This document shows, piece after piece, positions 1 to 64,000 of a DNA stretch of 64,000 nt (positions within the stretch are counted from its first letter, which is position 1; each line of letters begins with the position of its first letter). The translations under genes and the position numbers were made by a program. Source of the DNA: Spartobacteria bacterium (GTDB taxonomy: Bacteria; Verrucomicrobiota; Verrucomicrobiia; Chthoniobacterales; UBA10450); NCBI GenBank assembly GCA_003167555.1, contig PMSN01000029.1, forward strand, positions 1 through 64,000. The letters run 5' to 3'. The notes below the pieces were generated by a model that saw only the letters and a list, made by a program, of their open reading frames with translations, had not been told where the DNA came from and searched no databases.

Positions 1-16
1 CACTACAAAGTTGAGC

Positions 17-322
17 CTAGGTGGCGGCGTGTTCATACTTGGCCGTGGCTTCGTCTCGTGAAAGTACGTGGAGACGGCGTGGACCTCCACCATGCATCTC
101 GCCCTGTGGATACGTCACCTCCCATAGCCGGCCATCTCTAGGGTCACGATAAAGCGTCTCCCAGCCTGACCAATCCTTCGCGATGCGTTCAAGCTTCTGC
201 GTGGTCAGCCACTCGATGCGCTGCTCTGTGGCGTCGGCGACAACGGCGCGATCTTTCTGCACAAGCCAATCGCCACGGAGCTCGACTTCTTCTGGTGTAA
301 GCTCTGACATCGGAAAAGCCAT
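17..322 (-). CDS. Imm27-like immunity protein, integron cassette gene
   Basis: The 101-residue protein carries the block YRDPRDGRLWEVTYPQGEMH followed by GGGPRRL, which I recognise as the signature of the Imm27 family of immunity proteins from polymorphic-toxin systems; the family match is from memory. No toxin gene is visible beside it. The first ATG lies inside the GTTAGATGG core of the neighbouring attC site, so translation may really begin at the second Met (MSELTPEE), four codons later. It is the third gene of a minus-strand cassette array, and its own 3' attC would lie beyond the window edge. It probably works as an orphan cytoplasmic antitoxin. Confidence 0.65.
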   Translation of the reverse strand: MAFPMSELTPEEVELRGDWLVQKDRAVVADATEQRIEWLTTQKLERIAKDWSGWETLYRDPRDGRLWEVTYPQGEMHGGGPRRLHVLSRDEATAKYEHAAT

Positions 323-444
323 CTAACGAGAATGAGCTCAGGCGCCGCTGGCGGGAGCGAGCCTGGATTGCAACGGATGTGTTTTCATGATCTTTGGTGA
401 GATATCGGAGCGGCCAGCGGTTGCCTGCAGCGACCGGTTAGACC
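322..444 (-). other. attC recombination site 1
   Basis: Read on the minus strand the segment starts with the R'' core GTCTAAC (near 437-443) and ends with the R' core GTTAGAT (near 322-327). Inside, GCCAGCG near 411 pairs with CGCTGGC near 347, giving the imperfect palindrome expected of an attC site. About 120 bp long. It is clearly homologous to the site at 773-883: both contain CGCTGGCGGGAGCGAGC and TGTTTTCAT. Cassette genes start directly after the GTTAGAT core, the normal cassette arrangement. Confidence 0.8.
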
Positions 445-452
445 CTGCGGTG

Positions 453-761
453 CTATGCGACGCTAAATTGTCGTGAGGAATTCTGTGGCCATAAAACGTG
501 ATACTCATCTGCGTCGGTGCGACGGTAAGCTGCGGTGATCGCCGCCATGAATCCAATGCGCTCCAGCAGCGGTGCAATCTCGCGAAAGGTCTTCTGCGGG
601 TCAGACGTGGGAAGAAATATGTTCGCTTCGCCGGAGCCCATGTCGTGTCCATCCACCGCAGCTTCTCCAAGTGCAGCGATAAGCTGACTCTCGATCGCGA
701 TGAGCGCGTCGTAATCAGAGATCGCGTCTGCGGCGAACTGGAGGACGAGCTGATACTGCAT
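453..761 (-). CDS. Hypothetical protein, integron cassette gene
   Basis: A 102-residue soluble protein of alternating helix and strand character, containing VDGHDMGSGEANIFLPTSD and ending in a hydrophilic tail. I know of similar small cassette-type proteins with the GHDMGSGE block, but no function that can be assigned. It sits alone between two attC sites in the same orientation as its neighbours, so it forms a one-gene cassette. There is no signal peptide or membrane segment. It has no promoter that I can see and probably depends on read-through along the array. Confidence 0.75.
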   Translation of the reverse strand: MQYQLVLQFAADAISDYDALIAIESQLIAALGEAAVDGHDMGSGEANIFLPTSDPQKTFREIAPLLERIGFMAAITAAYRRTDADEYHVLWPQNSSRQFSVA

Positions 762-772
762 CGTGGCTTTGG

Positions 773-883
773 GTCTAACGAGAATAAGCTCAGCGACCGC
801 TGGCGGGAGCGAGCGTGGAGTGGAATGGCAGTGTTTTCATAAAGTTGGGCGACGCGCCAGCGCGGCCAGCGATTGGTTAGATG
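773..883 (-). other. attC recombination site 2
   Basis: On the minus strand it runs from an ATCTAACC core (875-882) to a GTTAGAC core (773-779), with internal complementary GCCAGCG/CGCTGGC arms near 865 and 808. About 110 bp. It shares most of its sequence with attC site 1, as expected for sites of one array. The stop codon of the gene at 877-1194 is formed by its first core bases. Confidence 0.8.
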
Positions 884-1194
884 GTCGGCGCGGCATGCGT
901 ACGACGTTTGTAGAGCGAAATGAGCAACAGAACAAGGCCGACGATGAAACCAAGGGCAGTCACGACGACGGCCACTGCTACGACCGTATCGAGAGTCGAA
1001 ATACCGCTGTCGATTATTTGCCCCTCCCGCTCGGGGTGGTCTAAACTCAAAAACAGTCGAGTCTCAAATCGCGGCGGCTCGAAATACATAGCCGTGAATC
1101 CCACCAGAAGTGTTGCCGGAAATGCGGCCAGGAGCACGAAGGCCAGTTTGCTCAGCTTCGCATTGCGTACCTTCCATCGGACGGGCGTTACCAT
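877..1194 (-). CDS. Small two-segment membrane protein, integron cassette gene
   Basis: A 105-residue protein with two predicted membrane segments: residues about 15-36 (LAFVLLAAFPATLLVGFTAM) and about 68-92 (a Val/Ala/Leu-rich run). An extracytoplasmic or loop region of about 30 residues lies between them, and the tail is basic (YKRRTH). No family is recognised. The start ATG is embedded in the GTTAGATGG core at 1192-1199 and the TAA stop lies in the next attC core, so the gene fills its cassette exactly. It is the cassette nearest to the integrase remnant. Confidence 0.7.
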   Translation of the reverse strand: MVTPVRWKVRNAKLSKLAFVLLAAFPATLLVGFTAMYFEPPRFETRLFLSLDHPEREGQIIDSGISTLDTVVAVAVVVTALGFIVGLVLLLISLYKRRTHAAPTI

Positions 1195-1230
1195 CTAACG
1201 AGAATTAGACGAAAAAGTTTCGTCTAACTC
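1194..1230 (-). other. attI-like or short attC core site with perfect hairpin
   Basis: The segment contains the core GTTAGATGG on the minus strand (1191-1199) next to a perfect 10-bp hairpin, TTAGACGAAA (1205-1214) and TTTCGTCTAA (1218-1227) around a 3-nt loop. It overlaps the end of the integrase remnant: the integrase TAG stop is part of the core. Its place between integrase 3' end and first cassette makes it a candidate attI in an integron whose integrase points the same way as the cassettes. It could also be a shortened attC. Confidence 0.5.
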
Positions 1231-1339
1231 GGAATTGGGAAGTGGTTTGGGGCGGGGCCGTTCGTCATCGAGCGGACTGCGTATGCCCAAACCCGGTTTG
1301 TTTAGAACGTGGGTGTAAATCATCGTGGTGGAAACGTCT

Positions 1340-1603
1340 TTACCCCGTGAGATAGTTTCGCAGCCTGTTCTTGATGTACCGTTTGCCCCACGCGCTCTTG
1401 AGGTATTTCTCCCGCTGCGTTGCGTCCGTCTGGTCGAGACAACCTTCCCAGTAAACCAGTTCGAAAGGGACCCTATTCCGAGTGGAAGAAACGGTCCCCT
1501 TATTGTGCGCTTGTAATCTTGCCGGCAAGCCTTTGGTAAACCCAACATAAAACTGGTGGTCTCTATCGGAACGCAGGACGTAAACGTAGCAGTATCGTTC
1601 CAT
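1340..1603 (-). CDS. GIY-YIG family endonuclease inserted in intI
   Basis: An 87-residue single-domain GIY-YIG nuclease: YVYVLRS for the GIY strand, [17 protein letters not shown] for the YIG strand and following helix with its Arg, and a conserved Glu in [15 protein letters not shown]. This is the short UPF0213/YhbQ-like size class. It lies wholly inside the integrase remnant, in another frame of the same strand, and its TAA stop falls just before the resumed integrase codons. The intact domain contrasts with the dead host gene, which suggests a recent insertion or selection on the nuclease itself. Confidence 0.85.
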
Positions 1604-1625
1604 AATCTTATCTCATAGGGTGAAT
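1341..1625 (-). mobile_element. Minimal GIY-YIG element with imperfect terminal inverted repeats
   Basis: The insert between integrase codons LLGH and KDVSTT is about 282-285 bp and holds only the endonuclease gene. Its two ends form an imperfect inverted repeat: ACCCCGTGAGATAG at 1342-1355 on the plus strand against ACCCTATGAGATAA read inward from 1621 on the minus strand (12 of 15 aligned positions agree). No transposase or RNA intron structure is evident. Exact ends are uncertain by a few bases because GGG and CAT may belong to host or insert. Confidence 0.6.
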
Positions 1626-1930
1626 GCCCAAGCAGTTCCTGCACGGTGCGAATATCATACCCGCTCTCCAGGAGATGGGTAGCAAAACTGTGGCGAAAGG
1701 TATGGCAACTCGCCGCCTTGGCCACCCCCGCAGCGCGGATCGCTTCTTTGACCGCGTTTTGCAGGTCTCTTTCCGCGGTGTGGTGGCGCCTTTTCTCGCC
1801 ACTGCGCGGATCGACGGAGATCTTTTCGGCGGGAAAGACAGGCGGCGCTGGGGAAGCGATCATTATTCGAAGGGAATTGCGGAGGGTTGAGCCGTCCAGG
1901 GAGGCATGATCGAAAACGGTATCAGATCAG

Positions 1931-2209
1931 TCACATTTCATCAATGACTTTCCGAGCGGCGTCCTGGTCTTCTGAGTGAATGAGTAGTTCAATGCGGTTG
2001 TTTCTCGCAGGTCTAGGGTACGGATCGCGCCATGAAACGTCGTCGATGATATCGGCGCTCGCTACATCAAGCCGACTTGCATCGCGTGCTGTGAAACGAA
2101 CGTGATGCCGAGTAAGGCGATCCATGATGCGCCTGCCGAGAAGCGGGTCAAGATAGCCGAAGCTGATGTACTCGTCGGACTTACCTTGCAGATCAGCATC
2201 ATCGTCCAT
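1931..2209 (-). CDS. Hypothetical protein, former cassette gene
   Basis: A 92-residue acidic protein starting MDDDADLQGKSDEY. Its C-terminal half (NNRIELLIHSEDQDAARKVI) resembles the ferredoxin-like strand-helix pattern of small DUF2007-type proteins, a weak impression only. It starts 16 bases after a GTTAGATGA core on the minus strand, so it was probably a cassette. No attC remains at its 3' end; instead the sequence runs within 70 bases into the truncated integrase, marking a deletion joint. Confidence 0.6.
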   Translation of the reverse strand: MDDDADLQGKSDEYISFGYLDPLLGRRIMDRLTRHHVRFTARDASRLDVASADIIDDVSWRDPYPRPARNNRIELLIHSEDQDAARKVIDEM

Positions 2210-2221
2210 TGAAGCGGGAAA

Positions 2222-2240
2222 TCATCTAACGAGAATTAGG
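2222..2240 (-). other. Integron core site (half-site)
   Basis: The minus-strand sequence TAATTCTCGTTAGATGA repeats the TTCTCGTTAGATG ending found at 1194 and, with one change, at 322 and 774. No paired R'' core was found to the right, so this looks like the surviving half of an attC or attI site. Confidence 0.5.
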
Positions 2241-2476
2241 CCCAGTTGTTGCGCCTTTAAAGACGCATTTTGGAGGTCTATCCAATTCATCGGGGCAATA
2301 CGCGGGCTGGGGAACATGCCCAAGACTCTATCCCCCACCCTTTTCCCGGGCAAGCCGAAACCGCTCGAACGACGCTCTAAAGGTGGCGTCAACGGCACTG
2401 GCGTCGATGCGATCGGCGGGGATGCCTGCGCCAAAGCTGGCGGCGACGCGAACTCGTCTTTTCGAAAATGATCTGC

Positions 2477-2794
2477 TCACTTCCCGGTCGCGTTGATGCG
2501 GCTGGCGCGGGAAGGGTCTGTATCCAGGGTGACGCTGACCGTCATGCCCGGCTTCAAGTCGGCCACGACTGCCTTTCGCCCATTCACGTTGATCTCGGTG
2601 AACTGTGTGATCGTGAGTGTCTTCGTTACTTTGTCGTCCGCCACAGTGATCGAGGTCGCGGTGACGCTCGAAATAACGGGAGGGTGTTGCACCGGCGCCG
2701 ACGCCTTCTTCCTGGAACCCGCGAAGCTCGGGCTGACTACAACCATTCCAAGCAGAACAGCGATAACCAGGAGAAGGAAGCTAGGTCTCTTCAC
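2477..2794 (-). CDS. Small exported beta-strand protein
   Basis: A 105-residue protein with a clear signal peptide (MKRPSFLLLVIAVLLGMVVV, cleavage near SPSFA) and a C-terminal domain of short beta strands: VTATSITVADDK, TKTLTITQFTEINVNG, VVADLKPGMTVSVTLD. The pattern is that of DUF5666-like OB or SH3-type exported proteins, where the domain tells how a metal or ligand depends on a 'control' loop; function is unknown. It starts 6 bases after the secretin stop codon and is the last gene of the pilus/secretin operon, so it may be a periplasmic accessory to the secretin, though it could simply ride on the operon. Confidence 0.7.
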   Translation of the reverse strand: MKRPSFLLLVIAVLLGMVVVSPSFAGSRKKASAPVQHPPVISSVTATSITVADDKVTKTLTITQFTEINVNGRKAVVADLKPGMTVSVTLDTDPSRASRINATGK

Positions 2795-2800
2795 GGCGCG

Positions 2801-5452
2801 CTACTTCTTATACAATGGAACTTCCGGCAGGATCGGCGGCTCGATCACGTCTTCGGATTCTTCTACTTCTTCTGTCGAATTGACCGGCTGGCCGCCGGGG
2901 TTCACCAGGCGGGCGGTCACGAAGATGACCAGATTGCGTTTGATGTGCTGATCCACGTTCGTGCGGAAAAGGCGGCCGACAATAGGGATGTCGCCCAGGA
3001 TCGGCGTCCGATCTTCCGTCCTTTGCACGTCCTCCCGCATCAAGCCGCCGAGCACGACGGTCTGGCCGTCCCACACGCTCACGCTCGTCGTGACTTTCCG
3101 GGTGCTGAAGATCGGCTGGTTAATGACATTCGGAGTGAGGACCGTCGTCGTAGTCACACCTAGGATGTTAGTCGAGGAAGTCTGAATCGGGCTGCCGTAG
3201 TTGATGAAGCCTTCGAACTCGACCACCTGCGGGACAAGATTCAGATCGATGGTCACGCCATCGGGTCCTACGACTGGTTCCACTTCCAGAGTCACACCGG
3301 TGTTGCGGGTTTCAAACGCGGTCGGCGTGGTAGGTGTCACCGGAAATGCGCCGTTCGTACCTGTGCTCGAACCGGTCCCTAGCACCCCGCTATTGGTATC
3401 GCGCACACTAAAGCTCTGCGGAATCTGGGGCGGCTCGAACTGGGTGGGATAACGAAATTCGCGGACGATTTCGATCACGGCGCGCTGGCCGCTCTTGGTG
3501 GTCACTCTGGGCGCGGAGAGGAGGTCCACGCCTTTCTTCTGGTTGAGCGCGCGAATCACGACTTGAAATTGGGGATCGGTAAAGACGCCGCTCAGTCCAA
3601 AAATTCCCGGCGCCAGTGAAGTCGCGCCGGGCACGCCGAAGAGAAGGGAATCGATCGCGTTCGCGTTGATCGCGAGATTGCCGCTGCGATTTCCGCCCGT
3701 TATTGGGAACTGGCCCACGGGTCCCCCGCCCGGCTGGATGAATGGAAAATCTGCAGGGTTTACACCGGGCGCTGTCCCCGATGTTCCGCCGCTGCCGAAC
3801 ACGCGATTAGATCCGGGCACGTTGAACTGCCCCAGCAGCCAGTCGAACCCGAGCTCCTTCAAGTTAGTCTGATTGATCTCGATAAACTTCGATTCGATCT
3901 CGACCTGCTTCGGCCCCGAAACATTGGCCTGCTCGACGATGGCATCGACCAGCTCCAGATTGTCCGCTGTGTTCCTGACAATGAGGCGGCTGCTTTGCGG
4001 CAGGAAGTTTGCGCTCGATCCCGGGACCGTGAACGGCACGCCCTGGCTCTCGAGGAATTCTTTCGCGCCCTCGCGATTCACCAACTGATGTCCACCGGTG
4101 GATTCCACGGTGTCCTTTGCGGTGCCGAGGCCTTTGCCGGAAGCGGTCGCGCGCTGGTTCAAAGCCGAGCCGGACGCACTCAGCGATCCGCTGATGAAAC
4201 CGGGCGGCACGCGATATTCTTTCGTGAGCAAATCGTTGCTCTGCTCGCTCAGGGGAATAATCGAGATCGCGTAGGGTTCGATCTTCACTTTCAATCCGGC
4301 CTGGCTCGCGATGTAACGGAGCGCTTCGCCGAGCGGAATCTGATGCAGCGTGATCGTGATTCGCGCATCCGCGGGTGAAATGGAAGGTCCCGTTATCGTG
4401 GCGGGGACCGCTGCGGGCGCCGGCGCGATGGGTTCCGGCGAAGCACCCGTCGCAGGCGCAATCGGCGCGATGGCGGTGGTGGTGGTCGTCGTGGTTGTTT
4501 CCGCCGTCCGGCCCTGCGTGTTCAGCCGCAAAACAATATCCACGCCTTTGCGGCCATCGGCGCCCGGATCATTTTCCGCCGCCTGTTGCCGGATGAACTC
4601 GACCGCTTCACGGATGCTCGCATCGCGAAATTCGATTTTCGGAATGATGATGGTGTTGAGTTTATTCGTGATCCGCGCGGTGCCCGTGGCGTCTTTCGTG
4701 AACGCATCGGTCACGGTGCCGACGGTTTCGCCATATTTTTTGACCGGCTCTTCCCAGCCTTTCTGCACCTGCCAGAGCTGGCGGGAACGCGTTTCGTTGT
4801 AGGCCTCTTCGCCGTAATGCGTCTTGGTGAGATTGATTTTTTCTTCACCGCGGCGCGCGGCAACGTTGTAAGGATCGAGACTCAGGACCTGCTCGTATTT
4901 CTTGAACGCGAGATCGTAGCGGCCGCTGTTGTAGTAACCCTCCGCGTCGGACAGCAGCTTTTTCACGTCCTCGACTTTCGAGAGGAACTTCGGGCCCATC
5001 GTCCGGTTGAAATAACCGGGCTGTTGCAAATGGGCCAGCATCTCCGCAGCCGCGCGGCAATTCGGATCGTAACGATTACTCAGCATCTCCAGGCAAATTG
5101 CTTCCGCCTCGGCGTATTTGCCCTCGGCGATGCGGTGCTCGGCAAGCTTGAGTCCACTCGCGCAGAATCCGCGCAGAGCGTCGTCGTGCGATTTCTCGCT
5201 TACCACCGCGTCCGGCAGAAAGTCGAGCGCCGCGCGAAATTCCTTATGCGCCACCGAGAATTTTTTCTCGGCCATGGCCGCTTTGCCTCGCGCAAGGGCT
5301 TCTTCGCCTCGCGGAAGCGCCTCCTGGCGGCGTGTAGCTTCGCGGTCCGCGACGTGATTGACGTTCTGCGCGAAACTATCCGCGCATATCCACGTCAGGA
5401 AAATGGCGGCCGGTGATAGAAAAAGGGCAGAACGAGGAAAGGACGTGGTCAT
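2801..5452 (-). CDS. Secretin (type II/IV pilus family) with N-terminal TPR region
   Basis: An 883-residue outer-membrane secretin. A signal peptide (MTTSFPRSALFLSPAAIFL to DSFAQ) is followed by TPR-like helices at about 45-240, an N0/STN-like domain (ITLHQIPLGEALRYIASQAG near 370), an N1-type domain (PQSSRLIVRNTADNLELVDA, then VEIESKFIEINQTNLKELGF), and the C-terminal secretin domain with DLLSAPRVTTKSGQRAVIEI and VWDGQTVVLGGLMRED, GDIPIVGRLFR. It forms the outer-membrane pore of a pilus or secretion machine. By gene order it matches Akkermansia Amuc_1098. A Thr run near 315 and a Gly/Pro-rich linker near 560-600 are low-complexity. It is fourth in a minus-strand operon after the pilM-like gene. 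Confidence 0.9.
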   Translation of the reverse strand: MTTSFPRSALFLSPAAIFLTWICADSFAQNVNHVADREATRRQEALPRGEEALARGKAAMAEKKFSVAHKEFRAALDFLPDAVVSEKSHDDALRGFCASGLKLAEHRIAEGKYAEAEAICLEMLSNRYDPNCRAAAEMLAHLQQPGYFNRTMGPKFLSKVEDVKKLLSDAEGYYNSGRYDLAFKKYEQVLSLDPYNVAARRGEEKINLTKTHYGEEAYNETRSRQLWQVQKGWEEPVKKYGETVGTVTDAFTKDATGTARITNKLNTIIIPKIEFRDASIREAVEFIRQQAAENDPGADGRKGVDIVLRLNTQGRTAETTTTTTTTAIAPIAPATGASPEPIAPAPAAVPATITGPSISPADARITITLHQIPLGEALRYIASQAGLKVKIEPYAISIIPLSEQSNDLLTKEYRVPPGFISGSLSASGSALNQRATASGKGLGTAKDTVESTGGHQLVNREGAKEFLESQGVPFTVPGSSANFLPQSSRLIVRNTADNLELVDAIVEQANVSGPKQVEIESKFIEINQTNLKELGFDWLLGQFNVPGSNRVFGSGGTSGTAPGVNPADFPFIQPGGGPVGQFPITGGNRSGNLAINANAIDSLLFGVPGATSLAPGIFGLSGVFTDPQFQVVIRALNQKKGVDLLSAPRVTTKSGQRAVIEIVREFRYPTQFEPPQIPQSFSVRDTNSGVLGTGSSTGTNGAFPVTPTTPTAFETRNTGVTLEVEPVVGPDGVTIDLNLVPQVVEFEGFINYGSPIQTSSTNILGVTTTTVLTPNVINQPIFSTRKVTTSVSVWDGQTVVLGGLMREDVQRTEDRTPILGDIPIVGRLFRTNVDQHIKRNLVIFVTARLVNPGGQPVNSTEEVEESEDVIEPPILPEVPLYKK

Positions 5453-5468
5453 CGGGGGATCTCCGGGG

Positions 5469-6410
5469 TTAGGGGGTAAGAAGGGCTACTTCGATTAGTT
5501 CATTTGGCTCTTGAATGTTGATGATGACCGCCTTCGCGGCCTGAACATCTACCAATTTATATTTGATTTGTCCTTCCGGTTTCAAGGAAAATTCCTGATC
5601 TTTTTTTACGGCGAATTCCAGCCGGCCGCGCCAGAGGTAAACAAAATTCGCGACCGATTCGGGTGAGACCATGATCTTCTCCTTTACCAGGATGATCTGC
5701 TCGTGCGTTTCCTGATTTTCGAGCGTCAACTCGGAGAGATCGATCTTCGTCCCGTATTTGTTCGGTTCATATTTTTCGCTGAAGTTCACGAGCTTGAACT
5801 TCGTGCCGCGAATCGAATCGCCGATTTTCAGGAATTGCGTCGGCTCTTTCAAGTCGCTCGTGTTCAGCGCGAAGGTGTCGCCCACCCACGACGCGAAGAC
5901 GAGGCGGAACGGCTCCTGCGTGAACGATTTCATCTTGAGCTTGGCGATGAACGGCGGATGCGAATCCTTGTCCGTCGGGTTGGTGTGATTCTCCCATTCC
6001 TCCAGGTTACTGAATCCGTCCGTGTCCGGGTCCTGGGTCAGCACATCGGCCTCGGCGATCGGCAGACCGCATTGTTCCAACCACTCGTTAGGCACGGGCG
6101 GATGCACTTCCGTGGTTTGCAGCGTCGCCGGGAGACCGTTCGCGGCGATGAAATGTTTCTCGGGCACGAAGAGGCCGGAGCGCCCGCTGAAGGTCCATTG
6201 GGCCGGCTGGTGAAGTTTTTCCGCGGCCTGTTCCAGCTCGACGGCTTTCGGCAGCGGCGCCGTGGGTTTGCGCGGTCCGGCCATTTGCAGGCCCGCGAAA
6301 TTTTCGCCGAAGCTCGCGACGTTCTTCAAGATGAGCACTGAAGAGCAAAGCAGAAAGAGCGCGGCCGCCAGCACCGCCACGCGATCGTAATGGGCGCGGA
6401 TCCAGTTCAT
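5469..6410 (-). CDS. Pilus-locus membrane protein (position of Amuc_1099)
   Basis: A 313-residue protein anchored by one N-terminal membrane segment (VAVLAAALFLLCSSVLIL). The rest is periplasmic: a thrombospondin type 3-like calcium motif, DPDTDGFSNLEEWENHTNPT at about 125-145, and a C-terminal beta-rich part (IVLKDVQAAKAVIINI-like strands near the end). I do not recognise a named family. Its place between the Amuc_1100-like gene and the secretin, 16 bases before the secretin start, is that of Amuc_1099 in Akkermansia, and a role in linking inner-membrane assembly proteins to the secretin (a PilP-like task) is an inference from position. Confidence 0.75.
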   Translation of the reverse strand: MNWIRAHYDRVAVLAAALFLLCSSVLILKNVASFGENFAGLQMAGPRKPTAPLPKAVELEQAAEKLHQPAQWTFSGRSGLFVPEKHFIAANGLPATLQTTEVHPPVPNEWLEQCGLPIAEADVLTQDPDTDGFSNLEEWENHTNPTDKDSHPPFIAKLKMKSFTQEPFRLVFASWVGDTFALNTSDLKEPTQFLKIGDSIRGTKFKLVNFSEKYEPNKYGTKIDLSELTLENQETHEQIILVKEKIMVSPESVANFVYLWRGRLEFAVKKDQEFSLKPEGQIKYKLVDVQAAKAVIINIQEPNELIEVALLTP

Positions 6411-6431
6411 GGCAATGCAGCGAAGCGCAAC

Positions 6432-6523
6432 ATGGTGGATCGAGCGCTCCGCCGCTCGATGAAAAAACTGGCGGCAAGGCCGCGTCGACTAAACATCGCG
6501 CGACGGAGCGCGCGATCCACCAT
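6432..6523. repeat. 92-bp palindromic element, copy 1
   Basis: Ends are complementary: GGTGGATCGAGCGCTCC at the left and GGAGCGCGCGATCCACC at the right. Each end also folds by itself into a small hairpin (GATCGAGCGCTCC/CGCTCGATG and CATCGCGCGACGG/GCGCGCGATC). A second copy in the opposite orientation lies at 44459-44547, with the same ends and a different middle of about 40 bases. It resembles a BIME or short MITE. It sits between two genes of the pilus operon. Confidence 0.7.
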
Positions 6524-6537
6524 ACTGAAAGGATTTT

Positions 6538-7455
6538 TCAAAATACAAACCTCACGATCTCGATCTTGGCGGATGTTTCGATCCGTTCGTTGCCCACGAT
6601 GAAATTCAGCGCGGCGCCCGGCGTCGGCGAGGGCTTCGCAGTGGGAGAATTTGCCGGAGCCGCCGCCGGATTCACCGCATTCGCGTCCGCTGCGACCTCG
6701 CGCGCCGGGCCTTTCTCCTTTCCGTTTCGCACGTGCCACAAGCGGATGATGAAGAATTGCTGGTTCGCGCCCGCGATTTGATTGAGAACTTTTCGCGCCG
6801 CGGCCGGCGTGGAAACAAACGTCGCTTCCACGACATTCCGTTCGATCAGCTTCGACGCCGTCGCAGGAGTCCGCCCCGGACCAGACTTCGGAGTCGGCAA
6901 AGCCGATGAAGCTGCGTGTTCATCCGCGAGGGGCGCGCGGCGAAAGGAAGTCAGCGAATCGATTCTCGCGTCGATGAAAAGATTCAAAAGCCATTCCACC
7001 TGCGCCAGTTCTTGTCCGAGCAACGGCGCCACTTCCGTCTTCGGCAAGGCCGAGGCGAATTCATCGAACCCGAGGAAAAAATTATCGGGCAGCTTCACTT
7101 TGTTGGCGCGCGCTTTCTCGCTCACCGCCGTCATCGCCACGCGCAATTGCGATTGAAATTCATTCGGGGCCAGCGGCGCGATCGGGCCGCCGCGCATCTT
7201 CAGTTCGTCCTTCAGTTTGGCCAGGGCCGTGGCGTAATCCTCCCCATACACCTTCATCTTGCGCACGTTCTCCGGGCTCGGATACGGCGCGAGGCGCTCG
7301 AGGCGATTCAACTCCGCCGCGGTCTGATTGAAGCGCGTCGATGCTTCATCCCAATCGCTTTTTGCGCTGAACAAAAACCAAACGGAGCCGGCCAGGCAAA
7401 GAACAAACGCGATTAGAAACGCGCCGAGGAAACGATTTTCGCGGAACCAATTCAT
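6538..7455 (-). CDS. Amuc_1100-family pilus-associated protein
   Basis: About 305 residues from the preferred start MNWFRENRFLG, whose ATG overlaps the TGA of the upstream gene (ATGA), implying translational coupling; an in-frame upstream ATG would add 18 residues. One N-terminal membrane segment (LGAFLIAFVLCLAGSVWFLF) is followed by a coiled coil (SDWDEASTRFNQTAAELNRL) and a periplasmic domain. Several blocks line up with Akkermansia Amuc_1100 as I remember it: the NW start, LGQELAQVEWLLNLFIDARI then FRR, AAARKVLNQIAGANQQFFII then VRN, and a final strand near IEIVRFVF. Amuc_1100 is the TLR2-active outer-membrane-associated protein of that species. A PilO-like fold role is likely. The linker is Ala/Pro-rich. 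Confidence 0.8.
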   Translation of the reverse strand: MNWFRENRFLGAFLIAFVLCLAGSVWFLFSAKSDWDEASTRFNQTAAELNRLERLAPYPSPENVRKMKVYGEDYATALAKLKDELKMRGGPIAPLAPNEFQSQLRVAMTAVSEKARANKVKLPDNFFLGFDEFASALPKTEVAPLLGQELAQVEWLLNLFIDARIDSLTSFRRAPLADEHAASSALPTPKSGPGRTPATASKLIERNVVEATFVSTPAAARKVLNQIAGANQQFFIIRLWHVRNGKEKGPAREVAADANAVNPAAAPANSPTAKPSPTPGAALNFIVGNERIETSAKIEIVRFVF

Positions 7456-9194
7456 GGGAGTTTGACCGGTTTGCGCAGATCGAGACGCAGCTCGTAAGGA
7501 AAAGCCCACTCGCTGTTGTTGGGCGTCGTCGGCTTGATCACTTTCGCCTGATTGTTGGGATCGATCGCAAACCAGGGCGAACTCGTCAGGTTGCGGAAAT
7601 AATCGACCACCACTTCCTGCTGCTTTGGATTAAACAAATAAAGACCGCGCACGAGCAACCCATCGATAGCGGGGGCGGTCGGCGTGGCGCCTGGCCGCGG
7701 AGGTGATGGGGCTGGGACCGGAGTCGTCGCGGCGATCGTGCGCGTATCCGGCACGCCGAGCGGCTTTCCGCCGGAAGTGGGCACGAGCTCGGTGATCCAG
7801 ATGTCTTCCTTCGGCAAACGCGCGTTCAGTTCTTCGAGAATCTGCGGCCAGAAATTTCGCTCGTTGATCGCGGCAACCAAGGGCGCGGATTGATTATCGA
7901 GCGCGGCAGTTTGCTTGCGCACTTCGTTCAGTTGCGCTTCGAGCCGCCGCAATGCGTCGACCCTTTCTTCGAGCCGATCGGCCGCGCTCTCTTCCACCTG
8001 CGTCGCGCGCCAGTAGTATGCCCCCCAGCCGAGCAATCCGATGATGACGCACGCTGCCGCGAGCACAAAATAAGGACGACGCCGTTCCAGTTCCTGACGC
8101 CGGATGACGCTGACGGGTCGAAGGTTTAACTGGATCGGGCATTCGGTTGCGACCCGAAGAGCAAGACCTACCGGTTCCGCCAACAAGTGGGCTGATCGCA
8201 AGATTTCCTCGGCATCCGCAGCGTCTGCAATCGCGACCTTGCGAAGTGGATTAAAGAAGTGGACCGGCTGCAGTAGTTTCTCCTGGAAAAACTCCCGGAT
8301 GTGGGCCGTGCTCGCGACGCCTCCGGAGAGAAAAGCGCGCTCTGGAGCATGGCCTTGTTGCTGGGTGCAATAATGACTGACCGATCGCATTACCTCCGCG
8401 TGCAAGCGCGTCATGGTGTTGCGCACAATTCTTGTCACCCGCGCCACGTCTGCCCCCGGCGGCCCGGCACAAGCCTGCGATGGACTTAAAGAGCCGTCTC
8501 GTTTTTTGCGAAACTCGGCCGCGGCCAAGGGCTCGTCGAATTCCTTCGCGATGCCGGACGTTATGGAACTCCCTCCGATCGAGACACTGCGGGTGAAAAT
8601 CCTTCCCGGCTCGATGAAGAGAAGATTCGTCGTGCGCGCGCCTATATCGATGAGCAGCGAACAACCGCCCAAGTCGCCGTAGTTATAACAAAACGCGTTA
8701 TAGAGCGCCATCGTCGCGAGATCGACAATGGATGGGCGCAGACCCGTTTCTTCGACGGCGCGATTGAGCTTCTCGAGCCAGTCGGCCTTGATGGCAACAA
8801 GGACAACCTGGATTTGTTCGCCGGCGCCGCCACCGACGATCTGATAATCCCAAACCACTTCATCGATTGGGAACGGAACGTTCTGTTGCGCCTCGAAGAA
8901 GATGATCCGCTCGATCTTTTCTTCCTCGATCGCAGGCAGTCGGACGAAGCGCGAAAAGACCATCTCCTCCGCGACCGTGTAGACGACGTTTCCGCCCCTG
9001 ATCCGCAGATCGGCCATCATTTCCCGTAGCGCCGCGACGATCTGCACGGAGCGCATCGCTTCGCTCGCTGGTTCGAGGTCGCGAGACCGGTAACCGGACA
9101 AGATCAAGCCGCCTTGCGGTTGGGCGTGGAACTTAGCCAGCTCGATGCTCTGCGCACCGATGTTAAGCGTTGTGATGTGTGCCCGGGGAGACAT
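7452..9194 (-). CDS. PilM-PilN fusion, type IV pilus inner-membrane assembly protein
   Basis: About 580 residues from start MSPRAHITTLNIG (an in-frame upstream Met adds 12). Residues about 1-360 are an actin-like PilM ATPase: LNIGAQSIELAKF for the phosphate-1 loop, FVRLPAIEEEKIERII, DYQIVGGG, LLIDIGARTTNLLFIE for phosphate-2 and AFLSGGVAST for the adenosine motif. A membrane segment follows (YFVLAAACVIIGLLGWGAYY), then a coiled coil and a PilN-like domain (GLYLFNPKQQEVVVDYFRNL). Fusion of the cytoplasmic and membrane partners into one chain matches Amuc_1101. It is the first gene of the operon; its stop overlaps the next start. Confidence 0.85.
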   Translation of the reverse strand: MSPRAHITTLNIGAQSIELAKFHAQPQGGLILSGYRSRDLEPASEAMRSVQIVAALREMMADLRIRGGNVVYTVAEEMVFSRFVRLPAIEEEKIERIIFFEAQQNVPFPIDEVVWDYQIVGGGAGEQIQVVLVAIKADWLEKLNRAVEETGLRPSIVDLATMALYNAFCYNYGDLGGCSLLIDIGARTTNLLFIEPGRIFTRSVSIGGSSITSGIAKEFDEPLAAAEFRKKRDGSLSPSQACAGPPGADVARVTRIVRNTMTRLHAEVMRSVSHYCTQQQGHAPERAFLSGGVASTAHIREFFQEKLLQPVHFFNPLRKVAIADAADAEEILRSAHLLAEPVGLALRVATECPIQLNLRPVSVIRRQELERRRPYFVLAAACVIIGLLGWGAYYWRATQVEESAADRLEERVDALRRLEAQLNEVRKQTAALDNQSAPLVAAINERNFWPQILEELNARLPKEDIWITELVPTSGGKPLGVPDTRTIAATTPVPAPSPPRPGATPTAPAIDGLLVRGLYLFNPKQQEVVVDYFRNLTSSPWFAIDPNNQAKVIKPTTPNNSEWAFPYELRLDLRKPVKLP

Positions 9195-9283
9195 TGCCAG
9201 CCGTACACTTCCACAGTTGATGGTCCCCACGCCAGCATAAAACCGCGAAATTTTAGAAGGCCGCGGTCTGATCGGATTAGCCC

Positions 9284-9441
9284 AGGTAGGGATGTCGCGC
9301 TGCGGCGTCTGCGCCCAGTGGCCAGCGCGTTCCCCCCCCTTGTCATCCTGAGCGGAGCGGAGTCGAAGGACCTCTAATATCCGCGAGCGTAGCGAGAATC
9401 TGTTCGCACCTTACGGACGCCGCAGCGCGGCGTCCCTACCT
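9284..9441. repeat. Inverted repeat region with REP-like sequence
   Basis: Left arm near 9284-9309 (AGGTAGGGATGTCGCGCTGC then GGCGTC) and right arm near 9416-9441 (GACGCCGCAGCGCGGCGTCC then CTACCT) are almost complementary and about 105 bases apart. Between them lies TCATCCTGAGCGGAGCGGAG followed by TCGAAGGACC, which belongs to the same repeat type as 36823-36917. The right arm overlaps the stop codon of the decarboxylase gene. Confidence 0.6.
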
Positions 9442-10414
9442 ATTGGATCCGTTCCCCCAGCTCGCCGCGCTCGAGGCACCCGCGGAAATACTCGATTGTG
9501 CGCGTGATTCCTTCGTCGAACTCCACCTTCGGTTCCCAGCCCAGGACTTTCCGCGCCCGGGTGATATCGGGCTGCCGCACTTTCGGATCGTCCACCGGCA
9601 ACGGTTTGTATTCGATCTGCGATTTCGTCCCGGTGATGCGAATGATCTCTTCGGCGAACTGCTTGATCGTCATCTCGCGCGGGTTGCCGATATTGACCGG
9701 CTCGTGAAAATCGCTCATGGCGAGCCGGAAAATCCCGTCGATCAAATCGGACACGTAACAAAAGGAGCGCGTCTGCGAGCCGTCGCCGAAAATGGTGAGC
9801 GGCGTCCCGCCGAGCGCCTGCCCGATAAATGCCGGCACCACGCGCCCGTCGCGCAACCGCATCCGCGGGCCGTAGGTGTTGAAGATGCGGACGATCTTCG
9901 TGTCCATGCCGTGATAGCGGTGGTAGGCCATCGTCATCGCCTCCGCGAAACGCTTCGCTTCATCGTAAACTCCGCGCGGCCCAATCGGATTGACGTTGCC
10001 CCAGTAATCTTCTGTTTGCGGGTGGACCAGCGGATCGCCATAGCATTCTGAGGTCGAGGCCAGGAGAAAGGCCGCCTTCTTCGCTTTCGCGAGACCAAGC
10101 GTGTTATGCGTCCCGAGCGCGCCGACTTTCAGCGTGGGGATCGGCAATTCGAGGTAATCGATCGGGCTGGCCGGCGAGGCGAAATGGAAAACGTAATCGA
10201 GTTTTTCTTCCGGGAGGAAGATGTAGCTCGAGACGTTGTGTTTGACGAAGCGGTAATTCTCGTTCCCGGCGAGGTGCGCGATGTTCGCGAGATTGCCGGT
10301 GATGAGATTATCGATCGCGATGACGCGATGCCCTTCCGCCAGGAGCCGGTCGGTGAGGTGCGACCCCAGAAACCCCGCGCCCCCCGTGACGACTGAAATC
10401 TTTTGCGAAGCCAT
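9440..10414 (-). CDS. UDP-glucuronate decarboxylase (UDP-xylose synthase)
   Basis: A 324-residue extended short-chain dehydrogenase. The NAD-binding motif is [17 protein letters not shown] at about 8-24, followed by IDNLITGN; the catalytic triad is seen in [12 protein letters not shown] (Thr/Ser) and [12 protein letters not shown] (YxxxK). Substrate-site blocks [20 protein letters not shown] and [19 protein letters not shown] are typical of UXS. It converts UDP-glucuronate to UDP-xylose in the cytoplasm for surface polysaccharide. Length is normal for the bacterial enzyme. No sugar-pathway partner lies next to it. The leader and first codons are partly duplicated at about 17017-17095. Confidence 0.9.
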
Positions 10415-10475
10415 GCTCCGGTGTTTTTAGGCCGCCAAGCGAAAGTTGGCGAGCGATTTTCATTTCGAGGCCAGC
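10403..10475. repeat. Duplicated leader segment, copy 1
   Basis: The stretch GAAGCCATGCTCCGGTGTTT and onward (ending near GGCGAGCGATTTTCATTTC) matches 17030-17095 with small differences. It covers the first codons and the upstream leader of the decarboxylase gene. Confidence 0.55.
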
Positions 10476-10564
10476 TCGGTCCCAGTGTAGCGTCCAATTC
10501 GAAATCTTGGGTGCAAAGAGGTTCGATTCAAATTCGGTGGCGCTCAAACAGCGCAAAAAACCCC

Positions 10565-10942
10565 TTAGAGCTTGTAAATTCCCGGCTCCGTCGGCTTGGT
10601 TTGCACGACCGGAGAAGGTTCAAGCTTGTTTCGAATCGCCTCCGTCCTTTTATCGGAATCAGGCTTTGGCGCTTCGAGTGTTGACGCAATCCGCCGAAGA
10701 TAACTGGCGATCTTCGTGAGCAACGCCAGGCCGCTCGAAAACCCGATCAGCACAAACCCACCCGTCAGGGCCGATATGCCGAGGGGAAATTCCGCTACGT
10801 TAGACGAATCAGCCAATCCAGCGATGATGCAAAGGCTGCCAACGATAACCGAGATAACGCCAATCACCTTCAGCACGGTCCGCGCAGCCGGTTCCGGCAC
10901 TTCATCTTTGTTTCGGTCCACGGTCGAAGCTTTATACGGCAT
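10565..10942 (-). CDS. Hypothetical two-segment membrane protein
   Basis: A 125-residue protein with two membrane segments, VLKVIGVISVIVGSLCIIAG at about 24-43 and LGISALTGGFVLIGFSSGLA at about 53-75, a basic helix after the second (LRRIASTLEAPKPDSDKRTE) and a Pro-rich tail. The overall plan (short N-tail, hairpin of two helices, cytoplasmic tail) is that of many unannotated small inner-membrane proteins. No family is recognised. It stands alone, divergent from the gene at 11029. Confidence 0.65.
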   Translation of the reverse strand: MPYKASTVDRNKDEVPEPAARTVLKVIGVISVIVGSLCIIAGLADSSNVAEFPLGISALTGGFVLIGFSSGLALLTKIASYLRRIASTLEAPKPDSDKRTEAIRNKLEPSPVVQTKPTEPGIYKL

Positions 10943-11028
10943 CTAGTATCGAATTGGCGACAAAATTACGGTCGTCAAAGATTGACGTAGAGGCCGTGAC
11001 TGGTTAAACGGTACTGCTTTCCTCCCCA

Positions 11029-12285
11029 ATGACGGAGCGCATTTACGTCTCGCGAAACGGAAAGGAATTTGGCGTTTTTTCCCGGGCTCAGGCTGAACGC
11101 GCATTCCGAGATTTGGAACTCCATCACACAGATTGGGCTCGCAAATCGAAAGACGACCCATGGCGACCCATCGGCGAGGTAATTACATTGCTCGCGAACG
11201 AGGAGCAAAAAGCAGCGTTACGTTTTCTGGGGAGCAACGTTCCGCGCGGGATATCGCATGAGGCTGCTGAACAGAGAATCGCGCAACTAAGTTTTGAGAG
11301 CGGAAAGACCGAGCAATTGCGATTGTGGCGAGCGCGATACGCATTCGTGTGGCGCATGAGTTTCGGCTGGGACCGTGAGAACGACGTAGGGCGACGGATG
11401 TACCAGCCGCACGAGGAACAGATTGACGCAGCTGCGGCCACTTTGCAGAAAGAACGACCCGGCGCGCTGGAAACCATATCCCGCGATGAATTTTTCACTT
11501 TTGTCGCCGACCGCTACCCCGACCTGCGATCCTGGGCCCACAAACCAGCCACCCCGAAGCAACTAAAATATCTCCACGATCTTGGCGTGCAGTTTCGAAG
11601 TGACATCCTGGCTGGGGAAGCCTCAAACCTCATTGATGAACATATTCAGACGCACCCAGAACCAATCACCGATGGACAGCGTCGACGATTGAAGTTTTAC
11701 GGCATAGCTGAAGCCGGTCTCACGCGTTATGCGGCATCGCAGGCAATTGATGGTTACATAGGCGAGAATCCCGAATCGGAGATTGCCTATCAACGATGGA
11801 AAGTCGCCCAAGGGCTTCCGGCAAGCCCGCCTCGTCCCGGGTCCCTCTCCAACGAGATATTTCGCAAAAAGGGTCTTTTTTTCGTTTGCACTCCGTGGCG
11901 TGTTCTCGTTTGGATTTCGGCCGGTTTGGTCGCCGTCCTATTTCTCGTTGCCCTCTGGCCTTCTAAACCCAGCGATCGACTTCATTCGACTGATCGCGGC
12001 GCCTCATTAAAGCAGCATAATTCGCAGCCCCGGGTCGCTCCGTCGACAACGGAACCATCCGCGGAGGAGTCACGCCTCGCGGTTGACCAATGGACACCTC
12101 CACCAGCAGAATTCGTGAGATTGACGGCGGCCGTATCCCTACATAACTCGCGCGGCAAAGAAGTGAAACGACTTCCCGCGGGGAAGCGGCTACGAGTAAC
12201 GAAACGCGCGGGCGATGAGATCATCATCAATTACCTTGGCGATGATTACACAATCTCAGCCGCATCTACCGAACCATCACAATGA
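11029..12285 (+). CDS. Hypothetical protein with N-terminal GYF_2-like domain and one membrane segment
   Basis: A 418-residue protein. Residues 1-60 ([20 protein letters not shown], then [16 protein letters not shown]) look like the GYF_2 domain, in which a displayed peptide-like strand ends with W-x-P. Two helical repeats follow around [13 protein letters not shown] and [13 protein letters not shown], which resemble each other. A membrane segment lies at about 285-310 ([19 protein letters not shown]). The tail ends in an SH3-like run ([20 protein letters not shown]). The order suggests a cytoplasmic sensor-like N-terminus and an outside SH3-type domain. Function unknown. Confidence 0.7.
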
Positions 12286-12299
12286 AGCGCAACGGCCCC

Positions 12300-12672
12300 T
12301 TAGGAATCGCCTGGTAGTCCTAGCCGGGACTTGATCTCATACTTCAATGCTTGGACAAGGATGCCGAAGGTGAAAGAAGCCGCGGGCCTCATCACCTTTT
12401 CCCTTACCTTTTTCCAGATCGTGTCGTCTCTAGCGGCGTCGATAAAATCGTGACCCTGCCACGTGAGGCGAAGAATTGCGCCCTTAGATGGAATACCCTT
12501 TTCATCATTGCTCACCAGCGCGATGATCAGCCCCGCTTCCTGCATAATCGCGATGTGGTGAGCCCTTGTGGGGAGGTCGTATTTTTTGGCCGCTAAATCG
12601 TACTCACCACCGTCCTGGCCAGCTTCCGTCCTCAATAGGAGCAGGCCGAACGAGATCCATATCTCTCTTCAT
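12300..12672 (-). pseudogene. DUF2513-type protein, frameshifted near its N-terminus
   Basis: The frame 12300-12635 encodes GEYDLAAKKYDL, RAHHIAIMQEAGLII, LRLTWQGHDFIDAARDD and WKKVREKVM, the pattern I associate with DUF2513. That family normally begins MKRDMDLVR. Exactly this start is found at 12672 on the minus strand but one base out of frame: reading on from MKRDMDLVR needs the loss of one C near 12645-12648 to give LLLLRTEAGQDGGEYD. So the gene is either broken by a +1 insertion or the base is a sequencing error. If translated from a TTG at 12635 it would lack its first helix. Confidence 0.65.
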
Positions 12673-12871
12673 GATGTTAATCTTGCACGCGGAGGAGCAT
12701 TACGGAAATTTGAGATTGCGACTCGAAAGTTGGCGAGAACGAAGTGAGTCAACATGCGCACCGCCCTCGATTGTAGTGGCGAGAAAATTAACCACGGGGA
12801 TCACACCCGACGGGTGAGACTTATTCCGTCACGCTGACCGCTGTAAAAACTCCTCGTTAATCGCTGATAGC

Positions 12872-12916
12872 GCCGAGAGGAATGACGGCGATTTGGAAAT
12901 CGCCGCTCCTTGATTT
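12872..12916. repeat. Dispersed short repeat, copy 1
   Basis: GAATGACGGCGATTTGGAAA followed by TCGCCGCTCCTTGA. The two halves GGCGATTT and AAATCGCC are complementary. The same two halves, spaced about 45 bases apart, recur at 14220-14285. Confidence 0.55.
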
Positions 12917-12961
12917 CGCTCGGTCGAGCCAGCGCGGCTTCCCGCCGCGAATCTCGCGTCC

Positions 12962-14060
12962 CTATTTTCTTACGAGCTCGCAGTCTTTCAATTGGACGCC
13001 CATCTGCAAAATGGAACCCACACAGCGGCCGCGCACGGTCACTTGCTGGTCTTCCTTTAGAGCCGAGACCGCGGCGGTGGCCGAGACTGGAAATTTACAA
13101 ACGATGCAATCCTTGCCGTCACTATTCTTCAAGACAACGCTAACGTCATTCTTCACTAGCGGGCTGACCCCAGCGAAATAGACCGGGCCAGTAACAGTTA
13201 CCGTCTTATCTTTGTAAAGCTTGTCCGCGCCGGCTTCATCGGCCTTGTAGGCCTGGCAGAGGGCGCTCGAAGAGATGGCAGGTTGTTGTTCCTGAGAAGA
13301 GGTTAGCTGGCTGCTTAGGGCTCATCTCGGCCTGACTATTCTGTTGACCGAGAGCCGCGAGGTAGTCAATCGCAAATTCTTCGGCTATGCCAAAGCCAGT
13401 TTTGGGCAGGCCCTTGCTGCTGTTATGCAGTGCCTCAGCTTCAAAATAATAAATGCCATCTGTCCACCTAACCTCTTCGTAGTCGTTGCTGCCGCGCGTG
13501 CAGTCGAAATTATTGAAATCGCCGCTGTGGGTAACGACAATCTCGCCGCCATTTTGGTGGCGCCATTTCTTAACGATTTTCTCCGGCCCCCCGAAGTCGT
13601 CATTGTCGCTTTTCTTGCCCTTACATGGAGGCAGCTTTACTTTGGCCGCTTGCGCTTCAGGAATCGCTCGAGCCAACTTCTTCTTGAAGAAAGCTTGTGC
13701 TTTCTCGGGAGACGCAAATTCAAAAATTTCCAAACCAACATCCGTGTTATAGCTGTGGAATTTGTCATATCTTCCGTCTTGATAAGCGAATTTGTAGTCA
13801 ACATTCTTAACATACCCCTCGGATGAATCAAAAACGCTGAATGATTGAGTTTGATAGAATTTCTTCGTGTCAATTATCGAGAATTTCTCGAATCCAGGAG
13901 CCGGCGGATATTTACTCGAAGGGTTAGGAGTGTGTCTTGGGTGGGCGTTTTCAGTTGGCGCGCCGGTCAAGCTCCTAAGTCCACTCCAAAGGAACCCAGA
14001 GCCCAGAGCGATGGCGACAATTACAATTCTGCATGAGCCTGGTTTAGTTGTTCTTTTCAT
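12962..14060 (-). pseudogene. Exported protein with C-terminal tRNA_anti-like (OB) domain, frameshifted
   Basis: The frame from 14060 (MKRTTKPGSCRIVIVAIALG, signal or anchor) to 13236 encodes an unknown domain with FEKFSIIDTKKFYQTQSFSV, ASPEKAQAFFKKKLARAI and GGEIVVTHSGDFNNFDC. The next frame, open from 13321 to 12962 but without a usable start codon, encodes ADEAGADKLYKDKTVTVTGP, then KDCIVCKFP and LKEDQQVTVRGRCVGSILQM, a tRNA_anti-like OB fold of the exported type. The simplest reading is one two-domain protein broken by a single-base shift between about 13285 and 13321. Two overlapping genes are possible but the lack of a start speaks against it. Confidence 0.6.
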
Positions 14061-14196
14061 TTGTCTGTGTGTGATATCGCCGGCGGCGATTCCAGCGAGG
14101 GTGAATGAAGCCTGAGCAGGTGTAAAGACTATTAATATACGACCATCTTCTTGCCTTCTTCGTCTGCGGGTTGAGAACCTGTTCTTACTCAAGGAA

Positions 14197-14287
14197 CGGC
14201 GGTCTTCAGACCGCCGAGAAGAATGACGGCGATTTGCCTCCTTCGCCGAGGCTACGGCGAGCCGGGGGAAATCGCCGCTCCTTGAGA
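14197..14287. repeat. Dispersed short repeat, copy 2, with adjacent hairpin
   Basis: CGGCGGTCTTCAGACCGCCG (14207-14226 region) is a tight hairpin, followed by GAATGACGGCGATTTGCC and, 40 bases on, GGAAATCGCCGCTCCTTGAG. The outer CTCAAGGA and TCCTTGAG ends are also complementary. It shares its halves with 12872-12916 and lies between two minus-strand genes. Confidence 0.6.
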
Positions 14288-14309
14288 AAGCAGCTTTTCA
14301 AGGAGCCTA

Positions 14310-15290
14310 TTATTCCGCAGACTTGATCGAGGCTATAATGTCGTGCTGATGTTCCAGCGCGGGTTTTCCGGTGCTCTGCGGCGTCAAGCCAAAGACATAG
14401 AAATAATAATCCCCGTCCAGCGAGAAGATCGCGAGGTCGAAAAAGAAAGGCTTCCCTTTCATGTTACCCTCGTAGGTTGTAATGAAAGCCTTGTTCCCAG
14501 CGATCGTCATCTCACTCGGCGGTTTCGTGCATTTCAGGTCGGTGAACTTAATGTCCTTAGTGATTTCTTCGGAGCGGCGTTGCGCGAACCCTTTCACAGT
14601 GGCATCACCGTGCATGCTCAATCCCCTGAGGGCAAAATCCCAGAGGGTGGAAATATCTTCGCCGGTCGTGGTGGAGATGAGCAGGGTGCCGTCTCCACGA
14701 ATGTTCGCCTTCCAGCCTTTTGGCAGCTCGAGGGTGAAGAAGGGATGGTCTTTCGGGAAACCTACTGTCCCAGCGGCAAGGGTCGAGGCAGCGATCGATT
14801 CCTTGAGCGCCTGGTTGCGAGTATAATCCGCGGTGCTGGTATAGCTCCGGAGGCTCACCATTAGAAAATATTTTTTTTCGTCGAAAGAAAAGGCGGTGGC
14901 CGTGTAGAAAATCCTCAAGCCGCCTTTTTTGCCCTCGGCCTCGACGGCAAAGCCCTTGATCCCTTTGAGCGATTCTTCAGCTACGGGAGAACGCTTGATA
15001 ACTTCAATCGCGAGCGCACGCAATTTGCTTTCGACATATTGTTCGACAAATTTTCCGGCTGACTCGCGATCGTGCGCCTCGCCCGGAGACAATTCAATGA
15101 AAACGAAAGAGGCGAGATCTTTCGGGTCTTTCGTCCTGAGAACCATCGCGTCAGAGTCGACCTTCACGGTCATATCTTCTGGGACGGTGATGGTGAAGAC
15201 AGAATCGTATTTCGGAAACGCGGCCGTATCAGCGGAGAGAGTGGCGCCAAGAGCTAGAAGAACAAGAAGGATGGTGGTTAGCTTTCTCAT
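14310..15290 (-). CDS. Hypothetical exported protein with two PsbP-like halves
   Basis: A 326-residue protein with a signal peptide (MRKLTTILLVLLALGATLSA). The mature part has two similar halves: FTITVPEDMTVKVDSDAMVL near 33-52 and FTLELPKGWKANIRGDGTLL near 185-204, each followed by a strand-rich domain and a late GLRIFYTATAFSFDEKKYFL or KGKPFFFDLAIFSLDGDYYF block. This is the fold pattern of PsbP/DUF1795-like proteins, seen here as an internal duplication. Probably periplasmic. No operon partner and no function assigned. Confidence 0.75.
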   Translation of the reverse strand: MRKLTTILLVLLALGATLSADTAAFPKYDSVFTITVPEDMTVKVDSDAMVLRTKDPKDLASFVFIELSPGEAHDRESAGKFVEQYVESKLRALAIEVIKRSPVAEESLKGIKGFAVEAEGKKGGLRIFYTATAFSFDEKKYFLMVSLRSYTSTADYTRNQALKESIAASTLAAGTVGFPKDHPFFTLELPKGWKANIRGDGTLLISTTTGEDISTLWDFALRGLSMHGDATVKGFAQRRSEEITKDIKFTDLKCTKPPSEMTIAGNKAFITTYEGNMKGKPFFFDLAIFSLDGDYYFYVFGLTPQSTGKPALEHQHDIIASIKSAE

Positions 15291-15457
15291 CCTTCGATTC
15301 TCTAAAGTGGAAAAGCTTTAGACAAGATATTTCGGATTCCTCCGAGCCATGACCACTTCCCACCAGCGGGAAAGTTGGGGAGACGGGACCCGATCCGCCG
15401 CGGCCCAGGAGAGAACCGCGGCGGATAATCTACAGGAGATTGCGGGCCGGGACGTTC

Positions 15458-16552
15458 TTAGAAGGAGATGCGGATGCCGAGCTGAATTTTCCAGCGCGAA
15501 TCGAGATCGTTCTCGGATTGAATGGTGGCTTTCGATCCAACGCCGGTGTAGCTGTAGAGGCCGGTGGTGCTATTGAGAGTCACCGGTTGCGGCGTGCCGA
15601 AGGAGCTGTAGCGCTTGATTTGACCCCAGTTGTCATCAAGCAGGTTGGTGAAATCAAGAATGTCGGCGGTAACTTCCGCCCAAACCCATTTCACCGGAAT
15701 CCGCTGCGAGAAGTGCAGGTCAAGACGATTGATCCACGGATCGCGTCCCCCGTTACGGGGGGCGATCGACCCGCGATAGTTCCTAAGGAAGTTGTTGTGG
15801 GTGATGTAATCATTGTAGGCGTACCAGTTCGTGCCGGTGGGACCTCCCACGAACTTCGCGCCCATCGGATCGGTCAAACCCGTTGGAACGTAGACCAAAT
15901 CGTTGCTGAACTGGCCGTCGCCATTGGCATCGCCGTTGTAGAGGACGCTGTAAGGATGACCCGAGGCTCCTTCGTAAACTGTGCCGATAGTGGTGTCCCA
16001 TCCTTTCTTAAAGGCAAAGGTGTAGGTCAGGACGGCCAGGACGCGATGCTTCAATTCAAAGTCCGAGTGGCTCAAGACGTCCGTGTTGGGATTGCCGGCC
16101 ACGGGGTTGAAACCGAAATTCGACGAAGCCTGGCTCGAGGTGGTGGGGTTCACATCGTAGGCCTGGCCATAGGTGTAAGCGAGCTTGCTGTACCAACCAT
16201 CACCCGGGTCCGGCCGCTCGAGTTGCGCCGTCAAGTTATAGGAATAGCCGCGGTGGGTGTTTTTGAGCAGGATAATGCTACCGAAGTGGGGGTCCCCGGC
16301 AAATCCACCAAAGATCGGGCGGCCATCTTCGGGCCGGACTCCGGTCTGCGGCTTCAGATTGAGATTCGTCTCGGTCACGGCCTCGAGGCTCTTCGTGTAG
16401 AGGCCTTCGACCGTCGCGATCAGGCCAAAAGGCAGCTTCTGATCGACCGCCAGGCTGTTTCGCCAACTTGAAGGCGTCTCGAAGTTGGTATCAGTGAGGT
16501 CGATTTCCGGAGCGACGGCCGTTCCTCCTCCCCCTGGGCAGCGAGGCGCGCT
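15458..16552 (-). pseudogene. C-terminal fragment of a TonB-dependent (Oar-like) outer-membrane receptor
   Basis: About 365 residues of beta-barrel sequence from APEIDLTDTNFETPSSWRNS through LAVDQKLPFGLIATVEGLYT, alternating aromatic strands, to the last strand WKIQLGIRISF ending in Phe, as outer-membrane proteins do. These blocks match the last third of Oar-type TonB receptors. The plug, the TonB box and most of the barrel are absent: the frame runs back into another gene fragment (a nucleoside transporter) with no start codon of its own. It cannot form a transporter. Confidence 0.75.
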
Positions 16553-16589
16553 GTGGACATGCCGGTCGTCATGAGCGCCGCGCTGGTGA

Positions 16590-16976
16590 TCAAACCCCTT
16601 TCTGCAAGACGCCCCAATAATAGAATAACGACGAGAGCGCCGAGATGAGGATGATCGTCGCCGTGACCGAGATCGCGAAGACGTAGGCGCCGGAGGGGCC
16701 GAATGTTTTGCGGAGCATTTCACCATCGGCCAATGGACCGAAGACCATCTTCGCGCCGTCATAGGCGTAGGTGTTGAGTTGATCCATCACAACCTGCGCG
16801 CCCTGGAAAAGCCGCAAACCGATCGGCGTTTTCAGAATGAAAATCGCGAAGACAAACTGGAGGACCATGCCCCAGATGACGGTGCGCCAGGGGAACTGCT
16901 TGCGATTGTTGGACAACAACCACGCGCACGCGAGCATGGCCACGAGGCCTAACACGCTGATCAGTTGCAGCGGCAT
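16590..16976 (-). pseudogene. N-terminal fragment of a concentrative nucleoside transporter (NupC-like)
   Basis: About 128 residues from MPLQLISVLGLVAMLACAWL, with blocks NNRKQFPWRTVIWGMVLQFV, FAIFILKTPIG and the helix with ISALSSLFYYWGVLQKGV, characteristic of CNT (NupC) transporters. Full proteins have about 400 residues and continue QKVV... through the transport core; here the frame stops right after LQKGV and TonB-receptor sequence begins within 40 bases. Only three or so membrane segments remain, so it is non-functional. The joint marks a large deletion or an assembly chimera. Confidence 0.75.
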
Positions 16977-17016
16977 GTGATCCCTTCGCAACGAAGCACG
17001 ATGGCGAGGACTGAAA

Positions 17017-17095
17017 CTATTTGCGAACCCGAAGCCATGCTGCCGGTGTTTCTAAATCGCCGCAAAAATAATGGCGAGTGATTTCCATTCATTAA
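17017..17095. repeat. Duplicated leader segment, copy 2
   Basis: GAAGCCATGCTGCCGGTGTT and the following 50 bases closely resemble 10409-10475, the first codons and leader of the UDP-glucuronate decarboxylase gene. Here a short frame starting MASGSQIVSV dies after about 20 codons, so it is a copied 5' end without a gene. Confidence 0.55.
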
Positions 17096-17190
17096 TCGAT
17101 GATCGCGAAGGGATACGAGACATCTGGTAGAATTGCGATCAAAGAGCTCCCGTGGCATAGGTGCTCCTGTCTGCGGAAGAGGGAAATTGC

Positions 17191-18507
17191 TTGAAGATAA
17201 CCAAAAAAAAACTCCTGATCCTCGCGCTGCTTCTTATCGGCGTCGCACTGCTCGCTCTGTTTGGGCTGGGCGGGAGCGACAGCGTCTCTTATTCGACCTC
17301 TCTAGTTGAAAAAGGCGATATCTTCCAGGTGGTCGATGCGACCGGCACGATCAACGCGGTCACGACCGTGCAAGTGGGATCGCAAGTCTCGGGAGTGATT
17401 TCCGAGTTGCGCGCGGACTTCAATTCGCATGTTTCCAAGGGCGACGTGATCGCGCAGATCGCCCCGGAGCTTTTCGAGGGTGCCTTTGCTCAAGCCAAGG
17501 CGGATTTGGCGAATGCCGAGGCGAATGTGGCGGTCGCGGCCGCGAACACCGTCAAGGCCAAGGCGGCCCAGGCGCAAATGAAGGCAGACTACGACCGCAA
17601 CGTTGGCCTGACCAAGAGCGGCGCCGTAAGTCAGCAGGCGTTCGAGCTGGCGAAGGCGAATGCGGAAAGCGCGGATGCACAGGTGGCCGCCGCGCAGGCG
17701 CAGGAATTGCAAGCGCGCGCCCAAGTGGATCAAAAACGCGCGGCCGTGCAAGTGGCGCAGACGAACCTCGATTACACGACGATTCGCGCGCCTATCGATG
17801 GCACGGTGGTCGCCCGCACGGTCGACGTCGGCCAGACCGTGGCGGCCTCCTTGCAAGCGCCGACGTTATTCACCATCGCGCAGGACCTGACGAAGATGCA
17901 GGTCTATGCAAAGACTGACGAGTCCGACGTGGGCGGGATGAAGCGCGGTCAGAAGGTCACTTTCAAGGTCGATGCTTATCCGCGAGAGACTTTTTCGGGG
18001 ACGGTGTCGCAGGTCCGGATGAATTCCACTGTCGTGCAAAACGTAGTTACGTACGACACGATCATCGAGTTCGATAATCCGGAACTGAAACTCTTCCCGG
18101 GTATGACCGCCTACGTCAACATTCCCGTGGCCACGGCGACCGGTGTCATCAAAGTTCCCAATGCAGCGCTGCGTTTCAAACCGGATTTGCCGGCAAGCGA
18201 ACTCCGGGCGCTCTACCAGAAGTTCGGCCTTCCAGAAGAAGGCGACAGCGCGAAAGCCTCGGAGCGTTCTCCTGCGCCGAACAAGCCTGCTTCAGGTCCC
18301 AGGAACGAAGCTCGAATTGTTTGGAAGCTGGTTTCGCGCAAGGCGCTCGAACCGGTCCGCATCAAGACCGGCATCACCGATCATACCAACACGGAACTGC
18401 TGCAGACATTGAATGGGAGTCTGAAACCTGGCGATGCCCTGCTTACTGGCGTGATGCAAAGTCGCTCGGAAAAATCTTCCGGCCCCGGCGGCCCACGGCG
18501 GCCGTAG
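17191..18507 (+). CDS. MacA-type periplasmic adaptor (membrane fusion protein)
   Basis: About 438 residues from a TTG start preceded by GAAGAGGG; a GTG ten codons upstream is an alternative. An N-terminal anchor (LLILALLLIGVALLALFGLG) is followed by the lipoyl half VTTVQVGSQVSGVISELRAD, a long alpha-hairpin (about 85-190, Ala/Lys-rich), the second lipoyl half TTIRAPIDGTVVARTVDVGQ and a beta-barrel domain (VGGMKRGQKVTFKVDAYPRE). It bridges an inner-membrane permease and an outer-membrane channel. It heads a four-gene operon with an ATPase and two permeases; no TolC gene is present here. Confidence 0.9.
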   Translation: MKITKKKLLILALLLIGVALLALFGLGGSDSVSYSTSLVEKGDIFQVVDATGTINAVTTVQVGSQVSGVISELRADFNSHVSKGDVIAQIAPELFEGAFAQAKADLANAEANVAVAAANTVKAKAAQAQMKADYDRNVGLTKSGAVSQQAFELAKANAESADAQVAAAQAQELQARAQVDQKRAAVQVAQTNLDYTTIRAPIDGTVVARTVDVGQTVAASLQAPTLFTIAQDLTKMQVYAKTDESDVGGMKRGQKVTFKVDAYPRETFSGTVSQVRMNSTVVQNVVTYDTIIEFDNPELKLFPGMTAYVNIPVATATGVIKVPNAALRFKPDLPASELRALYQKFGLPEEGDSAKASERSPAPNKPASGPRNEARIVWKLVSRKALEPVRIKTGITDHTNTELLQTLNGSLKPGDALLTGVMQSRSEKSSGPGGPRRP

Positions 18508-18527
18508 AATTCCACTGTGCACAAGTA

Positions 18528-19316
18528 ATGAGCGCTTTAGTGGCAACTTCCGAATCTCCGGTTACCGGAGCTCATTCGCACGCGAGCGTTCTCCGCGTGG
18601 AGGAGCTGCATAAGTATTATCAGATGGGGGAGAACAAGGTCCACGCGTTGCGCGGCGTGAACGTCGAGATCAATCGCGGAGAGTTTGTCGCGATCATGGG
18701 CGCAAGCGGCAGTGGCAAGTCGACCTTCATGAACATCCTGGGTTGCCTCGACAAGCCCAGCTCGGGCCGTTACCTGCTTGAAGGCATTGATGTCGCCGGG
18801 CTGGACAAGACACAGCTAGCTGGCATTCGGAACCGCAAGATCGGGTTCGTCTTTCAAGGCTTCAATCTCCTATCCCGCACCACCGCACTCGAAAATACAG
18901 AACTACCAACTCTCTACGCACGCCTCGATAAAGCGGAAAGGCGCGCGCGCGCGGTTGAGTCACTCCGCCTGGTCGGGCTCGCGGATCGAACAGATCATTT
19001 TCCGTCGCAACTTTCCGGCGGCCAGCAACAGCGAGTCGCCATTGCTCGTGCTCTCGTGAATCGGCCGTCGATCCTTCTCGCCGATGAACCGACTGGGAAC
19101 CTCGATAGTAGAACTTCAGTAGAGGTGATGGAGATTTTCCAGGCACTTAACGACAAGGGCCTAACCATTATTCTTGTGACTCATGAGACCGATATCGCCA
19201 ACTTCGCCCGGCGCAGCATTGTTTTTCGCGACGGCACGATCCGTCGCGACGAAAGTATTTCGAGACGGTCCTTCGCCGCGGAGCTGATCAGGACAATGCC
19301 GGCGCTAGGGGACTAG
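18528..19316 (+). CDS. ABC transporter ATP-binding protein, MacB/LolD class
   Basis: 262 residues from ATG at 18528. Walker [17 protein letters not shown] at about 60, Q-loop [16 protein letters not shown], signature [15 protein letters not shown], Walker [18 protein letters not shown] and switch His in VTHETD are all present. The opening [20 protein letters not shown] is typical of the MacB/FtsE/LolD group. It supplies energy for the two permeases that follow at 7- and 35-base spacing. The C-terminal 25 residues are Arg-rich. Confidence 0.9.
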
Positions 19317-19323
19317 GAGAGTC

Positions 19324-20544
19324 ATGGACTTACTTTCCACGCTCCAGATAGCCGCCCGCGCGCTGCTTCGAAATAAAATGCGGTCGATCTTGACGATGCT
19401 CGGCATCATCATCGGTGTCGGGGCGGTGATAGCGATGATAGGAATAGGCCAGGGCGCCGATCAGACGGTGCAGAAACAAATCGCGACCCTTGGATCGAAC
19501 ATGCTCTTCATCAGTTCGGGCTCGGCCACTGGCGGCGGGCTTCGCATGGGCAATGGCAGCACCAAGACATTGCTCGAATCGGACGTGACGGCGATCGCGC
19601 GAGAATGCCCCGCTGTGGTGGCGGCAGCGCCCGGGACGCAAACATCGGCCCAGATCGTCTATGAAGGAGACAATTGGGGAACGCGAGTAGTCGGGACAAC
19701 CCCGGATTACTTCGATATCCGCACATGGCCATTCCAAAGTGGGACAAGTTTCACCCAGGACGATGTCACGAATGCCGCGAACGTGGCCGTGATCGGCGAG
19801 ACTGTGCGAAAGAACCTCTTCCCTTCCACCGAGGCCGTAGGGAAGAAGATCCGCATTGGAACTTTGCCCTTCCTGGTGGTCGGTGTTCTGATCGCGAAAG
19901 GACAATCGGCCGCGCTCAGCGAAGATCAGGACGACACGATCATCGCTCCGCTTACAACCGTGCAGAAAAAGATAACCGGTCAACCGTGGTTACGGTTTGC
20001 CATGGCCTCGGCCAGATCGCGATCGTCGAGCTATGCCGCGCAGCAACAGATCCAGGCTCTCTTGCGCGATCGTCATCGGATCCGCGCCGGCCAGACAGAT
20101 GACTTCACCGTTCGAAATCTTGCCGACATTGCCGATGTTGCTTCAGAAGCGAGCAAGGTCATGACCGTGCTTCTGGGCTCGATCGGCGGAGTGTCGCTTT
20201 TCGTAGGCGGCCTTGGGATCATGAATATCATGCTTGTTTCCGTGACGGAACGAACCCGCGAGATCGGCATTCGCATCGCGATCGGTGCAACCGAAGGCGA
20301 CGTGCAGCGGCAGTTCTTGTTTGAAGCTATCGCCATAAGCCTGCTCGGGGGCGTCATCGGAATTCTAACGGGGGTAGGAGCTTCGTTTATCATTTCCTCG
20401 ACGGCGGGATGGCCCATAGCTGTCTCTACTACCGCCATCTTGGTCGCCACCGTAGTTTCAATCGCGATTGGCGTGTTCTTTGGTTACTACCCCGCCCAAA
20501 AGGCGGCGCGGTTGGATCCTATCGAAGCGCTTCGTTATGAGTAG
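19324..20544 (+). CDS. MacB-type ABC transporter permease, paralogue 1
   Basis: A 406-residue permease: N-terminal helix after ARALLRNKMRSILTMLGIII, a large periplasmic MacB_PCD domain (about 45-240, with TPDYFDIRTWPFQSGTSFTQ) and a C-terminal FtsX domain with three helices (VSLFVGGLGIMNIMLVSVTE, RTREIGIRIAIGATEGDVQR). The final APQKAARLDPIEALRYE-like end is standard. MacB proteins export macrolides, peptides or lipoproteins by a mechanotransmission mechanism; substrate here unknown. Confidence 0.9.
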   Translation: MDLLSTLQIAARALLRNKMRSILTMLGIIIGVGAVIAMIGIGQGADQTVQKQIATLGSNMLFISSGSATGGGLRMGNGSTKTLLESDVTAIARECPAVVAAAPGTQTSAQIVYEGDNWGTRVVGTTPDYFDIRTWPFQSGTSFTQDDVTNAANVAVIGETVRKNLFPSTEAVGKKIRIGTLPFLVVGVLIAKGQSAALSEDQDDTIIAPLTTVQKKITGQPWLRFAMASARSRSSSYAAQQQIQALLRDRHRIRAGQTDDFTVRNLADIADVASEASKVMTVLLGSIGGVSLFVGGLGIMNIMLVSVTERTREIGIRIAIGATEGDVQRQFLFEAIAISLLGGVIGILTGVGASFIISSTAGWPIAVSTTAILVATVVSIAIGVFFGYYPAQKAARLDPIEALRYE

Positions 20545-20571
20545 GAGCGTTGTAACCTAACGAGACCAGCA

Positions 20572-21789
20572 ATGTTCTTTGACACGATCATGCGGGAAGC
20601 CTTCAAGGCGTTGCTGCGGAACAAAATCCGAAGTGTCTTGACGATGCTGGGCATCATCGCGGGCGTCGGTTCGTTCATCTGCGTGGTAGGCGTCGGCGAG
20701 GCAGGATCAAAGCGGGTCGCAGACCAGCTCCATAACGTCGGAGACAACCTCGTCTGGCTCGAAGCGGGCGGCCGCGCGCGGAATGGCGTGCGCGTCGGCA
20801 GCAGAGGAAGCAAGACGCTTACGCTCGGCGATTGCCGGGCCGTGCTCGACCAAGTGCCGGGGATCAAGAGCGCTTCTCCCAATGTGGATGGACACATTCA
20901 GGTCATCTCCGGCAACTCGAATTGGGGAACGCAGTTTCGCGGAGTGAGCCCGGATTATTTCGAGATCAGAAAATGGCGAATCGCGCTGGGATCGCCTTTC
21001 ATCGAGGACGACGTCGAACAGGCCTCGACCGTTTGCGTGATCGGAGAGACCATCGCGTCCAACTTATTCGGAACCGCCAATCCGGTCGGCGAAGTAATCC
21101 GAGTTCAGGGCGTCCCATTCAAAGTGCTCGGCGTGCTCCAAGCCAAGGGATTCTCCGCCACGGGGCAGGATCAAGACGACTTCCTGGTTATGCCGATCAC
21201 GACCGCGCAGAAACGGATCACAGGCCAAGAGTGGCTGGATGACGTTTACTTCTCGGCCACGCGCCGGGAAGACATTCCGGAAGCGGCCAAACGCATTATC
21301 GCGCTCGTGCGGGAACGGCATCACTTGCGCCCTGGCGAAGAGGACGATTTCAACATCCGCACGCCGGAAGAAATTATTCGCGCGCAACTGGCCGCCGCAA
21401 ATGTTTTCACTCTCTTGCTCGGAAGCGCGGCGTCGTTGTCGCTCCTCGTGGGCGGCATCGGCATCATGAACATCATGATGGTCTCGGTGACGGAACGCAC
21501 GCGCGAGATTGGCGTGCGCATGGCTGTCGGCGCAACCGACCGCGATATTCGAATGCAGTTCCTGAGCGAAGCGATCGTCATGAGCTTGATCGGCGGAGCG
21601 ATGGGCGTCGCGGCAGGAATTGCCGGTTCCTTCCTGTTGCGAAGTACGCTGCATTGGGAAATGCGGCTGTCCTTCAACATCATAATCATCGCAGCGCTTT
21701 TCTCCGCCGGGGTCGGGATCTTCTTCGGTTATTATCCGGCACACAAGGCCTCGCAGTTAAACCCGATTGAAGGTCTGCGCTTCGAATGA
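20572..21789 (+). CDS. MacB-type ABC transporter permease, paralogue 2
   Basis: A 405-residue permease with the same plan as its upstream neighbour: EAFKALLRNKIRSVLTMLGI, a PCD domain with SPDYFEIRKWRIALGSPFIE, and an FtsX domain with LLVGGIGIMNIMMVSVTERT and YYPAHKASQLNPIEGLRFE. The two proteins differ throughout, so this is an old tandem duplication. Because one ATPase and one adaptor serve both, they may form a heterodimer rather than two homodimers. Its TGA overlaps the start of the next gene (ATGA). Confidence 0.9.
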   Translation: MFFDTIMREAFKALLRNKIRSVLTMLGIIAGVGSFICVVGVGEAGSKRVADQLHNVGDNLVWLEAGGRARNGVRVGSRGSKTLTLGDCRAVLDQVPGIKSASPNVDGHIQVISGNSNWGTQFRGVSPDYFEIRKWRIALGSPFIEDDVEQASTVCVIGETIASNLFGTANPVGEVIRVQGVPFKVLGVLQAKGFSATGQDQDDFLVMPITTAQKRITGQEWLDDVYFSATRREDIPEAAKRIIALVRERHHLRPGEEDDFNIRTPEEIIRAQLAAANVFTLLLGSAASLSLLVGGIGIMNIMMVSVTERTREIGVRMAVGATDRDIRMQFLSEAIVMSLIGGAMGVAAGIAGSFLLRSTLHWEMRLSFNIIIIAALFSAGVGIFFGYYPAHKASQLNPIEGLRFE

Positions 21790-23219
21790 TGGGCGCTCCT
21801 CCGGCCGTCATCGCTCTGCCGCTTGGACCCTATAAAATGAAGCGCAGGATTTTGCTCCTTTCGCTTCTTTCGTTGCTGCAATTCGTGCTGGTGCACTTTG
21901 TCCTGATCCAGCAGTTCCCTAACTCTGGTGACGAACAGGCTTATCTGTACGAGGCGCAATTATTTTCCCACGGACAGCTCTATGCGGAAGACCCGATCTA
22001 CGACCGGGCACATCCGCTCAACAAGTTCGTGGCCGCGGATGCGATGGACGATACAGAGGGCCGCCGCTTCTCGAAATACGATCCGGGCTGGCCCGCGTTG
22101 CTTTCGCTTGGCGCCCGGCTGCGGATTGAAGGGCTGGTTGCGCCATTGCTCGGAGCGCTGACGGTTTTCCTGCTTCTCTCCTACGTGCGCAAACGGATCG
22201 GCGCTGAGTTTGTAGCTACTACCTGGTGGCTTGTGACGATTTGTTCGTTCTTCTTTCTCAGTGTCGCCAACTTCGGAACGCATACCGCTTCCATGGCATT
22301 TCTTTTTGGCGCATTCTTTCTCTACGACGGCACGCTCGAACGCCCACCGGAACATTGCCGCTGGCGACTGCTCAGTGTGGGACTGCTTCTCGGCTATTGT
22401 TCTTTGATCCGCTACATTGATTGGATCCCTCTGCTGGGATGGATTGCTTTCGATTTGTTGCGGCAGAGAAAAACCAAGGGACTTCTCCTGGTTTTGCTTG
22501 GGTTCGGCCTGCTCGCCTTCCTTCATTTGATTTACAATAAGCTTCTTACTGGAGACGCGCTCACACCGCCGGGCGTCCATTTCGCGAGAGGAAGTGTGGA
22601 GGTCCACTTCGGCTTTTTCCTGACGGGCTTCGAAACAACCGCGATCCGGCTTCGTCGAGTGCTCTACGCTTTTCCACCGGCCATTTTGCTTCTCCTATGC
22701 CTGACTCGGTCCGGCCGGAGCGTGAGACTGAGATCGTACCTGACGCTTTTCGCGCTCAATGTGGCCGTCTACTTTCTCTATGCGGGAGGCGTTGCCGGGC
22801 CGGGACCGCGCTATTATTTCCCTTACTTTCCATTTCTCTTTCTCGCGGTCGTTGAGGTTTACCGGCTGACCCGCGGGCAGAGGCCCGTGAAAATCGGATG
22901 GAGCGCGGCCATCGCGTCTCTCGTCGTGTGCAGTTTCATTTATGCGGACGGTCAAACTCGCGATATCTACAAACGACGAGATCTCGAGCGCACGGTCGCC
23001 ACCATTCCGGAGAAGAAGAAGATCATCTTGCTCGAGAGCGGGACCTACAAGATGGAGATACCCGATCTCGTCCGGAATCCCCCCGATTTGTGGTCCGCCG
23101 ATCTGCTCTACTTTGCTTATGGCGGCGGTGGGGGAATCGCCGACCTCCTGCAGCGCTTTCCCGAGCATAGCGTTTATCTCTATCGTTATCCTGGCTCACT
23201 TAGACGGTGGAAGGGATAG
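21786..23219 (+). CDS. GT-C-type polytopic membrane protein (glycosyltransferase-like)
   Basis: A 477-residue protein with about ten membrane segments. After the first helix (ILLLSLLSLLQFVLVHFVLI) comes the loop FPNSGDEQAYLYEAQLFSHG with an acidic pair, as in ArnT/PMT-type GT-C glycosyltransferases, and later RYYFPYFPFLFLAVVEVYRL. The C-terminal 100 residues are soluble. The family assignment rests on architecture only. The start overlaps the permease stop by four bases (ATGA), so translation is coupled; a second Met at codon 18 (MKRRILL) is an alternative start. A lipid-linked sugar donor would be expected. Confidence 0.7.
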   Translation: MMGAPPAVIALPLGPYKMKRRILLLSLLSLLQFVLVHFVLIQQFPNSGDEQAYLYEAQLFSHGQLYAEDPIYDRAHPLNKFVAADAMDDTEGRRFSKYDPGWPALLSLGARLRIEGLVAPLLGALTVFLLLSYVRKRIGAEFVATTWWLVTICSFFFLSVANFGTHTASMAFLFGAFFLYDGTLERPPEHCRWRLLSVGLLLGYCSLIRYIDWIPLLGWIAFDLLRQRKTKGLLLVLLGFGLLAFLHLIYNKLLTGDALTPPGVHFARGSVEVHFGFFLTGFETTAIRLRRVLYAFPPAILLLLCLTRSGRSVRLRSYLTLFALNVAVYFLYAGGVAGPGPRYYFPYFPFLFLAVVEVYRLTRGQRPVKIGWSAAIASLVVCSFIYADGQTRDIYKRRDLERTVATIPEKKKIILLESGTYKMEIPDLVRNPPDLWSADLLYFAYGGGGGIADLLQRFPEHSVYLYRYPGSLRRWKG

Positions 23220-23296
23220 AGAGGGTCAGCTGACCAAAGTGGCCTCAATCTCGCACGCTTTTTTGCGTAATCCCTGAATGAGAGTAGCTTGGGGGT

Positions 23297-23611
23297 ATGA
23301 AAAAGTTCAGCTTGCTCAGTTTTGTAACCGTGGCGCTGCTGGGATTCTCTCCAAATCTGCCCGCAGATTCGCAGCACAGAAGCGACGGTTATTACTACCC
23401 AGATGACTCCACCTATGACAGCCTCGGCAGAGTTCCAACAGTGCGAGACGTGCAGTTAGCGCTGGAAGCGCTAGGTTATTATGTTGGAGATAACCGCGGC
23501 AATTTTGGCTACGAGACTAGAACAGCAGTGAGACGCTATCAACGCGACAGGGGGCTGGCGATAACGGGCAAGATTGACACGGCGGTGCTCAACGCTCTAG
23601 GCCTGCGCTAG
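23297..23611 (+). CDS. Small exported peptidoglycan-binding protein
   Basis: 104 residues: a signal peptide (MKKFSLLSFVTVALLGFSPN to LPADS), a Tyr/Asp-rich spacer, and a PG_binding_1 domain (VRDVQLALEALGYYVGDNRG, TRTAVRRYQRDRGLAITGKI, DTAVLNALGL). The domain binds the cell-wall peptide stem and usually targets enzymes; here it is alone. The C-terminal domain of the protein at 43038-43889 is a relative with the same TATIDRRTLQSLGLG-like ending. It is convergent with the methyltransferase gene downstream. Confidence 0.85.
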   Translation: MKKFSLLSFVTVALLGFSPNLPADSQHRSDGYYYPDDSTYDSLGRVPTVRDVQLALEALGYYVGDNRGNFGYETRTAVRRYQRDRGLAITGKIDTAVLNALGLR

Positions 23612-23664
23612 CATCCGACGCGAAAGACATTGCTGAGCCACTGTTCGCTGGAGCGCCAGTCGTT

Positions 23665-24621
23665 TCAGATCAACTCTGCGAAACTTTGGTAGAGTGCGCG
23701 CCGAATTCGCTTCGCGGCCTTGCCTGTTACTTCAAACGGCTCTTCCACCATGTTCAGAGCAAAAGGCACCAGAGCACCCTTGCGCTCGGGAAGCTCTATG
23801 GCTCCGATGTGAAAGGATCTAATCTTGCGGAAAGGCCATCGATCGAAAAGCCATTCCGCTCCGTAAGGCATTCCTCCCTCCAAGGTTTCTCCGGCTTCTT
23901 CCGCCTTCCTGCCATAGGTGCCTAATTGAATGTCATGCAACACGATCCAGCCGCCGCCTTGGACATGAGGCGCGAGACGGAGCACATCGAGCAACGGCCA
24001 GGGATGGCGGTGATCGGCATCGATGAAGGCGAGGCCGAATTTATCGCGCGTTCCCAGCTCCCGGAGGAAATCCGATTCGCGTTCCGTGTGCACTCGCACA
24101 TTCGAGGCGAGCTCCGGAATCAGTTCGGGAATCTCAAAGCCGATCGGGCGCGTCTCGTCGATGCTGCAATGAGTGCGGGCGTCGATTGTCTCGACCGTAA
24201 TCCCGTTGCTGCTTCCGTGTTGACGATGGATAGCAGCAGCGATGATGGCGGCCGAGAAGCCGGTCAACGTTCCAATCTCGACGACACGGCGAGGCGCGAG
24301 AATGCTGACGAGGGCCGTGAGGAAAAAGTAATCGCGCGAACCGATCCCGCCCGGATATCGGACATCATCCAGGTCCACCATCGCATGGAGGAAATCGAGT
24401 TCGCCGGGCGGAGGAATTTTTCCCGCGCATCCTAATTCTGCCGCGAGAATTCGATACTTGATCTCAAACTGCTCGAAAGACTTGAATTCGCCGATGTCAC
24501 AGTAACCGCCTGCGACATTCGATGGCTCCTTGGTAACAGCGCCTCGTATTTTGCGCGCGACTTCGAGACGGCGGCCGCGAGGCGCATACCGCAAGGCATT
24601 GAAATAACGCGCAAATCGCAA
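23665..24621 (-). CDS. Class I SAM-dependent methyltransferase (Methyltransf_24 type)
   Basis: 318 residues. The SAM motif I is VVEIGTLTGFSAAIIAAAI at about 120-138, followed by an acidic residue in VETIDARTH and motif-4-like FGLAFIDADHRHPWPLLDVL, with GGWIVLHDIQLG after it. This is the pattern of the O-methyltransferase/cephalosporin hydroxylase-like group with a metal-binding Asp-Asp pair. The N-terminal 90 residues are specific to this protein. Substrate unknown; no pathway partner is adjacent. Confidence 0.75.
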   Translation of the reverse strand: MRFARYFNALRYAPRGRRLEVARKIRGAVTKEPSNVAGGYCDIGEFKSFEQFEIKYRILAAELGCAGKIPPPGELDFLHAMVDLDDVRYPGGIGSRDYFFLTALVSILAPRRVVEIGTLTGFSAAIIAAAIHRQHGSSNGITVETIDARTHCSIDETRPIGFEIPELIPELASNVRVHTERESDFLRELGTRDKFGLAFIDADHRHPWPLLDVLRLAPHVQGGGWIVLHDIQLGTYGRKAEEAGETLEGGMPYGAEWLFDRWPFRKIRSFHIGAIELPERKGALVPFALNMVEEPFEVTGKAAKRIRRALYQSFAELI

Positions 24622-24982
24622 CGGTGAGTTCTTCTTTGGTCCTGACCGTTGTAAGTCTTACGCCCTATGACGCAGTCGCGCAACGCGCCGTCGCAGACAG
24701 CCACAAACGGCGGGGATTTTCGAGGTCTTCACAAGTATCCTGGAGATCTGCTCATCGTCATCTGCTCGGTCACGTCCTTACATCTTATGCTGGCAATTAC
24801 GCCTGATTGTGGCGATTCGAGGAGCGGCTTGTCAAGGATATCATTCGATCGTGCTTCCGAAATAGGCTTTCGCTGGTGCGGCCGCAGCGAGGCCACGAGG
24901 CAGGTCGGTTCCAGCGCGTCCGGGATTAATTCCGTTGCCTGTTCTTCCCCGGGCAAGTAAAACCGGGGCGGATTACTGCCCA
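24622..24982. other. Intergenic stretch with nothing recognised
   Basis: About 360 bases between the methyltransferase start and the TIR gene. Short frames exist on both strands but none has family features or consistent composition. It must hold two divergent promoters; I could not place them with confidence. Confidence 0.4.
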
Positions 24983-25969
24983 ATGGTGCACGACGTTTTC
25001 ATTTCCCATTCGGCGCAGGACAAAGGGACAGCCGATGCCGTTTGTGCCGCCTTCGAAGAGGAGGCGATCCGTTGCTGGGTGGCGCCGCGCGATGTCCGGC
25101 CCGGGCGTTCGTTCCCGGGGGAAATCACGCGCGCGATTCAACGGAGCAAGGTGATGGTGCTGATTTTCTCGCGCCACTCAAATAACTCGGAGCAGGTGCT
25201 GCGTGAGGTGCAGCTGGCGGTCGATTCTCACCTGCCCATCGTCCGGTTGCGGATCGAAGACGTAACTCTGAGCGACGATCTAAGGTATTATCTCAGCACT
25301 CCGCATTGGCTCGATGCCCTCACCCCGCCGCTCTCTCAACATATTGCGCGTCTTGAAACCGCGATCAACGAACTCCTGGCTCAACCCGCGGAAGAGCAGG
25401 TAAAGGACGTAGTAGCCAGGGGAGCGCCCTCCGCCGAGTTGGCGGCGGGAAAAAAATCTGCGCCGATCGAACAGAAATCTCCCAAGAATCGGACGCCGCT
25501 TGTGATCGCCGCGGCTGTGATTCTCGCGGCCGGGGTTGCTGTCACGATATGGGCATTGCGGCCGGAGCGAACCAAGGAACCGAAAAGCGCTTCGGTGATC
25601 GCCCAGCAGACTCCTGCGCCGACACCTAGTGCTACACCGCAGCTTACGCGGACACCCGAGGTGATAGCTGTGGCAGTTACCCAATCTCCCAGCCCGCCTG
25701 AGAAGCCACAGTCAGAGGCAAGCCCCACATCCAGTGTTAGTGAACTAACTAAGAAGGGCCTTTACCCAGGAATGACCGAACATGGCAGGTATGGATGGAT
25801 GCATTCGTTCACGACTTCATCGGTAGTAACGAATCCAATGACGTTGGCCTGGCCGGCGCGTCAGTTCGCCAGTAATGGCGGGTTTCGGAGACCCGATTGC
25901 GGAAAGGCGGAAAAAAATGGCCCTTCGCGTCACCCTTTTCCGCTTTGGATAGGAGACGGAGGATTATGA
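24983..25969 (+). CDS. TIR-domain protein with one membrane segment, degenerate C-terminus
   Basis: From ATG at 24983 (MVHDVFISHSAQDKGTADAV; a start 16 codons upstream is possible) the first 140 residues form a bacterial TIR_2 domain: DVFISHS, CWVAPRDVRPGRSFPGEI, SKVMVLIFSRHSNNSEQVLR and REVQLAV. The Glu expected in NADase-type TIRs may be the one in SEQVLREV. A membrane helix follows (TPLVIAAAVILAAGVAVTIW) and then a Pro/Thr-rich stretch. After about residue 255 the frame looks wrong: the neighbouring frame at 25769-25868 reads TWQVWMDAFVHDFIGSNESN, which looks like real protein, so a frameshift near 25765 probably removed a C-terminal domain. Confidence 0.75.
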   Translation: MVHDVFISHSAQDKGTADAVCAAFEEEAIRCWVAPRDVRPGRSFPGEITRAIQRSKVMVLIFSRHSNNSEQVLREVQLAVDSHLPIVRLRIEDVTLSDDLRYYLSTPHWLDALTPPLSQHIARLETAINELLAQPAEEQVKDVVARGAPSAELAAGKKSAPIEQKSPKNRTPLVIAAAVILAAGVAVTIWALRPERTKEPKSASVIAQQTPAPTPSATPQLTRTPEVIAVAVTQSPSPPEKPQSEASPTSSVSELTKKGLYPGMTEHGRYGWMHSFTTSSVVTNPMTLAWPARQFASNGGFRRPDCGKAEKNGPSRHPFPLWIGDGGL

Positions 25970-26092
25970 ACCACAGCCCATCTGCAGTCTGCTCATCAAA
26001 AATTACGCGACTTCGGCAAGCATTATTGGTTTGTCTTCCGGCAGGCAGATGAGGTAATAGTCAGGGCGGCCCGAGACGAGGAAAATTATCTA

Positions 26093-29000
26093 ATGCATCT
26101 TACCCGGCATCGAGTGCTCACTCTGAGCCTGGCTTTGCTTGCGTTCTCATGTCTTCTCCAGCAGCGGGCCGACGCATTCTCCTACGGCGTCAACCTGATC
26201 CTAAATGGAAATGGCGACGTCGACGCTGGCTCGCCAAGTGGCGCGCATGTTTCAGTATCAAATTGGACGACCAGCAGCGCGTTCACGGTGATTCCCTATA
26301 GCGCTGGGAATGGATATCCTGGGCCCGGCGATCCGGGTCCGGGCGATCGCGGCAATAATTTCTTTGCCGGTGGCAACGGCGCCGCGGTCAGCACAGCGAC
26401 CCAGAACATCGATCTATCCGCGAACGCGAACGACATCAATCAGGGGAACGTCATTTTTGAACTCTTGGGTTATTTTGGAGGATTCTCCTCCGACAACGAC
26501 AATGCCCGTCTCAGCGCAACGTTTTTCAATGGCAACACGAGCCTTGGCATTGTCACGGTGGGACATGCGACGGCGAAAGATCGCGGCAACGCCACGGGCC
26601 TGATTCTTCGCCGCGGCAGCGGCATCGTGCCCGTGAACGCCACGCGGGTTGTGATCACCCAGACGATGACGCGCATCTCCGGCAATTCCAACGATGGCTA
26701 CGCCGACAGCCTCTCCTTCATCTGTAACCTCAAGGCGGGATCGCAAACTACCGCGGAGACATTCTCGGGCAACGGGACGGGGACGGACGCAACCGGCCCA
26801 TGGAGCGACTCTAATCATTGGTTGTCTGCGCACGTGGTGCCGAACAACGCCGGGAACAACTTCTTCGACGTGACGATCATGGGGTTGACTGTAAGCGGCA
26901 AACTGAGCAACGAGGACCGGATCATAACCCGGCGCGTCGGAGCCGCGAAGCTCGATATTTCCGCGACCGTCTCCAACCTGACCCTGATCGATGCCGGCCT
27001 GACCAACGACGGTTTCACAACGGCTGGTGAAAACCTCCTGACGGTAACCGGCACCACCACCGACAACTCTTTGCAGAATCAGACTGGGGACAATTTCACC
27101 CAGACTCCCGGGTTTACCGTCCAAACCCGGACCGGCGGCGCCGACGCGATCCTTTCGTTAGGCCATTTCACCAATTTCTCGGGAAACACCTTGAGTATGA
27201 CGCGATTGACTCTCTTTGCGCAGGGACCCGCGGCGACGGTGCAGTTCAATGGCGCTGATATCGTCACCCTCTCGAACACCTCCATCACTCTCACGGGTTC
27301 GAACGCTCATATCATCGACGAAGTTGGAAATGATGCGCTGCGGCATCTCGCCGTCATTGGGACCAGCGCGGCCCTGAGCATTGGGGCCACGGATTTCGTG
27401 ACCGGGGGAAACCTGACGATCAACGGCGGCGTCGGTCTCCTCGACAATGGACTCGATACCAGCTTCACGGTCACCGGCGCGCTCACGAACTTCGACCCAG
27501 CGACACGAACGTTAAGCGGGGGGAGCATCGGCGTGCAAACCTTTCTCTCCGCCACGGCGAATGTCATCTTCCGGTTCAACGGCGCTGACATAGTCAACAA
27601 CGCCAGCTCGATTAGTATCACCTCTCCCACCGCCAAGATCGTCGATCAGAATGGTCTCGATGCGTTTCGCAACTTCGCCCATAATCTCGCGGCCGGCGTC
27701 GTGAGTTTCACCGACCACAATTTCTCCTCCGTCGGCGCATTCACCAACGACGGCACCCTGACTGTGAACGCGCAAAGTCTCCCGACTGCTTTCACCATAA
27801 ACGGCCCGCTCACGAATCTCGATTCTGCGGCCAAAACATTAACGGGCGGGGTGTTTCGAATTTTCGGAAGTTTTTCCAATGCGTCCGCGACCGGAACGCT
27901 CCGGTTCAACGGCGCCGATATCGTCCACAACGCCGCCGACCTTACGCTTGGCGGCGCGGCAACGATCGTCGACCAATCGAGCAACAACGGTGTGCGGAAT
28001 TTCGTCGACAACACGAAGACCGGCACCTTCTCACTCCTCGGCCAGTCTTTTGCCGCGCCCACGGATTTCACCAACGCGGGGGCGCTATTCATCTCGAACT
28101 TCGATCCCTCGCAAGTTTTCAGCGTGGCCGGCGGACACAGCTATATCCAAACCGGCGGTGAAACATCTCTCGGCGACAGCGTGATGACGGCGGCAAACGT
28201 CCTGATCCAGGGCGGCATCATCCATCACGGCGGCACGATCAATGGCAACGTCAATGTCTCGCGCGGTACCATTGCTCCGACCAGTGGCGGTGGCGGCGGC
28301 GATGTCGATCTTAGCGGAGCCGGAATCATCGTCGTGCCCGGCAGCTATTTGATTCCGGGGCCGGACACGATGACCATCAATGGCAACCTCGCTCTGGCCG
28401 CCGACGCGCACTACTCGATGGTCATCCGCAATAATACGGCGGGAGAATTCGACACGATGACGGTGAGCGGCTCGGCTACCTTCGGGGGCACGCTCGACGT
28501 GACTTTGGTCAACCACTTCGTGCCGCAGCCCAACGACAGCTTCACGGTCCTCACCGCCGGTCCGCCGATCACGGGCGCATTTACGAACGCGCCCAACGGC
28601 AGCCGTTTCCCCACGACCGATGGCAGCGGTTCCTTCATTGCGACCTACAGCGACAACCATCTCGTGCTTTCGAATTTCGTGACCAAGCCGCCCGATCAAC
28701 TTCTGAATATCTCGACGCGCATGCGCGTGCTGACCGGCGACAACGTGCTCATCGCGGGTTTCATCATCACGGGCACCGATCAGAAGAAAGTGATCATCCG
28801 TGGACTTGGTCCGTCGGCGGGCGTCCAGGGCGCGCTGACTGATACCACTCTGGAGTTGCATCAAGGAAACAACACACTGGCAACGAACGATAATTGGAAG
28901 ATCAACGACCAGACCGGGCAGTCTCAACAGGCCGAGATCGAAGCGACGACGATTCCGCCCAAGAACGATTTGGAATCTGCCCTCGTGGCGACGCTGAATC

Positions 29001-29467
29001 CGGGCAATTACACCGCCATTCTCGCGAGCAAGAATCAAACCACCGGTATCGGCGTGGTGGAAGTGTACGACTTGAACCAAAGCGCGAATTCAAAGCTGGC
29101 GAATATCAGCACGCGCGGATTTGTCGACACCGGCGACAACGTGATGATCGGCGGCTTCATCGTGGGAGGAACCGGCGGCGGCGCGGCGAAAGTGATTGTC
29201 CGCGCAATCGCTCCCTCACTGCCGCTCAGTGGAACACTCCCGGATCCCACCTTGGAACTGCACGACGGCAACGGGACCACGATCGCTTCGGATGACAATT
29301 GGAAAGACAGCCAGCAAGGCGACGTTCAATCGACAACGATTCCGCCCACGAACGATCTGGAATCGGCGATTGTGCGCACGCTCGTTCCCGGAAACTACAC
29401 CGCAATTGTCCGCGGCGTGAACAACACTACCGGCATCGCAGTGGTCGAAGTTTACAATTTGCAGTAG
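26093..29467 (+). CDS. Giant exported beta-rich protein with two C-terminal VEVYDL-type domains
   Basis: 1124 residues with a signal peptide (LSLALLAFSCLLQQRADAFS). The body is made of beta-helix-like repeats rich in Asn, Thr, Gly; the units around FNGADIVTLSNTSITL, FNGADIVNNASSISIT and FNGADIVHNAADLTLG recur three times about 100-130 residues apart. Near 775 a segment ADAHYSMVIRNNTAGEFDTM resembles autotransporter-type sequence. Two copies of a domain of about 115 residues end the protein: LLNISTRMRVLTGDNVLIAG to VVEVYDL and LANISTRGFVDTGDNVMIGG to VVEVYNLQ. One more copy ends the protein at 59455. Likely cell-surface or secreted; function unknown. Confidence 0.75.
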   Translation: MHLTRHRVLTLSLALLAFSCLLQQRADAFSYGVNLILNGNGDVDAGSPSGAHVSVSNWTTSSAFTVIPYSAGNGYPGPGDPGPGDRGNNFFAGGNGAAVSTATQNIDLSANANDINQGNVIFELLGYFGGFSSDNDNARLSATFFNGNTSLGIVTVGHATAKDRGNATGLILRRGSGIVPVNATRVVITQTMTRISGNSNDGYADSLSFICNLKAGSQTTAETFSGNGTGTDATGPWSDSNHWLSAHVVPNNAGNNFFDVTIMGLTVSGKLSNEDRIITRRVGAAKLDISATVSNLTLIDAGLTNDGFTTAGENLLTVTGTTTDNSLQNQTGDNFTQTPGFTVQTRTGGADAILSLGHFTNFSGNTLSMTRLTLFAQGPAATVQFNGADIVTLSNTSITLTGSNAHIIDEVGNDALRHLAVIGTSAALSIGATDFVTGGNLTINGGVGLLDNGLDTSFTVTGALTNFDPATRTLSGGSIGVQTFLSATANVIFRFNGADIVNNASSISITSPTAKIVDQNGLDAFRNFAHNLAAGVVSFTDHNFSSVGAFTNDGTLTVNAQSLPTAFTINGPLTNLDSAAKTLTGGVFRIFGSFSNASATGTLRFNGADIVHNAADLTLGGAATIVDQSSNNGVRNFVDNTKTGTFSLLGQSFAAPTDFTNAGALFISNFDPSQVFSVAGGHSYIQTGGETSLGDSVMTAANVLIQGGIIHHGGTINGNVNVSRGTIAPTSGGGGGDVDLSGAGIIVVPGSYLIPGPDTMTINGNLALAADAHYSMVIRNNTAGEFDTMTVSGSATFGGTLDVTLVNHFVPQPNDSFTVLTAGPPITGAFTNAPNGSRFPTTDGSGSFIATYSDNHLVLSNFVTKPPDQLLNISTRMRVLTGDNVLIAGFIITGTDQKKVIIRGLGPSAGVQGALTDTTLELHQGNNTLATNDNWKINDQTGQSQQAEIEATTIPPKNDLESALVATLNPGNYTAILASKNQTTGIGVVEVYDLNQSANSKLANISTRGFVDTGDNVMIGGFIVGGTGGGAAKVIVRAIAPSLPLSGTLPDPTLELHDGNGTTIASDDNWKDSQQGDVQSTTIPPTNDLESAIVRTLVPGNYTAIVRGVNNTTGIAVVEVYNLQ

Positions 29468-29550
29468 CGATCATCGCTGAGGCGGCCGGCCGTCTGCCCG
29501 CCGCGGCCTTGCGGACGAGGGCTAAACGTTGAACACTTCGCTTCCAAGCC

Positions 29551-30510
29551 ATGCGCATTCTTTCCGGCATTCAACCCACCGGCATTCTCCACATCGGAAA
29601 TTATTTCGGGATGATGCGGCCGGCGATCGCCCTCCAAGCGGAGGGCGAGGCGTTTTATTTCATCGCCGATTATCACGCGCTTACGACGATCGATAATCCG
29701 GAAACGCTCCGAGCAAACAGCCGGAGGATAGCGCTGGATTTTCTTGCTTGCGGTCTCGACCCGGACCGCGGCGCGCTCTTCCGACAGAGCGATGTGCCGC
29801 AGGTTGCCGAGCTCGCCTGGATTTTGTCCACGGTCACTCCCAAAGCTCTCCTCGAACGCGCGCATTCTTACAAAGACAAGGTCGCCCGCGGTTTGCCGGC
29901 CTCGGCCGGATTGTTCACCTACCCGGTGCTGATGGCGGCCGATATCCTAATTTATGACAGCGATCTGGTGCCGGTGGGTAAAGATCAGAAGCAACACCTC
30001 GAAATGACGCGCGATATCGCGCTGAAGTTCAACGAAACATTCGGCGGAGTTCTAAGATTGCCCGAGCCCCATATTCAGCCGGCCACGGAGACGGTCCCCG
30101 GTCTCGACGGCCAGAAGATGAGCAAGAGCTACGGAAACACGATCGACATTTTCGGCGACGAAAAAGAAATGCGGAAACGAGTCATGAGCATCGTAACCGA
30201 CTCGAGCCCGGTCGAAGCGGCGAAAGATCCCGGCAGCTCAACGATCTTTCATCTTTACTCGCTGTTCGCGAGCAAGGACGAAACCACGGCCATGCGCGAG
30301 GCATTCCAGCGCGGAGGCACTGGCTACGGCGACTTCAAGAAGCAACTGTTCGCGAAGCTCTGGGAATATTTCGAGCCGATGCGAAAGCGGCGCGCGGAAA
30401 TTCTCGCCGATCACGATTACATCGATACCGTCCTCGCGCGCGGCGCCGAGCGCGCGAATCTCGTGGCCGACAAAGTGATGGCGCGGGTGCGAGAGGCGGT
30501 CGGTTTGTGA
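29551..30510 (+). CDS. trpS: Tryptophanyl-tRNA synthetase
   Basis: 319 residues, a class I synthetase. The HIGH motif is seen as GIQPTGILHIGNYFGMM at residues 5-21 and the KMSKS motif as GQKMSKSYGNTIDIF at about 188. MAADILIYDSDLVPVGKDQK and HLEMTRDIALKFNETFG are standard TrpRS blocks. It charges tRNA-Trp in the cytoplasm. Length is normal for the short bacterial type. It stands alone, 80 bases after the giant exported protein, and no T-box or attenuator was noticed. Confidence 0.95.
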   Translation: MRILSGIQPTGILHIGNYFGMMRPAIALQAEGEAFYFIADYHALTTIDNPETLRANSRRIALDFLACGLDPDRGALFRQSDVPQVAELAWILSTVTPKALLERAHSYKDKVARGLPASAGLFTYPVLMAADILIYDSDLVPVGKDQKQHLEMTRDIALKFNETFGGVLRLPEPHIQPATETVPGLDGQKMSKSYGNTIDIFGDEKEMRKRVMSIVTDSSPVEAAKDPGSSTIFHLYSLFASKDETTAMREAFQRGGTGYGDFKKQLFAKLWEYFEPMRKRRAEILADHDYIDTVLARGAERANLVADKVMARVREAVGL

Positions 30511-30543
30511 TGTCCTAGGAAGCGCGGAATTCAGGTAAAGGCG

Positions 30544-31368
30544 CTATCCGCTGCGGAGGAATAGTTCTACCGAGCAATGTCCGAATTCTCTGATTGTCTT
30601 CGCAGGATCTAATCCTGCGTCAGCCAGTAATCTCCGACAACGAGCTATGTCACACTTGTCGTGGTGGAACTCGAAAACCGCCCGGTCGGTTCTCGCCAGC
30701 AGGTCGGCGTAGTTGCCGAGGAATAATTCTTCCGCGCCTTCGATGTCGCACTTCAGTAAGTCGATCCGTTGCCAGGTCGCGACGACTTTCTCGAGATCAA
30801 CGAACGAGACCTGCACGCCGCGGGATGCATCCCCCAGGATGGTATTTTCGCCATGCGCAACACCTTGCCCGATTTGGCCTTCTCCGGTCCGTTTTCCAAC
30901 GAGGCCAGGGACGGTGGTGACGCGGTCGCGGAGTTGCTCCTTGTTTGCTCCGAGACGTTCCAGCAGTTCAGCGTAAGTTGCCGGCGAGCCCTCCACCATC
31001 GTGACGCGGAAGTTCGTGCGCTCCGCCCGGAGGAAAAGGTGCGCGAGGCGCAAGGTGAAGAAACCGACATTTCCTCCGAGGTCGAGCACTTGCGCCGGCC
31101 GCTGCCAGCCGCGGCTGTCCTGCAAGAGGTCATCGATTGCCGTGTCATACTCTCCTTCGACAAAGATGTCGTTGTAGATGATCCAATCGTTGTAGTTCAG
31201 AACGCGAATGAGCAGGCCTGAGTTCAGCCTCCAAGACGGGTTGAGGCGCATCCAGACGAATTTTCGCAGCCTGTTCTTGAGCGACTCGGGAACGAGCGCG
31301 CGAACGATTCCCCACACCATTGGACTAGGCTGAAATTCCAACGGCAGACGACGATCGCTGCTCGGCAT
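30544..31368 (-). CDS. FkbM-family methyltransferase
   Basis: 274 residues. SAM-binding motif VLDLGGNVGFFTLRLAHLFL at about 93-112, an acidic Glu in TMVEGSPATYAELLERLG, and the FkbM hallmark IDLLKCDIEGAEELFLGNYA. The family methylates hydroxyls of sugars or natural products. The frame overlaps the upstream PIN/TRAM gene by 44 bases if begun at 31368 (AAGGGA lies 4 bases before it); the Met at 31320 (MVWGIVRALVPESLKNRLRK) would avoid the overlap. Substrate unknown. Confidence 0.85.
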   Translation of the reverse strand: MPSSDRRLPLEFQPSPMVWGIVRALVPESLKNRLRKFVWMRLNPSWRLNSGLLIRVLNYNDWIIYNDIFVEGEYDTAIDDLLQDSRGWQRPAQVLDLGGNVGFFTLRLAHLFLRAERTNFRVTMVEGSPATYAELLERLGANKEQLRDRVTTVPGLVGKRTGEGQIGQGVAHGENTILGDASRGVQVSFVDLEKVVATWQRIDLLKCDIEGAEELFLGNYADLLARTDRAVFEFHHDKCDIARCRRLLADAGLDPAKTIREFGHCSVELFLRSG

Positions 31369-32365
31369 TCCCTTTGATTTCGGCGAAGATCAGGCGGCCC
31401 GCTCCGGTTTGGAGCGCACTCGAAACCACCACAGTGGCGACTTTTCCCAAATGCGGACGGGCATGGTTCACCACGATCATGGTCCCGTCTGGTAAATAAC
31501 CGACCGCCTGGTGTGGCTCACGACCTTCTTTCACGAGATTCAATTCCAGTTCGTCGCCGGCCGCGAGTGCGGGACGCAAAGCGCGGGCGAGATCGGCCAG
31601 GTTCAAGGCCGCGACCTGCTGCAAACGCGCCACCTGGCAGAGCGCCTGATCGTTCGTGAGCAGTCGCGCATGCAGGACTTTCGCGATGCGGACAAGGCGC
31701 GCGTCCGTTTCGAGATCGCCGTCGCCGCTCGTATCGTGGATGGTCAAGTCCAGTTCGCGCGCCTGTTGGAGCTTGTTCAAAATGTCGAGGCCGCGCCGGC
31801 CGCGCTCGCGTTTGAGCGGATCGCGCGAATCCGCCAGCGTTTGCAATTCCCCCAGAACAAAGCGCGGCACGATGAGCACGCGGCTCAGGAATCCCGTCGC
31901 GCAAAGATCGGCGATGCGGCCATCGATAATAACGTTTGTGTCCACGATGATCGGCTCGCGCTGCGTCGTCTCGCGCGCGAAACGCACATAGGGAATGATG
32001 AGCGAGAATTCGTCCCGATTACTCCGCATCGCGAGCATCATGCCGAGATATCCGAAGGTGCAATAGATGACGAGCCGCGCCGCCCATTGAATCGTCTCGC
32101 CCTGGTAGCGCAAGATGTCGGAAGCCATCAGAAGATTGGCGAAGAGCAGCCCGAGCAGCAGGCCGAAAGTCGCGGAGGAAAAGGCGCGCAATGAAAAGCC
32201 TTTGAGCAGTCGATCCACCAGGACAATGATGAGCGCGAAGACCGCGCCGATCAGAATTCCCGGAACGGGGTTGCCTTGCAGCTCGGAGGTCACGATCCCG
32301 CCGATCGCCACGCAAAAGGTGAAAAAAAGCGCGCGCAGCAAATTGACGGTGAGCAGCGGCGTCAT
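31325..32365 (-). CDS. PIN/TRAM domain membrane protein (YacL-like)
   Basis: 346 residues. Four N-terminal membrane segments at about 1-115 (LLTVNLLRALFFTFCVAIGG, GILIGAVFALIIVLVDRLL and two more), then a PIN nuclease domain starting VDTNVIIDGRIADLCATGFL with further Asp residues (DTSGDGDLETDARLVRIAKV), and a C-terminal TRAM domain (ELELNLVKEGREPHQAVGYL to MIVVNHARPHLGK). This is the YacL family of Bacillus and relatives; the role is unclear but RNA-linked. Its start overlaps the MlaD stop codon, making it a likely member of the mla operon. Confidence 0.9.
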   Translation of the reverse strand: MTPLLTVNLLRALFFTFCVAIGGIVTSELQGNPVPGILIGAVFALIIVLVDRLLKGFSLRAFSSATFGLLLGLLFANLLMASDILRYQGETIQWAARLVIYCTFGYLGMMLAMRSNRDEFSLIIPYVRFARETTQREPIIVDTNVIIDGRIADLCATGFLSRVLIVPRFVLGELQTLADSRDPLKRERGRRGLDILNKLQQARELDLTIHDTSGDGDLETDARLVRIAKVLHARLLTNDQALCQVARLQQVAALNLADLARALRPALAAGDELELNLVKEGREPHQAVGYLPDGTMIVVNHARPHLGKVATVVVSSALQTGAGRLIFAEIKGNAEQRSSSAVGISA

Positions 32366-33288
32366 CAGCGTCCCCCACTCCGGCGCGGAGTGTTTCGCGG
32401 CCGCTCCGCCGCGGCTTTGGCCTCCGCCTTGGCCGCGCTGTCCCGGTAAAAAAGAACTCCGTGCGTGCGCAGATTACTGACAAGCGCGCGCAAATCCTTC
32501 GCCAGCTCCTGATTGGTCAGCAACGTGGCGAGTAGTCCCTTTCCATCCGCCGCCTCGCGGATGACATCCGTCGCGGCTTGAATCGTTTTGCGAGCGTCGG
32601 CGATCGCGAGCTGCACGTCGTCCGCCGCTTTTTTTGCCGAGGCCATCGTCGCGTCGGATTTGTCGAGCACGCCATCCATCTTTTTCGACGACTCAGCCAA
32701 GGCGGCGGTCGCCTCGCTGAGATGTTCGACGCTCGCTTTGAGATTCTCCATGTTCTCGGGCGAGAGCGCCTGATCGTTCAAGCGCGTGATCGTGGTGTTC
32801 ACATTCTGCACCGTGGCGCGGAGATCGTTCACGAGCAGTCCGCCTTCCCGCGTGAGATCGTCGAGACCGGTCTCGCGCGTTCCCTCGATCATGCTGTCTT
32901 TGGCAATGTAACTCGACGGCTGCCCGGGCGGCATCGCGACCGCGACAAAGCGATCGCCGAGAAGTCCTGAGCTGACGACGGTGAATTTGCTCTCGGCGGG
33001 AATCTTTACGTAATCATAAATTCGCAACGGCACTTCCACGCCCTGGCCAGCCTGCACAAGCCGCGGCCCTCCGGAGACGTGGCCGATCTTCGCGCCCGCC
33101 AGCAAGACGTCGGAGCCTTTCAAAAGACCGCTCGCATCCGAAAATCGCACCGTGAGGCCGTAGTAGGTTTTGAATCCTTCGCCGAGCCGGCCGAACTGCA
33201 CTACCAGGGCAGCAAGGATTCCCAGGCCCGCGAGGACAAACGCGCCGACCTTCAGCTCCAGAGATCTCTCACTGTGACTGGTTACCAT
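32365..33288 (-). CDS. MlaD-like MCE-domain protein
   Basis: 307 residues: N-terminal membrane anchor (VGAFVLAGLGILAALVVQFG), MCE domain (TYYGLTVRFSDASGLLKGSD, VLLAGAKIGHVSGG, AESKFTVVSSGLLGDRFVAV) and a long helical tail from about 150 that ends in an Ala/Arg-rich stretch. MlaD hexamers form the periplasmic part of the phospholipid transporter that keeps the outer membrane asymmetric. It follows mlaF in the order E-F-D on the minus strand, as in other bacteria. Confidence 0.9.
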   Translation of the reverse strand: MVTSHSERSLELKVGAFVLAGLGILAALVVQFGRLGEGFKTYYGLTVRFSDASGLLKGSDVLLAGAKIGHVSGGPRLVQAGQGVEVPLRIYDYVKIPAESKFTVVSSGLLGDRFVAVAMPPGQPSSYIAKDSMIEGTRETGLDDLTREGGLLVNDLRATVQNVNTTITRLNDQALSPENMENLKASVEHLSEATAALAESSKKMDGVLDKSDATMASAKKAADDVQLAIADARKTIQAATDVIREAADGKGLLATLLTNQELAKDLRALVSNLRTHGVLFYRDSAAKAEAKAAAERPRNTPRRSGGR

Positions 33289-33345
33289 TTTTTCAGGGGG
33301 AAATTGTCATGATGGCGGAACTTTACCACTGGATAAGCGCTCGCG

Positions 33346-34170
33346 TCAGGTAGATTCGACTGGCTCCAGTTCTCTCTCCGAGCGGCCCAGCAAAAAATCC
33401 TGGATCAGCGGGTCGCTCGAAACTTCGAGTTCCTTCGGTGTGCCATAAAAATAAATCCGCCCCTCGTGCAGATACGCGATGTGGTCCGCGACGTGAAACG
33501 CGCTCTTCATGTCGTGCGTCACCACAATGCTCGTGATGCGGAAACGCTCCTGCAATCGGCGGATCAACCGGTTAATGCTGTCCGAAACGATCGGATCGAG
33601 ACCGGATGTCGGTTCGTCGTATAAAATGCAGGAAGGCCGGCGAATGATGGAGCGCGCAAGACCGACGCGCTTTTTCATTCCGCCGCTCAAGTTCACGGGC
33701 ATTTTTCGCTGCTCTCCCTCCAGCTCGATCACTTCGAGTATCTCGCTCACTTTCTCGCGAACGACCTTGGGGTCGCGCTCGCCCGCTTCGTGTAAAGGGA
33801 AGGCGATGTTTTCCTCGACTGTCATCGAATCAAAAAGCGCGCCGCCTTGAAACAGGATGCCGACTTTCTGCCGAATCGCGGCCAACTTCCGCTCGCTCAG
33901 GCCGATAATATTTTCGCCGTCGATCCAAATCTCGCCCGCGTCCGGCTGCATCAAACCGATGATAAGTTTGAGCAACACACTCTTGCCTCCGCCGCTGCGC
34001 CCGATGATCCCGAGCGTTTCTCCCCGCGCTACTGTTAAATCGATTCCGCGCAATATTTCCTGCCGCCCGAATTTCTTCGTCAAACCGCGCACGGCGATCA
34101 TCGGAGATGAGTTGGGAGTTGGTGATTGAGAGATGAGTGAGGAATCGGCGGATGGCGGCGCTTCGATCAT
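33346..34170 (-). CDS. mlaF: MlaF-like ABC transporter ATP-binding protein
   Basis: 274 residues with Walker A GIIGRSGGGKSVLLKLI, Q-loop ILFQGGALFDSMTVEENIAF, signature LSGGMKKRVGLARSII, Walker B SCILYDEPTSGLDPIVS and switch VTHDMKSAF. The SMTVEENIAFPLHE and GGMKKR blocks are typical of MlaF. The first 23 residues (MIEAPPSADSSLISQSPTPN) are encoded by simple-repeat-like DNA and are not part of the fold; translation may start at Met24 (MIAVRGLTKKFGR, 34101). It energises MlaE. Confidence 0.9.
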   Translation of the reverse strand: MIEAPPSADSSLISQSPTPNSSPMIAVRGLTKKFGRQEILRGIDLTVARGETLGIIGRSGGGKSVLLKLIIGLMQPDAGEIWIDGENIIGLSERKLAAIRQKVGILFQGGALFDSMTVEENIAFPLHEAGERDPKVVREKVSEILEVIELEGEQRKMPVNLSGGMKKRVGLARSIIRRPSCILYDEPTSGLDPIVSDSINRLIRRLQERFRITSIVVTHDMKSAFHVADHIAYLHEGRIYFYGTPKELEVSSDPLIQDFLLGRSERELEPVEST

Positions 34171-34222
34171 CGCAACGTTCCCACTTTTAACTCTCGACTC
34201 TCAACTCTCAACTTTCCCGCCC

Positions 34223-35020
34223 TCATTGAAACCCGGCCGGGAAAACGATGTTCAACGCCATCGTCAGAAAGAAATTAAAAATCAGGACTGCAAGCGACGC
34301 ATTCACCACCGCTTCGGTGGTGGCCCGGCCGACGCCGACCGCACCTTCCCGGCTCGTCAGGCCTTTGTGGCAACTTATGAAGACGATAAGCAACCCAAAG
34401 CACAACGCTTTCGTCAAAGCCATGATGAGGTCGCGCAGCAGCGTCCAGCGCACCATGTTCGCCACGTAATAGGTGCCGTTTAATTCCAGCAAATGGACTC
34501 CGACGAAATATCCGGCAACGATTCCGATCCCAATGGATTCGGCCACGAGGAGCGGCATGGAAACCATCATCGCGAGCGTGCGCGGCACCACCAGATAATC
34601 GATGGGATGCACCGCGAGCGCCCGCAAGGCATCGATTTGCTCGGTCACCTTCATCGTTCCGATTTCGGCCGACATCGACGCGCCTACCCGCCCCGCGATC
34701 ATCAGACCCGTCAGAACCGGTCCGAGCTCGCGACAAATGGAAACCGAAACGACCGAACCCACGGCTGATCCCATCCCGAGCTTGTTGAATTGAAAATACG
34801 TCTGGGCGGCGAAGACCGCGCCGGTGAACGCGCCCGTGATCATGACCACGAGTTGCGAACGCAAACCGATGTCGACGATTTGATACTGAAACAAGCGCCA
34901 CCGGATTTTGTGCGTGAAGGCGGAGGTGAGTGTTTCGGTCGCCAGCAACACGACCTCGCCCGCGTAAATGAAAAAGGAAATGACTTTCCCGCCGAGTGCG
35001 GTGAACAATCGAGCGAACAT
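34223..35020 (-). CDS. mlaE: MlaE-like phospholipid-transport permease
   Basis: 265 residues with five or six membrane segments. Family blocks: VVMITGAFTGAVFAAQTYFQ, ICRELGPVLTGLMIAGRVGA, SMSAEIGTMKVTEQIDALRA and LVVPRTLAMMVSMPLLV. It is the permease of the MCE transporter and is the first of the mlaE-mlaF-mlaD-PIN/TRAM order. No mlaB (STAS) or mlaC gene is nearby, as in many non-proteobacterial versions. Confidence 0.92.
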   Translation of the reverse strand: MFARLFTALGGKVISFFIYAGEVVLLATETLTSAFTHKIRWRLFQYQIVDIGLRSQLVVMITGAFTGAVFAAQTYFQFNKLGMGSAVGSVVSVSICRELGPVLTGLMIAGRVGASMSAEIGTMKVTEQIDALRALAVHPIDYLVVPRTLAMMVSMPLLVAESIGIGIVAGYFVGVHLLELNGTYYVANMVRWTLLRDLIMALTKALCFGLLIVFISCHKGLTSREGAVGVGRATTEAVVNASLAVLIFNFFLTMALNIVFPAGFQ

Positions 35021-35059
35021 CTGGGCTCCTCGCGGTCTATGATTCGGGCGCCGGACTCG

Positions 35060-35332
35060 TCAGGCGCTCAGCGGCTGGGTTTTTGTTTTCGGACGCAACT
35101 CCGGTGGAATGGCGCCGACGAATTTTGGTTCGAGGCCGAGCTTGCGAAAAGTCGCCCGGATCTCGCGAAAGGTCACGGTGGGTCCATCGAGCTCCATGTA
35201 AACGATGTCGTGGTTTCGATCGACCTTATAACGCAAACCGGGAATGGCTTCGAGCTCCATGTCCAGCTCCATGATCTTGTTCAGATCGCGCACCCCGTCC
35301 GCGTAAACTTCCAGTTCGAGCATCCGCGCCAT
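35060..35332 (-). CDS. Hypothetical small protein upstream of mlaE
   Basis: About 90 residues from MARMLELEVYADGVRDLNKI (a start 9 codons upstream is possible). The strand-helix-strand pattern ELDMELEAIPGLRYKVDRNH, DIVYMELDGPTVTFREIRAT, FRKLGLEPKFVGAIPPEL resembles an HMA-like ferredoxin fold, but without the CxxC metal motif. It ends 39 bases before mlaE and may be cotranscribed with it. Function unknown. Confidence 0.7.
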   Translation of the reverse strand: MARMLELEVYADGVRDLNKIMELDMELEAIPGLRYKVDRNHDIVYMELDGPTVTFREIRATFRKLGLEPKFVGAIPPELRPKTKTQPLSA

Positions 35333-35416
35333 CTTAGGAGGAAGGCCCGCCCAATGCAAAAGTTGAATCTGAGATCAATTGCGCGCATGACCGGTCTGCG
35401 ATAAAGGGAGTTGTCC

Positions 35417-35917
35417 ATGATCAATCGCGCTCTTCGTTTCGTTTTCGCCGCCGACATTTTCCTCGCGGTCTTTTTCCTCGCGGGCTGCGAAACGATGCCG
35501 CAGGGGATTCAGCAGGCCCGGATCGAGGCCGCACAAAAAATCCAGGCGGAACCGCCCGGCGATTATTTTATTGGCCGCCGCTATTTCAAGGCGGCGGTCT
35601 ACAAATTCTGGGGATACGTGCGCCGGCCGGGTCAACCCTGGAGCACCGCGCAGCTCGTGGTCATGAACGAAAAGCAAAAGCTCACGCCGGATCGTGAGCA
35701 GCTCAATTTCGGGAGCGACAACAATTACGAATACAAACTCTATGGCTCGTTCACCGGCCAGAAAGTTTATGAGCCGGCCAGCGACGGTTTCTATCCGGAA
35801 TTCATTTTGCAGAAGTACGAGCTGATCTCGACCAATCCCGCGCCGATTTTCCGGAGCCAGTTCAACGATCGCGCCAAGGCGGCGACGACCAACCGGACGA
35901 TCGAGAAGCCCGAGTAG
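35417..35917 (+). CDS. Lipoprotein of unknown function
   Basis: 166 residues from the ATG at 35417, preceded by AAAGGGAG; a TTG two codons earlier is also in frame. The signal peptide ends in the lipobox FLAGC (IFLAVFFLAGCETMPQGIQQ), so it should be an outer- or inner-membrane lipoprotein. The mature part has GDYFIGRRYFKAAVYKFWGY and GSDNNYEYKLYGSFTGQKVY, suggesting a small beta barrel. No family is recognised. The next gene begins 4 bases after its stop. Confidence 0.8.
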   Translation: MINRALRFVFAADIFLAVFFLAGCETMPQGIQQARIEAAQKIQAEPPGDYFIGRRYFKAAVYKFWGYVRRPGQPWSTAQLVVMNEKQKLTPDREQLNFGSDNNYEYKLYGSFTGQKVYEPASDGFYPEFILQKYELISTNPAPIFRSQFNDRAKAATTNRTIEKPE

Positions 35918-35921
35918 TTCC

Positions 35922-36821
35922 GTGGCCGCGCACAACTCCCGGGACCCGCTCGCGGAGGAATTTCTGCGCTTCCTCCAGGTCGAGCGGAACGTTTCGCCGC
36001 GCACCTTGATGGCTTACCGCCGGGCCCTGGAAAGTTTTCGCGCGCAAAAAAAAGTGCGCTCGTGGCGCGACTGCCGGGCGGATGATTTCCGCGATTATCT
36101 TTTCGACATCATGAAGAAGCGGCAGGCGCGCGCTTATATTCGCCTGCAGTTTTCCGCTTTCCGCACCTTTTATCGCTTCCTGGTCGAACGAAAAAATTTT
36201 CCGAAAGATCCGGTGCGTGAACTGCAACTGCCGAAAGCGGAAAAGAAACTGCCGCTGGTTTTGACGCGCCAGCAGATCGACGAACTGCTCACCGCTCCTC
36301 TCCGCGCGCCGAAGTCCAGGTCAGCGCCCTCGTGGATGCCGCTGCGAGATGCGGCGATCCTCGAGCTTTTTTACAGCAGCGGCTTGCGCTTGAGCGAACT
36401 CGCTTCCTTGAATGTCGCCGATGTCGACATCTACACGGAATCAGTCCGGGTTCTCGGTAAAGGGCGGAAAGAGCGCGTTTGTCCCGTGGGCGCGCCTGCG
36501 CTCGAGGCGGTGTCGCGTTATCGCGCCGCGGCAAAAGTGCAGAGCGGTCCGCTTTTCATCAACAAATCGCGGGGGCGAATTTCACCGCGGTCGATCTGGC
36601 TGATCTTGAAACGCTATTTGCGCCACACCTCGATCCCGATCGCGATCAGCCCCCATAAGTTGCGGCACAGCTTCGCCACGCATCTGCTCGATGGCGGCGC
36701 CGATTTGCGCAGCGTCCAAGCATTGCTCGGTCACGCCAGTTTGTCGACCACGCAAATCTACACGCACGTCACCGTCGAGCGGCTCAAGAAAGCCTACGCC
36801 GACGCGCACCCCAGAGCATAA
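35922..36821 (+). CDS. XerC/XerD-type tyrosine recombinase
   Basis: 299 residues from a GTG start. N-terminal SAM-like core-binding domain (EEFLRFLQVERNVSPRTLMA YRR), then the catalytic domain with Arg in LFYSSGLRLSELASLNVADV, the HxxR box [20 protein letters not shown], the third His in VQALLGHASLSTTQIYTHVT and the nucleophile Tyr in QIYTHV. It resolves chromosome dimers at dif. No second xer gene or dif-like site was seen in the window. It is separate from the integron integrase at 1.2 kb. Confidence 0.9.
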   Translation: MAAHNSRDPLAEEFLRFLQVERNVSPRTLMAYRRALESFRAQKKVRSWRDCRADDFRDYLFDIMKKRQARAYIRLQFSAFRTFYRFLVERKNFPKDPVRELQLPKAEKKLPLVLTRQQIDELLTAPLRAPKSRSAPSWMPLRDAAILELFYSSGLRLSELASLNVADVDIYTESVRVLGKGRKERVCPVGAPALEAVSRYRAAAKVQSGPLFINKSRGRISPRSIWLILKRYLRHTSIPIAISPHKLRHSFATHLLDGGADLRSVQALLGHASLSTTQIYTHVTVERLKKAYADAHPRA

Positions 36822-36822
36822 T

Positions 36823-36917
36823 CCGTCATCCCGAGCGAAGTCGAGGGACCCCGTGATTCAGTCGATAGGGTTGCCACGGGGTCCCTCGACTTCGCTTCGC
36901 TCCGCTCGGGATGACGG
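36823..36917. repeat. Long palindromic repeat between convergent genes
   Basis: CCGTCATCCCGAGCGAAGTC GAGGGACCCCGTG is complementary to CACGGGGTCCCTCGACTTCG ending GCTCGGGATGACGG, with about 20 bases between. The stem is over 30 bp. It separates the convergent xerC/D and clpC genes and may act as a bidirectional terminator. A related but shorter sequence lies at 9349-9385. Confidence 0.75.
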
Positions 36918-36932
36918 CGGAGTTGACGATGC

Positions 36933-39413
36933 TCAGCTCGCGCTGGCCGCCGTGCTGCCGTGCGGCTCGGTCACGTGAAAGCGCAATTTGTCTTCACCGG
37001 CGACGGTCACTTCCACAATGTCGCCCGCCTTTACCACGCCTTTCAGCAGGTCCTCCGCGAGCGGATCTTCGAGATAACGCTCGACCGCGCGGCGCATCGG
37101 ACGCGCCCCGTAGGTCGGATCGTATCCCTTGTTGATCACGAATTCATGCGCAGGCTCGTCGAGCACAATCTCGATTTCCTTCAGCTTCAGCCGCCGCTTC
37201 ACCTTGTCGACTTCGAGGTCCACAATCTTCAGGAGATCGGGCTTGCTCAGCGAGTGGAACACGATGATCTCATCGAGCCGGTTCAGGAATTCCGGCTTAA
37301 AGACGCGTTTCGTTTCCTCGAGAATTTTGTCGCGCATCGTGTCGTAATCCTGCGTGTCCTTCGGCGCGCCGAAGCCCATCGTCGTCTGCCGCCGGATCAG
37401 GTCCGCGCCCACGTTCGAAGTCATGATGATGATCGTGTTCCGGAAATCGATTTTCCGGCCTAACGAGTCGGTCACCTTTCCATCCTCCAAAATCTGGAGA
37501 AGGAGATGCATCACATCCGGGTGCGCTTTTTCGATCTCATCGAAGAGCACGACCGAATACGGCCGGCGCCGGACCGCTTCGGAAAGCTGGCCGCCCTCCT
37601 CGTAGCCGACATATCCCGGCGGCGAACCGATCAGGCGCGAAGCGGTGAACTTCTCCATGTATTCCGACATGTCGATCTGGATGAGCGCATCCGAATCGCC
37701 AAACATGAATTCCGCGAGGATGCGCGCGAGGAACGTCTTGCCCACACCGGTCGGCCCGAGAAACACAAACGAGCCGATCGGCCGCTTCGGATCCTTCAGA
37801 TCGGCGCGCGAGCGGCGCAACGCTTTGCTGATGGCCGTGACCGCTTCGTCCTGGCCGATGACGCGCTGCTTCAAATCCACTTCCATCGCGAGAAGCTTCT
37901 GCGTTTCCTTTTGCTCCATCCGCTGGAGAGGAACGCCCGTCACCTTCGAGACGATGTGCATCATGTCGTCCGCGGTCACGAGTACTTCCTTCTCCTCCCG
38001 CTCCTCGCGCCAGCGGATCAGGATGCCGTCGAGCTTTTCCTTGGTTTGCTTTTCCTTGTCCCGCAGCGCGGCGGCTTTCTCGAAATCCTGTGCTTTGATC
38101 GCGGCTTCCTTCTCGATCCGGATTTCCTCGATCTCTTTTTCGATTTCCTTCACGTCGGGCGGCCGCGTCATCGCGTTGATCCGCGCGCGGGCGCCGGCTT
38201 CATCCATGACGTCGATCGCTTTGTCCGGCAGGAACCGGCCCGTGATGTAACGCTCGGAGAGTTTCACCGCGGACTCGAGCGCTTCGTCGGTCAGCTTCGC
38301 TTTGTGATGCGCTTCGTATTTCGGGCGCAATCCTTTCAGGATCAAAATTGTTTCGTCGATCGTCGGCGCCTCGACTTTGACGGTTTGGAACCGGCGCTCC
38401 AACGCGGCGTCCTTTTCTATATACTTGCGATATTCGTTCAGCGTCGTCGCGCCGACGCATTGCAACTCGCCGCGGCTTAGCGCGGGCTTGATGATGTTCG
38501 ACGCGTCCATCGCGCCTTCCGCCGAGCCGGCGCCGACGATCGTGTGCAGCTCGTCGATGAAGAGAATGACATTTTTCGAGCGGCGAATTTCGTCCATGAC
38601 CGCTTTGATGCGTTCCTCGAACTGACCACGATACTTCGTCCCGGCCACCATGAGCGCCAGATCGAGCGTCACCACTTTTTTGTCGCGCAACAGTTCCGGC
38701 ACATTGCCGCTCGCGATTTCCTGCGCGAGACCTTCGGCGATCGCGGTCTTGCCGACGCCGGCTTCGCCGAGCAGCACCGGATTATTTTTCGTGCGCCGGC
38801 AAAGCACTTGGATGACGCGCTCGATTTCATTGTGCCGGCCGATCACCGGATCGAGTTCGCCTTTTTTCGCGAGCTCCGTCAGGTCGCGTCCGAACGCGCG
38901 CAGCGCCGGCGTCTTGACATCCTTCTTGCCTGAGGTGGGCTCACCTCCGCCGTCCTGTTCCGATTCCGGCGGGGTGAAATTCGGATCGAGCTCCTTCAAG
39001 ATTTCGTTACGCGTCCGCTCGATATCCACCTCGAGGCTCTTGAGGACGCGCGCGGCGACACCTTCGCCTTCGCGCAACAGCCCGAGGAGAATGTGTTCGG
39101 TGCCGACGTAGGAATGATTGAGCGCTTTCGCTTCCTTGCCCGCGAGCGCGAGAACTTTTTTCACGCGCGGCGTATAGGGAATGTTCCCGACCATTTTCGT
39201 TTCCGGGCCGGAGCCGACCTGCTTCTCGACTTCCATCCGCACCGTTTCGAGATCGAGACCCATCTTCTGGAGGACGTTGACGGCAACGCCCTGCCCCAGC
39301 TTGATCAGGCCCAGCAACAGATGCTCGGTGCCGACGTAATTGTGATTGAAGCGGTCCGCTTCTTTGCGAGCGAGCGCCAGAACCTGCTGGGCGCGCGGCG
39401 TGAAATTATTCAT
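36933..39413 (-). CDS. clpC: ATP-dependent Clp protease ATP-binding subunit ClpC
   Basis: 826 residues, the usual ClpC length. Two N-terminal Clp_N repeats ([40 protein letters not shown]), AAA-1 with [13 protein letters not shown] and [10 protein letters not shown], a middle coiled region with a UVR-like motif ([20 protein letters not shown]), and AAA-2 with [17 protein letters not shown] and [23 protein letters not shown] near 660 is the likely ClpP-docking loop. It unfolds proteins, including those marked by arginine phosphorylation, for ClpP. Its start overlaps the mcsB stop. Confidence 0.95.
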
Positions 39414-40530
39414 TGGTTTGCGGCTCGGGACTCGATCCGTTCTCCGATTCCTTCGCCACTTTAGTAATATCAGGTTTAGGGAACACTCGCAAACGCTCGC
39501 GGATGATTTGGGCGCGCAAATGGTCGCGTTCCTCCGCGTTCAACTTCTGCTGCGAGCTCTTTTGCAAATGAGCCGGCTGCGTGTCGATGAACAGCTCGTC
39601 GATCGGCAGACGCCGATCTTCCGGAAACGCGCCGAGGTCCACGCCGAGCTTGATGATGGAAAGAAGATTGAGCGCTTCCTTCGAAGTCATGGCGTGGGCA
39701 AACGTGAGCACGCCGTAGGCGCGCCCGATCTGGTCCCAAAGCGTGTTCGATTTTTTCTGGATCAACATCTGCCGCGCGTCGTGTTCCTTCTCGATGATCG
39801 TCTCGATCACTTTGCTGAGGCGGACCACAATCTCTTCTTCCTTCTCGCCGAGCGTGGTCTGGTTCGAGATTTGAAATAAATTTCCCATCGCCTCGGTGCC
39901 TTCGCCGTAAAGGCCGCGGACGGCGAGACCGATCTTGTTCACGGCCTGAATGACCTGGTTGATCATCTCGCTCAAGACGAGGCCGGGAAGGTGCAGCATG
40001 GCCGACGCCCGCATGCCGGTGCCGACGTTCGTTGGACACGCTGTGAGATAACCGAGGCGCGAGTCGTAGGCGAAATCGAGTTTCGCTTCGAGCGTGCTGT
40101 CCACTTTGTCGACGAGCTTGAACGCGCTCTTCAATTGCAAACCGGAGCGGATCGATTGCATCCGCAAGTGATCTTCTTCGTTCACCATGATGCTCAAGGT
40201 CTGGCGGCGATTCATGATGACCGCGCTGCCGACACTCTTCGCGGCGTGCTCGCGGCTGATGAGATGGCGCTCGACCAGGACCTGCTTCTCGAGCGCGGAA
40301 AGGTCCTGCAATAATTCGGAAAACGAATCCTGCATTTCCGGCAGCTCTTCCACGCGCGGCTTGATCAATTCGAGAATGGCCGTGCGCTCGGCTTTCTTGG
40401 CCCAGCCCGGGAAAGCGCGCTGCTTGAGATTGCGCGCGAGCCGGACGCGGCTGCTGATGACGATCTGATGATGCGGCCCTTCGCCGCGCAGCCATTCACC
40501 GCCGGTCGCCATGACATTATCAAATTTCAT
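39406..40530 (-). CDS. mcsB: Protein-arginine kinase McsB
   Basis: 374 residues from ATG at 40530 (MKFDNVMATGGEWLRG). Phosphagen-kinase catalytic domain: VISSRVRLARNLKQRAFPGW with the nucleotide-binding Arg residues, TLSIMVNEEDHLRMQSI and LTACPTNVGTGMRASAMLHL. McsB phosphorylates arginine side chains of damaged proteins as a degradation tag for ClpC-ClpP. The stop overlaps the clpC start by 8 bases and the start lies 2 bases after mcsA, indicating tight coupling. Confidence 0.95.
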   Translation of the reverse strand: MKFDNVMATGGEWLRGEGPHHQIVISSRVRLARNLKQRAFPGWAKKAERTAILELIKPRVEELPEMQDSFSELLQDLSALEKQVLVERHLISREHAAKSVGSAVIMNRRQTLSIMVNEEDHLRMQSIRSGLQLKSAFKLVDKVDSTLEAKLDFAYDSRLGYLTACPTNVGTGMRASAMLHLPGLVLSEMINQVIQAVNKIGLAVRGLYGEGTEAMGNLFQISNQTTLGEKEEEIVVRLSKVIETIIEKEHDARQMLIQKKSNTLWDQIGRAYGVLTFAHAMTSKEALNLLSIIKLGVDLGAFPEDRRLPIDELFIDTQPAHLQKSSQQKLNAEERDHLRAQIIRERLRVFPKPDITKVAKESENGSSPEPQTNE

Positions 40531-40532
40531 CG

Positions 40533-41024
40533 CTAGATCGCTTTCTCGTGCTCGAGCCTCTTGATCTGATCGCGCAACGACGCGGCCGTCTCGTAGTTCT
40601 CTTCCTTGACCGCCTTCTCCAAATCTGAGGTCAACGCTTTCATCCGGTCGCCCAGCTCGATCTCGCGGTGGGCGCGCTGCGGCAATTTGCCGACATGCTC
40701 GGTCCCCTTGTGCATCGCCTTGAGCAAACTCCCGAGGCCTTCCGAGAACGTCACATAACAAACGCTGCAACCGAGCCGGCCCGTCTTTTTGAAGTCGGCC
40801 TGGGTGAAACCGCAGACCGGGCACTTTTGCGAAGGCGCGCCTTTCTCGATCTCTTCCGCCGCGCCGATGCCAAGGAGCAAATCAGCCAGCGCGAATCCGG
40901 TCGGATCCTGCACGCCTTTTTCCTTCGAGCAGGCATCGCACAGGTTCACCTTCTGCATTTTGCCCTCGAGGATTTGCGTCAGGAAAACTGTCGCATCATT
41001 GCATTTGCAAACGTCGCACAACAT
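40533..41024 (-). CDS. mcsA: McsA, activator of McsB
   Basis: 163 residues. Paired zinc-binding cysteines in CDVCKCNDATVFLTQ, CDACSKEKGV, CPVCGFTQADFKKTGRLGC and CSVCYVTFSE (four CxxC motifs), then a C-terminal UVR motif (LEKAVKEENYETAASLRDQI). McsA stimulates McsB. It is the first gene of the mcsA-mcsB-clpC operon. The repressor gene ctsR, which precedes mcsA in Bacillus, is absent from the adjacent DNA. Confidence 0.93.
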   Translation of the reverse strand: MLCDVCKCNDATVFLTQILEGKMQKVNLCDACSKEKGVQDPTGFALADLLLGIGAAEEIEKGAPSQKCPVCGFTQADFKKTGRLGCSVCYVTFSEGLGSLLKAMHKGTEHVGKLPQRAHREIELGDRMKALTSDLEKAVKEENYETAASLRDQIKRLEHEKAI

Positions 41025-41112
41025 CTCTGTAGATTAGACCTCGAAACGCGGGAAACATTCAACCCCCGAGATAGCCCAGCACCTTCTGCGCCGATTGCGC
41101 ATGCGCCCGAGG

Positions 41113-42075
41113 TCACGCAAAAATCGGCGTCCCGGTTTCGCGAGTCAGCTCACGAAAGCGCTTGATCATGCGCAACGTGATCGCGCTCGGCTTTCCGTTT
41201 CCAATCACGCGTCCGTCCGCCTTGATCACCGGAATCACTTCCGCCGCCGTGCCGGTGAGGAAACATTCGTCCGCGACAAAAACGTCGTGCCGCGTGATGT
41301 CGGTCTCCTTGATCTTGAGGCCCAGTTCGGCGGCGATATCGAACACGACCGCGCGCGTGATTCCGCGCAACGCGCCCGCCGCGATGGGCGGAGTGAAGAT
41401 GTGACCGCGCTTGATGATGAAGACGTTGTCCGCCGTGCATTCCGCGACATTGCCGGCTTCGTTCAACATGAGCGCCTCATCCGCGCCGGCCAGATTGGCT
41501 TCGATCCGCGCCATGACGTTGTTGAGATAGTTAAGCGACTTCACCGCCGGGTTGAGCGCCGCCGCTCCAGTCCGGCGCGTGGCGCAGGTCACGACCGTCA
41601 AACCTTTTTCACAAACCTCCTTCGAGTAGAGCGCGATCGTCGTGGCAATAATGATGATACTGGGCCGCTTACATTGCGTCGGGTTCAATCCGAGATTGCC
41701 CACGCCGCGCGTGACGATGAGACGGATGTAACCCTCGCGCAGTCCATTTTGCCGGATCGTCTCGAGCAGCGCTTCCGTCATCTCGCCGCGGCCGATCGGG
41801 ATTTCGAGACAGATCGAGCGCGCGGAATCCCAGAGCCGTTCCAGATGTTCTTCCAGGCGAAAAACGCGTCCGTTGTAAAAACGGATTCCTTCAAAAATTC
41901 CATCCCCGTAAAGGAGGCCGTGATCGAAGACCGAAATTTTCGCGTCGGCTTCCGGGAAAAATTTTCCGTCGATGTAGATCGTCGCTTCCTTCTCGGTCGA
42001 ACTCTTCGCGCTCTTCTGCGAATCGATCGCGGGCTTGACCGGGGCCTTCGCCACCGTCTCTTTGGGTTCGTCCAT
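41113..42075 (-). CDS. Branched-chain amino acid aminotransferase (class IV)
   Basis: About 320 residues from MDEPKETVAKAPVKPAIDSQ (an upstream Met at 42147 gives 344). PLP-dependent fold type IV blocks: IYIDGKFFPEADAKISVFDH, GDGIFEGIRFYNGRVFRLEE, the PLP Lys in NPAVKSLNYLNNVMARIEAN, EALMLNEAGNVAECTADNVF and FLTGTAAEVIPV. It transfers amino groups between branched-chain amino acids and 2-ketoglutarate. The N-terminal 35 residues are a Lys/Ser-rich extension not found in typical IlvE. D-amino acid transaminase is a less likely alternative. Confidence 0.88.
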   Translation of the reverse strand: MDEPKETVAKAPVKPAIDSQKSAKSSTEKEATIYIDGKFFPEADAKISVFDHGLLYGDGIFEGIRFYNGRVFRLEEHLERLWDSARSICLEIPIGRGEMTEALLETIRQNGLREGYIRLIVTRGVGNLGLNPTQCKRPSIIIIATTIALYSKEVCEKGLTVVTCATRRTGAAALNPAVKSLNYLNNVMARIEANLAGADEALMLNEAGNVAECTADNVFIIKRGHIFTPPIAAGALRGITRAVVFDIAAELGLKIKETDITRHDVFVADECFLTGTAAEVIPVIKADGRVIGNGKPSAITLRMIKRFRELTRETGTPIFA

Positions 42076-42172
42076 CACCAGTCCACCGGCACCAGCTGTC
42101 GAAGTTTTTGTTAGCACGAGAAAAACGTTCGGCGGTTCGGAAGGCAATTCAAGAGGAAGTTGGTAAGGGATC

Positions 42173-42249
42173 TGGTAGGGCGAGACTCAGTCGAGCCGAA
42201 GATGGCAGGCATCGGACACGTTGCGGCTCGACTGAGTCTCGCCCTACCA
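42173..42249. repeat. Perfect long inverted repeat
   Basis: TGGTAGGGCGAGACTCAGTC GAGCCG at the left is the exact complement of CGGCTCGACTGAGTCTCGCC CTACCA at the right (26 bp), with about 25 bases between. It lies between two minus-strand genes and belongs to the GTAGGG...CCCTAC group also seen at 9284 and 52500. Confidence 0.75.
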
Positions 42250-42266
42250 GAGATCGGGAATCCTAG

Positions 42267-42932
42267 CTATTCCAGCACCCCGTCCGCGATGTGCAGCGTG
42301 CGATCGCCCAGCTCGGCGAGGCGAGCGTCGTGCGTCACAACCAGGAGCGTTTTCTTCCGGCTCCGCGCCAGTTGCAGGAGCAAATCGATAATCGAATCGC
42401 CGGTCTTTGAATCAAGGTTGCCGGTCGGTTCGTCGGCGAACACGATATCTGGATCGTTCGTGAGGGCGCGCGCGATGGCCACGCGCTGTTGCTCGCCACC
42501 CGACAGCTCAGCCGGCAAGTGATGCAGCCGTTCTCCCAGGCCGACGTCCTTCAAGCTCGCTTCGCCGGCCGCGCGTTTTCTGTTTCCACTGATCATTCCC
42601 GGCAGCATCACGTTTTCCAGCGCGGTCAATTCCGGCAGCAAGAAATATCCCTGAAAAACAAAACCCATTTTCTTGTTCCGCAATTTCGCCTGCGAAGAAG
42701 CGCTCCCGCTGTAAAGCCGGCGTCCTTCAAATTCCACCGTGCCGGATTCCGGCCTTTCCAATCCCGCGAGCGTGTACAGCAGCGTCGTCTTTCCCGCACC
42801 GGACGCGCCGCAGAGAAAAACCGCTTCGCCCTGCTCCACGCTCAGGGAGATTCCGCGCAAGACATCGATGCGCCGGGAACCGATGCGGAACGACCGGCGC
42901 AGATCATGAGCGACGAGTTGCGGTTGAGACAT
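42267..42932 (-). CDS. LolD-like ABC transporter ATP-binding protein
   Basis: 221 residues with Walker A LCGASGAGKTTLLYTLAG, Q-loop FVFQGYFLLPELTALENVML, signature [17 protein letters not shown], Walker [18 protein letters not shown] and VVTHDARLAELGDRTLHI. The opening HDLRRSFRIGSRRIDVLRGI and size fit LolD, which powers lipoprotein release from the inner membrane. No LolC/E permease is adjacent, so its partner is elsewhere and the LolD name is tentative. Confidence 0.85.
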   Translation of the reverse strand: MSQPQLVAHDLRRSFRIGSRRIDVLRGISLSVEQGEAVFLCGASGAGKTTLLYTLAGLERPESGTVEFEGRRLYSGSASSQAKLRNKKMGFVFQGYFLLPELTALENVMLPGMISGNRKRAAGEASLKDVGLGERLHHLPAELSGGEQQRVAIARALTNDPDIVFADEPTGNLDSKTGDSIIDLLLQLARSRKKTLLVVTHDARLAELGDRTLHIADGVLE

Positions 42933-42979
42933 CGAGCGTCAGCATTCGCCGAATCGGCGGCCGGCGCAATCCAGTGTGC

Positions 42980-43015
42980 AAAAAAAAGCCGCACGACGGA
43001 GACCCATCGTGCGGC
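42980..43015 (-). terminator. Rho-independent terminator
   Basis: GCCGCACGA (42988-42996) pairs with TCGTGCGGC (43007-43015) around a 10-base loop. On the minus strand the stem is followed by a run of eight T. It ends transcription of the peptidoglycan-binding protein gene at 43038. Confidence 0.85.
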
Positions 43016-43037
43016 TTCAAACTGGAATGCGATTCCT

Positions 43038-43889
43038 TTAACCCAATCCGAGCGACTGAAGTGTTCGCCGATCGATCGTTGCGGTGATGGAAAGGCCGTG
43101 GTCGCGCTGGAAATTAGCCAGCGCCGCGCGCGTCGCCGGTCCCATCACGCCGTCCACAGCGTAGCGGAAATAGCCGAGGCGCTGGAGTTCGGTCTGCACA
43201 CTTGCGATCACCTGCCCGGGAGCCATGTCTTGATAGCCATAGACCGGCTCGTCGTAGGAATACGTGCTATAGTACGGATCGTAACCGTAGGCGGGGTACC
43301 AATAGCTGTTGTCCCAGTAGTAATATCCGCCACCGAAAAGCACGAACCTGTTGTAGTGGCTTCTCCACCAACGGCGGTCGTGGCGTTGCCGAACCCGGTT
43401 CGCATTGTCGCGATCGAAATTGGCCGTCGTCCGGTTCTGAACGTTTGTATTCGTTCTGTTCCGCCAATCGCGATTTCGAGCATTCGTATCCGACTGAACT
43501 GTGGTCGTCGTCTGCGGCGTCCGCGGGCTCACGACCGTATTCGTGTTAGTGCGAGTCCGGTTCCGCCAATCGCGATTTCGGACCGTGGTATCGGCTTGGA
43601 ATGTCCTATTCGACCGCGGCATGTCCGCACGTGGAAGGGTGTTGCGAAAACGTGCCGCCGAATCCGGATGATAGGTGCGATTGACCACATTTGGGTTCGT
43701 CCGCAGCTGGAAGTTCGGCGCAAAATTCCGCTGCACATGTGGCGCCTGAACCTGAGTTCGCGCCGGGGCCACGTGGCGAGCTTGTACCTGCGGCCGATTT
43801 TTCGGCGCTTTCACCTCGTCCTGGTTCTCCGCACTAAGCACGGGCACAAGCGCCAACGTGAGAGCGGAAGCTAGAAGTAATGATTTCAT
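43038..43889 (-). CDS. Exported Asn/Arg-rich protein with peptidoglycan-binding domain
   Basis: About 283 residues from MKSLLLASALTLALVPVLSA, a signal peptide. Residues 25-175 are low-complexity and rich in Arg, Asn and Thr, with two near-identical units NRDWRNRT RTNTNTVVSPRT and NRDWRNRTNTNVQNRTT. An aromatic patch (WWRSHYNRFVLFGGGYYYWD) precedes the C-terminal PG_binding_1 domain (VQTELQRLGYFRYAVDGVMG, TRAALANFQRDHGLSITATI). The basic repeats may hold it to acidic surface polymers. A paralogue of the domain is at 23297. A terminator follows. Confidence 0.8.
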   Translation of the reverse strand: MKSLLLASALTLALVPVLSAENQDEVKAPKNRPQVQARHVAPARTQVQAPHVQRNFAPNFQLRTNPNVVNRTYHPDSAARFRNTLPRADMPRSNRTFQADTTVRNRDWRNRTRTNTNTVVSPRTPQTTTTVQSDTNARNRDWRNRTNTNVQNRTTANFDRDNANRVRQRHDRRWWRSHYNRFVLFGGGYYYWDNSYWYPAYGYDPYYSTYSYDEPVYGYQDMAPGQVIASVQTELQRLGYFRYAVDGVMGPATRAALANFQRDHGLSITATIDRRTLQSLGLG

Positions 43890-44013
43890 AATTTTGTCCT
43901 CGGAGTAGTTAGACCTGCGCCGCGCGCATTTATTCAATGGCGAATAGTAACGCCCTAACCGTGTAGCCACGGCCTTGGGGCCGTCTCGCACGCCGCCGTC
44001 CTGCGCGCTACCA

Positions 44014-44460
44014 TCAACGCTGCTGCCGCACCGCTTCAAACAGCACGATCGCCACGGCCGTCGCCAGATTCAGACTCCGCGTGCCTTGCATCGGAATGGT
44101 GAGCAACCGCTCTCGATTCGCCGCCAACATCGCTTCCGGCAATCCTTTCGTCTCCCGGCCGAAGACCAGGAAATCGCCGGACTGAAAGCGGACATCGCAA
44201 TAGGCCCGGTCCGATTTCGTCGTGAGAAAAAACAAGCGAGCCTTCTGCTCCCGCGCTTTCAACAACTCCTCCAATGAATCCCAGAGCCGCACATCCACTT
44301 CCTTCCAGTAATCGAGCCCGGCCCTTTTCAGCGTGCGATCGTCGATCGCGAACCCGAGCGGTTTGATCAGATGGAGCGTCGAGCCTGTCGCGAGACAAAG
44401 CCGCCCGACGTTGCCCGTGTTCGGCGGAATCTCCGGCTCGACCAGGACGACGTTAAACAT
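44014..44460 (-). CDS. trmL: tRNA (cytidine(34)-2'-O)-methyltransferase, SPOUT family
   Basis: 148 residues from MFNVVLVEPEIPPNTGNVGR, the usual TrmL start. SPOUT motifs: EIPPNTGNVGRLCLATGSTL, DFLVFGRETKGLPEAML and IPMQGTRSLNLATAVAIVLF. It methylates the wobble ribose of tRNA-Leu. The ATG overlaps the end of the palindromic repeat at 44459-44547 (CCACCATG), so its leader and ribosome site are supplied by the repeat; no Shine-Dalgarno sequence is seen. Confidence 0.92.
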   Translation of the reverse strand: MFNVVLVEPEIPPNTGNVGRLCLATGSTLHLIKPLGFAIDDRTLKRAGLDYWKEVDVRLWDSLEELLKAREQKARLFFLTTKSDRAYCDVRFQSGDFLVFGRETKGLPEAMLAANRERLLTIPMQGTRSLNLATAVAIVLFEAVRQQR

Positions 44461-44547
44461 GGTGGATCGCGCGCTCCGTCGCGCGATGTTTATGTTCCCG
44501 GTTTCGCCGGCATTCGTTGTCATCGAGCGCGGAGCGCTCGATCCACC
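44459..44547. repeat. Palindromic element, copy 2 (inverted relative to 6432-6523)
   Basis: GGTGGATCGCGCGCTCC at the left and GGAGCGCTCGATCCACC at the right. Read on the minus strand both ends are identical to copy 1, and GATAAACATCGCGCGACGG-like inner end also matches. The element fills the whole gap between transaldolase (its TAG is touched) and trmL (its ATG is touched). Confidence 0.75.
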
Positions 44548-45545
44548 TACCCCAGCTTGCCCGCGACGAACTTCTCCAGTTTCACGATGTCGGCCGAGAA
44601 CTTGCGAATGCCTTCCGATGTCTTCTCGGTCGCCATCGCGTTGTCGTTGAACAGATATCGGAACTTTTTCTCGTCCATCTCGAGCCGCTCGATGTTCGTG
44701 CTCTTCGCCTTTTCCGGATCGAGCTTGCGCTCCACCGGCCCGTCCGATTCCGCCAGCTTCTCCAGCAAGTCCGGGCTGATCGTGAGCAAGTCGCAACCCG
44801 CCAGCTCCAGGATCTGGCTCACGTTGCGGAAGCTCGCTCCCATGACTTCGGTCTTGTGGCCGAACTTTTTGTAATAGGTGTAAATCTCCTGCACCGATTG
44901 CACGCCGGGATCGTCCGCGCCCGTGTAATCGCGCTTGTTCGCGGCTTTGTACCAATCGTAAATCCGGCCCACGAACGGCGAGATTAATTCGATGCCCGAC
45001 TCGGCACAACGCACCGCCTGCGGAAGCGAAAACATCAGCGTCAGGTTGCAGTTGATCCCTTCTTTCTCCAGGACTTCGCCCGCTTTGATCCCTTCCCACG
45101 TCGACGCGATCTTGATCAGCACCCGCTTCCGATCGATCCCATTCTCCTCATAAAGCTTGATCAATTGCCGTCCCTTGTTGATCGAGCCTTCCACATCGAA
45201 CGAGAGCCGCGCATCTGTTTCGGTTGAGACCCGGCCCGGCACGATCTCCAGGATCTCGCAGCCAAATTTCACGAGCAAGTGATCGATGATGTCTTCGATC
45301 TGGGCCGCGCCGGACAGCCCGGAATTCTTTCGGTCGGCCAGCACTTCATCGAGCAGGTGAAAATACTGCTCCTTCTGCGTAGCCGCATAGATCAGGCTCG
45401 GATTCGTCGTCGCGTCCCGGGGTTTGAATTCCTTGATGCTTTGGAAGTCGCCCGTATCGGCCACGACTACGGTGAATTTCCTCAGCTGATCGAGCTGGCT
45501 CAGTTTCGTTCCTGTTTTCTCTTGTTCGGCGGCGGCAGTGGTCAT
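44547..45545 (-). CDS. tal: Transaldolase
   Basis: 332 residues, the long TalB-type length. Blocks [40 protein letters not shown], the Schiff-base Lys in [52 protein letters not shown] and [20 protein letters not shown]. It moves a dihydroxyacetone unit between sugar phosphates in the non-oxidative pentose phosphate pathway. No transketolase or other pathway gene is adjacent. Confidence 0.95.
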
Positions 45546-45667
45546 GTCATTTGGCTCCTGGGCTTCACCGAAGCGAAAAGCCCCGGTTCATTTGTGAGCT
45601 TACTGTCCCATCAAAAGGGCGACAATAACAAACTCTTCTCTCCTGCCAAGGGCCTTAACCTCCGCAC

Positions 45668-47083
45668 TTAAGCGGTCACCTTCGAAGCTTGCGCGTTTTT
45701 TTTCGAACCGAGTGCATGCCGGACGAAATTTTGCCCGATCTCCCACATGGGGCCGGGGAATTTCCGGCATTCGGTCAGGACATCGTCCAGCGCGCTGACG
45801 AACATCTCGACTTCGCGTTCGCCGATGATGAGCGGCGGCAAAATTTTCACCACGTCCATCGCGTGCCCGGCCACCTGCGAGAGGATGCGATGTTTGCTCA
45901 ACATCTGGGTCACGACCATTTGCGCGAAGAGGACCTTGTCGACTTTGTGCAGAAGCTTCCAACCCATCTTGAGTTTGAATTCCGTCGGCTCGTGGAATTC
46001 AATCGCGATGATGAGGCCTTTGCCGCGCACTTCCTTGATGAAAGAATGCTTCGCGCGCAAGGCGTCGATCCGCTCCATCAAAAGCGCGCCCATGCGCGCG
46101 GAATTCTCCACGAGCTTCTCGTCGTCGATCACTTCGAGCGAGGCGAGGCCGCACGCCATCGCCAGATTATTGCGGCCGAAAGTGGTCGAGTGCACGACGC
46201 ACCGGTCCATCCGGCTAAATGTCTTCTGATAAATCTCACGCCGGGTCACGATCGCGCCGCACGGGACGTAGCCACCGCTCAGACTCTTCGCGAGCGTGAT
46301 GATGTCCGGCTCGAGGTTCCAATGTTCGAACCCGAACATCCGGCCGGTGCGCCCGAGGCCGGTCTGGATTTCGTCGCAGACGAACAACGTCCCATGCTCC
46401 TTGCAAAGCTCCTGCGCGCGCTGGAAAAAATCAGTCTTCGGCGACTTGCAGCCTTTGCCTTGCACAGGCTCGATCACGAAAGCCGCCACGTCGCGTTTCG
46501 ACAGCTCGCGCTCGAGCGTTTCGATGTCGTCCAGAGCCACGCGCGTTTCGAAACCTTCCATGAGCGGGCCGAAACCTTCCGTAAAACTTTCGCAACCCAT
46601 CAAGGAGAGCGATCCGAGACTTAACCCATGAAACGCGCTTTCGAGTGAGATGACTCGCTTTCGTTGGGTCGCTGCGCGCGCAAATTTCAACGCGCCCTCC
46701 ATCGCTTCGGTGCCGGAGTTGCAGAAGAACACAGCGTCGAGATGCGGCGGCGTGCGCTTCGTGATCGCTTCGGCCAGCAGGCCGCTCAAGAGCGAGCAAT
46801 CCATCTGCACCATGTTCGGCAAATCGAGATCGAGCACATCGCGGATCGCCTTCTGCACGACCGGATGATTGCGCCCGATGTTGAAAACGCTGTAGCCGCT
46901 CAGGAAATCGAGATACGGCGTGTCATCCATATCGTAGAGATACGCGCCCTCCGCCCGCGCATAGACCTTGTCGAAACCGATCACGCGCTGCGCCGCGACG
47001 AGCGTTCGGTTGATGTGGCGCTCGTGCAGTTGGTAGTTTTCTCCCAGCCGCGCCGCAACGATCTCTTTTAGGTCGAAGGCCAT
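45668..47083 (-). CDS. Class III aminotransferase (ornithine/diamine type)
   Basis: 471 residues, fold type I PLP enzyme. Blocks: YLYDMDDTPYLDFLSGYSVF, FFCNSGTEAMEGALKFARAA for phosphate binding, ISLESAFHGLSLGSLSLMG, FVIEPVQGKGCKSPKTDFFQ, CDEIQTGLGRTGRMFGFEHW and the PLP Lys in ITLAKSLSGGYVPCGAI. The closest types are ornithine, acetylornithine and putrescine aminotransferases; the long C-terminal domain is like putrescine or aspartate aminotransferase-family annotated proteins. Substrate cannot be fixed from sequence. No arginine or polyamine gene is adjacent. Confidence 0.85.
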   Translation of the reverse strand: MAFDLKEIVAARLGENYQLHERHINRTLVAAQRVIGFDKVYARAEGAYLYDMDDTPYLDFLSGYSVFNIGRNHPVVQKAIRDVLDLDLPNMVQMDCSLLSGLLAEAITKRTPPHLDAVFFCNSGTEAMEGALKFARAATQRKRVISLESAFHGLSLGSLSLMGCESFTEGFGPLMEGFETRVALDDIETLERELSKRDVAAFVIEPVQGKGCKSPKTDFFQRAQELCKEHGTLFVCDEIQTGLGRTGRMFGFEHWNLEPDIITLAKSLSGGYVPCGAIVTRREIYQKTFSRMDRCVVHSTTFGRNNLAMACGLASLEVIDDEKLVENSARMGALLMERIDALRAKHSFIKEVRGKGLIIAIEFHEPTEFKLKMGWKLLHKVDKVLFAQMVVTQMLSKHRILSQVAGHAMDVVKILPPLIIGEREVEMFVSALDDVLTECRKFPGPMWEIGQNFVRHALGSKKNAQASKVTA

Positions 47084-47130
47084 GAAGATCGTGTAGCCGA
47101 TGTAGCAGGAAAACGCAACGCACCGCCACG

Positions 47131-47169
47131 CAACAAAAAGCCGCAGACTCCACGCGGGAATCTGCGGTC
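47131..47169 (-). terminator. Rho-independent terminator
   Basis: CCGCAGA (47141-47147) pairs with TCTGCGG (47161-47167) and on the minus strand the stem is followed by CTTTTTGTTG. It ends transcription of the small minus-strand gene that stops at 47195. Confidence 0.75.
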
Positions 47170-47194
47170 TCTTGGTTGTTATGTTGCTGAACGA

Positions 47195-47540
47195 TTATTC
47201 GTCGAGGACCACGCGATTCACCACGCGGGTTTCGCCGGCGCCGTCATAATAAACGTGGACGCGCGCGCCCGGTTTGATCAGCGAGGCTTCGATTGTTCTT
47301 CCGGCCTTGTTCACGTAATGGACGGTCTTGCCCAGCACATAGCTGATCGGATCGGTCATACCCTCGCGACGGACGACGATTGCCCCGTTCGAAGGTCGTC
47401 ACTGTGCCATCCGTAGAGGTCGTGGTGGTGGTGGATTCGGTCGTGACGGGATTCGTCGTCGGGCTCGTATTCAACGAATCGGGCCGATTTTGGAGTTCAT
47501 TCAAAAAACTTTCGCGAGTTGAGGGAGCGGTCGCATCGGC
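47195..47540 (-). pseudogene. Small exported-type beta protein, frameshifted
   Basis: The frame ending at 47195 encodes GAIVVRREGMTDPISYVLGK then TVHYVNKAGRTIEASLIKPG and HVYYDGAGETRVVNRVVLDE. Upstream, one base out of frame, the same strand encodes a Thr-rich run ending TSTDGTVTTFE. A typical member of this DUF5666-like type would read TVTTFE-PG-AIVVR without a break, so one base is extra near 47400. From the Met at 47359 only 54 residues would be made. The N-terminus and start could not be located; it would overlap the purL leader. Confidence 0.5.
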
Positions 47541-47555
47541 TAACGTGCGCAACAG

Positions 47556-49880
47556 ATGCCTGCCGATCCTGCCGTCACACCCGAACTCGTCGCGAAGCAT
47601 GGGTTGATGCCGGAGGAATTCGAGCGGATCAAGAAAATTCTCGGCCGCGATCCGAACTTCACCGAGCTCGGCATTTTCTCCGTGATGTGGAGCGAGCACT
47701 GTTCCTACAAAAATTCGCGCCGCGAGCTGAAAAAATTTCCAACGAGCGGGCCGAACATTCTCGTGAAAGCCGGCGAAGAAAACGCCGGCGTGGTCGACAT
47801 CGGCGATGGCTGGGCCGTCGCGTTCAAGATCGAGAGCCACAATCATCCGAGCGCGATCGAGCCTTTCCAGGGCGCGGCCACCGGCGTGGGCGGGATCATC
47901 CGCGATATTTTCACGATGGGCGCGCGCCCGGAGTTTCTTCTCAATTCGCTCCGCTTCGGACCAATCACGGAATTTCGGAGACCGGATACCGGAAACGGGA
48001 AAGAAAAAGACCTTTCCGCAATCCCCAATCCGAAATCCGAAATCCAGAACAACCGTAGGTTGTTCACGGGCGTCGTTTCGGGGATCGCGCATTACGGGAA
48101 TTGCATCGGGATCCCGACCATCGGCGGCGAAATCTATTTCGACGAAAGTTTCGAGGGCAATCCGCTCATCAATGTTTTTTGTCTCGGCGTTCTGCGGCAC
48201 GAACAACTCGCGCGCGGCGCAGCCAGCGGTGTGGGCAATCCGGTTTTTTATGTCGGTGCCGAAACCGGGCGCGATGGATTGGCGGGCGCGGCCTTCGCCT
48301 CCCGCGAGCTGACGGAAGAATCGCGCGAAGATCGCCCGGCGGTGCAGGTGGGCGACCCGTTCAAGGAAAAATTGCTGCTCGAGGCCTGCCTCGAATTGCT
48401 CGCGACGGATGCCGTGGCGGGAATCCAGGACATGGGTGCGGCCGGGCTGACCTGCTCGACTTGTGAGACCGCGAGTCGCGGCGGCACCGGCGTGGAGATC
48501 GATCTGGCGAAGGTGCCAAAGCGCGAGCCGGGTATGACGCCCTACGAAATTTTGCTGAGCGAATCGCAGGAGCGGATGCTGATCATCGCGAAGCGCGGCC
48601 GCGAAAATATTGTGCGCGAAGTTTTTGAAAAGTGGGATGTGCCCTGCGCCGAGATCGGGCGCGTCACCGATGACGGCATGATGCGCGTGCGCAACAACGG
48701 AACGCTCGTCGCGGAGATTCCGGCGAAACCGCTGGCGGACGAGGCGCCACTTTATTCGCGCGAAGCGAGAAAGCCAACCGCGGATTTCGCGGATGACACG
48801 GATGGATCCTGGAATCAGAAAATATCCGCGCCATCCGCGGTTGAATCTCTTCGTATGCTCCTGCGCGATCCGTCGATCGCGTCGAAGAACTGGGTCTACC
48901 GGCAATACGATCACATGGTGCGGACCGGGACGGTTGTCTTGCCGGGCTCGGATGCCGCCGTCTTCCGCGTGCGTGAAGCGAACAAGATCCTGGCGGCGAC
49001 GACGGATTGTAATTCGCTCTATTGCCGGCTCGGTCCGCGCGAAGGCGGGCGGATCGCGGTGGCGGAAGCCGCGCGAAATCTGACCTGCTCCGGCGCGACT
49101 CCGCTGGCGGTGACAGACAATCTGAATTTCGGAAATCCCTACAAGCCGGAAAACTTCTGGCAGTTGCGCGAGGCGGTGGAAGGCGTGGCCGAAACGTGTC
49201 GCGCGTTCGGCACGCCGGTGGTCGGCGGAAATGTCTCTCTATATAATGAGAGCCCGGCGAGCGTGGTCGATCCCACACCGACCGTGGCGATGGTCGGGTT
49301 GATCGACGACGAAGCCCACATCACGACGCAATTCTTCAAAGCGGAAGGCGACGCGATTATTCTCGTCGGTGAAATCGGCGACGAAATGGGCGCGAGCCAT
49401 TTTCTGAAAGTCTGTCATGGCCGCAAGGAAGGCTTGCCTCCCCGGCTGGATGTCGAACGCGAGCTGGCGGTGCAGAATTCCGTGCGTGAATTGATTCGGG
49501 CCGGGCTCGTGAAAAGCGCGCATGATTGTTCGGAGGGCGGGCTCGCGGTCGCGCTGGCGGAATCGTGTTTCAATCCGGATGGACGCTTCGGCGCGGAGAT
49601 CGAGATAGCTTCCACGCTGGAAGATTATGCGATCCTCTTCAACGAATCGCAGTCGCGCATCGTGATTTCTTGCGCGGCGGATGATGCGGAAAAGGTTATG
49701 ACGATCCTGCGATCTAAAAATATTCCGCACAGTTTGCTCGGAAGCGTTGCGATAAAAACACTTTGCATCAAGACAGCGGCCGCCGAGTTATCCTGGCCGA
49801 TCGACGATCTTTACGACGATTGGTTTCACGCCATTCGCCGCGCGGTCGAGACCGATTCGGAACCGGTGCCAAGCTTGTAA
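47556..49880 (+). CDS. purL: Phosphoribosylformylglycinamidine synthase subunit PurL
   Basis: 774 residues, slightly longer than the usual 730-750. AIR-synthase-like blocks: [100 protein letters not shown] and [14 protein letters not shown]. It makes FGAM from FGAR in purine synthesis, together with PurQ and PurS (not in this window). Two stretches are foreign to the family and are encoded by repeat DNA: about residues 140-167 ([20 protein letters not shown]) and 408-431 ([19 protein letters not shown]). First gene of purL-purF-purM. Confidence 0.95.
47975..48053. repeat. Repeat tract inserted in frame in purL, site 1
   Basis: Contains GGAAAG AAAAAGA CCTTTCC (a hairpin) and the tandem AATCCGAAATCCGAAATCC. 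About 80 bases keep the purL frame open and add roughly 25 residues between LRFGPIT and [10 protein letters not shown], which are contiguous or joined by a short loop in other PurL proteins. Confidence 0.65.
48776..48842. repeat. Palindromic repeat inserted in frame in purL, site 2
   Basis: AACCGCGGATTTCGCGGAT (48776-48794) is complementary at 17 of 19 positions to ATCCGCGCCATCCGCGGTT (48824-48842). It encodes about 23 residues within a loop where family members vary. The whole is 67 bp and keeps frame. Confidence 0.7.
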
Positions 49881-49929
49881 GCAATTGTCTTCATTGATTC
49901 GCGTTTCGATTGGCGGATGCTTCCATACG

Positions 49930-51423
49930 ATGTCGCTTAAATCGACGCAGGATATCGAAGACCCGCGCCTCGCGTTTCCGCAACACGAGTGCGGCATCTT
50001 CGCGGTCTTCGGTCATCCGAATGCCGCGGTGCTGACCTATTACGGTCTGTTCGCGTTGCAACATCGCGGGCAGGAAAGCGCCGGCATCGTCACGAGCGCC
50101 GGCCCCGCGGCCACCTTTCAGCTTCATCGCGACATGGGTCTCGTCTCGCAGGTTTTCGGCGCGGAAGAGCTGGAGCGGCTAAGAGGAACGCGCGCACTGG
50201 GCCACACGCGTTATTCCACCACGGGATCGAGCACGTTGAAAAATGCACAGCCATTCGTGGTCGATTGTTTCCGCGGTCAGATCGCGGTCGCGCACAATGG
50301 GAACCTGATCAACGCCGCCGTCCTGCGCGACGAACTGGAACAGAAAGGTTCCATTTTCCAAACGACGGCCGACAGCGAAATCATTCCGCATCTGCTCGCG
50401 CAGCCGTCGAAAAACGGCGGCACCCCGCTGAGCGTTCTCCGGCGTCTCGAAGGCGCGTTCAGCCTTATTATTATGAGCGAACGCGAGATCATCGGCGTGC
50501 GCGATCCGTTTGGCTTCCGACCGCTGGTGCTGGGCAAACTCGATGGCGCTTACATTCTGGCGTCCGAAACCTGCGCGTTCGATCTCGTGCACGCGGAATT
50601 TATTCGCGAAGTGGAACCCGGCGAAGTCGTGATCATCAGCGAAGACGGAATCCGTTCGGAGTGGCCGTTCCGCGACGAGCAGCAAGCGTTCTGCATGTTC
50701 GAGTACGTTTATTTTGCGCGGCCCGACAGCATTATGGGCGGCGTCAACGTCGCGAAAATCCGCACCGAGATGGGACGCGAGCTGGCGAGACGATTCCCGG
50801 CCAAAGCCGACATCGTCGTGCCGGTCCCCGACTCGGGGAACTACGCGGCGCTCGGCTTCGCGCACGAGCTGAACATTCCCTACGAACACGCCTTCGTGCG
50901 CAATCACTACATCGGGCGCACGTTTCTGCAGCCGAGCCAGCTCATCCGCGATTTCGATGTGCGCGTGAAATTGAATTTGATCAAGGAAGCCGTGGAAGGG
51001 AAACGCGTGGTGGTGGTGGACGATTCGATTGTGCGCGGCACGACGGCGCGCGCGCGCGTGGTCAATCTGCGCGAAGCCGGCGCGAAGGAGGTGCACATGC
51101 GGGTGAGCTGTCCGCCGCATCGCTTCGCCTGCCATTACGGAATTGATTTCCCCGATCCGGAAAAGTTGATCGCCAACCAGATGCCGATGGATGAGATCTG
51201 CAAATATCTCGGGGTCGACAGTCTCGGTTATCTGGACGTGGAAGGAATGGTGCGCGCGACGGGAAAACCGGCGAACCAGTTTTGTCTGGCGTGTTTCACC
51301 GGCAACTATCCCCTGCCCGTCGATCCGGAGCTGGACAAGTTCATCATGGAAAAACGCGAAGGCCGCTCGAAAGCGCTCGCGGCCGAGGAAGCGCATCCAA
51401 CGTTATTCGCGGATCTAAAGTAA
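49930..51423 (+). CDS. purF: Amidophosphoribosyltransferase
   Basis: 497 residues from ATG at 49930 (MSLKSTQDIEDPRLAFPQHE); a TTG 15 codons earlier is possible. The N-terminal nucleophile Cys is in HECGIFAVFGHPNAAVLTYY, preceded by about 20 residues that would be removed as propeptide. Glutaminase blocks RGTRALGHTRYSTTGSS and VAHNGNLINA; PRTase block RVVVVDDSIVRGTTARARVV. Cys residues in QQAFCMFEYVYFARPDS, CPPHRFACHYGIDFP and FCLACFTGNYP match the iron-sulfur ligands of the Bacillus-type enzyme. It commits PRPP to purine synthesis. Confidence 0.95.
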   Translation: MSLKSTQDIEDPRLAFPQHECGIFAVFGHPNAAVLTYYGLFALQHRGQESAGIVTSAGPAATFQLHRDMGLVSQVFGAEELERLRGTRALGHTRYSTTGSSTLKNAQPFVVDCFRGQIAVAHNGNLINAAVLRDELEQKGSIFQTTADSEIIPHLLAQPSKNGGTPLSVLRRLEGAFSLIIMSEREIIGVRDPFGFRPLVLGKLDGAYILASETCAFDLVHAEFIREVEPGEVVIISEDGIRSEWPFRDEQQAFCMFEYVYFARPDSIMGGVNVAKIRTEMGRELARRFPAKADIVVPVPDSGNYAALGFAHELNIPYEHAFVRNHYIGRTFLQPSQLIRDFDVRVKLNLIKEAVEGKRVVVVDDSIVRGTTARARVVNLREAGAKEVHMRVSCPPHRFACHYGIDFPDPEKLIANQMPMDEICKYLGVDSLGYLDVEGMVRATGKPANQFCLACFTGNYPLPVDPELDKFIMEKREGRSKALAAEEAHPTLFADLK

Positions 51424-51440
51424 TTGCAGATTGTAGATCT

Positions 51441-51490
51441 CAGATTTCAGATTGAGTGAGGACAATCGGCATTCTGCAATCTGAAATCTG
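51441..51490. repeat. Perfect hairpin abutting the purM start
   Basis: CAGATTTCAGATTG (51441-51454) is the exact complement of CAATCTGAAATCTG (51477-51490), with a 22-base loop. The purM ATG follows two bases later. It belongs to the same simple-repeat type as AATCCGAAATCC inside purL. It may serve as a weak terminator, attenuator or translation block between purF and purM. Confidence 0.65.
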
Positions 51491-51492
51491 AA

Positions 51493-52503
51493 ATGGAAAA
51501 AGCTTACGCGCGCGCCGGGGTGGATGTGGATCTCGGCAACTTCGTCAAGCGCCGCATTCAAGCGCGCGTAAAGAGCACCCACGGGCCCGAGGTGCTCGGA
51601 AAGATTGGCGGCTTCGGCGGGCTCTTCGCTCCGAATTTTTCCGACCTGCGCGAACCGGTGTTGGTGGCAAGCGTCGATGGCGTCGGCACGAAATTGAAGG
51701 TCGCGTTCGCGCTCGACCGGCACGATACCGTCGGCGCCGATCTCGTGAATCATTGCGTGAACGACATCGCCGTTCTGGGCGCGCGCCCGCTTTTTTTTCT
51801 CGATTACATCGGCGCGGAGAAACTGGAGCCGCGCGTCTTCGATCAACTGCTTTCCGGTTTTACCAAGGCCTGTCGGGCGGCCGGTTGCGCTTTGATCGGC
51901 GGAGAAACCGCGCAGATGCCGGGGATGTATCGCAAGGGCGAGTACGATCTCGCCGGCTACATTGTCGGTGTGGTCGAGCGCTCGAAATTGATCGATGGCC
52001 GCAGAATCAAACCGGGCGACGTCATTCTCGGCTTGCCTTCGAACGGCTTGCACACGAACGGCTACTCGCTCGCGCGGAAAATTCTTTTTGAGAAGATGCG
52101 GCTGAAAGCGACTTCGAAGGTGGATGGGATCAAGAACTCGTTAGGCGTCGAGCTTTTGCGCGTCCACAAGAACTATCAACCTTTGCTCGCGAAGGTGCCG
52201 GCGGAAAAGATTCATGGCCTGGCCCACATCACCGGTGGCGGTTTGATCGATAACTTGCCGCGCGTTCTGCCAAAGAATTGCGACGCAGTCATCGAGACAA
52301 AAAGCTGGCGTATCCCAGCCATCTTCGAGTTGTTACAACGCAACGGAAAAGTCGAGCGCGCCGAGATGTATCAAGTCTTCAACATGGGTATCGGCATGGC
52401 CGTGATCGTTTCGGCGAAAGACGCGACGAACGTGGCGCGACAGTTAGGAGCGAAACAGATTGGCCGAATCGAGCGTGGATCAGGCTTAACGATTATCAGG
52501 TAG
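51493..52503 (+). CDS. purM: Phosphoribosylformylglycinamidine cyclo-ligase (AIR synthetase)
   Basis: 336 residues. MEKAYARAGVDVDLGNFVKR, VLVASVDGVGTKLKVAFALD, HDTVGADLVNHCVNDIAVLG, GGETAQMPGMYRKGEYDLAG, LPSNGLHTNGYSLARKILFE and HGLAHITGGGLIDNLPRVLP are all family blocks. It converts FGAM to AIR. No Shine-Dalgarno sequence is seen: the bases before the ATG are the right arm of a palindrome (51477-51490). The stop codon overlaps a further repeat. Confidence 0.95.
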   Translation: MEKAYARAGVDVDLGNFVKRRIQARVKSTHGPEVLGKIGGFGGLFAPNFSDLREPVLVASVDGVGTKLKVAFALDRHDTVGADLVNHCVNDIAVLGARPLFFLDYIGAEKLEPRVFDQLLSGFTKACRAAGCALIGGETAQMPGMYRKGEYDLAGYIVGVVERSKLIDGRRIKPGDVILGLPSNGLHTNGYSLARKILFEKMRLKATSKVDGIKNSLGVELLRVHKNYQPLLAKVPAEKIHGLAHITGGGLIDNLPRVLPKNCDAVIETKSWRIPAIFELLQRNGKVERAEMYQVFNMGIGMAVIVSAKDATNVARQLGAKQIGRIERGSGLTIIR

Positions 52504-52565
52504 GGGCGATTGACCAATCGCCCGGCCGGTTGTGTGAACCTTGGCGTTTCACAGAAACGCCCTAC
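52500..52565. repeat. GTAGGG...CCCTAC repeat
   Basis: GTAGGGGCGATTGACCAATC GCCC and CGTTTCACAGAAACGCCCTA C are two nested palindromes, with outer GTAGGG and CCCTAC ends complementary. It touches the purM stop and fills most of the gap before the aldo/keto reductase start. Confidence 0.6.
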
Positions 52566-52574
52566 AATTACAAA

Positions 52575-53474
52575 ATGGAAAAGCGGCAACTCGGCCAGAC
52601 CGACATGCAAGTGACCGTGCTCGGTTTCGGCGGGGCCGAGATTGGCTTTGAAGGCGCGGCGGAAGAAACGGTCGCACGTTTGCTGAACAGCGCGCTGGAT
52701 GCCGGGCTGAATGTTATCGACACCGGCGAATGCTATGAAGGAAGCGAAGAGCTGATCGGCAAAACCGCGAGCCATCGCCGGGACGAATACTACCTCTTCA
52801 CAAAGTGCGGTCATCCGCGCGGCGTGGGCACGGAAGATTGGTCGCCTGCTTCGCTCCTCGAAAGCATCGAGCGCAGCTTGCGGCGCTTGAGGACCGATCA
52901 TCTCGACTTGATCCAATTGCACACCTGTTCGGAATCGGTCCTGCGCAAAGGAGACGCGATCGCCGCGCTCCGGACGGCACGGGAGAAGGGTTATACGCGT
53001 TACATCGGTTACAGCGGTGACAGTCTCGCGGCGAAGTATGCCGTGGAATGCGGCGCGTTCGATACCTTGCAAACCTCGATCAACATCGCCGAGCAGGAAC
53101 CGCTCGAGCTGACTCTGCCTTTGGCGCGCGAGCGCGAGATGGGCGTGATCGCGAAGCGCCCGATTGCGAATGTGGCCTGGAAGGAACAGCACAAACCGAT
53201 TGACTCTTATCATCACACCTATTGGCAAAGATTGAGCAAGCTGAAGTACGAATTCATCCACCAGCTTCCGTTGGAGGAATCCGTCGCGCGTGCCCTACGC
53301 TTCACGCTCAGTGTTCCGGGAGTGCACACGGCCATTGTCGGCACAACCAAACCCGAGCGCTGGAGGCAGAACGCGAAAATGATCGAGGCCGGCCTGCTCA
53401 GTGAGAGGGAATTCGCGGCGATCCAGGAGCGATGGGAAGAGATCGCGCCCCCGACGTGGATTGGGCAGACTTAA
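52575..53474 (+). CDS. Aldo/keto reductase
   Basis: 299 residues from MEKRQLGQTDMQVTVLGFGG. The four catalytic positions are visible: Asp and Tyr in NVIDTGECYEGSEELIGKTA, Lys in YYLFTKCGHPRGV and His in LDLIQLHTCSES. VSVPGVHTAIVGTTKPERW-like NADP end (LSVPGVHTAIVGTTKPERWR) is present. Substrate unknown. It is in the purM transcription direction, 70 bases downstream, but functional linkage is not evident. Confidence 0.9.
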   Translation: MEKRQLGQTDMQVTVLGFGGAEIGFEGAAEETVARLLNSALDAGLNVIDTGECYEGSEELIGKTASHRRDEYYLFTKCGHPRGVGTEDWSPASLLESIERSLRRLRTDHLDLIQLHTCSESVLRKGDAIAALRTAREKGYTRYIGYSGDSLAAKYAVECGAFDTLQTSINIAEQEPLELTLPLAREREMGVIAKRPIANVAWKEQHKPIDSYHHTYWQRLSKLKYEFIHQLPLEESVARALRFTLSVPGVHTAIVGTTKPERWRQNAKMIEAGLLSEREFAAIQERWEEIAPPTWIGQT

Positions 53475-53516
53475 TTAGAAGTCACGGCCGGAAGCAGCAA
53501 TGGCCCCAAAAACAAT

Positions 53517-53549
53517 CAACGCGAGCCTTCGCTTTGAAGGCTCGCGTTG
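53517..53549. terminator. Bidirectional terminator hairpin
   Basis: CAACGCGAGCCTTC and GAAGGCTCGCGTTG form a perfect 14-bp stem around GCTTT, between the convergent aldo/keto reductase and histone-like genes. No strong T-run follows on either side. Confidence 0.75.
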
Positions 53550-53584
53550 ATGCGAGAAATCGAGATTAGAAAACGAAGCAGCGG

Positions 53585-53941
53585 CTACTTCTTGCCGGCC
53601 GCTTTTCTGCGCGCGGCCCATCGGGCCTTCATCGCATCAGAAAGTTTTTTCCTGCCGGCCGCGGTTAGTCCGCCCTTCTTCTTCCCCTTCGCCGCGCCAC
53701 CGCCGGTTCCTTTGCGCCGAGCCCAGCGAGCCTTGGCCGCGGTCGCGAGCTTCGCGCGTGTGGCTGCCGACATTGGGCGGCGACGACGCCGGCGACGCCG
53801 GATGATTTTGCCAGAGCTAGCCGCTCCGGCTGAGCTGCTCGCGCCACCACCCCCGAAGAGTGTAGACAACTGGCGTTCGAGCGTGTCGATCTGTTGCCTT
53901 ATTGAAAGTGCTTTCGATAGTTTATTAAGAGACAGGTCCAT
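53585..53941 (-). CDS. Histone-like basic protein with two ARW repeats
   Basis: 118 residues. The N-terminal 35 residues form a coiled coil (SIRQQIDTLERQLSTLFGGG). After an Arg run (KIIRRRRRRRRP) come two related units, SAATRAKLATAAKARWARRK and TAAGRKKLSDAMKARWAARR, linked by Gly/Lys-rich sequence, and a KAAGKK tail. The units resemble the NUMOD3-like or histone H1-like DNA-binding helices found in small basic proteins of several bacterial phyla. It probably coats or bridges DNA as a dimer. The assignment is by composition and repeat pattern. Confidence 0.75.
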   Translation of the reverse strand: MDLSLNKLSKALSIRQQIDTLERQLSTLFGGGGASSSAGAASSGKIIRRRRRRRRPMSAATRAKLATAAKARWARRKGTGGGAAKGKKKGGLTAAGRKKLSDAMKARWAARRKAAGKK

Positions 53942-54093
53942 GGGCTCCTAGATAGCTCACTCAGGAATAACTGCAAGCGAAATACTCAAGTAACTTAAGG
54001 TGCCTCAAATTTAGTTACTTGATCCGCGTAGAAGAATGATCCAAAACAAAAAGAAAGACGACAGCTTTGCCTTAGGTATAATGCCGAAGTTTC

Positions 54094-54165
54094 GGGCGGT
54101 TAGCTCAGTGGTAGAGCGGCTGGTTTACACCCAGTAGGTCGGGGGTTCGAAACCCTCACCGCCCA
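54094..54165 (+). tRNA. tRNA-Val (UAC)
   Basis: Cloverleaf: acceptor GGGCGGT with ACCGCCC, D arm GCTC...GAGC, anticodon stem GCTGG/CCAGT with loop TTTACAC (anticodon TAC), T arm GGGGG TTCGAAA CCCTC. CCA is not encoded; a T-rich stretch follows directly and may end transcription. It stands alone. Confidence 0.95.
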
Positions 54166-54241
54166 TTTTTTTCCACCGGCCGATGGCGCCGAGTGCCAGA
54201 CACCTCCGTAATATTACTGACGATTACTTTCATTCATTCTC

Positions 54242-54682
54242 ATGTCAGTCATCGACGAGTTCATGCGCGCCGCGATTGCCCAAGCGCACAAGAGCCGCGG
54301 GGAAGGCGGCATCCCGATCGGTTCCGCGCTTGTCCTGGACAACAGATTAGTCGCCGTCGGCCACAATAAACGGGTGCAGGAAAATGATCCCGTGACCCAC
54401 GCCGAAATAGATTGTCTTCGTCAGGCCGGACGGATCGGTGGCTTCCAACGCACCGTTCTCTACTCGACTCTCATGCCTTGTTATCTTTGCGCCGGCGCCG
54501 TGGTGCAATTCGGCATCAAGAAAGTGGTCGTGGGAGAAAGCCGAACCTTTGCCGGTGCAGCGGGACTCATGCGCTCCCATGGCGTGGAAGTGATCGATTT
54601 GGACCTCGAGGAATGTGTCGAAATGATGCGGAGCTTCATCGCGGCGAACCCGGCTTTGTGGAATGAGGATATCGGGAGATAA
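54242..54682 (+). CDS. Nucleoside/cytosine deaminase (zinc-dependent)
   Basis: 146 residues. Zinc and catalytic motifs: HAE in DPVTHAEIDCLRQAGRIGGF and PCYLC in LYSTLMPCYLCAGAVVQFGI. The N-terminus DEFMRAAIAQAHKSRGEGGI and C-terminal NPALWNEDIG resemble yeast cytosine deaminase Fcy1 more than TadA, so free cytosine or a pyrimidine analogue is the likely substrate. Guanine deaminase is an alternative. It follows the tRNA-Val gene by 77 bases. Confidence 0.88.
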   Translation: MSVIDEFMRAAIAQAHKSRGEGGIPIGSALVLDNRLVAVGHNKRVQENDPVTHAEIDCLRQAGRIGGFQRTVLYSTLMPCYLCAGAVVQFGIKKVVVGESRTFAGAAGLMRSHGVEVIDLDLEECVEMMRSFIAANPALWNEDIGR

Positions 54683-54710
54683 GGACTCGAGCCATTCGCG
54701 GATGAGCGAG

Positions 54711-55367
54711 TCACGGATTGCTCGAGGGCTTGTCGGATAAGAATGCTGGAAGGCGCCGGATTATTCTTCGCAATGCGAAAACAAAAACCGCGATAACCAA
54801 AGCCGGCGCGCCAAATAATGCGCGCGGCGTAATCCAACCAATGGCCGTGGCAGCTACCAGCAACGCGAGAATAAGTGCCAGGGCGTATTGGCTGACCACG
54901 CGGCGCCATTCTCGAAGACGCGTCGATTCGTCGAGCGCCCTTCCGCGTTGCCGAAGTCCACGCAGCCGCAGGGTGGAAAGTGTAGTCAGGATGAGGGCGA
55001 TATCTCCGAAGTAGAGATCGAGAGACTTCGGCTCGGCCCCGAAGCGCAGAAAGGTCAGGAGCGCGTAAGGAAGACTCGCGAGCCCGAAAAGGAAGATGAA
55101 GTTGACGATGACCTCGAAGGGCCGCGCCACGAAATGGTGCCGAAAGATGCGGTAATGCTCCAGCCAAAGCGCGCAGATGATCCCAAAAGTGATTACGAAC
55201 GCGGCGATCTTCGCGCCATTCAGAATCTCTGCCGCGCTCGAAGGAACATCCAGTCGCGCGGCGAGCAGAGACAAGCTAAAACCAAAAACGAGGTCGCTGA
55301 ATGCTTCGAGGCGCCGCGTGAATCGCTCGTCATCGCCGCTTCCTTGCGTCCCACGCGGATCGATCAT
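54711..55367 (-). CDS. TMEM175-family (DUF1211) membrane protein
   Basis: 218 residues from ATG at 55367, whose ATGA overlaps the stop of the upstream gene. Six membrane segments; the first carries the family motif R-x-x-x-FSD (RRLEAFSDLVFGFSLSLLAA), and LWLEHYRIFRHHFVARPFEV matches the next family block. Bacterial TMEM175 proteins are potassium-permeable channels. The C-terminal tail is basic. Function in this organism is inferred from the family. Confidence 0.8.
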   Translation of the reverse strand: MIDPRGTQGSGDDERFTRRLEAFSDLVFGFSLSLLAARLDVPSSAAEILNGAKIAAFVITFGIICALWLEHYRIFRHHFVARPFEVIVNFIFLFGLASLPYALLTFLRFGAEPKSLDLYFGDIALILTTLSTLRLRGLRQRGRALDESTRLREWRRVVSQYALALILALLVAATAIGWITPRALFGAPALVIAVFVFALRRIIRRLPAFLSDKPSSNP

Positions 55368-55755
55368 GCCAGCGGCGGTTCCCACAGTTCGATGCGGTTT
55401 CCTTCCGGATCCATCGCCCAGCCAAAGTAACCAAACTCCGATTTCTCTGCCCGCTCGTCCACGGTCACTCCTTCGCGGCGGAGCTTCGCCAGCAATGCAT
55501 CAAGGTCGGCCACCCGAAAGTTGATCATGAACGGCTTGTCGCTCGGCGCGAAATATTCGGTGTCGGCGGCGAAAGGAGACCAGACGGTGTAGGCCTGGCG
55601 TCTCGGCGACGGCCCGGTGTTAGCGCCAGCGTCTCTGAACGTCACGCCGCCATATTCTTCCACCTCCAGGCCGAGATGTTCCTTGTGCCAGCGCCGAGTT
55701 TTTCGGGATCGTTTGCTTTGAAGAAAACTCCGCCGATGCCGGTGATGTATTTCAT
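55364..55755 (-). pseudogene. VOC/glyoxalase-family protein, frameshifted
   Basis: The 99-residue frame ending at 55364 holds the second half of a VOC domain (PFMINFRVADLDALLAKLRR, GYFGWAMDPEGNRIELWEPP with the metal Glu). The expected start, MKYITGIGGVFFKANDPEKL, begins at 55755 but is out of frame after KLGA; loss of one base near 55690 would read KLGAWHKEHLGLEVEEYGGV. Either a frameshift mutation or a sequencing error. If intact it would be a 130-residue single-domain protein of glyoxalase/bleomycin type, coupled to the channel gene downstream. Confidence 0.7.
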
Positions 55756-55859
55756 AAAGATGGCAACGCTAGTCAAGCCACCCCTTCATCGGCGAGAGAA
55801 ATTGGAGGCCGTCTCTGTGACGGCGATGGTTAAGAGTGGATGGCAAAGAGGGATTCATC

Positions 55860-57002
55860 CTACTTCGCCTGCCTGTGCCAGGCAGCAAGAACTTCTGATT
55901 CGCGCTCGCGTGTAAGACCGGCTTTTAACTTTGCCTGGCGTTCGGCTGGTTGCGACTTGAACCAGGCGAGCGTGTCGCGCGCGGTGTCGACGAGCGGGCG
56001 AAAGGTGAGACCCTTGGCCAGGGCGCGCTGGATGCTGATGCGCGCGCCGCCCGCTTCTTCGCCGCGCGGCGGAATCCACACCGGCATGTCAGACCATGGA
56101 GCGACCTTTTGTGCTTCGAGGAAATCGGCGTTCACCCAGGTCAAGGTCGCGTTCGATTTGTTCGCACTCTTAATGGTATCGAGCATCCGGCCGATACCGA
56201 GTTCCTTCGCTGGGCCGGTGGCGTTGTAGATGCCGGTCTCGCGTTGTTCCACCATGCGAATGACCCACTCCGCCAGATCGCGCCCGTCGATGATTTGCAC
56301 CGGATCGCTCGGATCGCCCGGCGCCATTACTTCACCTCCGCGATCGAGCCGCACCGGCCAGTAACTGAAGCGATCGGTTTCGTCGCGCGGGCCTACAATC
56401 AATCCGGGCCGGATGACCAGCGTCTGTTTCGGGAACCACTTCTCCGCTTCCTGCTCGGAGAGCGCTTTGAGCGGGCCGTAAAGGGCAAACTTCGAGGCGA
56501 TGACTGTGTCTCGCGTCTCCTTCATTGGGTCCGCGCCGGTGTACTTCGCGAGCGGCGCGCTTTCATCCACGCCGGGCTTGCTCGTGTCGGCAAAGACGGA
56601 AATGGTCGAGATGAAAACGTAGCGCTCGACATTTCCTTTGAGGATCTGCGCCGCATCGCGCACCCAGGCGGGAAGCATGGTGGGGTTATCGATCACGACA
56701 TCCCATTTCCTATTCTTGAGCGCATCGAGCTGGCCGTTGCGATCGCCGATGAGTTGCTCGACTTCCTTCGGCGTTTCGCCCGGGTGCGTTTTCCCTCGAT
56801 TGAAAACCGTGACCTTGTGCCCACGCTCGAGCGCGTAGCGAACTTGGAACGGTCCCGTGAATCCGGTTCCGCCCAGAATCAAAATGCGCAATGGCTTCGC
56901 TGCCTTTTCCGTCGCGCTTGCCGCTGATCGTAATCCCAAACCTAACGCTCCTCCGGCTGCGGCCGAGACTTTAATGAAGTTCCTTCGTGTGGTTGATCTC
57001 AT
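55860..57002 (-). CDS. Exported NAD-dependent epimerase/dehydratase-like protein (Tat)
   Basis: 380 residues from MRSTTRRNFIKVSAAAGGAL, a twin-arginine signal. The mature part has a Rossmann motif ILGGTGFTGPFQVRYALERG and YVFISTISVFADTSKPG, an extended SDR of the isoflavone-reductase/epimerase sort, but the YxxxK is not clear (FALYGPLKALSEQEAEKWFP has Tyr and Lys at odd spacing). Periplasmic location of an NAD enzyme implies a bound cofactor, as in glucose-fructose oxidoreductase. A start 15 codons upstream would bury the Tat motif. Confidence 0.8.
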   Translation of the reverse strand: MRSTTRRNFIKVSAAAGGALGLGLRSAASATEKAAKPLRILILGGTGFTGPFQVRYALERGHKVTVFNRGKTHPGETPKEVEQLIGDRNGQLDALKNRKWDVVIDNPTMLPAWVRDAAQILKGNVERYVFISTISVFADTSKPGVDESAPLAKYTGADPMKETRDTVIASKFALYGPLKALSEQEAEKWFPKQTLVIRPGLIVGPRDETDRFSYWPVRLDRGGEVMAPGDPSDPVQIIDGRDLAEWVIRMVEQRETGIYNATGPAKELGIGRMLDTIKSANKSNATLTWVNADFLEAQKVAPWSDMPVWIPPRGEEAGGARISIQRALAKGLTFRPLVDTARDTLAWFKSQPAERQAKLKAGLTRERESEVLAAWHRQAK

Positions 57003-57116
57003 GCAGAGCTGAGCATGATCGCCCTCGCCGCGGAGCGCAACTGACAACCAAATAACGAATCAAATTGGATGTTTTATCGTTGACGAAGCGCGGTCGAGCG
57101 CGCTGGAATCGGCGCC

Positions 57117-57422
57117 ATGGGAAATCTCACTGGCGGTTTGATCAGCGGTTTGATTTTCGGCGCGGTCGTCGTGGGAACGATGCTGCCGATGCAATTCCCA
57201 GACAAGACGACTGCATTGCTGGCAGCGTTCATCAGCCGGTTCGGCCTCGGTCTGGTCATCGGTTGCGTCCAGCTACCCTGGCCCGGATGGCTCATCGGGT
57301 TGGTTTTTGGGTTACTCCTGAGCGTGCCCGAGGCCTTAATCACGAAGGCTTACGCGCCGATTCTCATTATCGGTTCGATCGGTGGCGTGATCATCGGCGG
57401 GATTTTGCACGGCTGGAGATAG
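57117..57422 (+). CDS. Small three-segment membrane protein
   Basis: 101 residues starting MGNLTGGLISGLIFGAVVVG. Three Gly-rich membrane helices at about 5-23, 38-66 (FGLGLVIGCVQLPWPGWLIG) and 78-98 (PILIIGSIGGVIIGGILHGW). No charged motif or family is recognised. The next lipoprotein gene starts 12 bases later, so the two may be cotranscribed. Confidence 0.65.
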   Translation: MGNLTGGLISGLIFGAVVVGTMLPMQFPDKTTALLAAFISRFGLGLVIGCVQLPWPGWLIGLVFGLLLSVPEALITKAYAPILIIGSIGGVIIGGILHGWR

Positions 57423-57434
57423 GGCGCCTGACCA

Positions 57435-57821
57435 ATGCGCACCCTTGCGACCGTTGCCGGCCTGGTTATCACGCTTCTTCTGGGCGCTTGCGGCGGCGGC
57501 CATTTCCGCAAGACCAGCCCGGGCGAGACAACATCGGCGCCGCCTTATCTTGAAATGCGATCCGAAGCTTCGGCCGGGACTCTTCATTTCCCTCGCGGTG
57601 TCTACGTTCTCGATGCCGTGGACGACAATGGCTTCTACTACCGGGCGCCGCAAAAAATCGTCCAGCATTCCTGGTCTGGCGGGTTACCCCACGAGGGCGG
57701 TGTCTTCGTGGCAAAGCGAAACCATCGCAAGCTGCGAGGCTACGTGATTACGCCGTCCGGACTAACTCACGTGGGGAATCTGTCTCGGACCGACCACGTA
57801 TTTCGTTATTACACTAACTAG
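57435..57821 (+). CDS. Small lipoprotein
   Basis: 128 residues. Signal peptide LATVAGLVITLLLGACGGGH with lipobox LLGAC, then a soluble domain of about 100 residues with LHFPRGVYVLDAVDDNGFYY, RAPQKIVQHSWSGGLPHEGG and VFVAKRNHRKLRGYVITPSG. No family is recognised. It overlaps the 3' end of the convergent gene by 8 bases. Confidence 0.75.
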   Translation: MRTLATVAGLVITLLLGACGGGHFRKTSPGETTSAPPYLEMRSEASAGTLHFPRGVYVLDAVDDNGFYYRAPQKIVQHSWSGGLPHEGGVFVAKRNHRKLRGYVITPSGLTHVGNLSRTDHVFRYYTN

Positions 57822-58419
57822 TCGGAAGGCGCTTCAGTCGAAGCGCTCCGATGAAAATCAGAACGTGCGACGCAATGATCAGCGGCACGAGAAACATTGG
57901 CAGAAGACTGAGCGGCAATTCGCGCAACGCGCGCATCGATTGCCAGTCGGCGAGTCCAAGACGGAGCGCTGTCATGACTACGAAAAGGATATCGGCGAAT
58001 CCGATCATGTTCCAAAAAAGGAGCATCTTCCAATTTCGCACACCCGGCAAAGCGAGTAACAGGATCGCGAGCGCCGCCACGATAATGTCTCCCCAGCCCG
58101 CGGGCGTGGCGAAAGCAGACGGCAGTTCGCCACGGCGACAGAGGAAAAGGAAATAGGACCCGGCGACGAATCGCGTGAGGTGCAGGAGGACGAGCCCGCG
58201 AAGGTCGACCTTCATTGCCCAATGTCTGAGCGACGATACCTTCCAGCACGCGAGAAGGATGAGCGCCGTTAGCGTCCATACCGTCGCGGCAACGAGTGGC
58301 GCGCTCGCGGTCCTGAACCATCCAGCTAGTCCAATTGCAGAAGCGACAAGAATCCACCCGGCGAGGACTAGCGCGATATTCTTACCCACTGATCTTTGCT
58401 GTAATGGCTCGAACGACAT
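57814..58419 (-). CDS. Hypothetical polytopic membrane protein
   Basis: 201 residues with about six membrane segments, from NIALVLAGWILVASAIGLAG to LSLLPMFLVPLIIASHVLIF. RFVAGSYFLFLCRRGELPSA and FATPAGWGDIIVAALAILLL are its more distinct stretches. The size and helix spacing fit unannotated DUF-type membrane proteins; none is recognised. Divergent from the exported aldo/keto reductase gene. Confidence 0.7.
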   Translation of the reverse strand: MSFEPLQQRSVGKNIALVLAGWILVASAIGLAGWFRTASAPLVAATVWTLTALILLACWKVSSLRHWAMKVDLRGLVLLHLTRFVAGSYFLFLCRRGELPSAFATPAGWGDIIVAALAILLLALPGVRNWKMLLFWNMIGFADILFVVMTALRLGLADWQSMRALRELPLSLLPMFLVPLIIASHVLIFIGALRLKRLPTS

Positions 58420-58435
58420 CTTAAGCTATTGCATT

Positions 58436-59389
58436 ATGGAAGTGAATCGCTCCCAAATGTCGAGGCGCGATGCGACGCGCTTAATGGCTCAGAGCGCTGC
58501 CGGCTTGCTTTTGACCCGATCGTCGTTCGGCGCGGATAGCACTGAGCAAATGAGTAACATCGCCCTCGTGAAACGCACCATCCCATCATCCGGCGAGTCG
58601 CTCCCAGTCCTGGGCCTGGGCACCTGGCAAGCTTTTGACGTGGGTCCGGCGCAATCGGAACGTCAGCCGGTGGAAGAAGTCCTCGCGCTTTTCACCAAAC
58701 TCGGAGGCCGCCTGGTGGATTCGTCACCGATGTATGGCCGCGCGGAACAAGTCATCGGCGATATCGCATCCAAGCTTCATCTTCGATCCTCGCTGTTCCT
58801 GGCCACGAAAGTCTGGACAGCGGGGAAGCAGCAAGGCATCGAATCGATGGAGCGATCGTTCGCAAAGCTCCAGGCTCAACAAATCGACTTAATGCAGGTG
58901 CACAATCTCGTCGATGTCCGGACGCAGCTCGCCACCTTGCGCGCCTGGAAGGAACAAGGCCGGGTGCGTTACCTCGGCATCACCCATTATGTTTCCAGCG
59001 CCTACGGTGAGGTGGCGAAGCTTCTTCGCTCAGAGAAGCTCGACTTCGTCCAGATCAACTACTCGCTTCTCGAACGGGAAGCCGGAGACCAAATCCTGCC
59101 GCTTGCTCAGGATCGCGGCGTAGCGGTAATCGTGAACCGTCCTTTCGGCGGCGGCGACCTTTTCGCGCGCGTCCGGCAAAAGCCGTTACCGGAATGGGCC
59201 GCCGAATTCGATTGTCATTCCTGGGCGCAGTTCCTTTTGAAATGGATCGTCGCGCATCCCGCGGTGACATGCGCGATCCCGGCGACAAGTAATGCGCGCC
59301 ACCTGGAAGATAATATGCAAGGCGGCGGCGGCCGTCTCCCTGATACGAAACTAAGACAGCGAATGGTGGAAGTTGTTTCGGGGTTGTAG
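58436..59389 (+). CDS. Exported aldo/keto reductase (Tat signal)
   Basis: 317 residues from MEVNRSQMSRRDATRLMAQS; a Met at codon 8 is an alternative. SRRDATRLMAQSAAGLLL is a twin-arginine signal with a short hydrophobic core. Catalytic positions: Asp and Tyr in GGRLVDSSPMYGRAEQVIGD, Lys in LFLATKVWTAGKQ, His in IDLMQVHNLVDVR. The domain matches the AKR family found exported in Verrucomicrobia and Planctomycetes. Like the Tat dehydrogenase at 55860, it would carry NADP(H) folded in the cytoplasm. Substrate unknown. Confidence 0.88.
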   Translation: MEVNRSQMSRRDATRLMAQSAAGLLLTRSSFGADSTEQMSNIALVKRTIPSSGESLPVLGLGTWQAFDVGPAQSERQPVEEVLALFTKLGGRLVDSSPMYGRAEQVIGDIASKLHLRSSLFLATKVWTAGKQQGIESMERSFAKLQAQQIDLMQVHNLVDVRTQLATLRAWKEQGRVRYLGITHYVSSAYGEVAKLLRSEKLDFVQINYSLLEREAGDQILPLAQDRGVAVIVNRPFGGGDLFARVRQKPLPEWAAEFDCHSWAQFLLKWIVAHPAVTCAIPATSNARHLEDNMQGGGGRLPDTKLRQRMVEVVSGL

Positions 59390-59400
59390 TCAAGAAAGCG

Positions 59401-59433
59401 AAGGCCCCGCGCCGGTATGCGACGCGAGGCCTT
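59401..59433. terminator. Terminator-like hairpin between convergent genes
   Basis: AAGGCCCCGCG pairs imperfectly with CGCGAGGCCTT around a 10-base loop, between the exported reductase stop and the surface protein stop. No clear T-run, so termination is only probable. Confidence 0.6.
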
Positions 59434-59454
59434 GCAAGTTTGCAGGAGGCTCGG

Positions 59455-60714
59455 TTAGTCGGAGCCGATTTCGTATACTTCAACCAGCGCAATGCCGGTC
59501 GCTGTACCTGCTCCTGAAACGACCGTGGTATAGGCGCCGGGCTCGAGACGCACGAGCAACGCAGATTCCAGATCGTCCGTTGGCGGAATGCCAGTGCCAA
59601 TAATTTCCGCGGCATTCGCGTTCGTCTTCCAATCGTCATTAGAGGCGAGCAAGGTCGAGCCAGTGAAGAGTTGGACGGACGGATTTGCGAGCACGGGCGA
59701 GACCCCCGCAGCCGCGAGCGATGGCCCCATGGCCCGGATCAGGACGAGCTTCGGTCCTCCCGTGATAATGAAACCGCCAATCAACTGACCTTGTCCCGTG
59801 CCGACAAGGCCGCGCGTCGAGATGTTCGCCATCCGATTGAAGAGCGAGCTCTTGAAGGTATTGACCGTAAAGGTTCCGGCGCTCGTCTGGAATGTGCCCG
59901 TGAAGGTGCCTTCAGTGATGGTGAAGCTGCCCGTAATGTTGCTGCTGCTTCCGATGACATGATCGAGCGTGAACGTGTATTGGGTCGCAGGCGCGACCGG
60001 CGCGGTGACGGTTCCAAAACCGCCGCTCAAGACCGTGCCCGTCCGTTGAATCATGATGATGTGGTTACTGGCGTCGATAATGAACATGACCTGACTTTCA
60101 CCCGTCGGCCCATTCGCGACTCCGAAGTAACCGCCCGCGATTTTCGAGTTGGTGCCAAAGGTAGAAAAGCGCCCGGCTTGGAATGGTTGTCCGGCCAGAG
60201 TAAACGCGATGCCATTTTCATTGGCTGTGCCGACGATACCTTGCCCTGTGGTAAGCACGAGTGAGAAGGAGCCGTTGGAAAGCGGACCCTCAGCAAAGCC
60301 GAGCGTCTGACCCGCGACATCGAGCACATGAATTTGCACGTGGGTATTTTTTTCGATGTAAAAGACGATCAAGGAACCGGTCGGCGTGGTGCTTCCATAG
60401 AAGCCGCGCAAACTAACTTCGCCGTGATGATCATCGCCCGGCTCGGGAGTAGGCGTGGCCGATGGTGAGGGACGCGGAGTAGCTGACGGTTCCTGATGCG
60501 GCGTCGCAGTCGGGGTAGGTGTCGGTTCGGTATGCGGCGTCGGCGTTGGCGTGGCCGAAGGCTCCGTGTGCGGCGTTGGAGTTGGGGACGCGCTGGGTTC
60601 GGTGTGAGGCGTAGCGGTCGGTGTTGGGGATGGCGTCGATTCGGCATAAACCGAAAGCGCCGCAAACACGCTTAAGAAAGCGAGTTTGGCGATGTGTTTT
60701 GTAATGAAGTACAT
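59455..60714 (-). CDS. Exported Thr/Pro-repeat protein with C-terminal VEVYDL-type domain
   Basis: About 419 residues from MYFITKHIAKLAFLSVFAAL, a signal peptide. Residues about 25-95 are a tandem array of TPTPTATPHTEPSA-like units. A beta-rich middle (VSLRGFYGSTTPTGSLIVFY and similar strands to about 285) follows. The last 120 residues, LFNRMANISTRGLVGTGQGQ through DWKTNANAAEIIGTGIPPTD to ALVEVYEIGSD, are a third copy of the domain that ends the giant protein at 26093. The Pro/Thr linker suggests spanning the cell wall or surface display. Function unknown. Confidence 0.8.
   Translation of the reverse strand: MYFITKHIAKLAFLSVFAALSVYAESTPSPTPTATPHTEPSASPTPTPHTEPSATPTPTPHTEPTPTPTATPHQEPSATPRPSPSATPTPEPGDDHHGEVSLRGFYGSTTPTGSLIVFYIEKNTHVQIHVLDVAGQTLGFAEGPLSNGSFSLVLTTGQGIVGTANENGIAFTLAGQPFQAGRFSTFGTNSKIAGGYFGVANGPTGESQVMFIIDASNHIIMIQRTGTVLSGGFGTVTAPVAPATQYTFTLDHVIGSSSNITGSFTITEGTFTGTFQTSAGTFTVNTFKSSLFNRMANISTRGLVGTGQGQLIGGFIITGGPKLVLIRAMGPSLAAAGVSPVLANPSVQLFTGSTLLASNDDWKTNANAAEIIGTGIPPTDDLESALLVRLEPGAYTTVVSGAGTATGIALVEVYEIGSD
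60430..60640. repeat. Tandem repeat encoding TPTPHTEPSA units
   Basis: On the minus strand units of about 36 bases coding for T-P-H-T-E-P-S/T-A-T-P-T-P recur five or six times with base changes. Such arrays vary in copy number by slippage. Confidence 0.75.
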
Positions 60715-60864
60715 TGTTTGTTTCGAGTTGGTTTTTGTTGCCTTTTGGCGCCTGGAGAAAAGCACCGAGTTATGGAAATTATAGCAGAAAGCGTTCCTGC
60801 TCCGGCTCTTTCCCAGCGGGATTGCCGGGGGCGAATTGCACCCGCCTTCGAGTGTTGGCGGAGG

Positions 60865-62148
60865 CTACAATGCCGGAAGGACCCGCCCAGTTACTTCGCC
60901 GAATCCAACGCGATATCCGTCGCCCTCAGCCCAGCCGGTGATCGTTAGGCTATCGCCATCCTCGAGCCACTTGCGGCTTTCGCCGTTCGCAAACGTGAGC
61001 GGATTTGCCCCGCGCCAGGTGAGCTCGAGCATGCAGCCGCGGGATTCTTCCGTCGCTCCGCTGATCGTTCCGCTCGCGAGCAGATCGCCGGGCTGAAGGT
61101 TGCAACCATTGACCGTGTGGTGCGCGAGTTGTTGCGCAATGCTCCAGTAAAGGTTCTGGAAGTTCGTCTGCGTGATAACGTGCGGAGTCGCCATTGAAGC
61201 TGTTTGCAGACGCGCCTGAAGCTGGATGTCGTAGGTGAAATTGTTCGGCGCCCGCAAATAAGGCAACGGTTCGGGGTCCTGCCGCGGCAACGGCTTCCGA
61301 AATGGCTCGAGCGCTTCCAGCGTCACGACCCACGGTGAGATGCTGGTGCAAAAATTCTTGGCGAGGAACGGGCCGAGCGGTTGGTATTCCCAAGCCTGCA
61401 CATCGCGCGCGCTCCAATCGTTCATCAAGACCAGGCCGAAGATGTGATCGGTCGCGCGTTCGATCGGGATCGGCTCGCCCAGCGCGTTCCCCGGCCCGAT
61501 AAAGAAAGCGGTCTCGAGTTCATAATCGAAACTGCGGCTCGGGCCGAAGACCGGCGCATCGGCATCGGGCGGTTTGATCTGACCGTGCGGCCGGCGCACT
61601 TCCGCGCCGCTCACGACGATCGAGCTGGCGCGGCCGTGATACGCGACCGGAAGCCATTTCCAATTCGGCATCAGCGCGTTTTCCGGACCGCGCAGCATCG
61701 TGCCGACGTTGTGCGCGTGATGGTAGGAGGAATAAAAATCGGTGTAATCGCCAATGCGCGCGGGAAGTTGCATCGTGACATCTTTCTGCGCGTGGAAAGC
61801 ACGGGCGCGGAGCGTTGCGTCATCGCGCAGAGCTGGCGTGTCGGCATCGAGCAGATGTTGAATTACTTCGCGCGCTTTCCTCCAGGCCGGCCGACCCAAT
61901 GCGAGAAAGGCGTTGAGCGCACTTTCCGAGAACACGCGCCGATTTTGAAACTCCGGCGTCTGGAAATGACCAAGCTCTTCGAGAACTGAAAGATCGAGCA
62001 CGAAGTCGCCGATCGCGACACCCACGCGGGCCGTGCCCGGCGCCGGCCTGAAAATTCCGAAGGGAAGATTCTGGATCGGAAAATGCGAATCGGCCGCGAC
62101 TTCGATGAAAGACTTGAGCGGGGCTGGCACGGTGTAAAGCCATCGCAC
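60865..62148 (-). CDS. fahA: Fumarylacetoacetase
   Basis: 427 residues. The N-terminal domain has SFIEVAADSHFPIQNLPFGI, and the catalytic domain has DYTDFYSSYHHAHNVGTMLR (metal Asp and catalytic His), PVAYHGRASSIVVSGAEVRR, FDYELETAFFIGPGNALGEP (metal Glu residues), LMNDWSARDVQAWEYQPLGP and LLASGTISGATEESRGCMLE. It hydrolyses fumarylacetoacetate to fumarate and acetoacetate, the last step of tyrosine/homogentisate breakdown. No HgmA or maleylacetoacetate isomerase gene is beside it. About 12 residues precede the usual start. Confidence 0.95.
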   Translation of the reverse strand: MRWLYTVPAPLKSFIEVAADSHFPIQNLPFGIFRPAPGTARVGVAIGDFVLDLSVLEELGHFQTPEFQNRRVFSESALNAFLALGRPAWRKAREVIQHLLDADTPALRDDATLRARAFHAQKDVTMQLPARIGDYTDFYSSYHHAHNVGTMLRGPENALMPNWKWLPVAYHGRASSIVVSGAEVRRPHGQIKPPDADAPVFGPSRSFDYELETAFFIGPGNALGEPIPIERATDHIFGLVLMNDWSARDVQAWEYQPLGPFLAKNFCTSISPWVVTLEALEPFRKPLPRQDPEPLPYLRAPNNFTYDIQLQARLQTASMATPHVITQTNFQNLYWSIAQQLAHHTVNGCNLQPGDLLASGTISGATEESRGCMLELTWRGANPLTFANGESRKWLEDGDSLTITGWAEGDGYRVGFGEVTGRVLPAL

Positions 62149-62224
62149 AAATAATGCACTGCGCTCAAACTAAAACGACGAGCTCGAAGCGAAGGACTGA
62201 GTCTACTCAGCGCCGACTTTAGCT

Positions 62225-63022
62225 TTGCGGCGGAAGAGTTCGAAAGTGTCGTACTCTTCGACAAGGATGAAGTACCTCTTTTTTTGTGTGCAAGAGTTGA
62301 CCTTCTTTTGGGTGGCCTCCCTTGCGATCGTCGTGGCCGGCGGAGCAGTTGTTTATTCGAGGGTTACCTTCACTCGGACCTTTCTCTGGGCCTCGCTCTC
62401 CTCAATCCTTTTGTTGCTGGCCGCGCTCTTTGCCATCCACCGCCCTCATCAACCGTTCTCTCACTACCTGCTCTTCTCGATTATTCCGGTGAGCTTTTGT
62501 GTCGCAAACGTGCTTGGCCTCTTGCACCGGACAGATCTGAAAAAGGGTCATGCCGTGTTGGCCCGCAGCTTATTCGTCGCTCTGTTCCTCGTTCCAAACG
62601 GATACGCCGCACTCACGGGCGTCGGTGACTTCAGTCCCCAGGCCAGAGTCCCGCCCCGTGAGGACGTGTTAGCTCTCGCTCGCCATGTGAAGCCCGGAGA
62701 TCGCATGGTGGTTTGGGCATGGCGGCCCGAATACTATGTTAAGGCGAAAACGATCATGGCGACCAGAGATCCGGGGATTCTAGCTCTCATGGCGCCGTCT
62801 CGTTATCGTGAATATTTCCGCGAGCGATTCATGTCCGAGCTTCGAGCGCATCCACCGCCGGTCTTTGTCGATGGCGTCGCGCCTGGGGCGGATGTATTTT
62901 TCGACCGTGCTACCCAGGGAATCGAGAGCTTTCTCCTTCTCGAAGCCTTTGTGCGAGAGTACTACACGCAACGAGAAGAAGTAGCGGGAGTCCGCATTTT
63001 TGTGGCGAAGAATCTCAGATAG
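62225..63022 (+). CDS. Membrane protein, probable C-terminal remnant of a GT-C-type protein
   Basis: 265 residues, or 251 from the Met at 62267 (MKYLFFCVQELTFFWV). Three or four membrane helices (ASLAIVVAGGAVVYSRVTFT, LSSILLLLAALFAIHRPHQP, HYLLFSIIPVSFCVANVLGL) are followed by a soluble domain of about 125 residues with REDVLALARHVKPGDRMVVW and YYVKAKTIMATRDPGIL. In full-length GT-C-like proteins this kind of C-terminal part follows eight or more helices and an acidic first loop, which are absent here. So it is either a short protein or the end of a truncated gene. Confidence 0.55.
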   Translation: MRRKSSKVSYSSTRMKYLFFCVQELTFFWVASLAIVVAGGAVVYSRVTFTRTFLWASLSSILLLLAALFAIHRPHQPFSHYLLFSIIPVSFCVANVLGLLHRTDLKKGHAVLARSLFVALFLVPNGYAALTGVGDFSPQARVPPREDVLALARHVKPGDRMVVWAWRPEYYVKAKTIMATRDPGILALMAPSRYREYFRERFMSELRAHPPPVFVDGVAPGADVFFDRATQGIESFLLLEAFVREYYTQREEVAGVRIFVAKNLR

Positions 63023-63940
63023 CTAGAAAAGTTTCAGAGCGCGCAAATCTTCGCGTGGCTCATCGAAGCTGCAACTGCCAAGCGAAGTCACCATTTTGCG
63101 GTGCATTCTGATGCGATCGGTCGCTATCTCCCATTCGCGCCACGCGAACGATGCATCGTCGAAGGAGAATGACTCCGCCCTTTCATCATCGAGCATGTGC
63201 CCCGTTTCTCCCTCACTCCAGTCATGCTCGATCGCGAGCACACCCGCGCCGAGGACATTCAGAAAACCGTGCATCTTCGTCCCGACGCTCGGATGAAATT
63301 GCCGGACCGGATGGTGCAGGCCGGCGGTGAATTTGATCGGAACGTGATGTTGTGCCGCCGTGACCAGCGCCGCCGCAATCTCGGTGGAAGTCGGGAACGC
63401 ATCGGCCGTCACTCCGCCAGTCCGCAACTTGAAGCCAAAAGCGCGGCCAGACTTCGCGGCGTTGCTTTCCGAGATCAGGTTGATGACGCGCTCCGCTGCA
63501 TCGGCGGGCGCTTCCCAAAAAGCGTTCAAGCGCAGCTCGTCCAGAATTGCGCGCGCTGCCTTCAGCAGTTCGGCATCAGCCTCATCTGGCAACGGCATCT
63601 CCAGTTGCGTAATCGCCGCGGCCACGCCGTGTTTTTCGCGAAACGCGCGAATCGAATCGCGGGCGGCGATCAGTGATTCCTTGAAGTTCGCCACGTCCGC
63701 CTTCTTTCCCAAGGCCGAAACGCGCAACGGATGTTCCCGATCGAACCGCGAGATGCTGCCGGCGGCGGCTTCGAACTGCGCGACTGGCAGGATGAACGCG
63801 CCCAGCGCCCAGGCATCCGGCGTGCGCACATATGCCGCCTGGTTTTGCAGCGCCGGCTCGAGGGCAAGCGTCGTCGGTGGGAATAGGCCGGCGTAATCGA
63901 TGGAATGCTCGAGCAGAGCGCGAAGAGATGCGGAGGGCAT
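63023..63940 (-). CDS. Hypothetical protein near fumarylacetoacetase
   Basis: 305 residues, soluble, no signal. LEHSIDYAGLFPPTTLALEP at the start, then alternating strands and helices with GRAFGFKLRTGGVTADAFPT, PIKFTAGLHHPVRQFHPSVG and TKMHGFLNVLGAGVLAIEHD. The strand ends (FKLRTGG, KFTAGLHH) look like those of a TIM-barrel enzyme with the His pair at the active site, but I know no assigned function. Its end meets the stop of the convergent membrane protein gene. Confidence 0.65.
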   Translation of the reverse strand: MPSASLRALLEHSIDYAGLFPPTTLALEPALQNQAAYVRTPDAWALGAFILPVAQFEAAAGSISRFDREHPLRVSALGKKADVANFKESLIAARDSIRAFREKHGVAAAITQLEMPLPDEADAELLKAARAILDELRLNAFWEAPADAAERVINLISESNAAKSGRAFGFKLRTGGVTADAFPTSTEIAAALVTAAQHHVPIKFTAGLHHPVRQFHPSVGTKMHGFLNVLGAGVLAIEHDWSEGETGHMLDDERAESFSFDDASFAWREWEIATDRIRMHRKMVTSLGSCSFDEPREDLRALKLF

Positions 63941-64000
63941 TGGTCAGTCAGCTGCGAACGTGTTCAGGTGGAATCTTATGCGCGATCCCAGAGGCGCTGC

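Follow-up and report, generated by a model that had tools for sequence, protein, structure and literature searches.

In the lineage of this soil bacterium, an ancestral pair formed by a nucleoside transporter gene (nupC) and a TonB-type receptor gene has probably collapsed through a deletion of ~3.1 kb with templated repair, within an interval that appears to have taken up DNA repeatedly. For the most part this would be ordinary gene decay, well recorded, that left two dead gene ends. The window, meaning the whole 64,000-base stretch analysed (the first 64,000 bases of contig 4), belongs to a 4.2-Mb genome of 29 contigs with a completeness score of 98%, labelled W or G000. It was compared within its genus, a member of family f1, using eight genomes including its own.

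Table 1. Features of the window, with positions counted from its first base
Feature	Position	Strand	Basis or remarks
Intact UDP-glucuronate decarboxylase-like gene	9440..10414	-	Pfam Epimerase / GDP_Man_Dehyd; 8/8 genus genomes
45-nt leader in normal position, immediately ahead of the decarboxylase start codon	10415..10459	-	Comparison of gene heads
TonB-type outer-membrane receptor, 3' third, ~357 codons	15458..16531	-	Alignment to relatives; Pfam on the intact G007 protein
Joint piece, origin unproven	16532..16552	-	Reads ARLAAQG, like the receptor signal-peptide end
Direct nupC scrap, 27 nt, codons ALMTTGMST	16553..16579	-	24/27 identical to G007 and G001
Inverted nupC scrap, 21 nt, codons AALVIKP	16577..16597	+	19/21 identical to G007, 19/20 to G001
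CNT-family nucleoside transporter gene (nupC), 5' part, first 126 codons	16598..16977	-	Alignment, Pfam
Copy of ~11 first decarboxylase codons	17006..17038	-	Profile match
Extra 45-nt leader copy, upstream of the nupC head	17040..17084	-	Profile match, alignment
MacA/ABC/MacB-type transporter genes	17191..21789	+	HlyD domains in the first; common to G005 at 81% DNA identity
Methyltransf_24 gene	23665..24621	-	Upstream of the decarboxylase gene at varying distance, 6/8 genus genomes

Truncated gene pair and the joint between its ends

The sequence-only reading had recognised a TonB receptor tail and a nucleoside transporter head at this place, and both identifications were upheld. In DNA alignments, window positions 15457-16531 match the 3' third of the intact 1068-aa receptor gene of G007 at 78%, and positions 15447-16513 match the 1065-aa receptor gene of G001, likewise at 78%; the first ~710 codons present in these relatives are absent from the window. 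Because the tail ORF by itself matches no Pfam family, its identity is taken from the relatives, the intact G007 protein showing OMP_b-brl_4 and CarboxypepD_reg together with TonB_dep_Rec_b-barrel below the cut-off. The closest named records to the tail are a Chthoniobacterales MAG (QHBM01000086.1) and Verrucomicrobia MAG AV80 (QHNH01000015.1). On the transporter side, positions 16598-16978 align at 84-85% (DNA) to the 5' end of intact nupC in G007 and G001, the head matches Pfam Nucleos_tra2_N (E 5.8e-27), and its reading frame hits a stop inside the joint. The G001 nupC ORF measures 419 aa and, used as a query, spans all of the G007 copy at 89%; in the window's own genome the nupC protein is found at a single place and for residues 1-130 only, which leaves no intact copy elsewhere.

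Comparison with close relatives for the intact genes, proposed in that reading as a check, found both genes in G007 and G001, adjacent, in the same order and on the same strand, with nupC preceding the receptor gene. An origin from unrelated fragments brought together, as the reading had supposed, was rejected on this ground. Between the matched stretches lie 3125 nt in G007, 3141 nt in G001 and 66 nt (16532-16597) in the window; the fragments do meet, across a gap somewhat wider than the 40 bases originally given. The comparison with these two relatives shows an apparent loss of ~3.1 kb across the ancestral nupC-receptor pair in the window's lineage, the joint being a deletion inside that pair since the neighbours are intact in both. 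As only two relatives have the intact pair, what the ancestor carried at the joint is known approximately. Collinear intact orthologues in relatives, together with the lack of an intact nupC in the same genome, fit a deletion-derived pseudogene pair. In the proposed history, nupC and then a TonB-type receptor gene would have stood on one strand in the variable interval upstream of the decarboxylase gene, and nupC from about codon 127 on would have been lost along with the receptor's first ~710 codons, most likely in one complex deletion.

Read on the gene strand, the joint opens with GGGTTTGATCACCAGCGCGGC (16597-16577), the reverse complement of the nupC codons for AALVIKP, and continues with GGCGCTCATGACGACCGGCATGTCCAC (16579-16553), the codons for ALMTTGMST in normal orientation. 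The two scraps overlap by 3 nt (GGC); judged from the relatives, the switch-point overlap at the inverted-to-direct step is ~3 nt, the ancestral letters being approximate. For both scraps, none of 1000 shuffles against each relative attained the best score on either strand. Their G007 counterparts (10803-10823 for the inverted piece, 10744-10770 for the direct piece) lie ~100 and ~150 nt past the nupC-side break, where the nupC match stops (10922). The joint thus holds pieces matching nearby sequence, one of them inverted, as templated repair would leave them, and this mosaic suggests templated repair, by template switching or end joining, over crossing over between repeats. Short templated synthesis on nearby strands most likely closed the break, a reading preferred because both pieces originate within ~180 nt of the nupC-side break. 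A Ku gene is encoded in the same genome (G000:C20:106534-107076, E 1.4e-45) and in all eight genus genomes, and among 14 control genomes only Bacillus subtilis matches. With the scraps and a genome-encoded Ku, both template switching and Ku-type end joining with templated filler could have closed the break. In the remaining joint piece, the ARLAAQG reading resembles the receptor signal-peptide end (ARLCAQG in G007, ARLGAQG in G001), a score equalled in 15 of 300 shuffles; this hints that the piece may derive from the receptor's signal peptide.

The age of the loss was approached through dN and dS (Nei-Gojobori count) for the pairs W-G007, W-G001 and G007-G001, in that order below. For the receptor tail, dN was 0.168, 0.145 and 0.180, with dN/dS of 0.265, 0.156 and 0.188; the W-G007 ratio is raised via a lower dS, dN itself not being raised. 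For the nupC head, the corresponding values were 0.053, 0.047 and 0.078 (dN) and 0.060, 0.056 and 0.073 (dN/dS). Amino-acid change is not clearly in excess in the remnants, and the deletion therefore looks recent relative to the divergence of the relatives, or else the joint is an assembly error, since an assembly chimera would be equally expected to give apparent recency.

That assembly or strain mixing made the contig join two alleles or two places, so that no cell has the deletion, is improbable. The genome is in 29 contigs, the joint is known from the assembled sequence alone, and the gene ends lack clear decay, all of which such an error would accommodate. However, assembly joins normally need a shared stretch, which the two gene ends were not seen to have; the joint moreover holds 21-nt inverted and 27-nt direct scraps of the lost DNA. 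The region is also single-copy (a genome-wide DNA search with 15300-17200 found one match place in its own genome), and elsewhere in this genome, with its completeness score of 98%, nothing matches nupC. Successive simple deletions with one small inversion, in place of a single complex event, form a less remote alternative, which is still rather unlikely. Flip aside, the pieces do stand in the order of the ancestor (nupC head, then nupC middle, possibly receptor start, and receptor tail), but deletions by themselves cannot turn the 21-nt piece round, the breakpoints are packed into 66 nt, and no clear decay between steps is visible in the codons on either side. One complex deletion with templated repair is retained as the preferred reading of the joint.

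The transporter gene itself is scattered in distribution. It was found in three of the eight genus genomes, the window's remnant included, and an order-wide search gave matches at E <= 1e-20 in 34 of 213 genomes, with only those three in family f1. The nearest outside relatives of nupC are in family f6 (72-77% identity), an indication that nupC was gained by acquisition. A receptor-nupC pair in another family, as a possible donor, was not seen: the G007 receptor had no match in four wider loci (L133-L136) round the f6 nupC relatives or in ten nupC loci of 3-4 kb. A shared role of the receptor and the transporter in nucleoside uptake is something we only infer. In G007, the gene back to back with nupC (L010 11415-12227) encodes a protein whose start appears TIR-like by eye.

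Extra copies of the decarboxylase leader

The intact gene at the downstream edge of this region, which we take to encode a UDP-glucuronate decarboxylase, is directly preceded by a recognisable leader in all eight genus genomes, although model R1 gives low scores to the main leader of G003 (E 0.00106) and of G002 (E 0.0984). A profile built solely from the eight main heads was searched over 15-20 kb round the gene in seven genomes and over the 64-kb window. Window positions 17006-17086 match this profile at E 3.1e-13, the best reversed-sequence match being E 2.6, and 10418-10464 and 17043-17089 are 70% identical without gaps, so that the copied leader and first codons previously noticed beside the joint are borne out. 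Altogether, seven extra leader copies were found in five genomes: one each in W, G007 (before nupC), G002 and G003, and three in G001. All seven lie on the decarboxylase strand, 0.7-9.4 kb upstream of the gene and inside or edging the variable interval; that of G003 stands ~0.1 kb before the methyltransferase ORF. Decarboxylase codons are carried by four of the seven (~11 in W, 33 in one G001 copy, ~25 in G002 and, doubtfully, perhaps 9 in G003), and are absent from the G007 copy and from two G001 copies. Sub-threshold rows were not counted as copies, namely W 41677-41718 (E 0.041) and a half element before G001 nupC (L011 11543-11567, E 0.28).

In the genomes searched, strong matches to R1 fell at one locus of one genus. 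Across the eight genus genomes, with 150 candidates per genome scored, 19 matches reached E <= 0.1; the 13 at E ~1e-3 or better were all at the decarboxylase locus, and of the six at E 0.03-0.1 five lay elsewhere and one was the G002 decarboxylase leader. As 12 of the 13 matches had trained the model, only the absence of R1 elsewhere is informative. In the family (75 candidates per genome scored), seven of 83 genomes matched, all in the genus, with genus member G002 unmatched, and none of the 75 other family genomes gave a leader at E <= 0.01. No genome-wide leader regulon or dispersed repeat was seen, the strong R1 matches all falling at the decarboxylase locus. An Rfam search over 9000-25000 gave no RNA family at the gathering threshold. 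On the other side of the decarboxylase gene, downstream, lies a 26-nt inverted repeat (9284-9309 / 9416-9441, 92% complementary), and window positions 9407-9440 also match G005 just downstream of that genome's decarboxylase gene.

The leader copies are most simply interpreted as remnants of repeated homology-anchored insertions. Same-strand copies, some with part of the proposed anchor gene, lie upstream of it, the pattern looked for in homology-facilitated illegitimate insertion, and the copies end at different numbers of codons. In the copy tree, none of the 10 inner branches reached the starred level and only a G001 copy pairs with its own main gene (91/92), which gives weak support for separate origins. 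Repeated uptake of DNA into the interval, beside the decarboxylase head, would have left or produced displaced leaders that include some codons, which is what homology-anchored illegitimate insertion is expected to do; the copy before nupC may be a fossil of the decarboxylase leader or may have been captured from there.

Two other roles for the leader have to be set against this one. The element may be a promoter, in which case selection could keep copies without recurrent insertion, and a working promoter module of a local regulon, rather than mainly a recombination scar, is a possible if unlikely account. The start codon of G007 nupC lies 44 nt from the element start, within one base of the position of the decarboxylase start; one G001 copy stops 18 nt short of a 121-aa ORF that opens, by eye, with a lipoprotein-like signal; and an ungapped alignment of 12 main and extra copies gives AAATCGCTCGCCAA-N11-CGAATTAGAAACACCGGAGC, with fixed internal spacing and a variable middle. 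However, the codons carried by the W, G001 and G002 copies would be needless for a promoter, and no sigma-70-like site was found in 16000-17400, a result that says little for this phylum. Recombination between two leader copies or other short repeats was also considered as the maker of the joint, given that two leader copies stand 6.6 kb apart in the stretch, and is very improbable. Neither deletion end coincides with a leader copy, the nearer copy being ~0.4 kb and the farther 6 kb away from the joint, and repeat-mediated deletion between the copies was rejected on these breakpoint positions. Short repeats as drivers of the joint, part of the sequence-only reading, are likewise not supported, the deletion ending at no other repeat seen and the one overlap open to judgement being ~3 nt. 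Repeated homology-anchored insertion is kept as the simplest reading of the copies. A bolder version, suggested by position, is that the genus-specific 45-nt leader serves both as the anchor for a repeated splicing-in of foreign genes and as the promoter they then use, a cassette-like capture without integrase; it is regarded as a long shot.

The variable interval upstream of the decarboxylase gene

How far the methyltransferase gene, taken at its nearer edge, stands from the decarboxylase start differs widely among the genus genomes: ~1.9 kb in G002, 5.7 in G005, 8.3 in G003, 8.8 in G007, 9.4 in G001 and 13.3 in W. The methyltransferase gene was not found in the G004 and G006 stretches, which extend 6 and 9 kb upstream only. 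Gene content differs as well, since the window gene at 14310-15290 is common to G003 (90%), that at 21786-23219 to G001 (73%), and the receptor pair to G001 and G007, while the genes that we take, in part, to be of MacA/ABC/MacB type are those common to G005. Partial genes recur. In G005, only 77 bp near the end of the window's 21786-23219 gene are present (L062 3302-3378), beside the Mac-type genes, possibly another deletion remnant in the same interval. In G002, L059 9087-9539 holds fragments of the window's 11029-12285 ORF and its start, adjoining that genome's copy of the decarboxylase head. No integrase family of Pfam was matched among five scanned window ORFs between 10565 and 15290.

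The varying gap lengths, contents and partial genes support the view of this locus as a hot spot, at the genus level, where genes are gained, lost and partly decayed. The hot spot of recombination using short repeats that had been read from the window accordingly keeps one half, a site of gene turnover with recurrent leader and head copies, and finds no support for the other, the short repeats at the joint. Elsewhere in the interval, a short palindromic REP-like intergenic repeat (GACGGCGATTT..AAATCGCCGCTCCTTGA) occurs at 12871-12914 and 14181-14285, with parts also in the G003, G005 and G007 stretches. REP sequences are among the junction sites reported in E. coli (PMC3161906), and the window's REP-like repeats may on that basis add to the hot spot.

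Relation to known systems and meaning for the organism

In ordinary pseudogene formation, a deletion across two neighbouring genes fuses their truncated ends and loses what lay between; the window's joint differs in being a mosaic and not a clean or microhomology join. It resembles the complex junctions of starving Escherichia coli, ascribed to template switching or microhomology-mediated replication (PMC3161906). Both show more than one novel junction per event and inverted pieces, and apparently also overlaps that run to a few bases or more. In contrast, the inverted pieces described there are mostly kilobases long and arose in the laboratory, whereas the window has scraps of 21 and 27 nt, at a natural deletion whose mechanism we infer. 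For the leader copies, a parallel is found in the T6SS clusters of Vibrio cholerae, for which homology-facilitated illegitimate recombination with sequential displacement has been proposed (PMC5361080). Both cases have a conserved stretch as proposed anchor, incoming DNA beside it and remnants displaced outward; they differ in that the Vibrio remnants are displaced 3' ends and immunity genes, whereas here the displaced part would be a 5' leader and head, and neither toxin nor immunity genes could be recognised. Bacterial genomes also have small variable segments and dimorphic loci, ascribed to segment replacement or insertion hot spots (PMC2884548), which resemble the interval in having one position with differing contents between relatives. 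Unlike those loci, which are described there within species, the interval varies between species of one genus and over several kilobases of genes.

Each element of this locus is of a known kind, and the combination is a good example and a new instance, not a new class. The literature searches returned no paper combining Chthoniobacterales with pseudogene and none on UDP-glucuronate decarboxylase together with Verrucomicrobi and recombination, and no wider claim about what is in print is made.

The locus appears to show a soil bacterium losing a nucleoside transporter and the neighbouring outer-membrane receptor, with a joint that records its own repair. The repeated leader marks a site of gene arrival and departure where no mobile element is obvious. 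If the leader were indeed both anchor and promoter, genes such as nupC would fall under the control of the decarboxylase gene on arrival, and the locus would offer incoming genes a simple way to acquire a working promoter.
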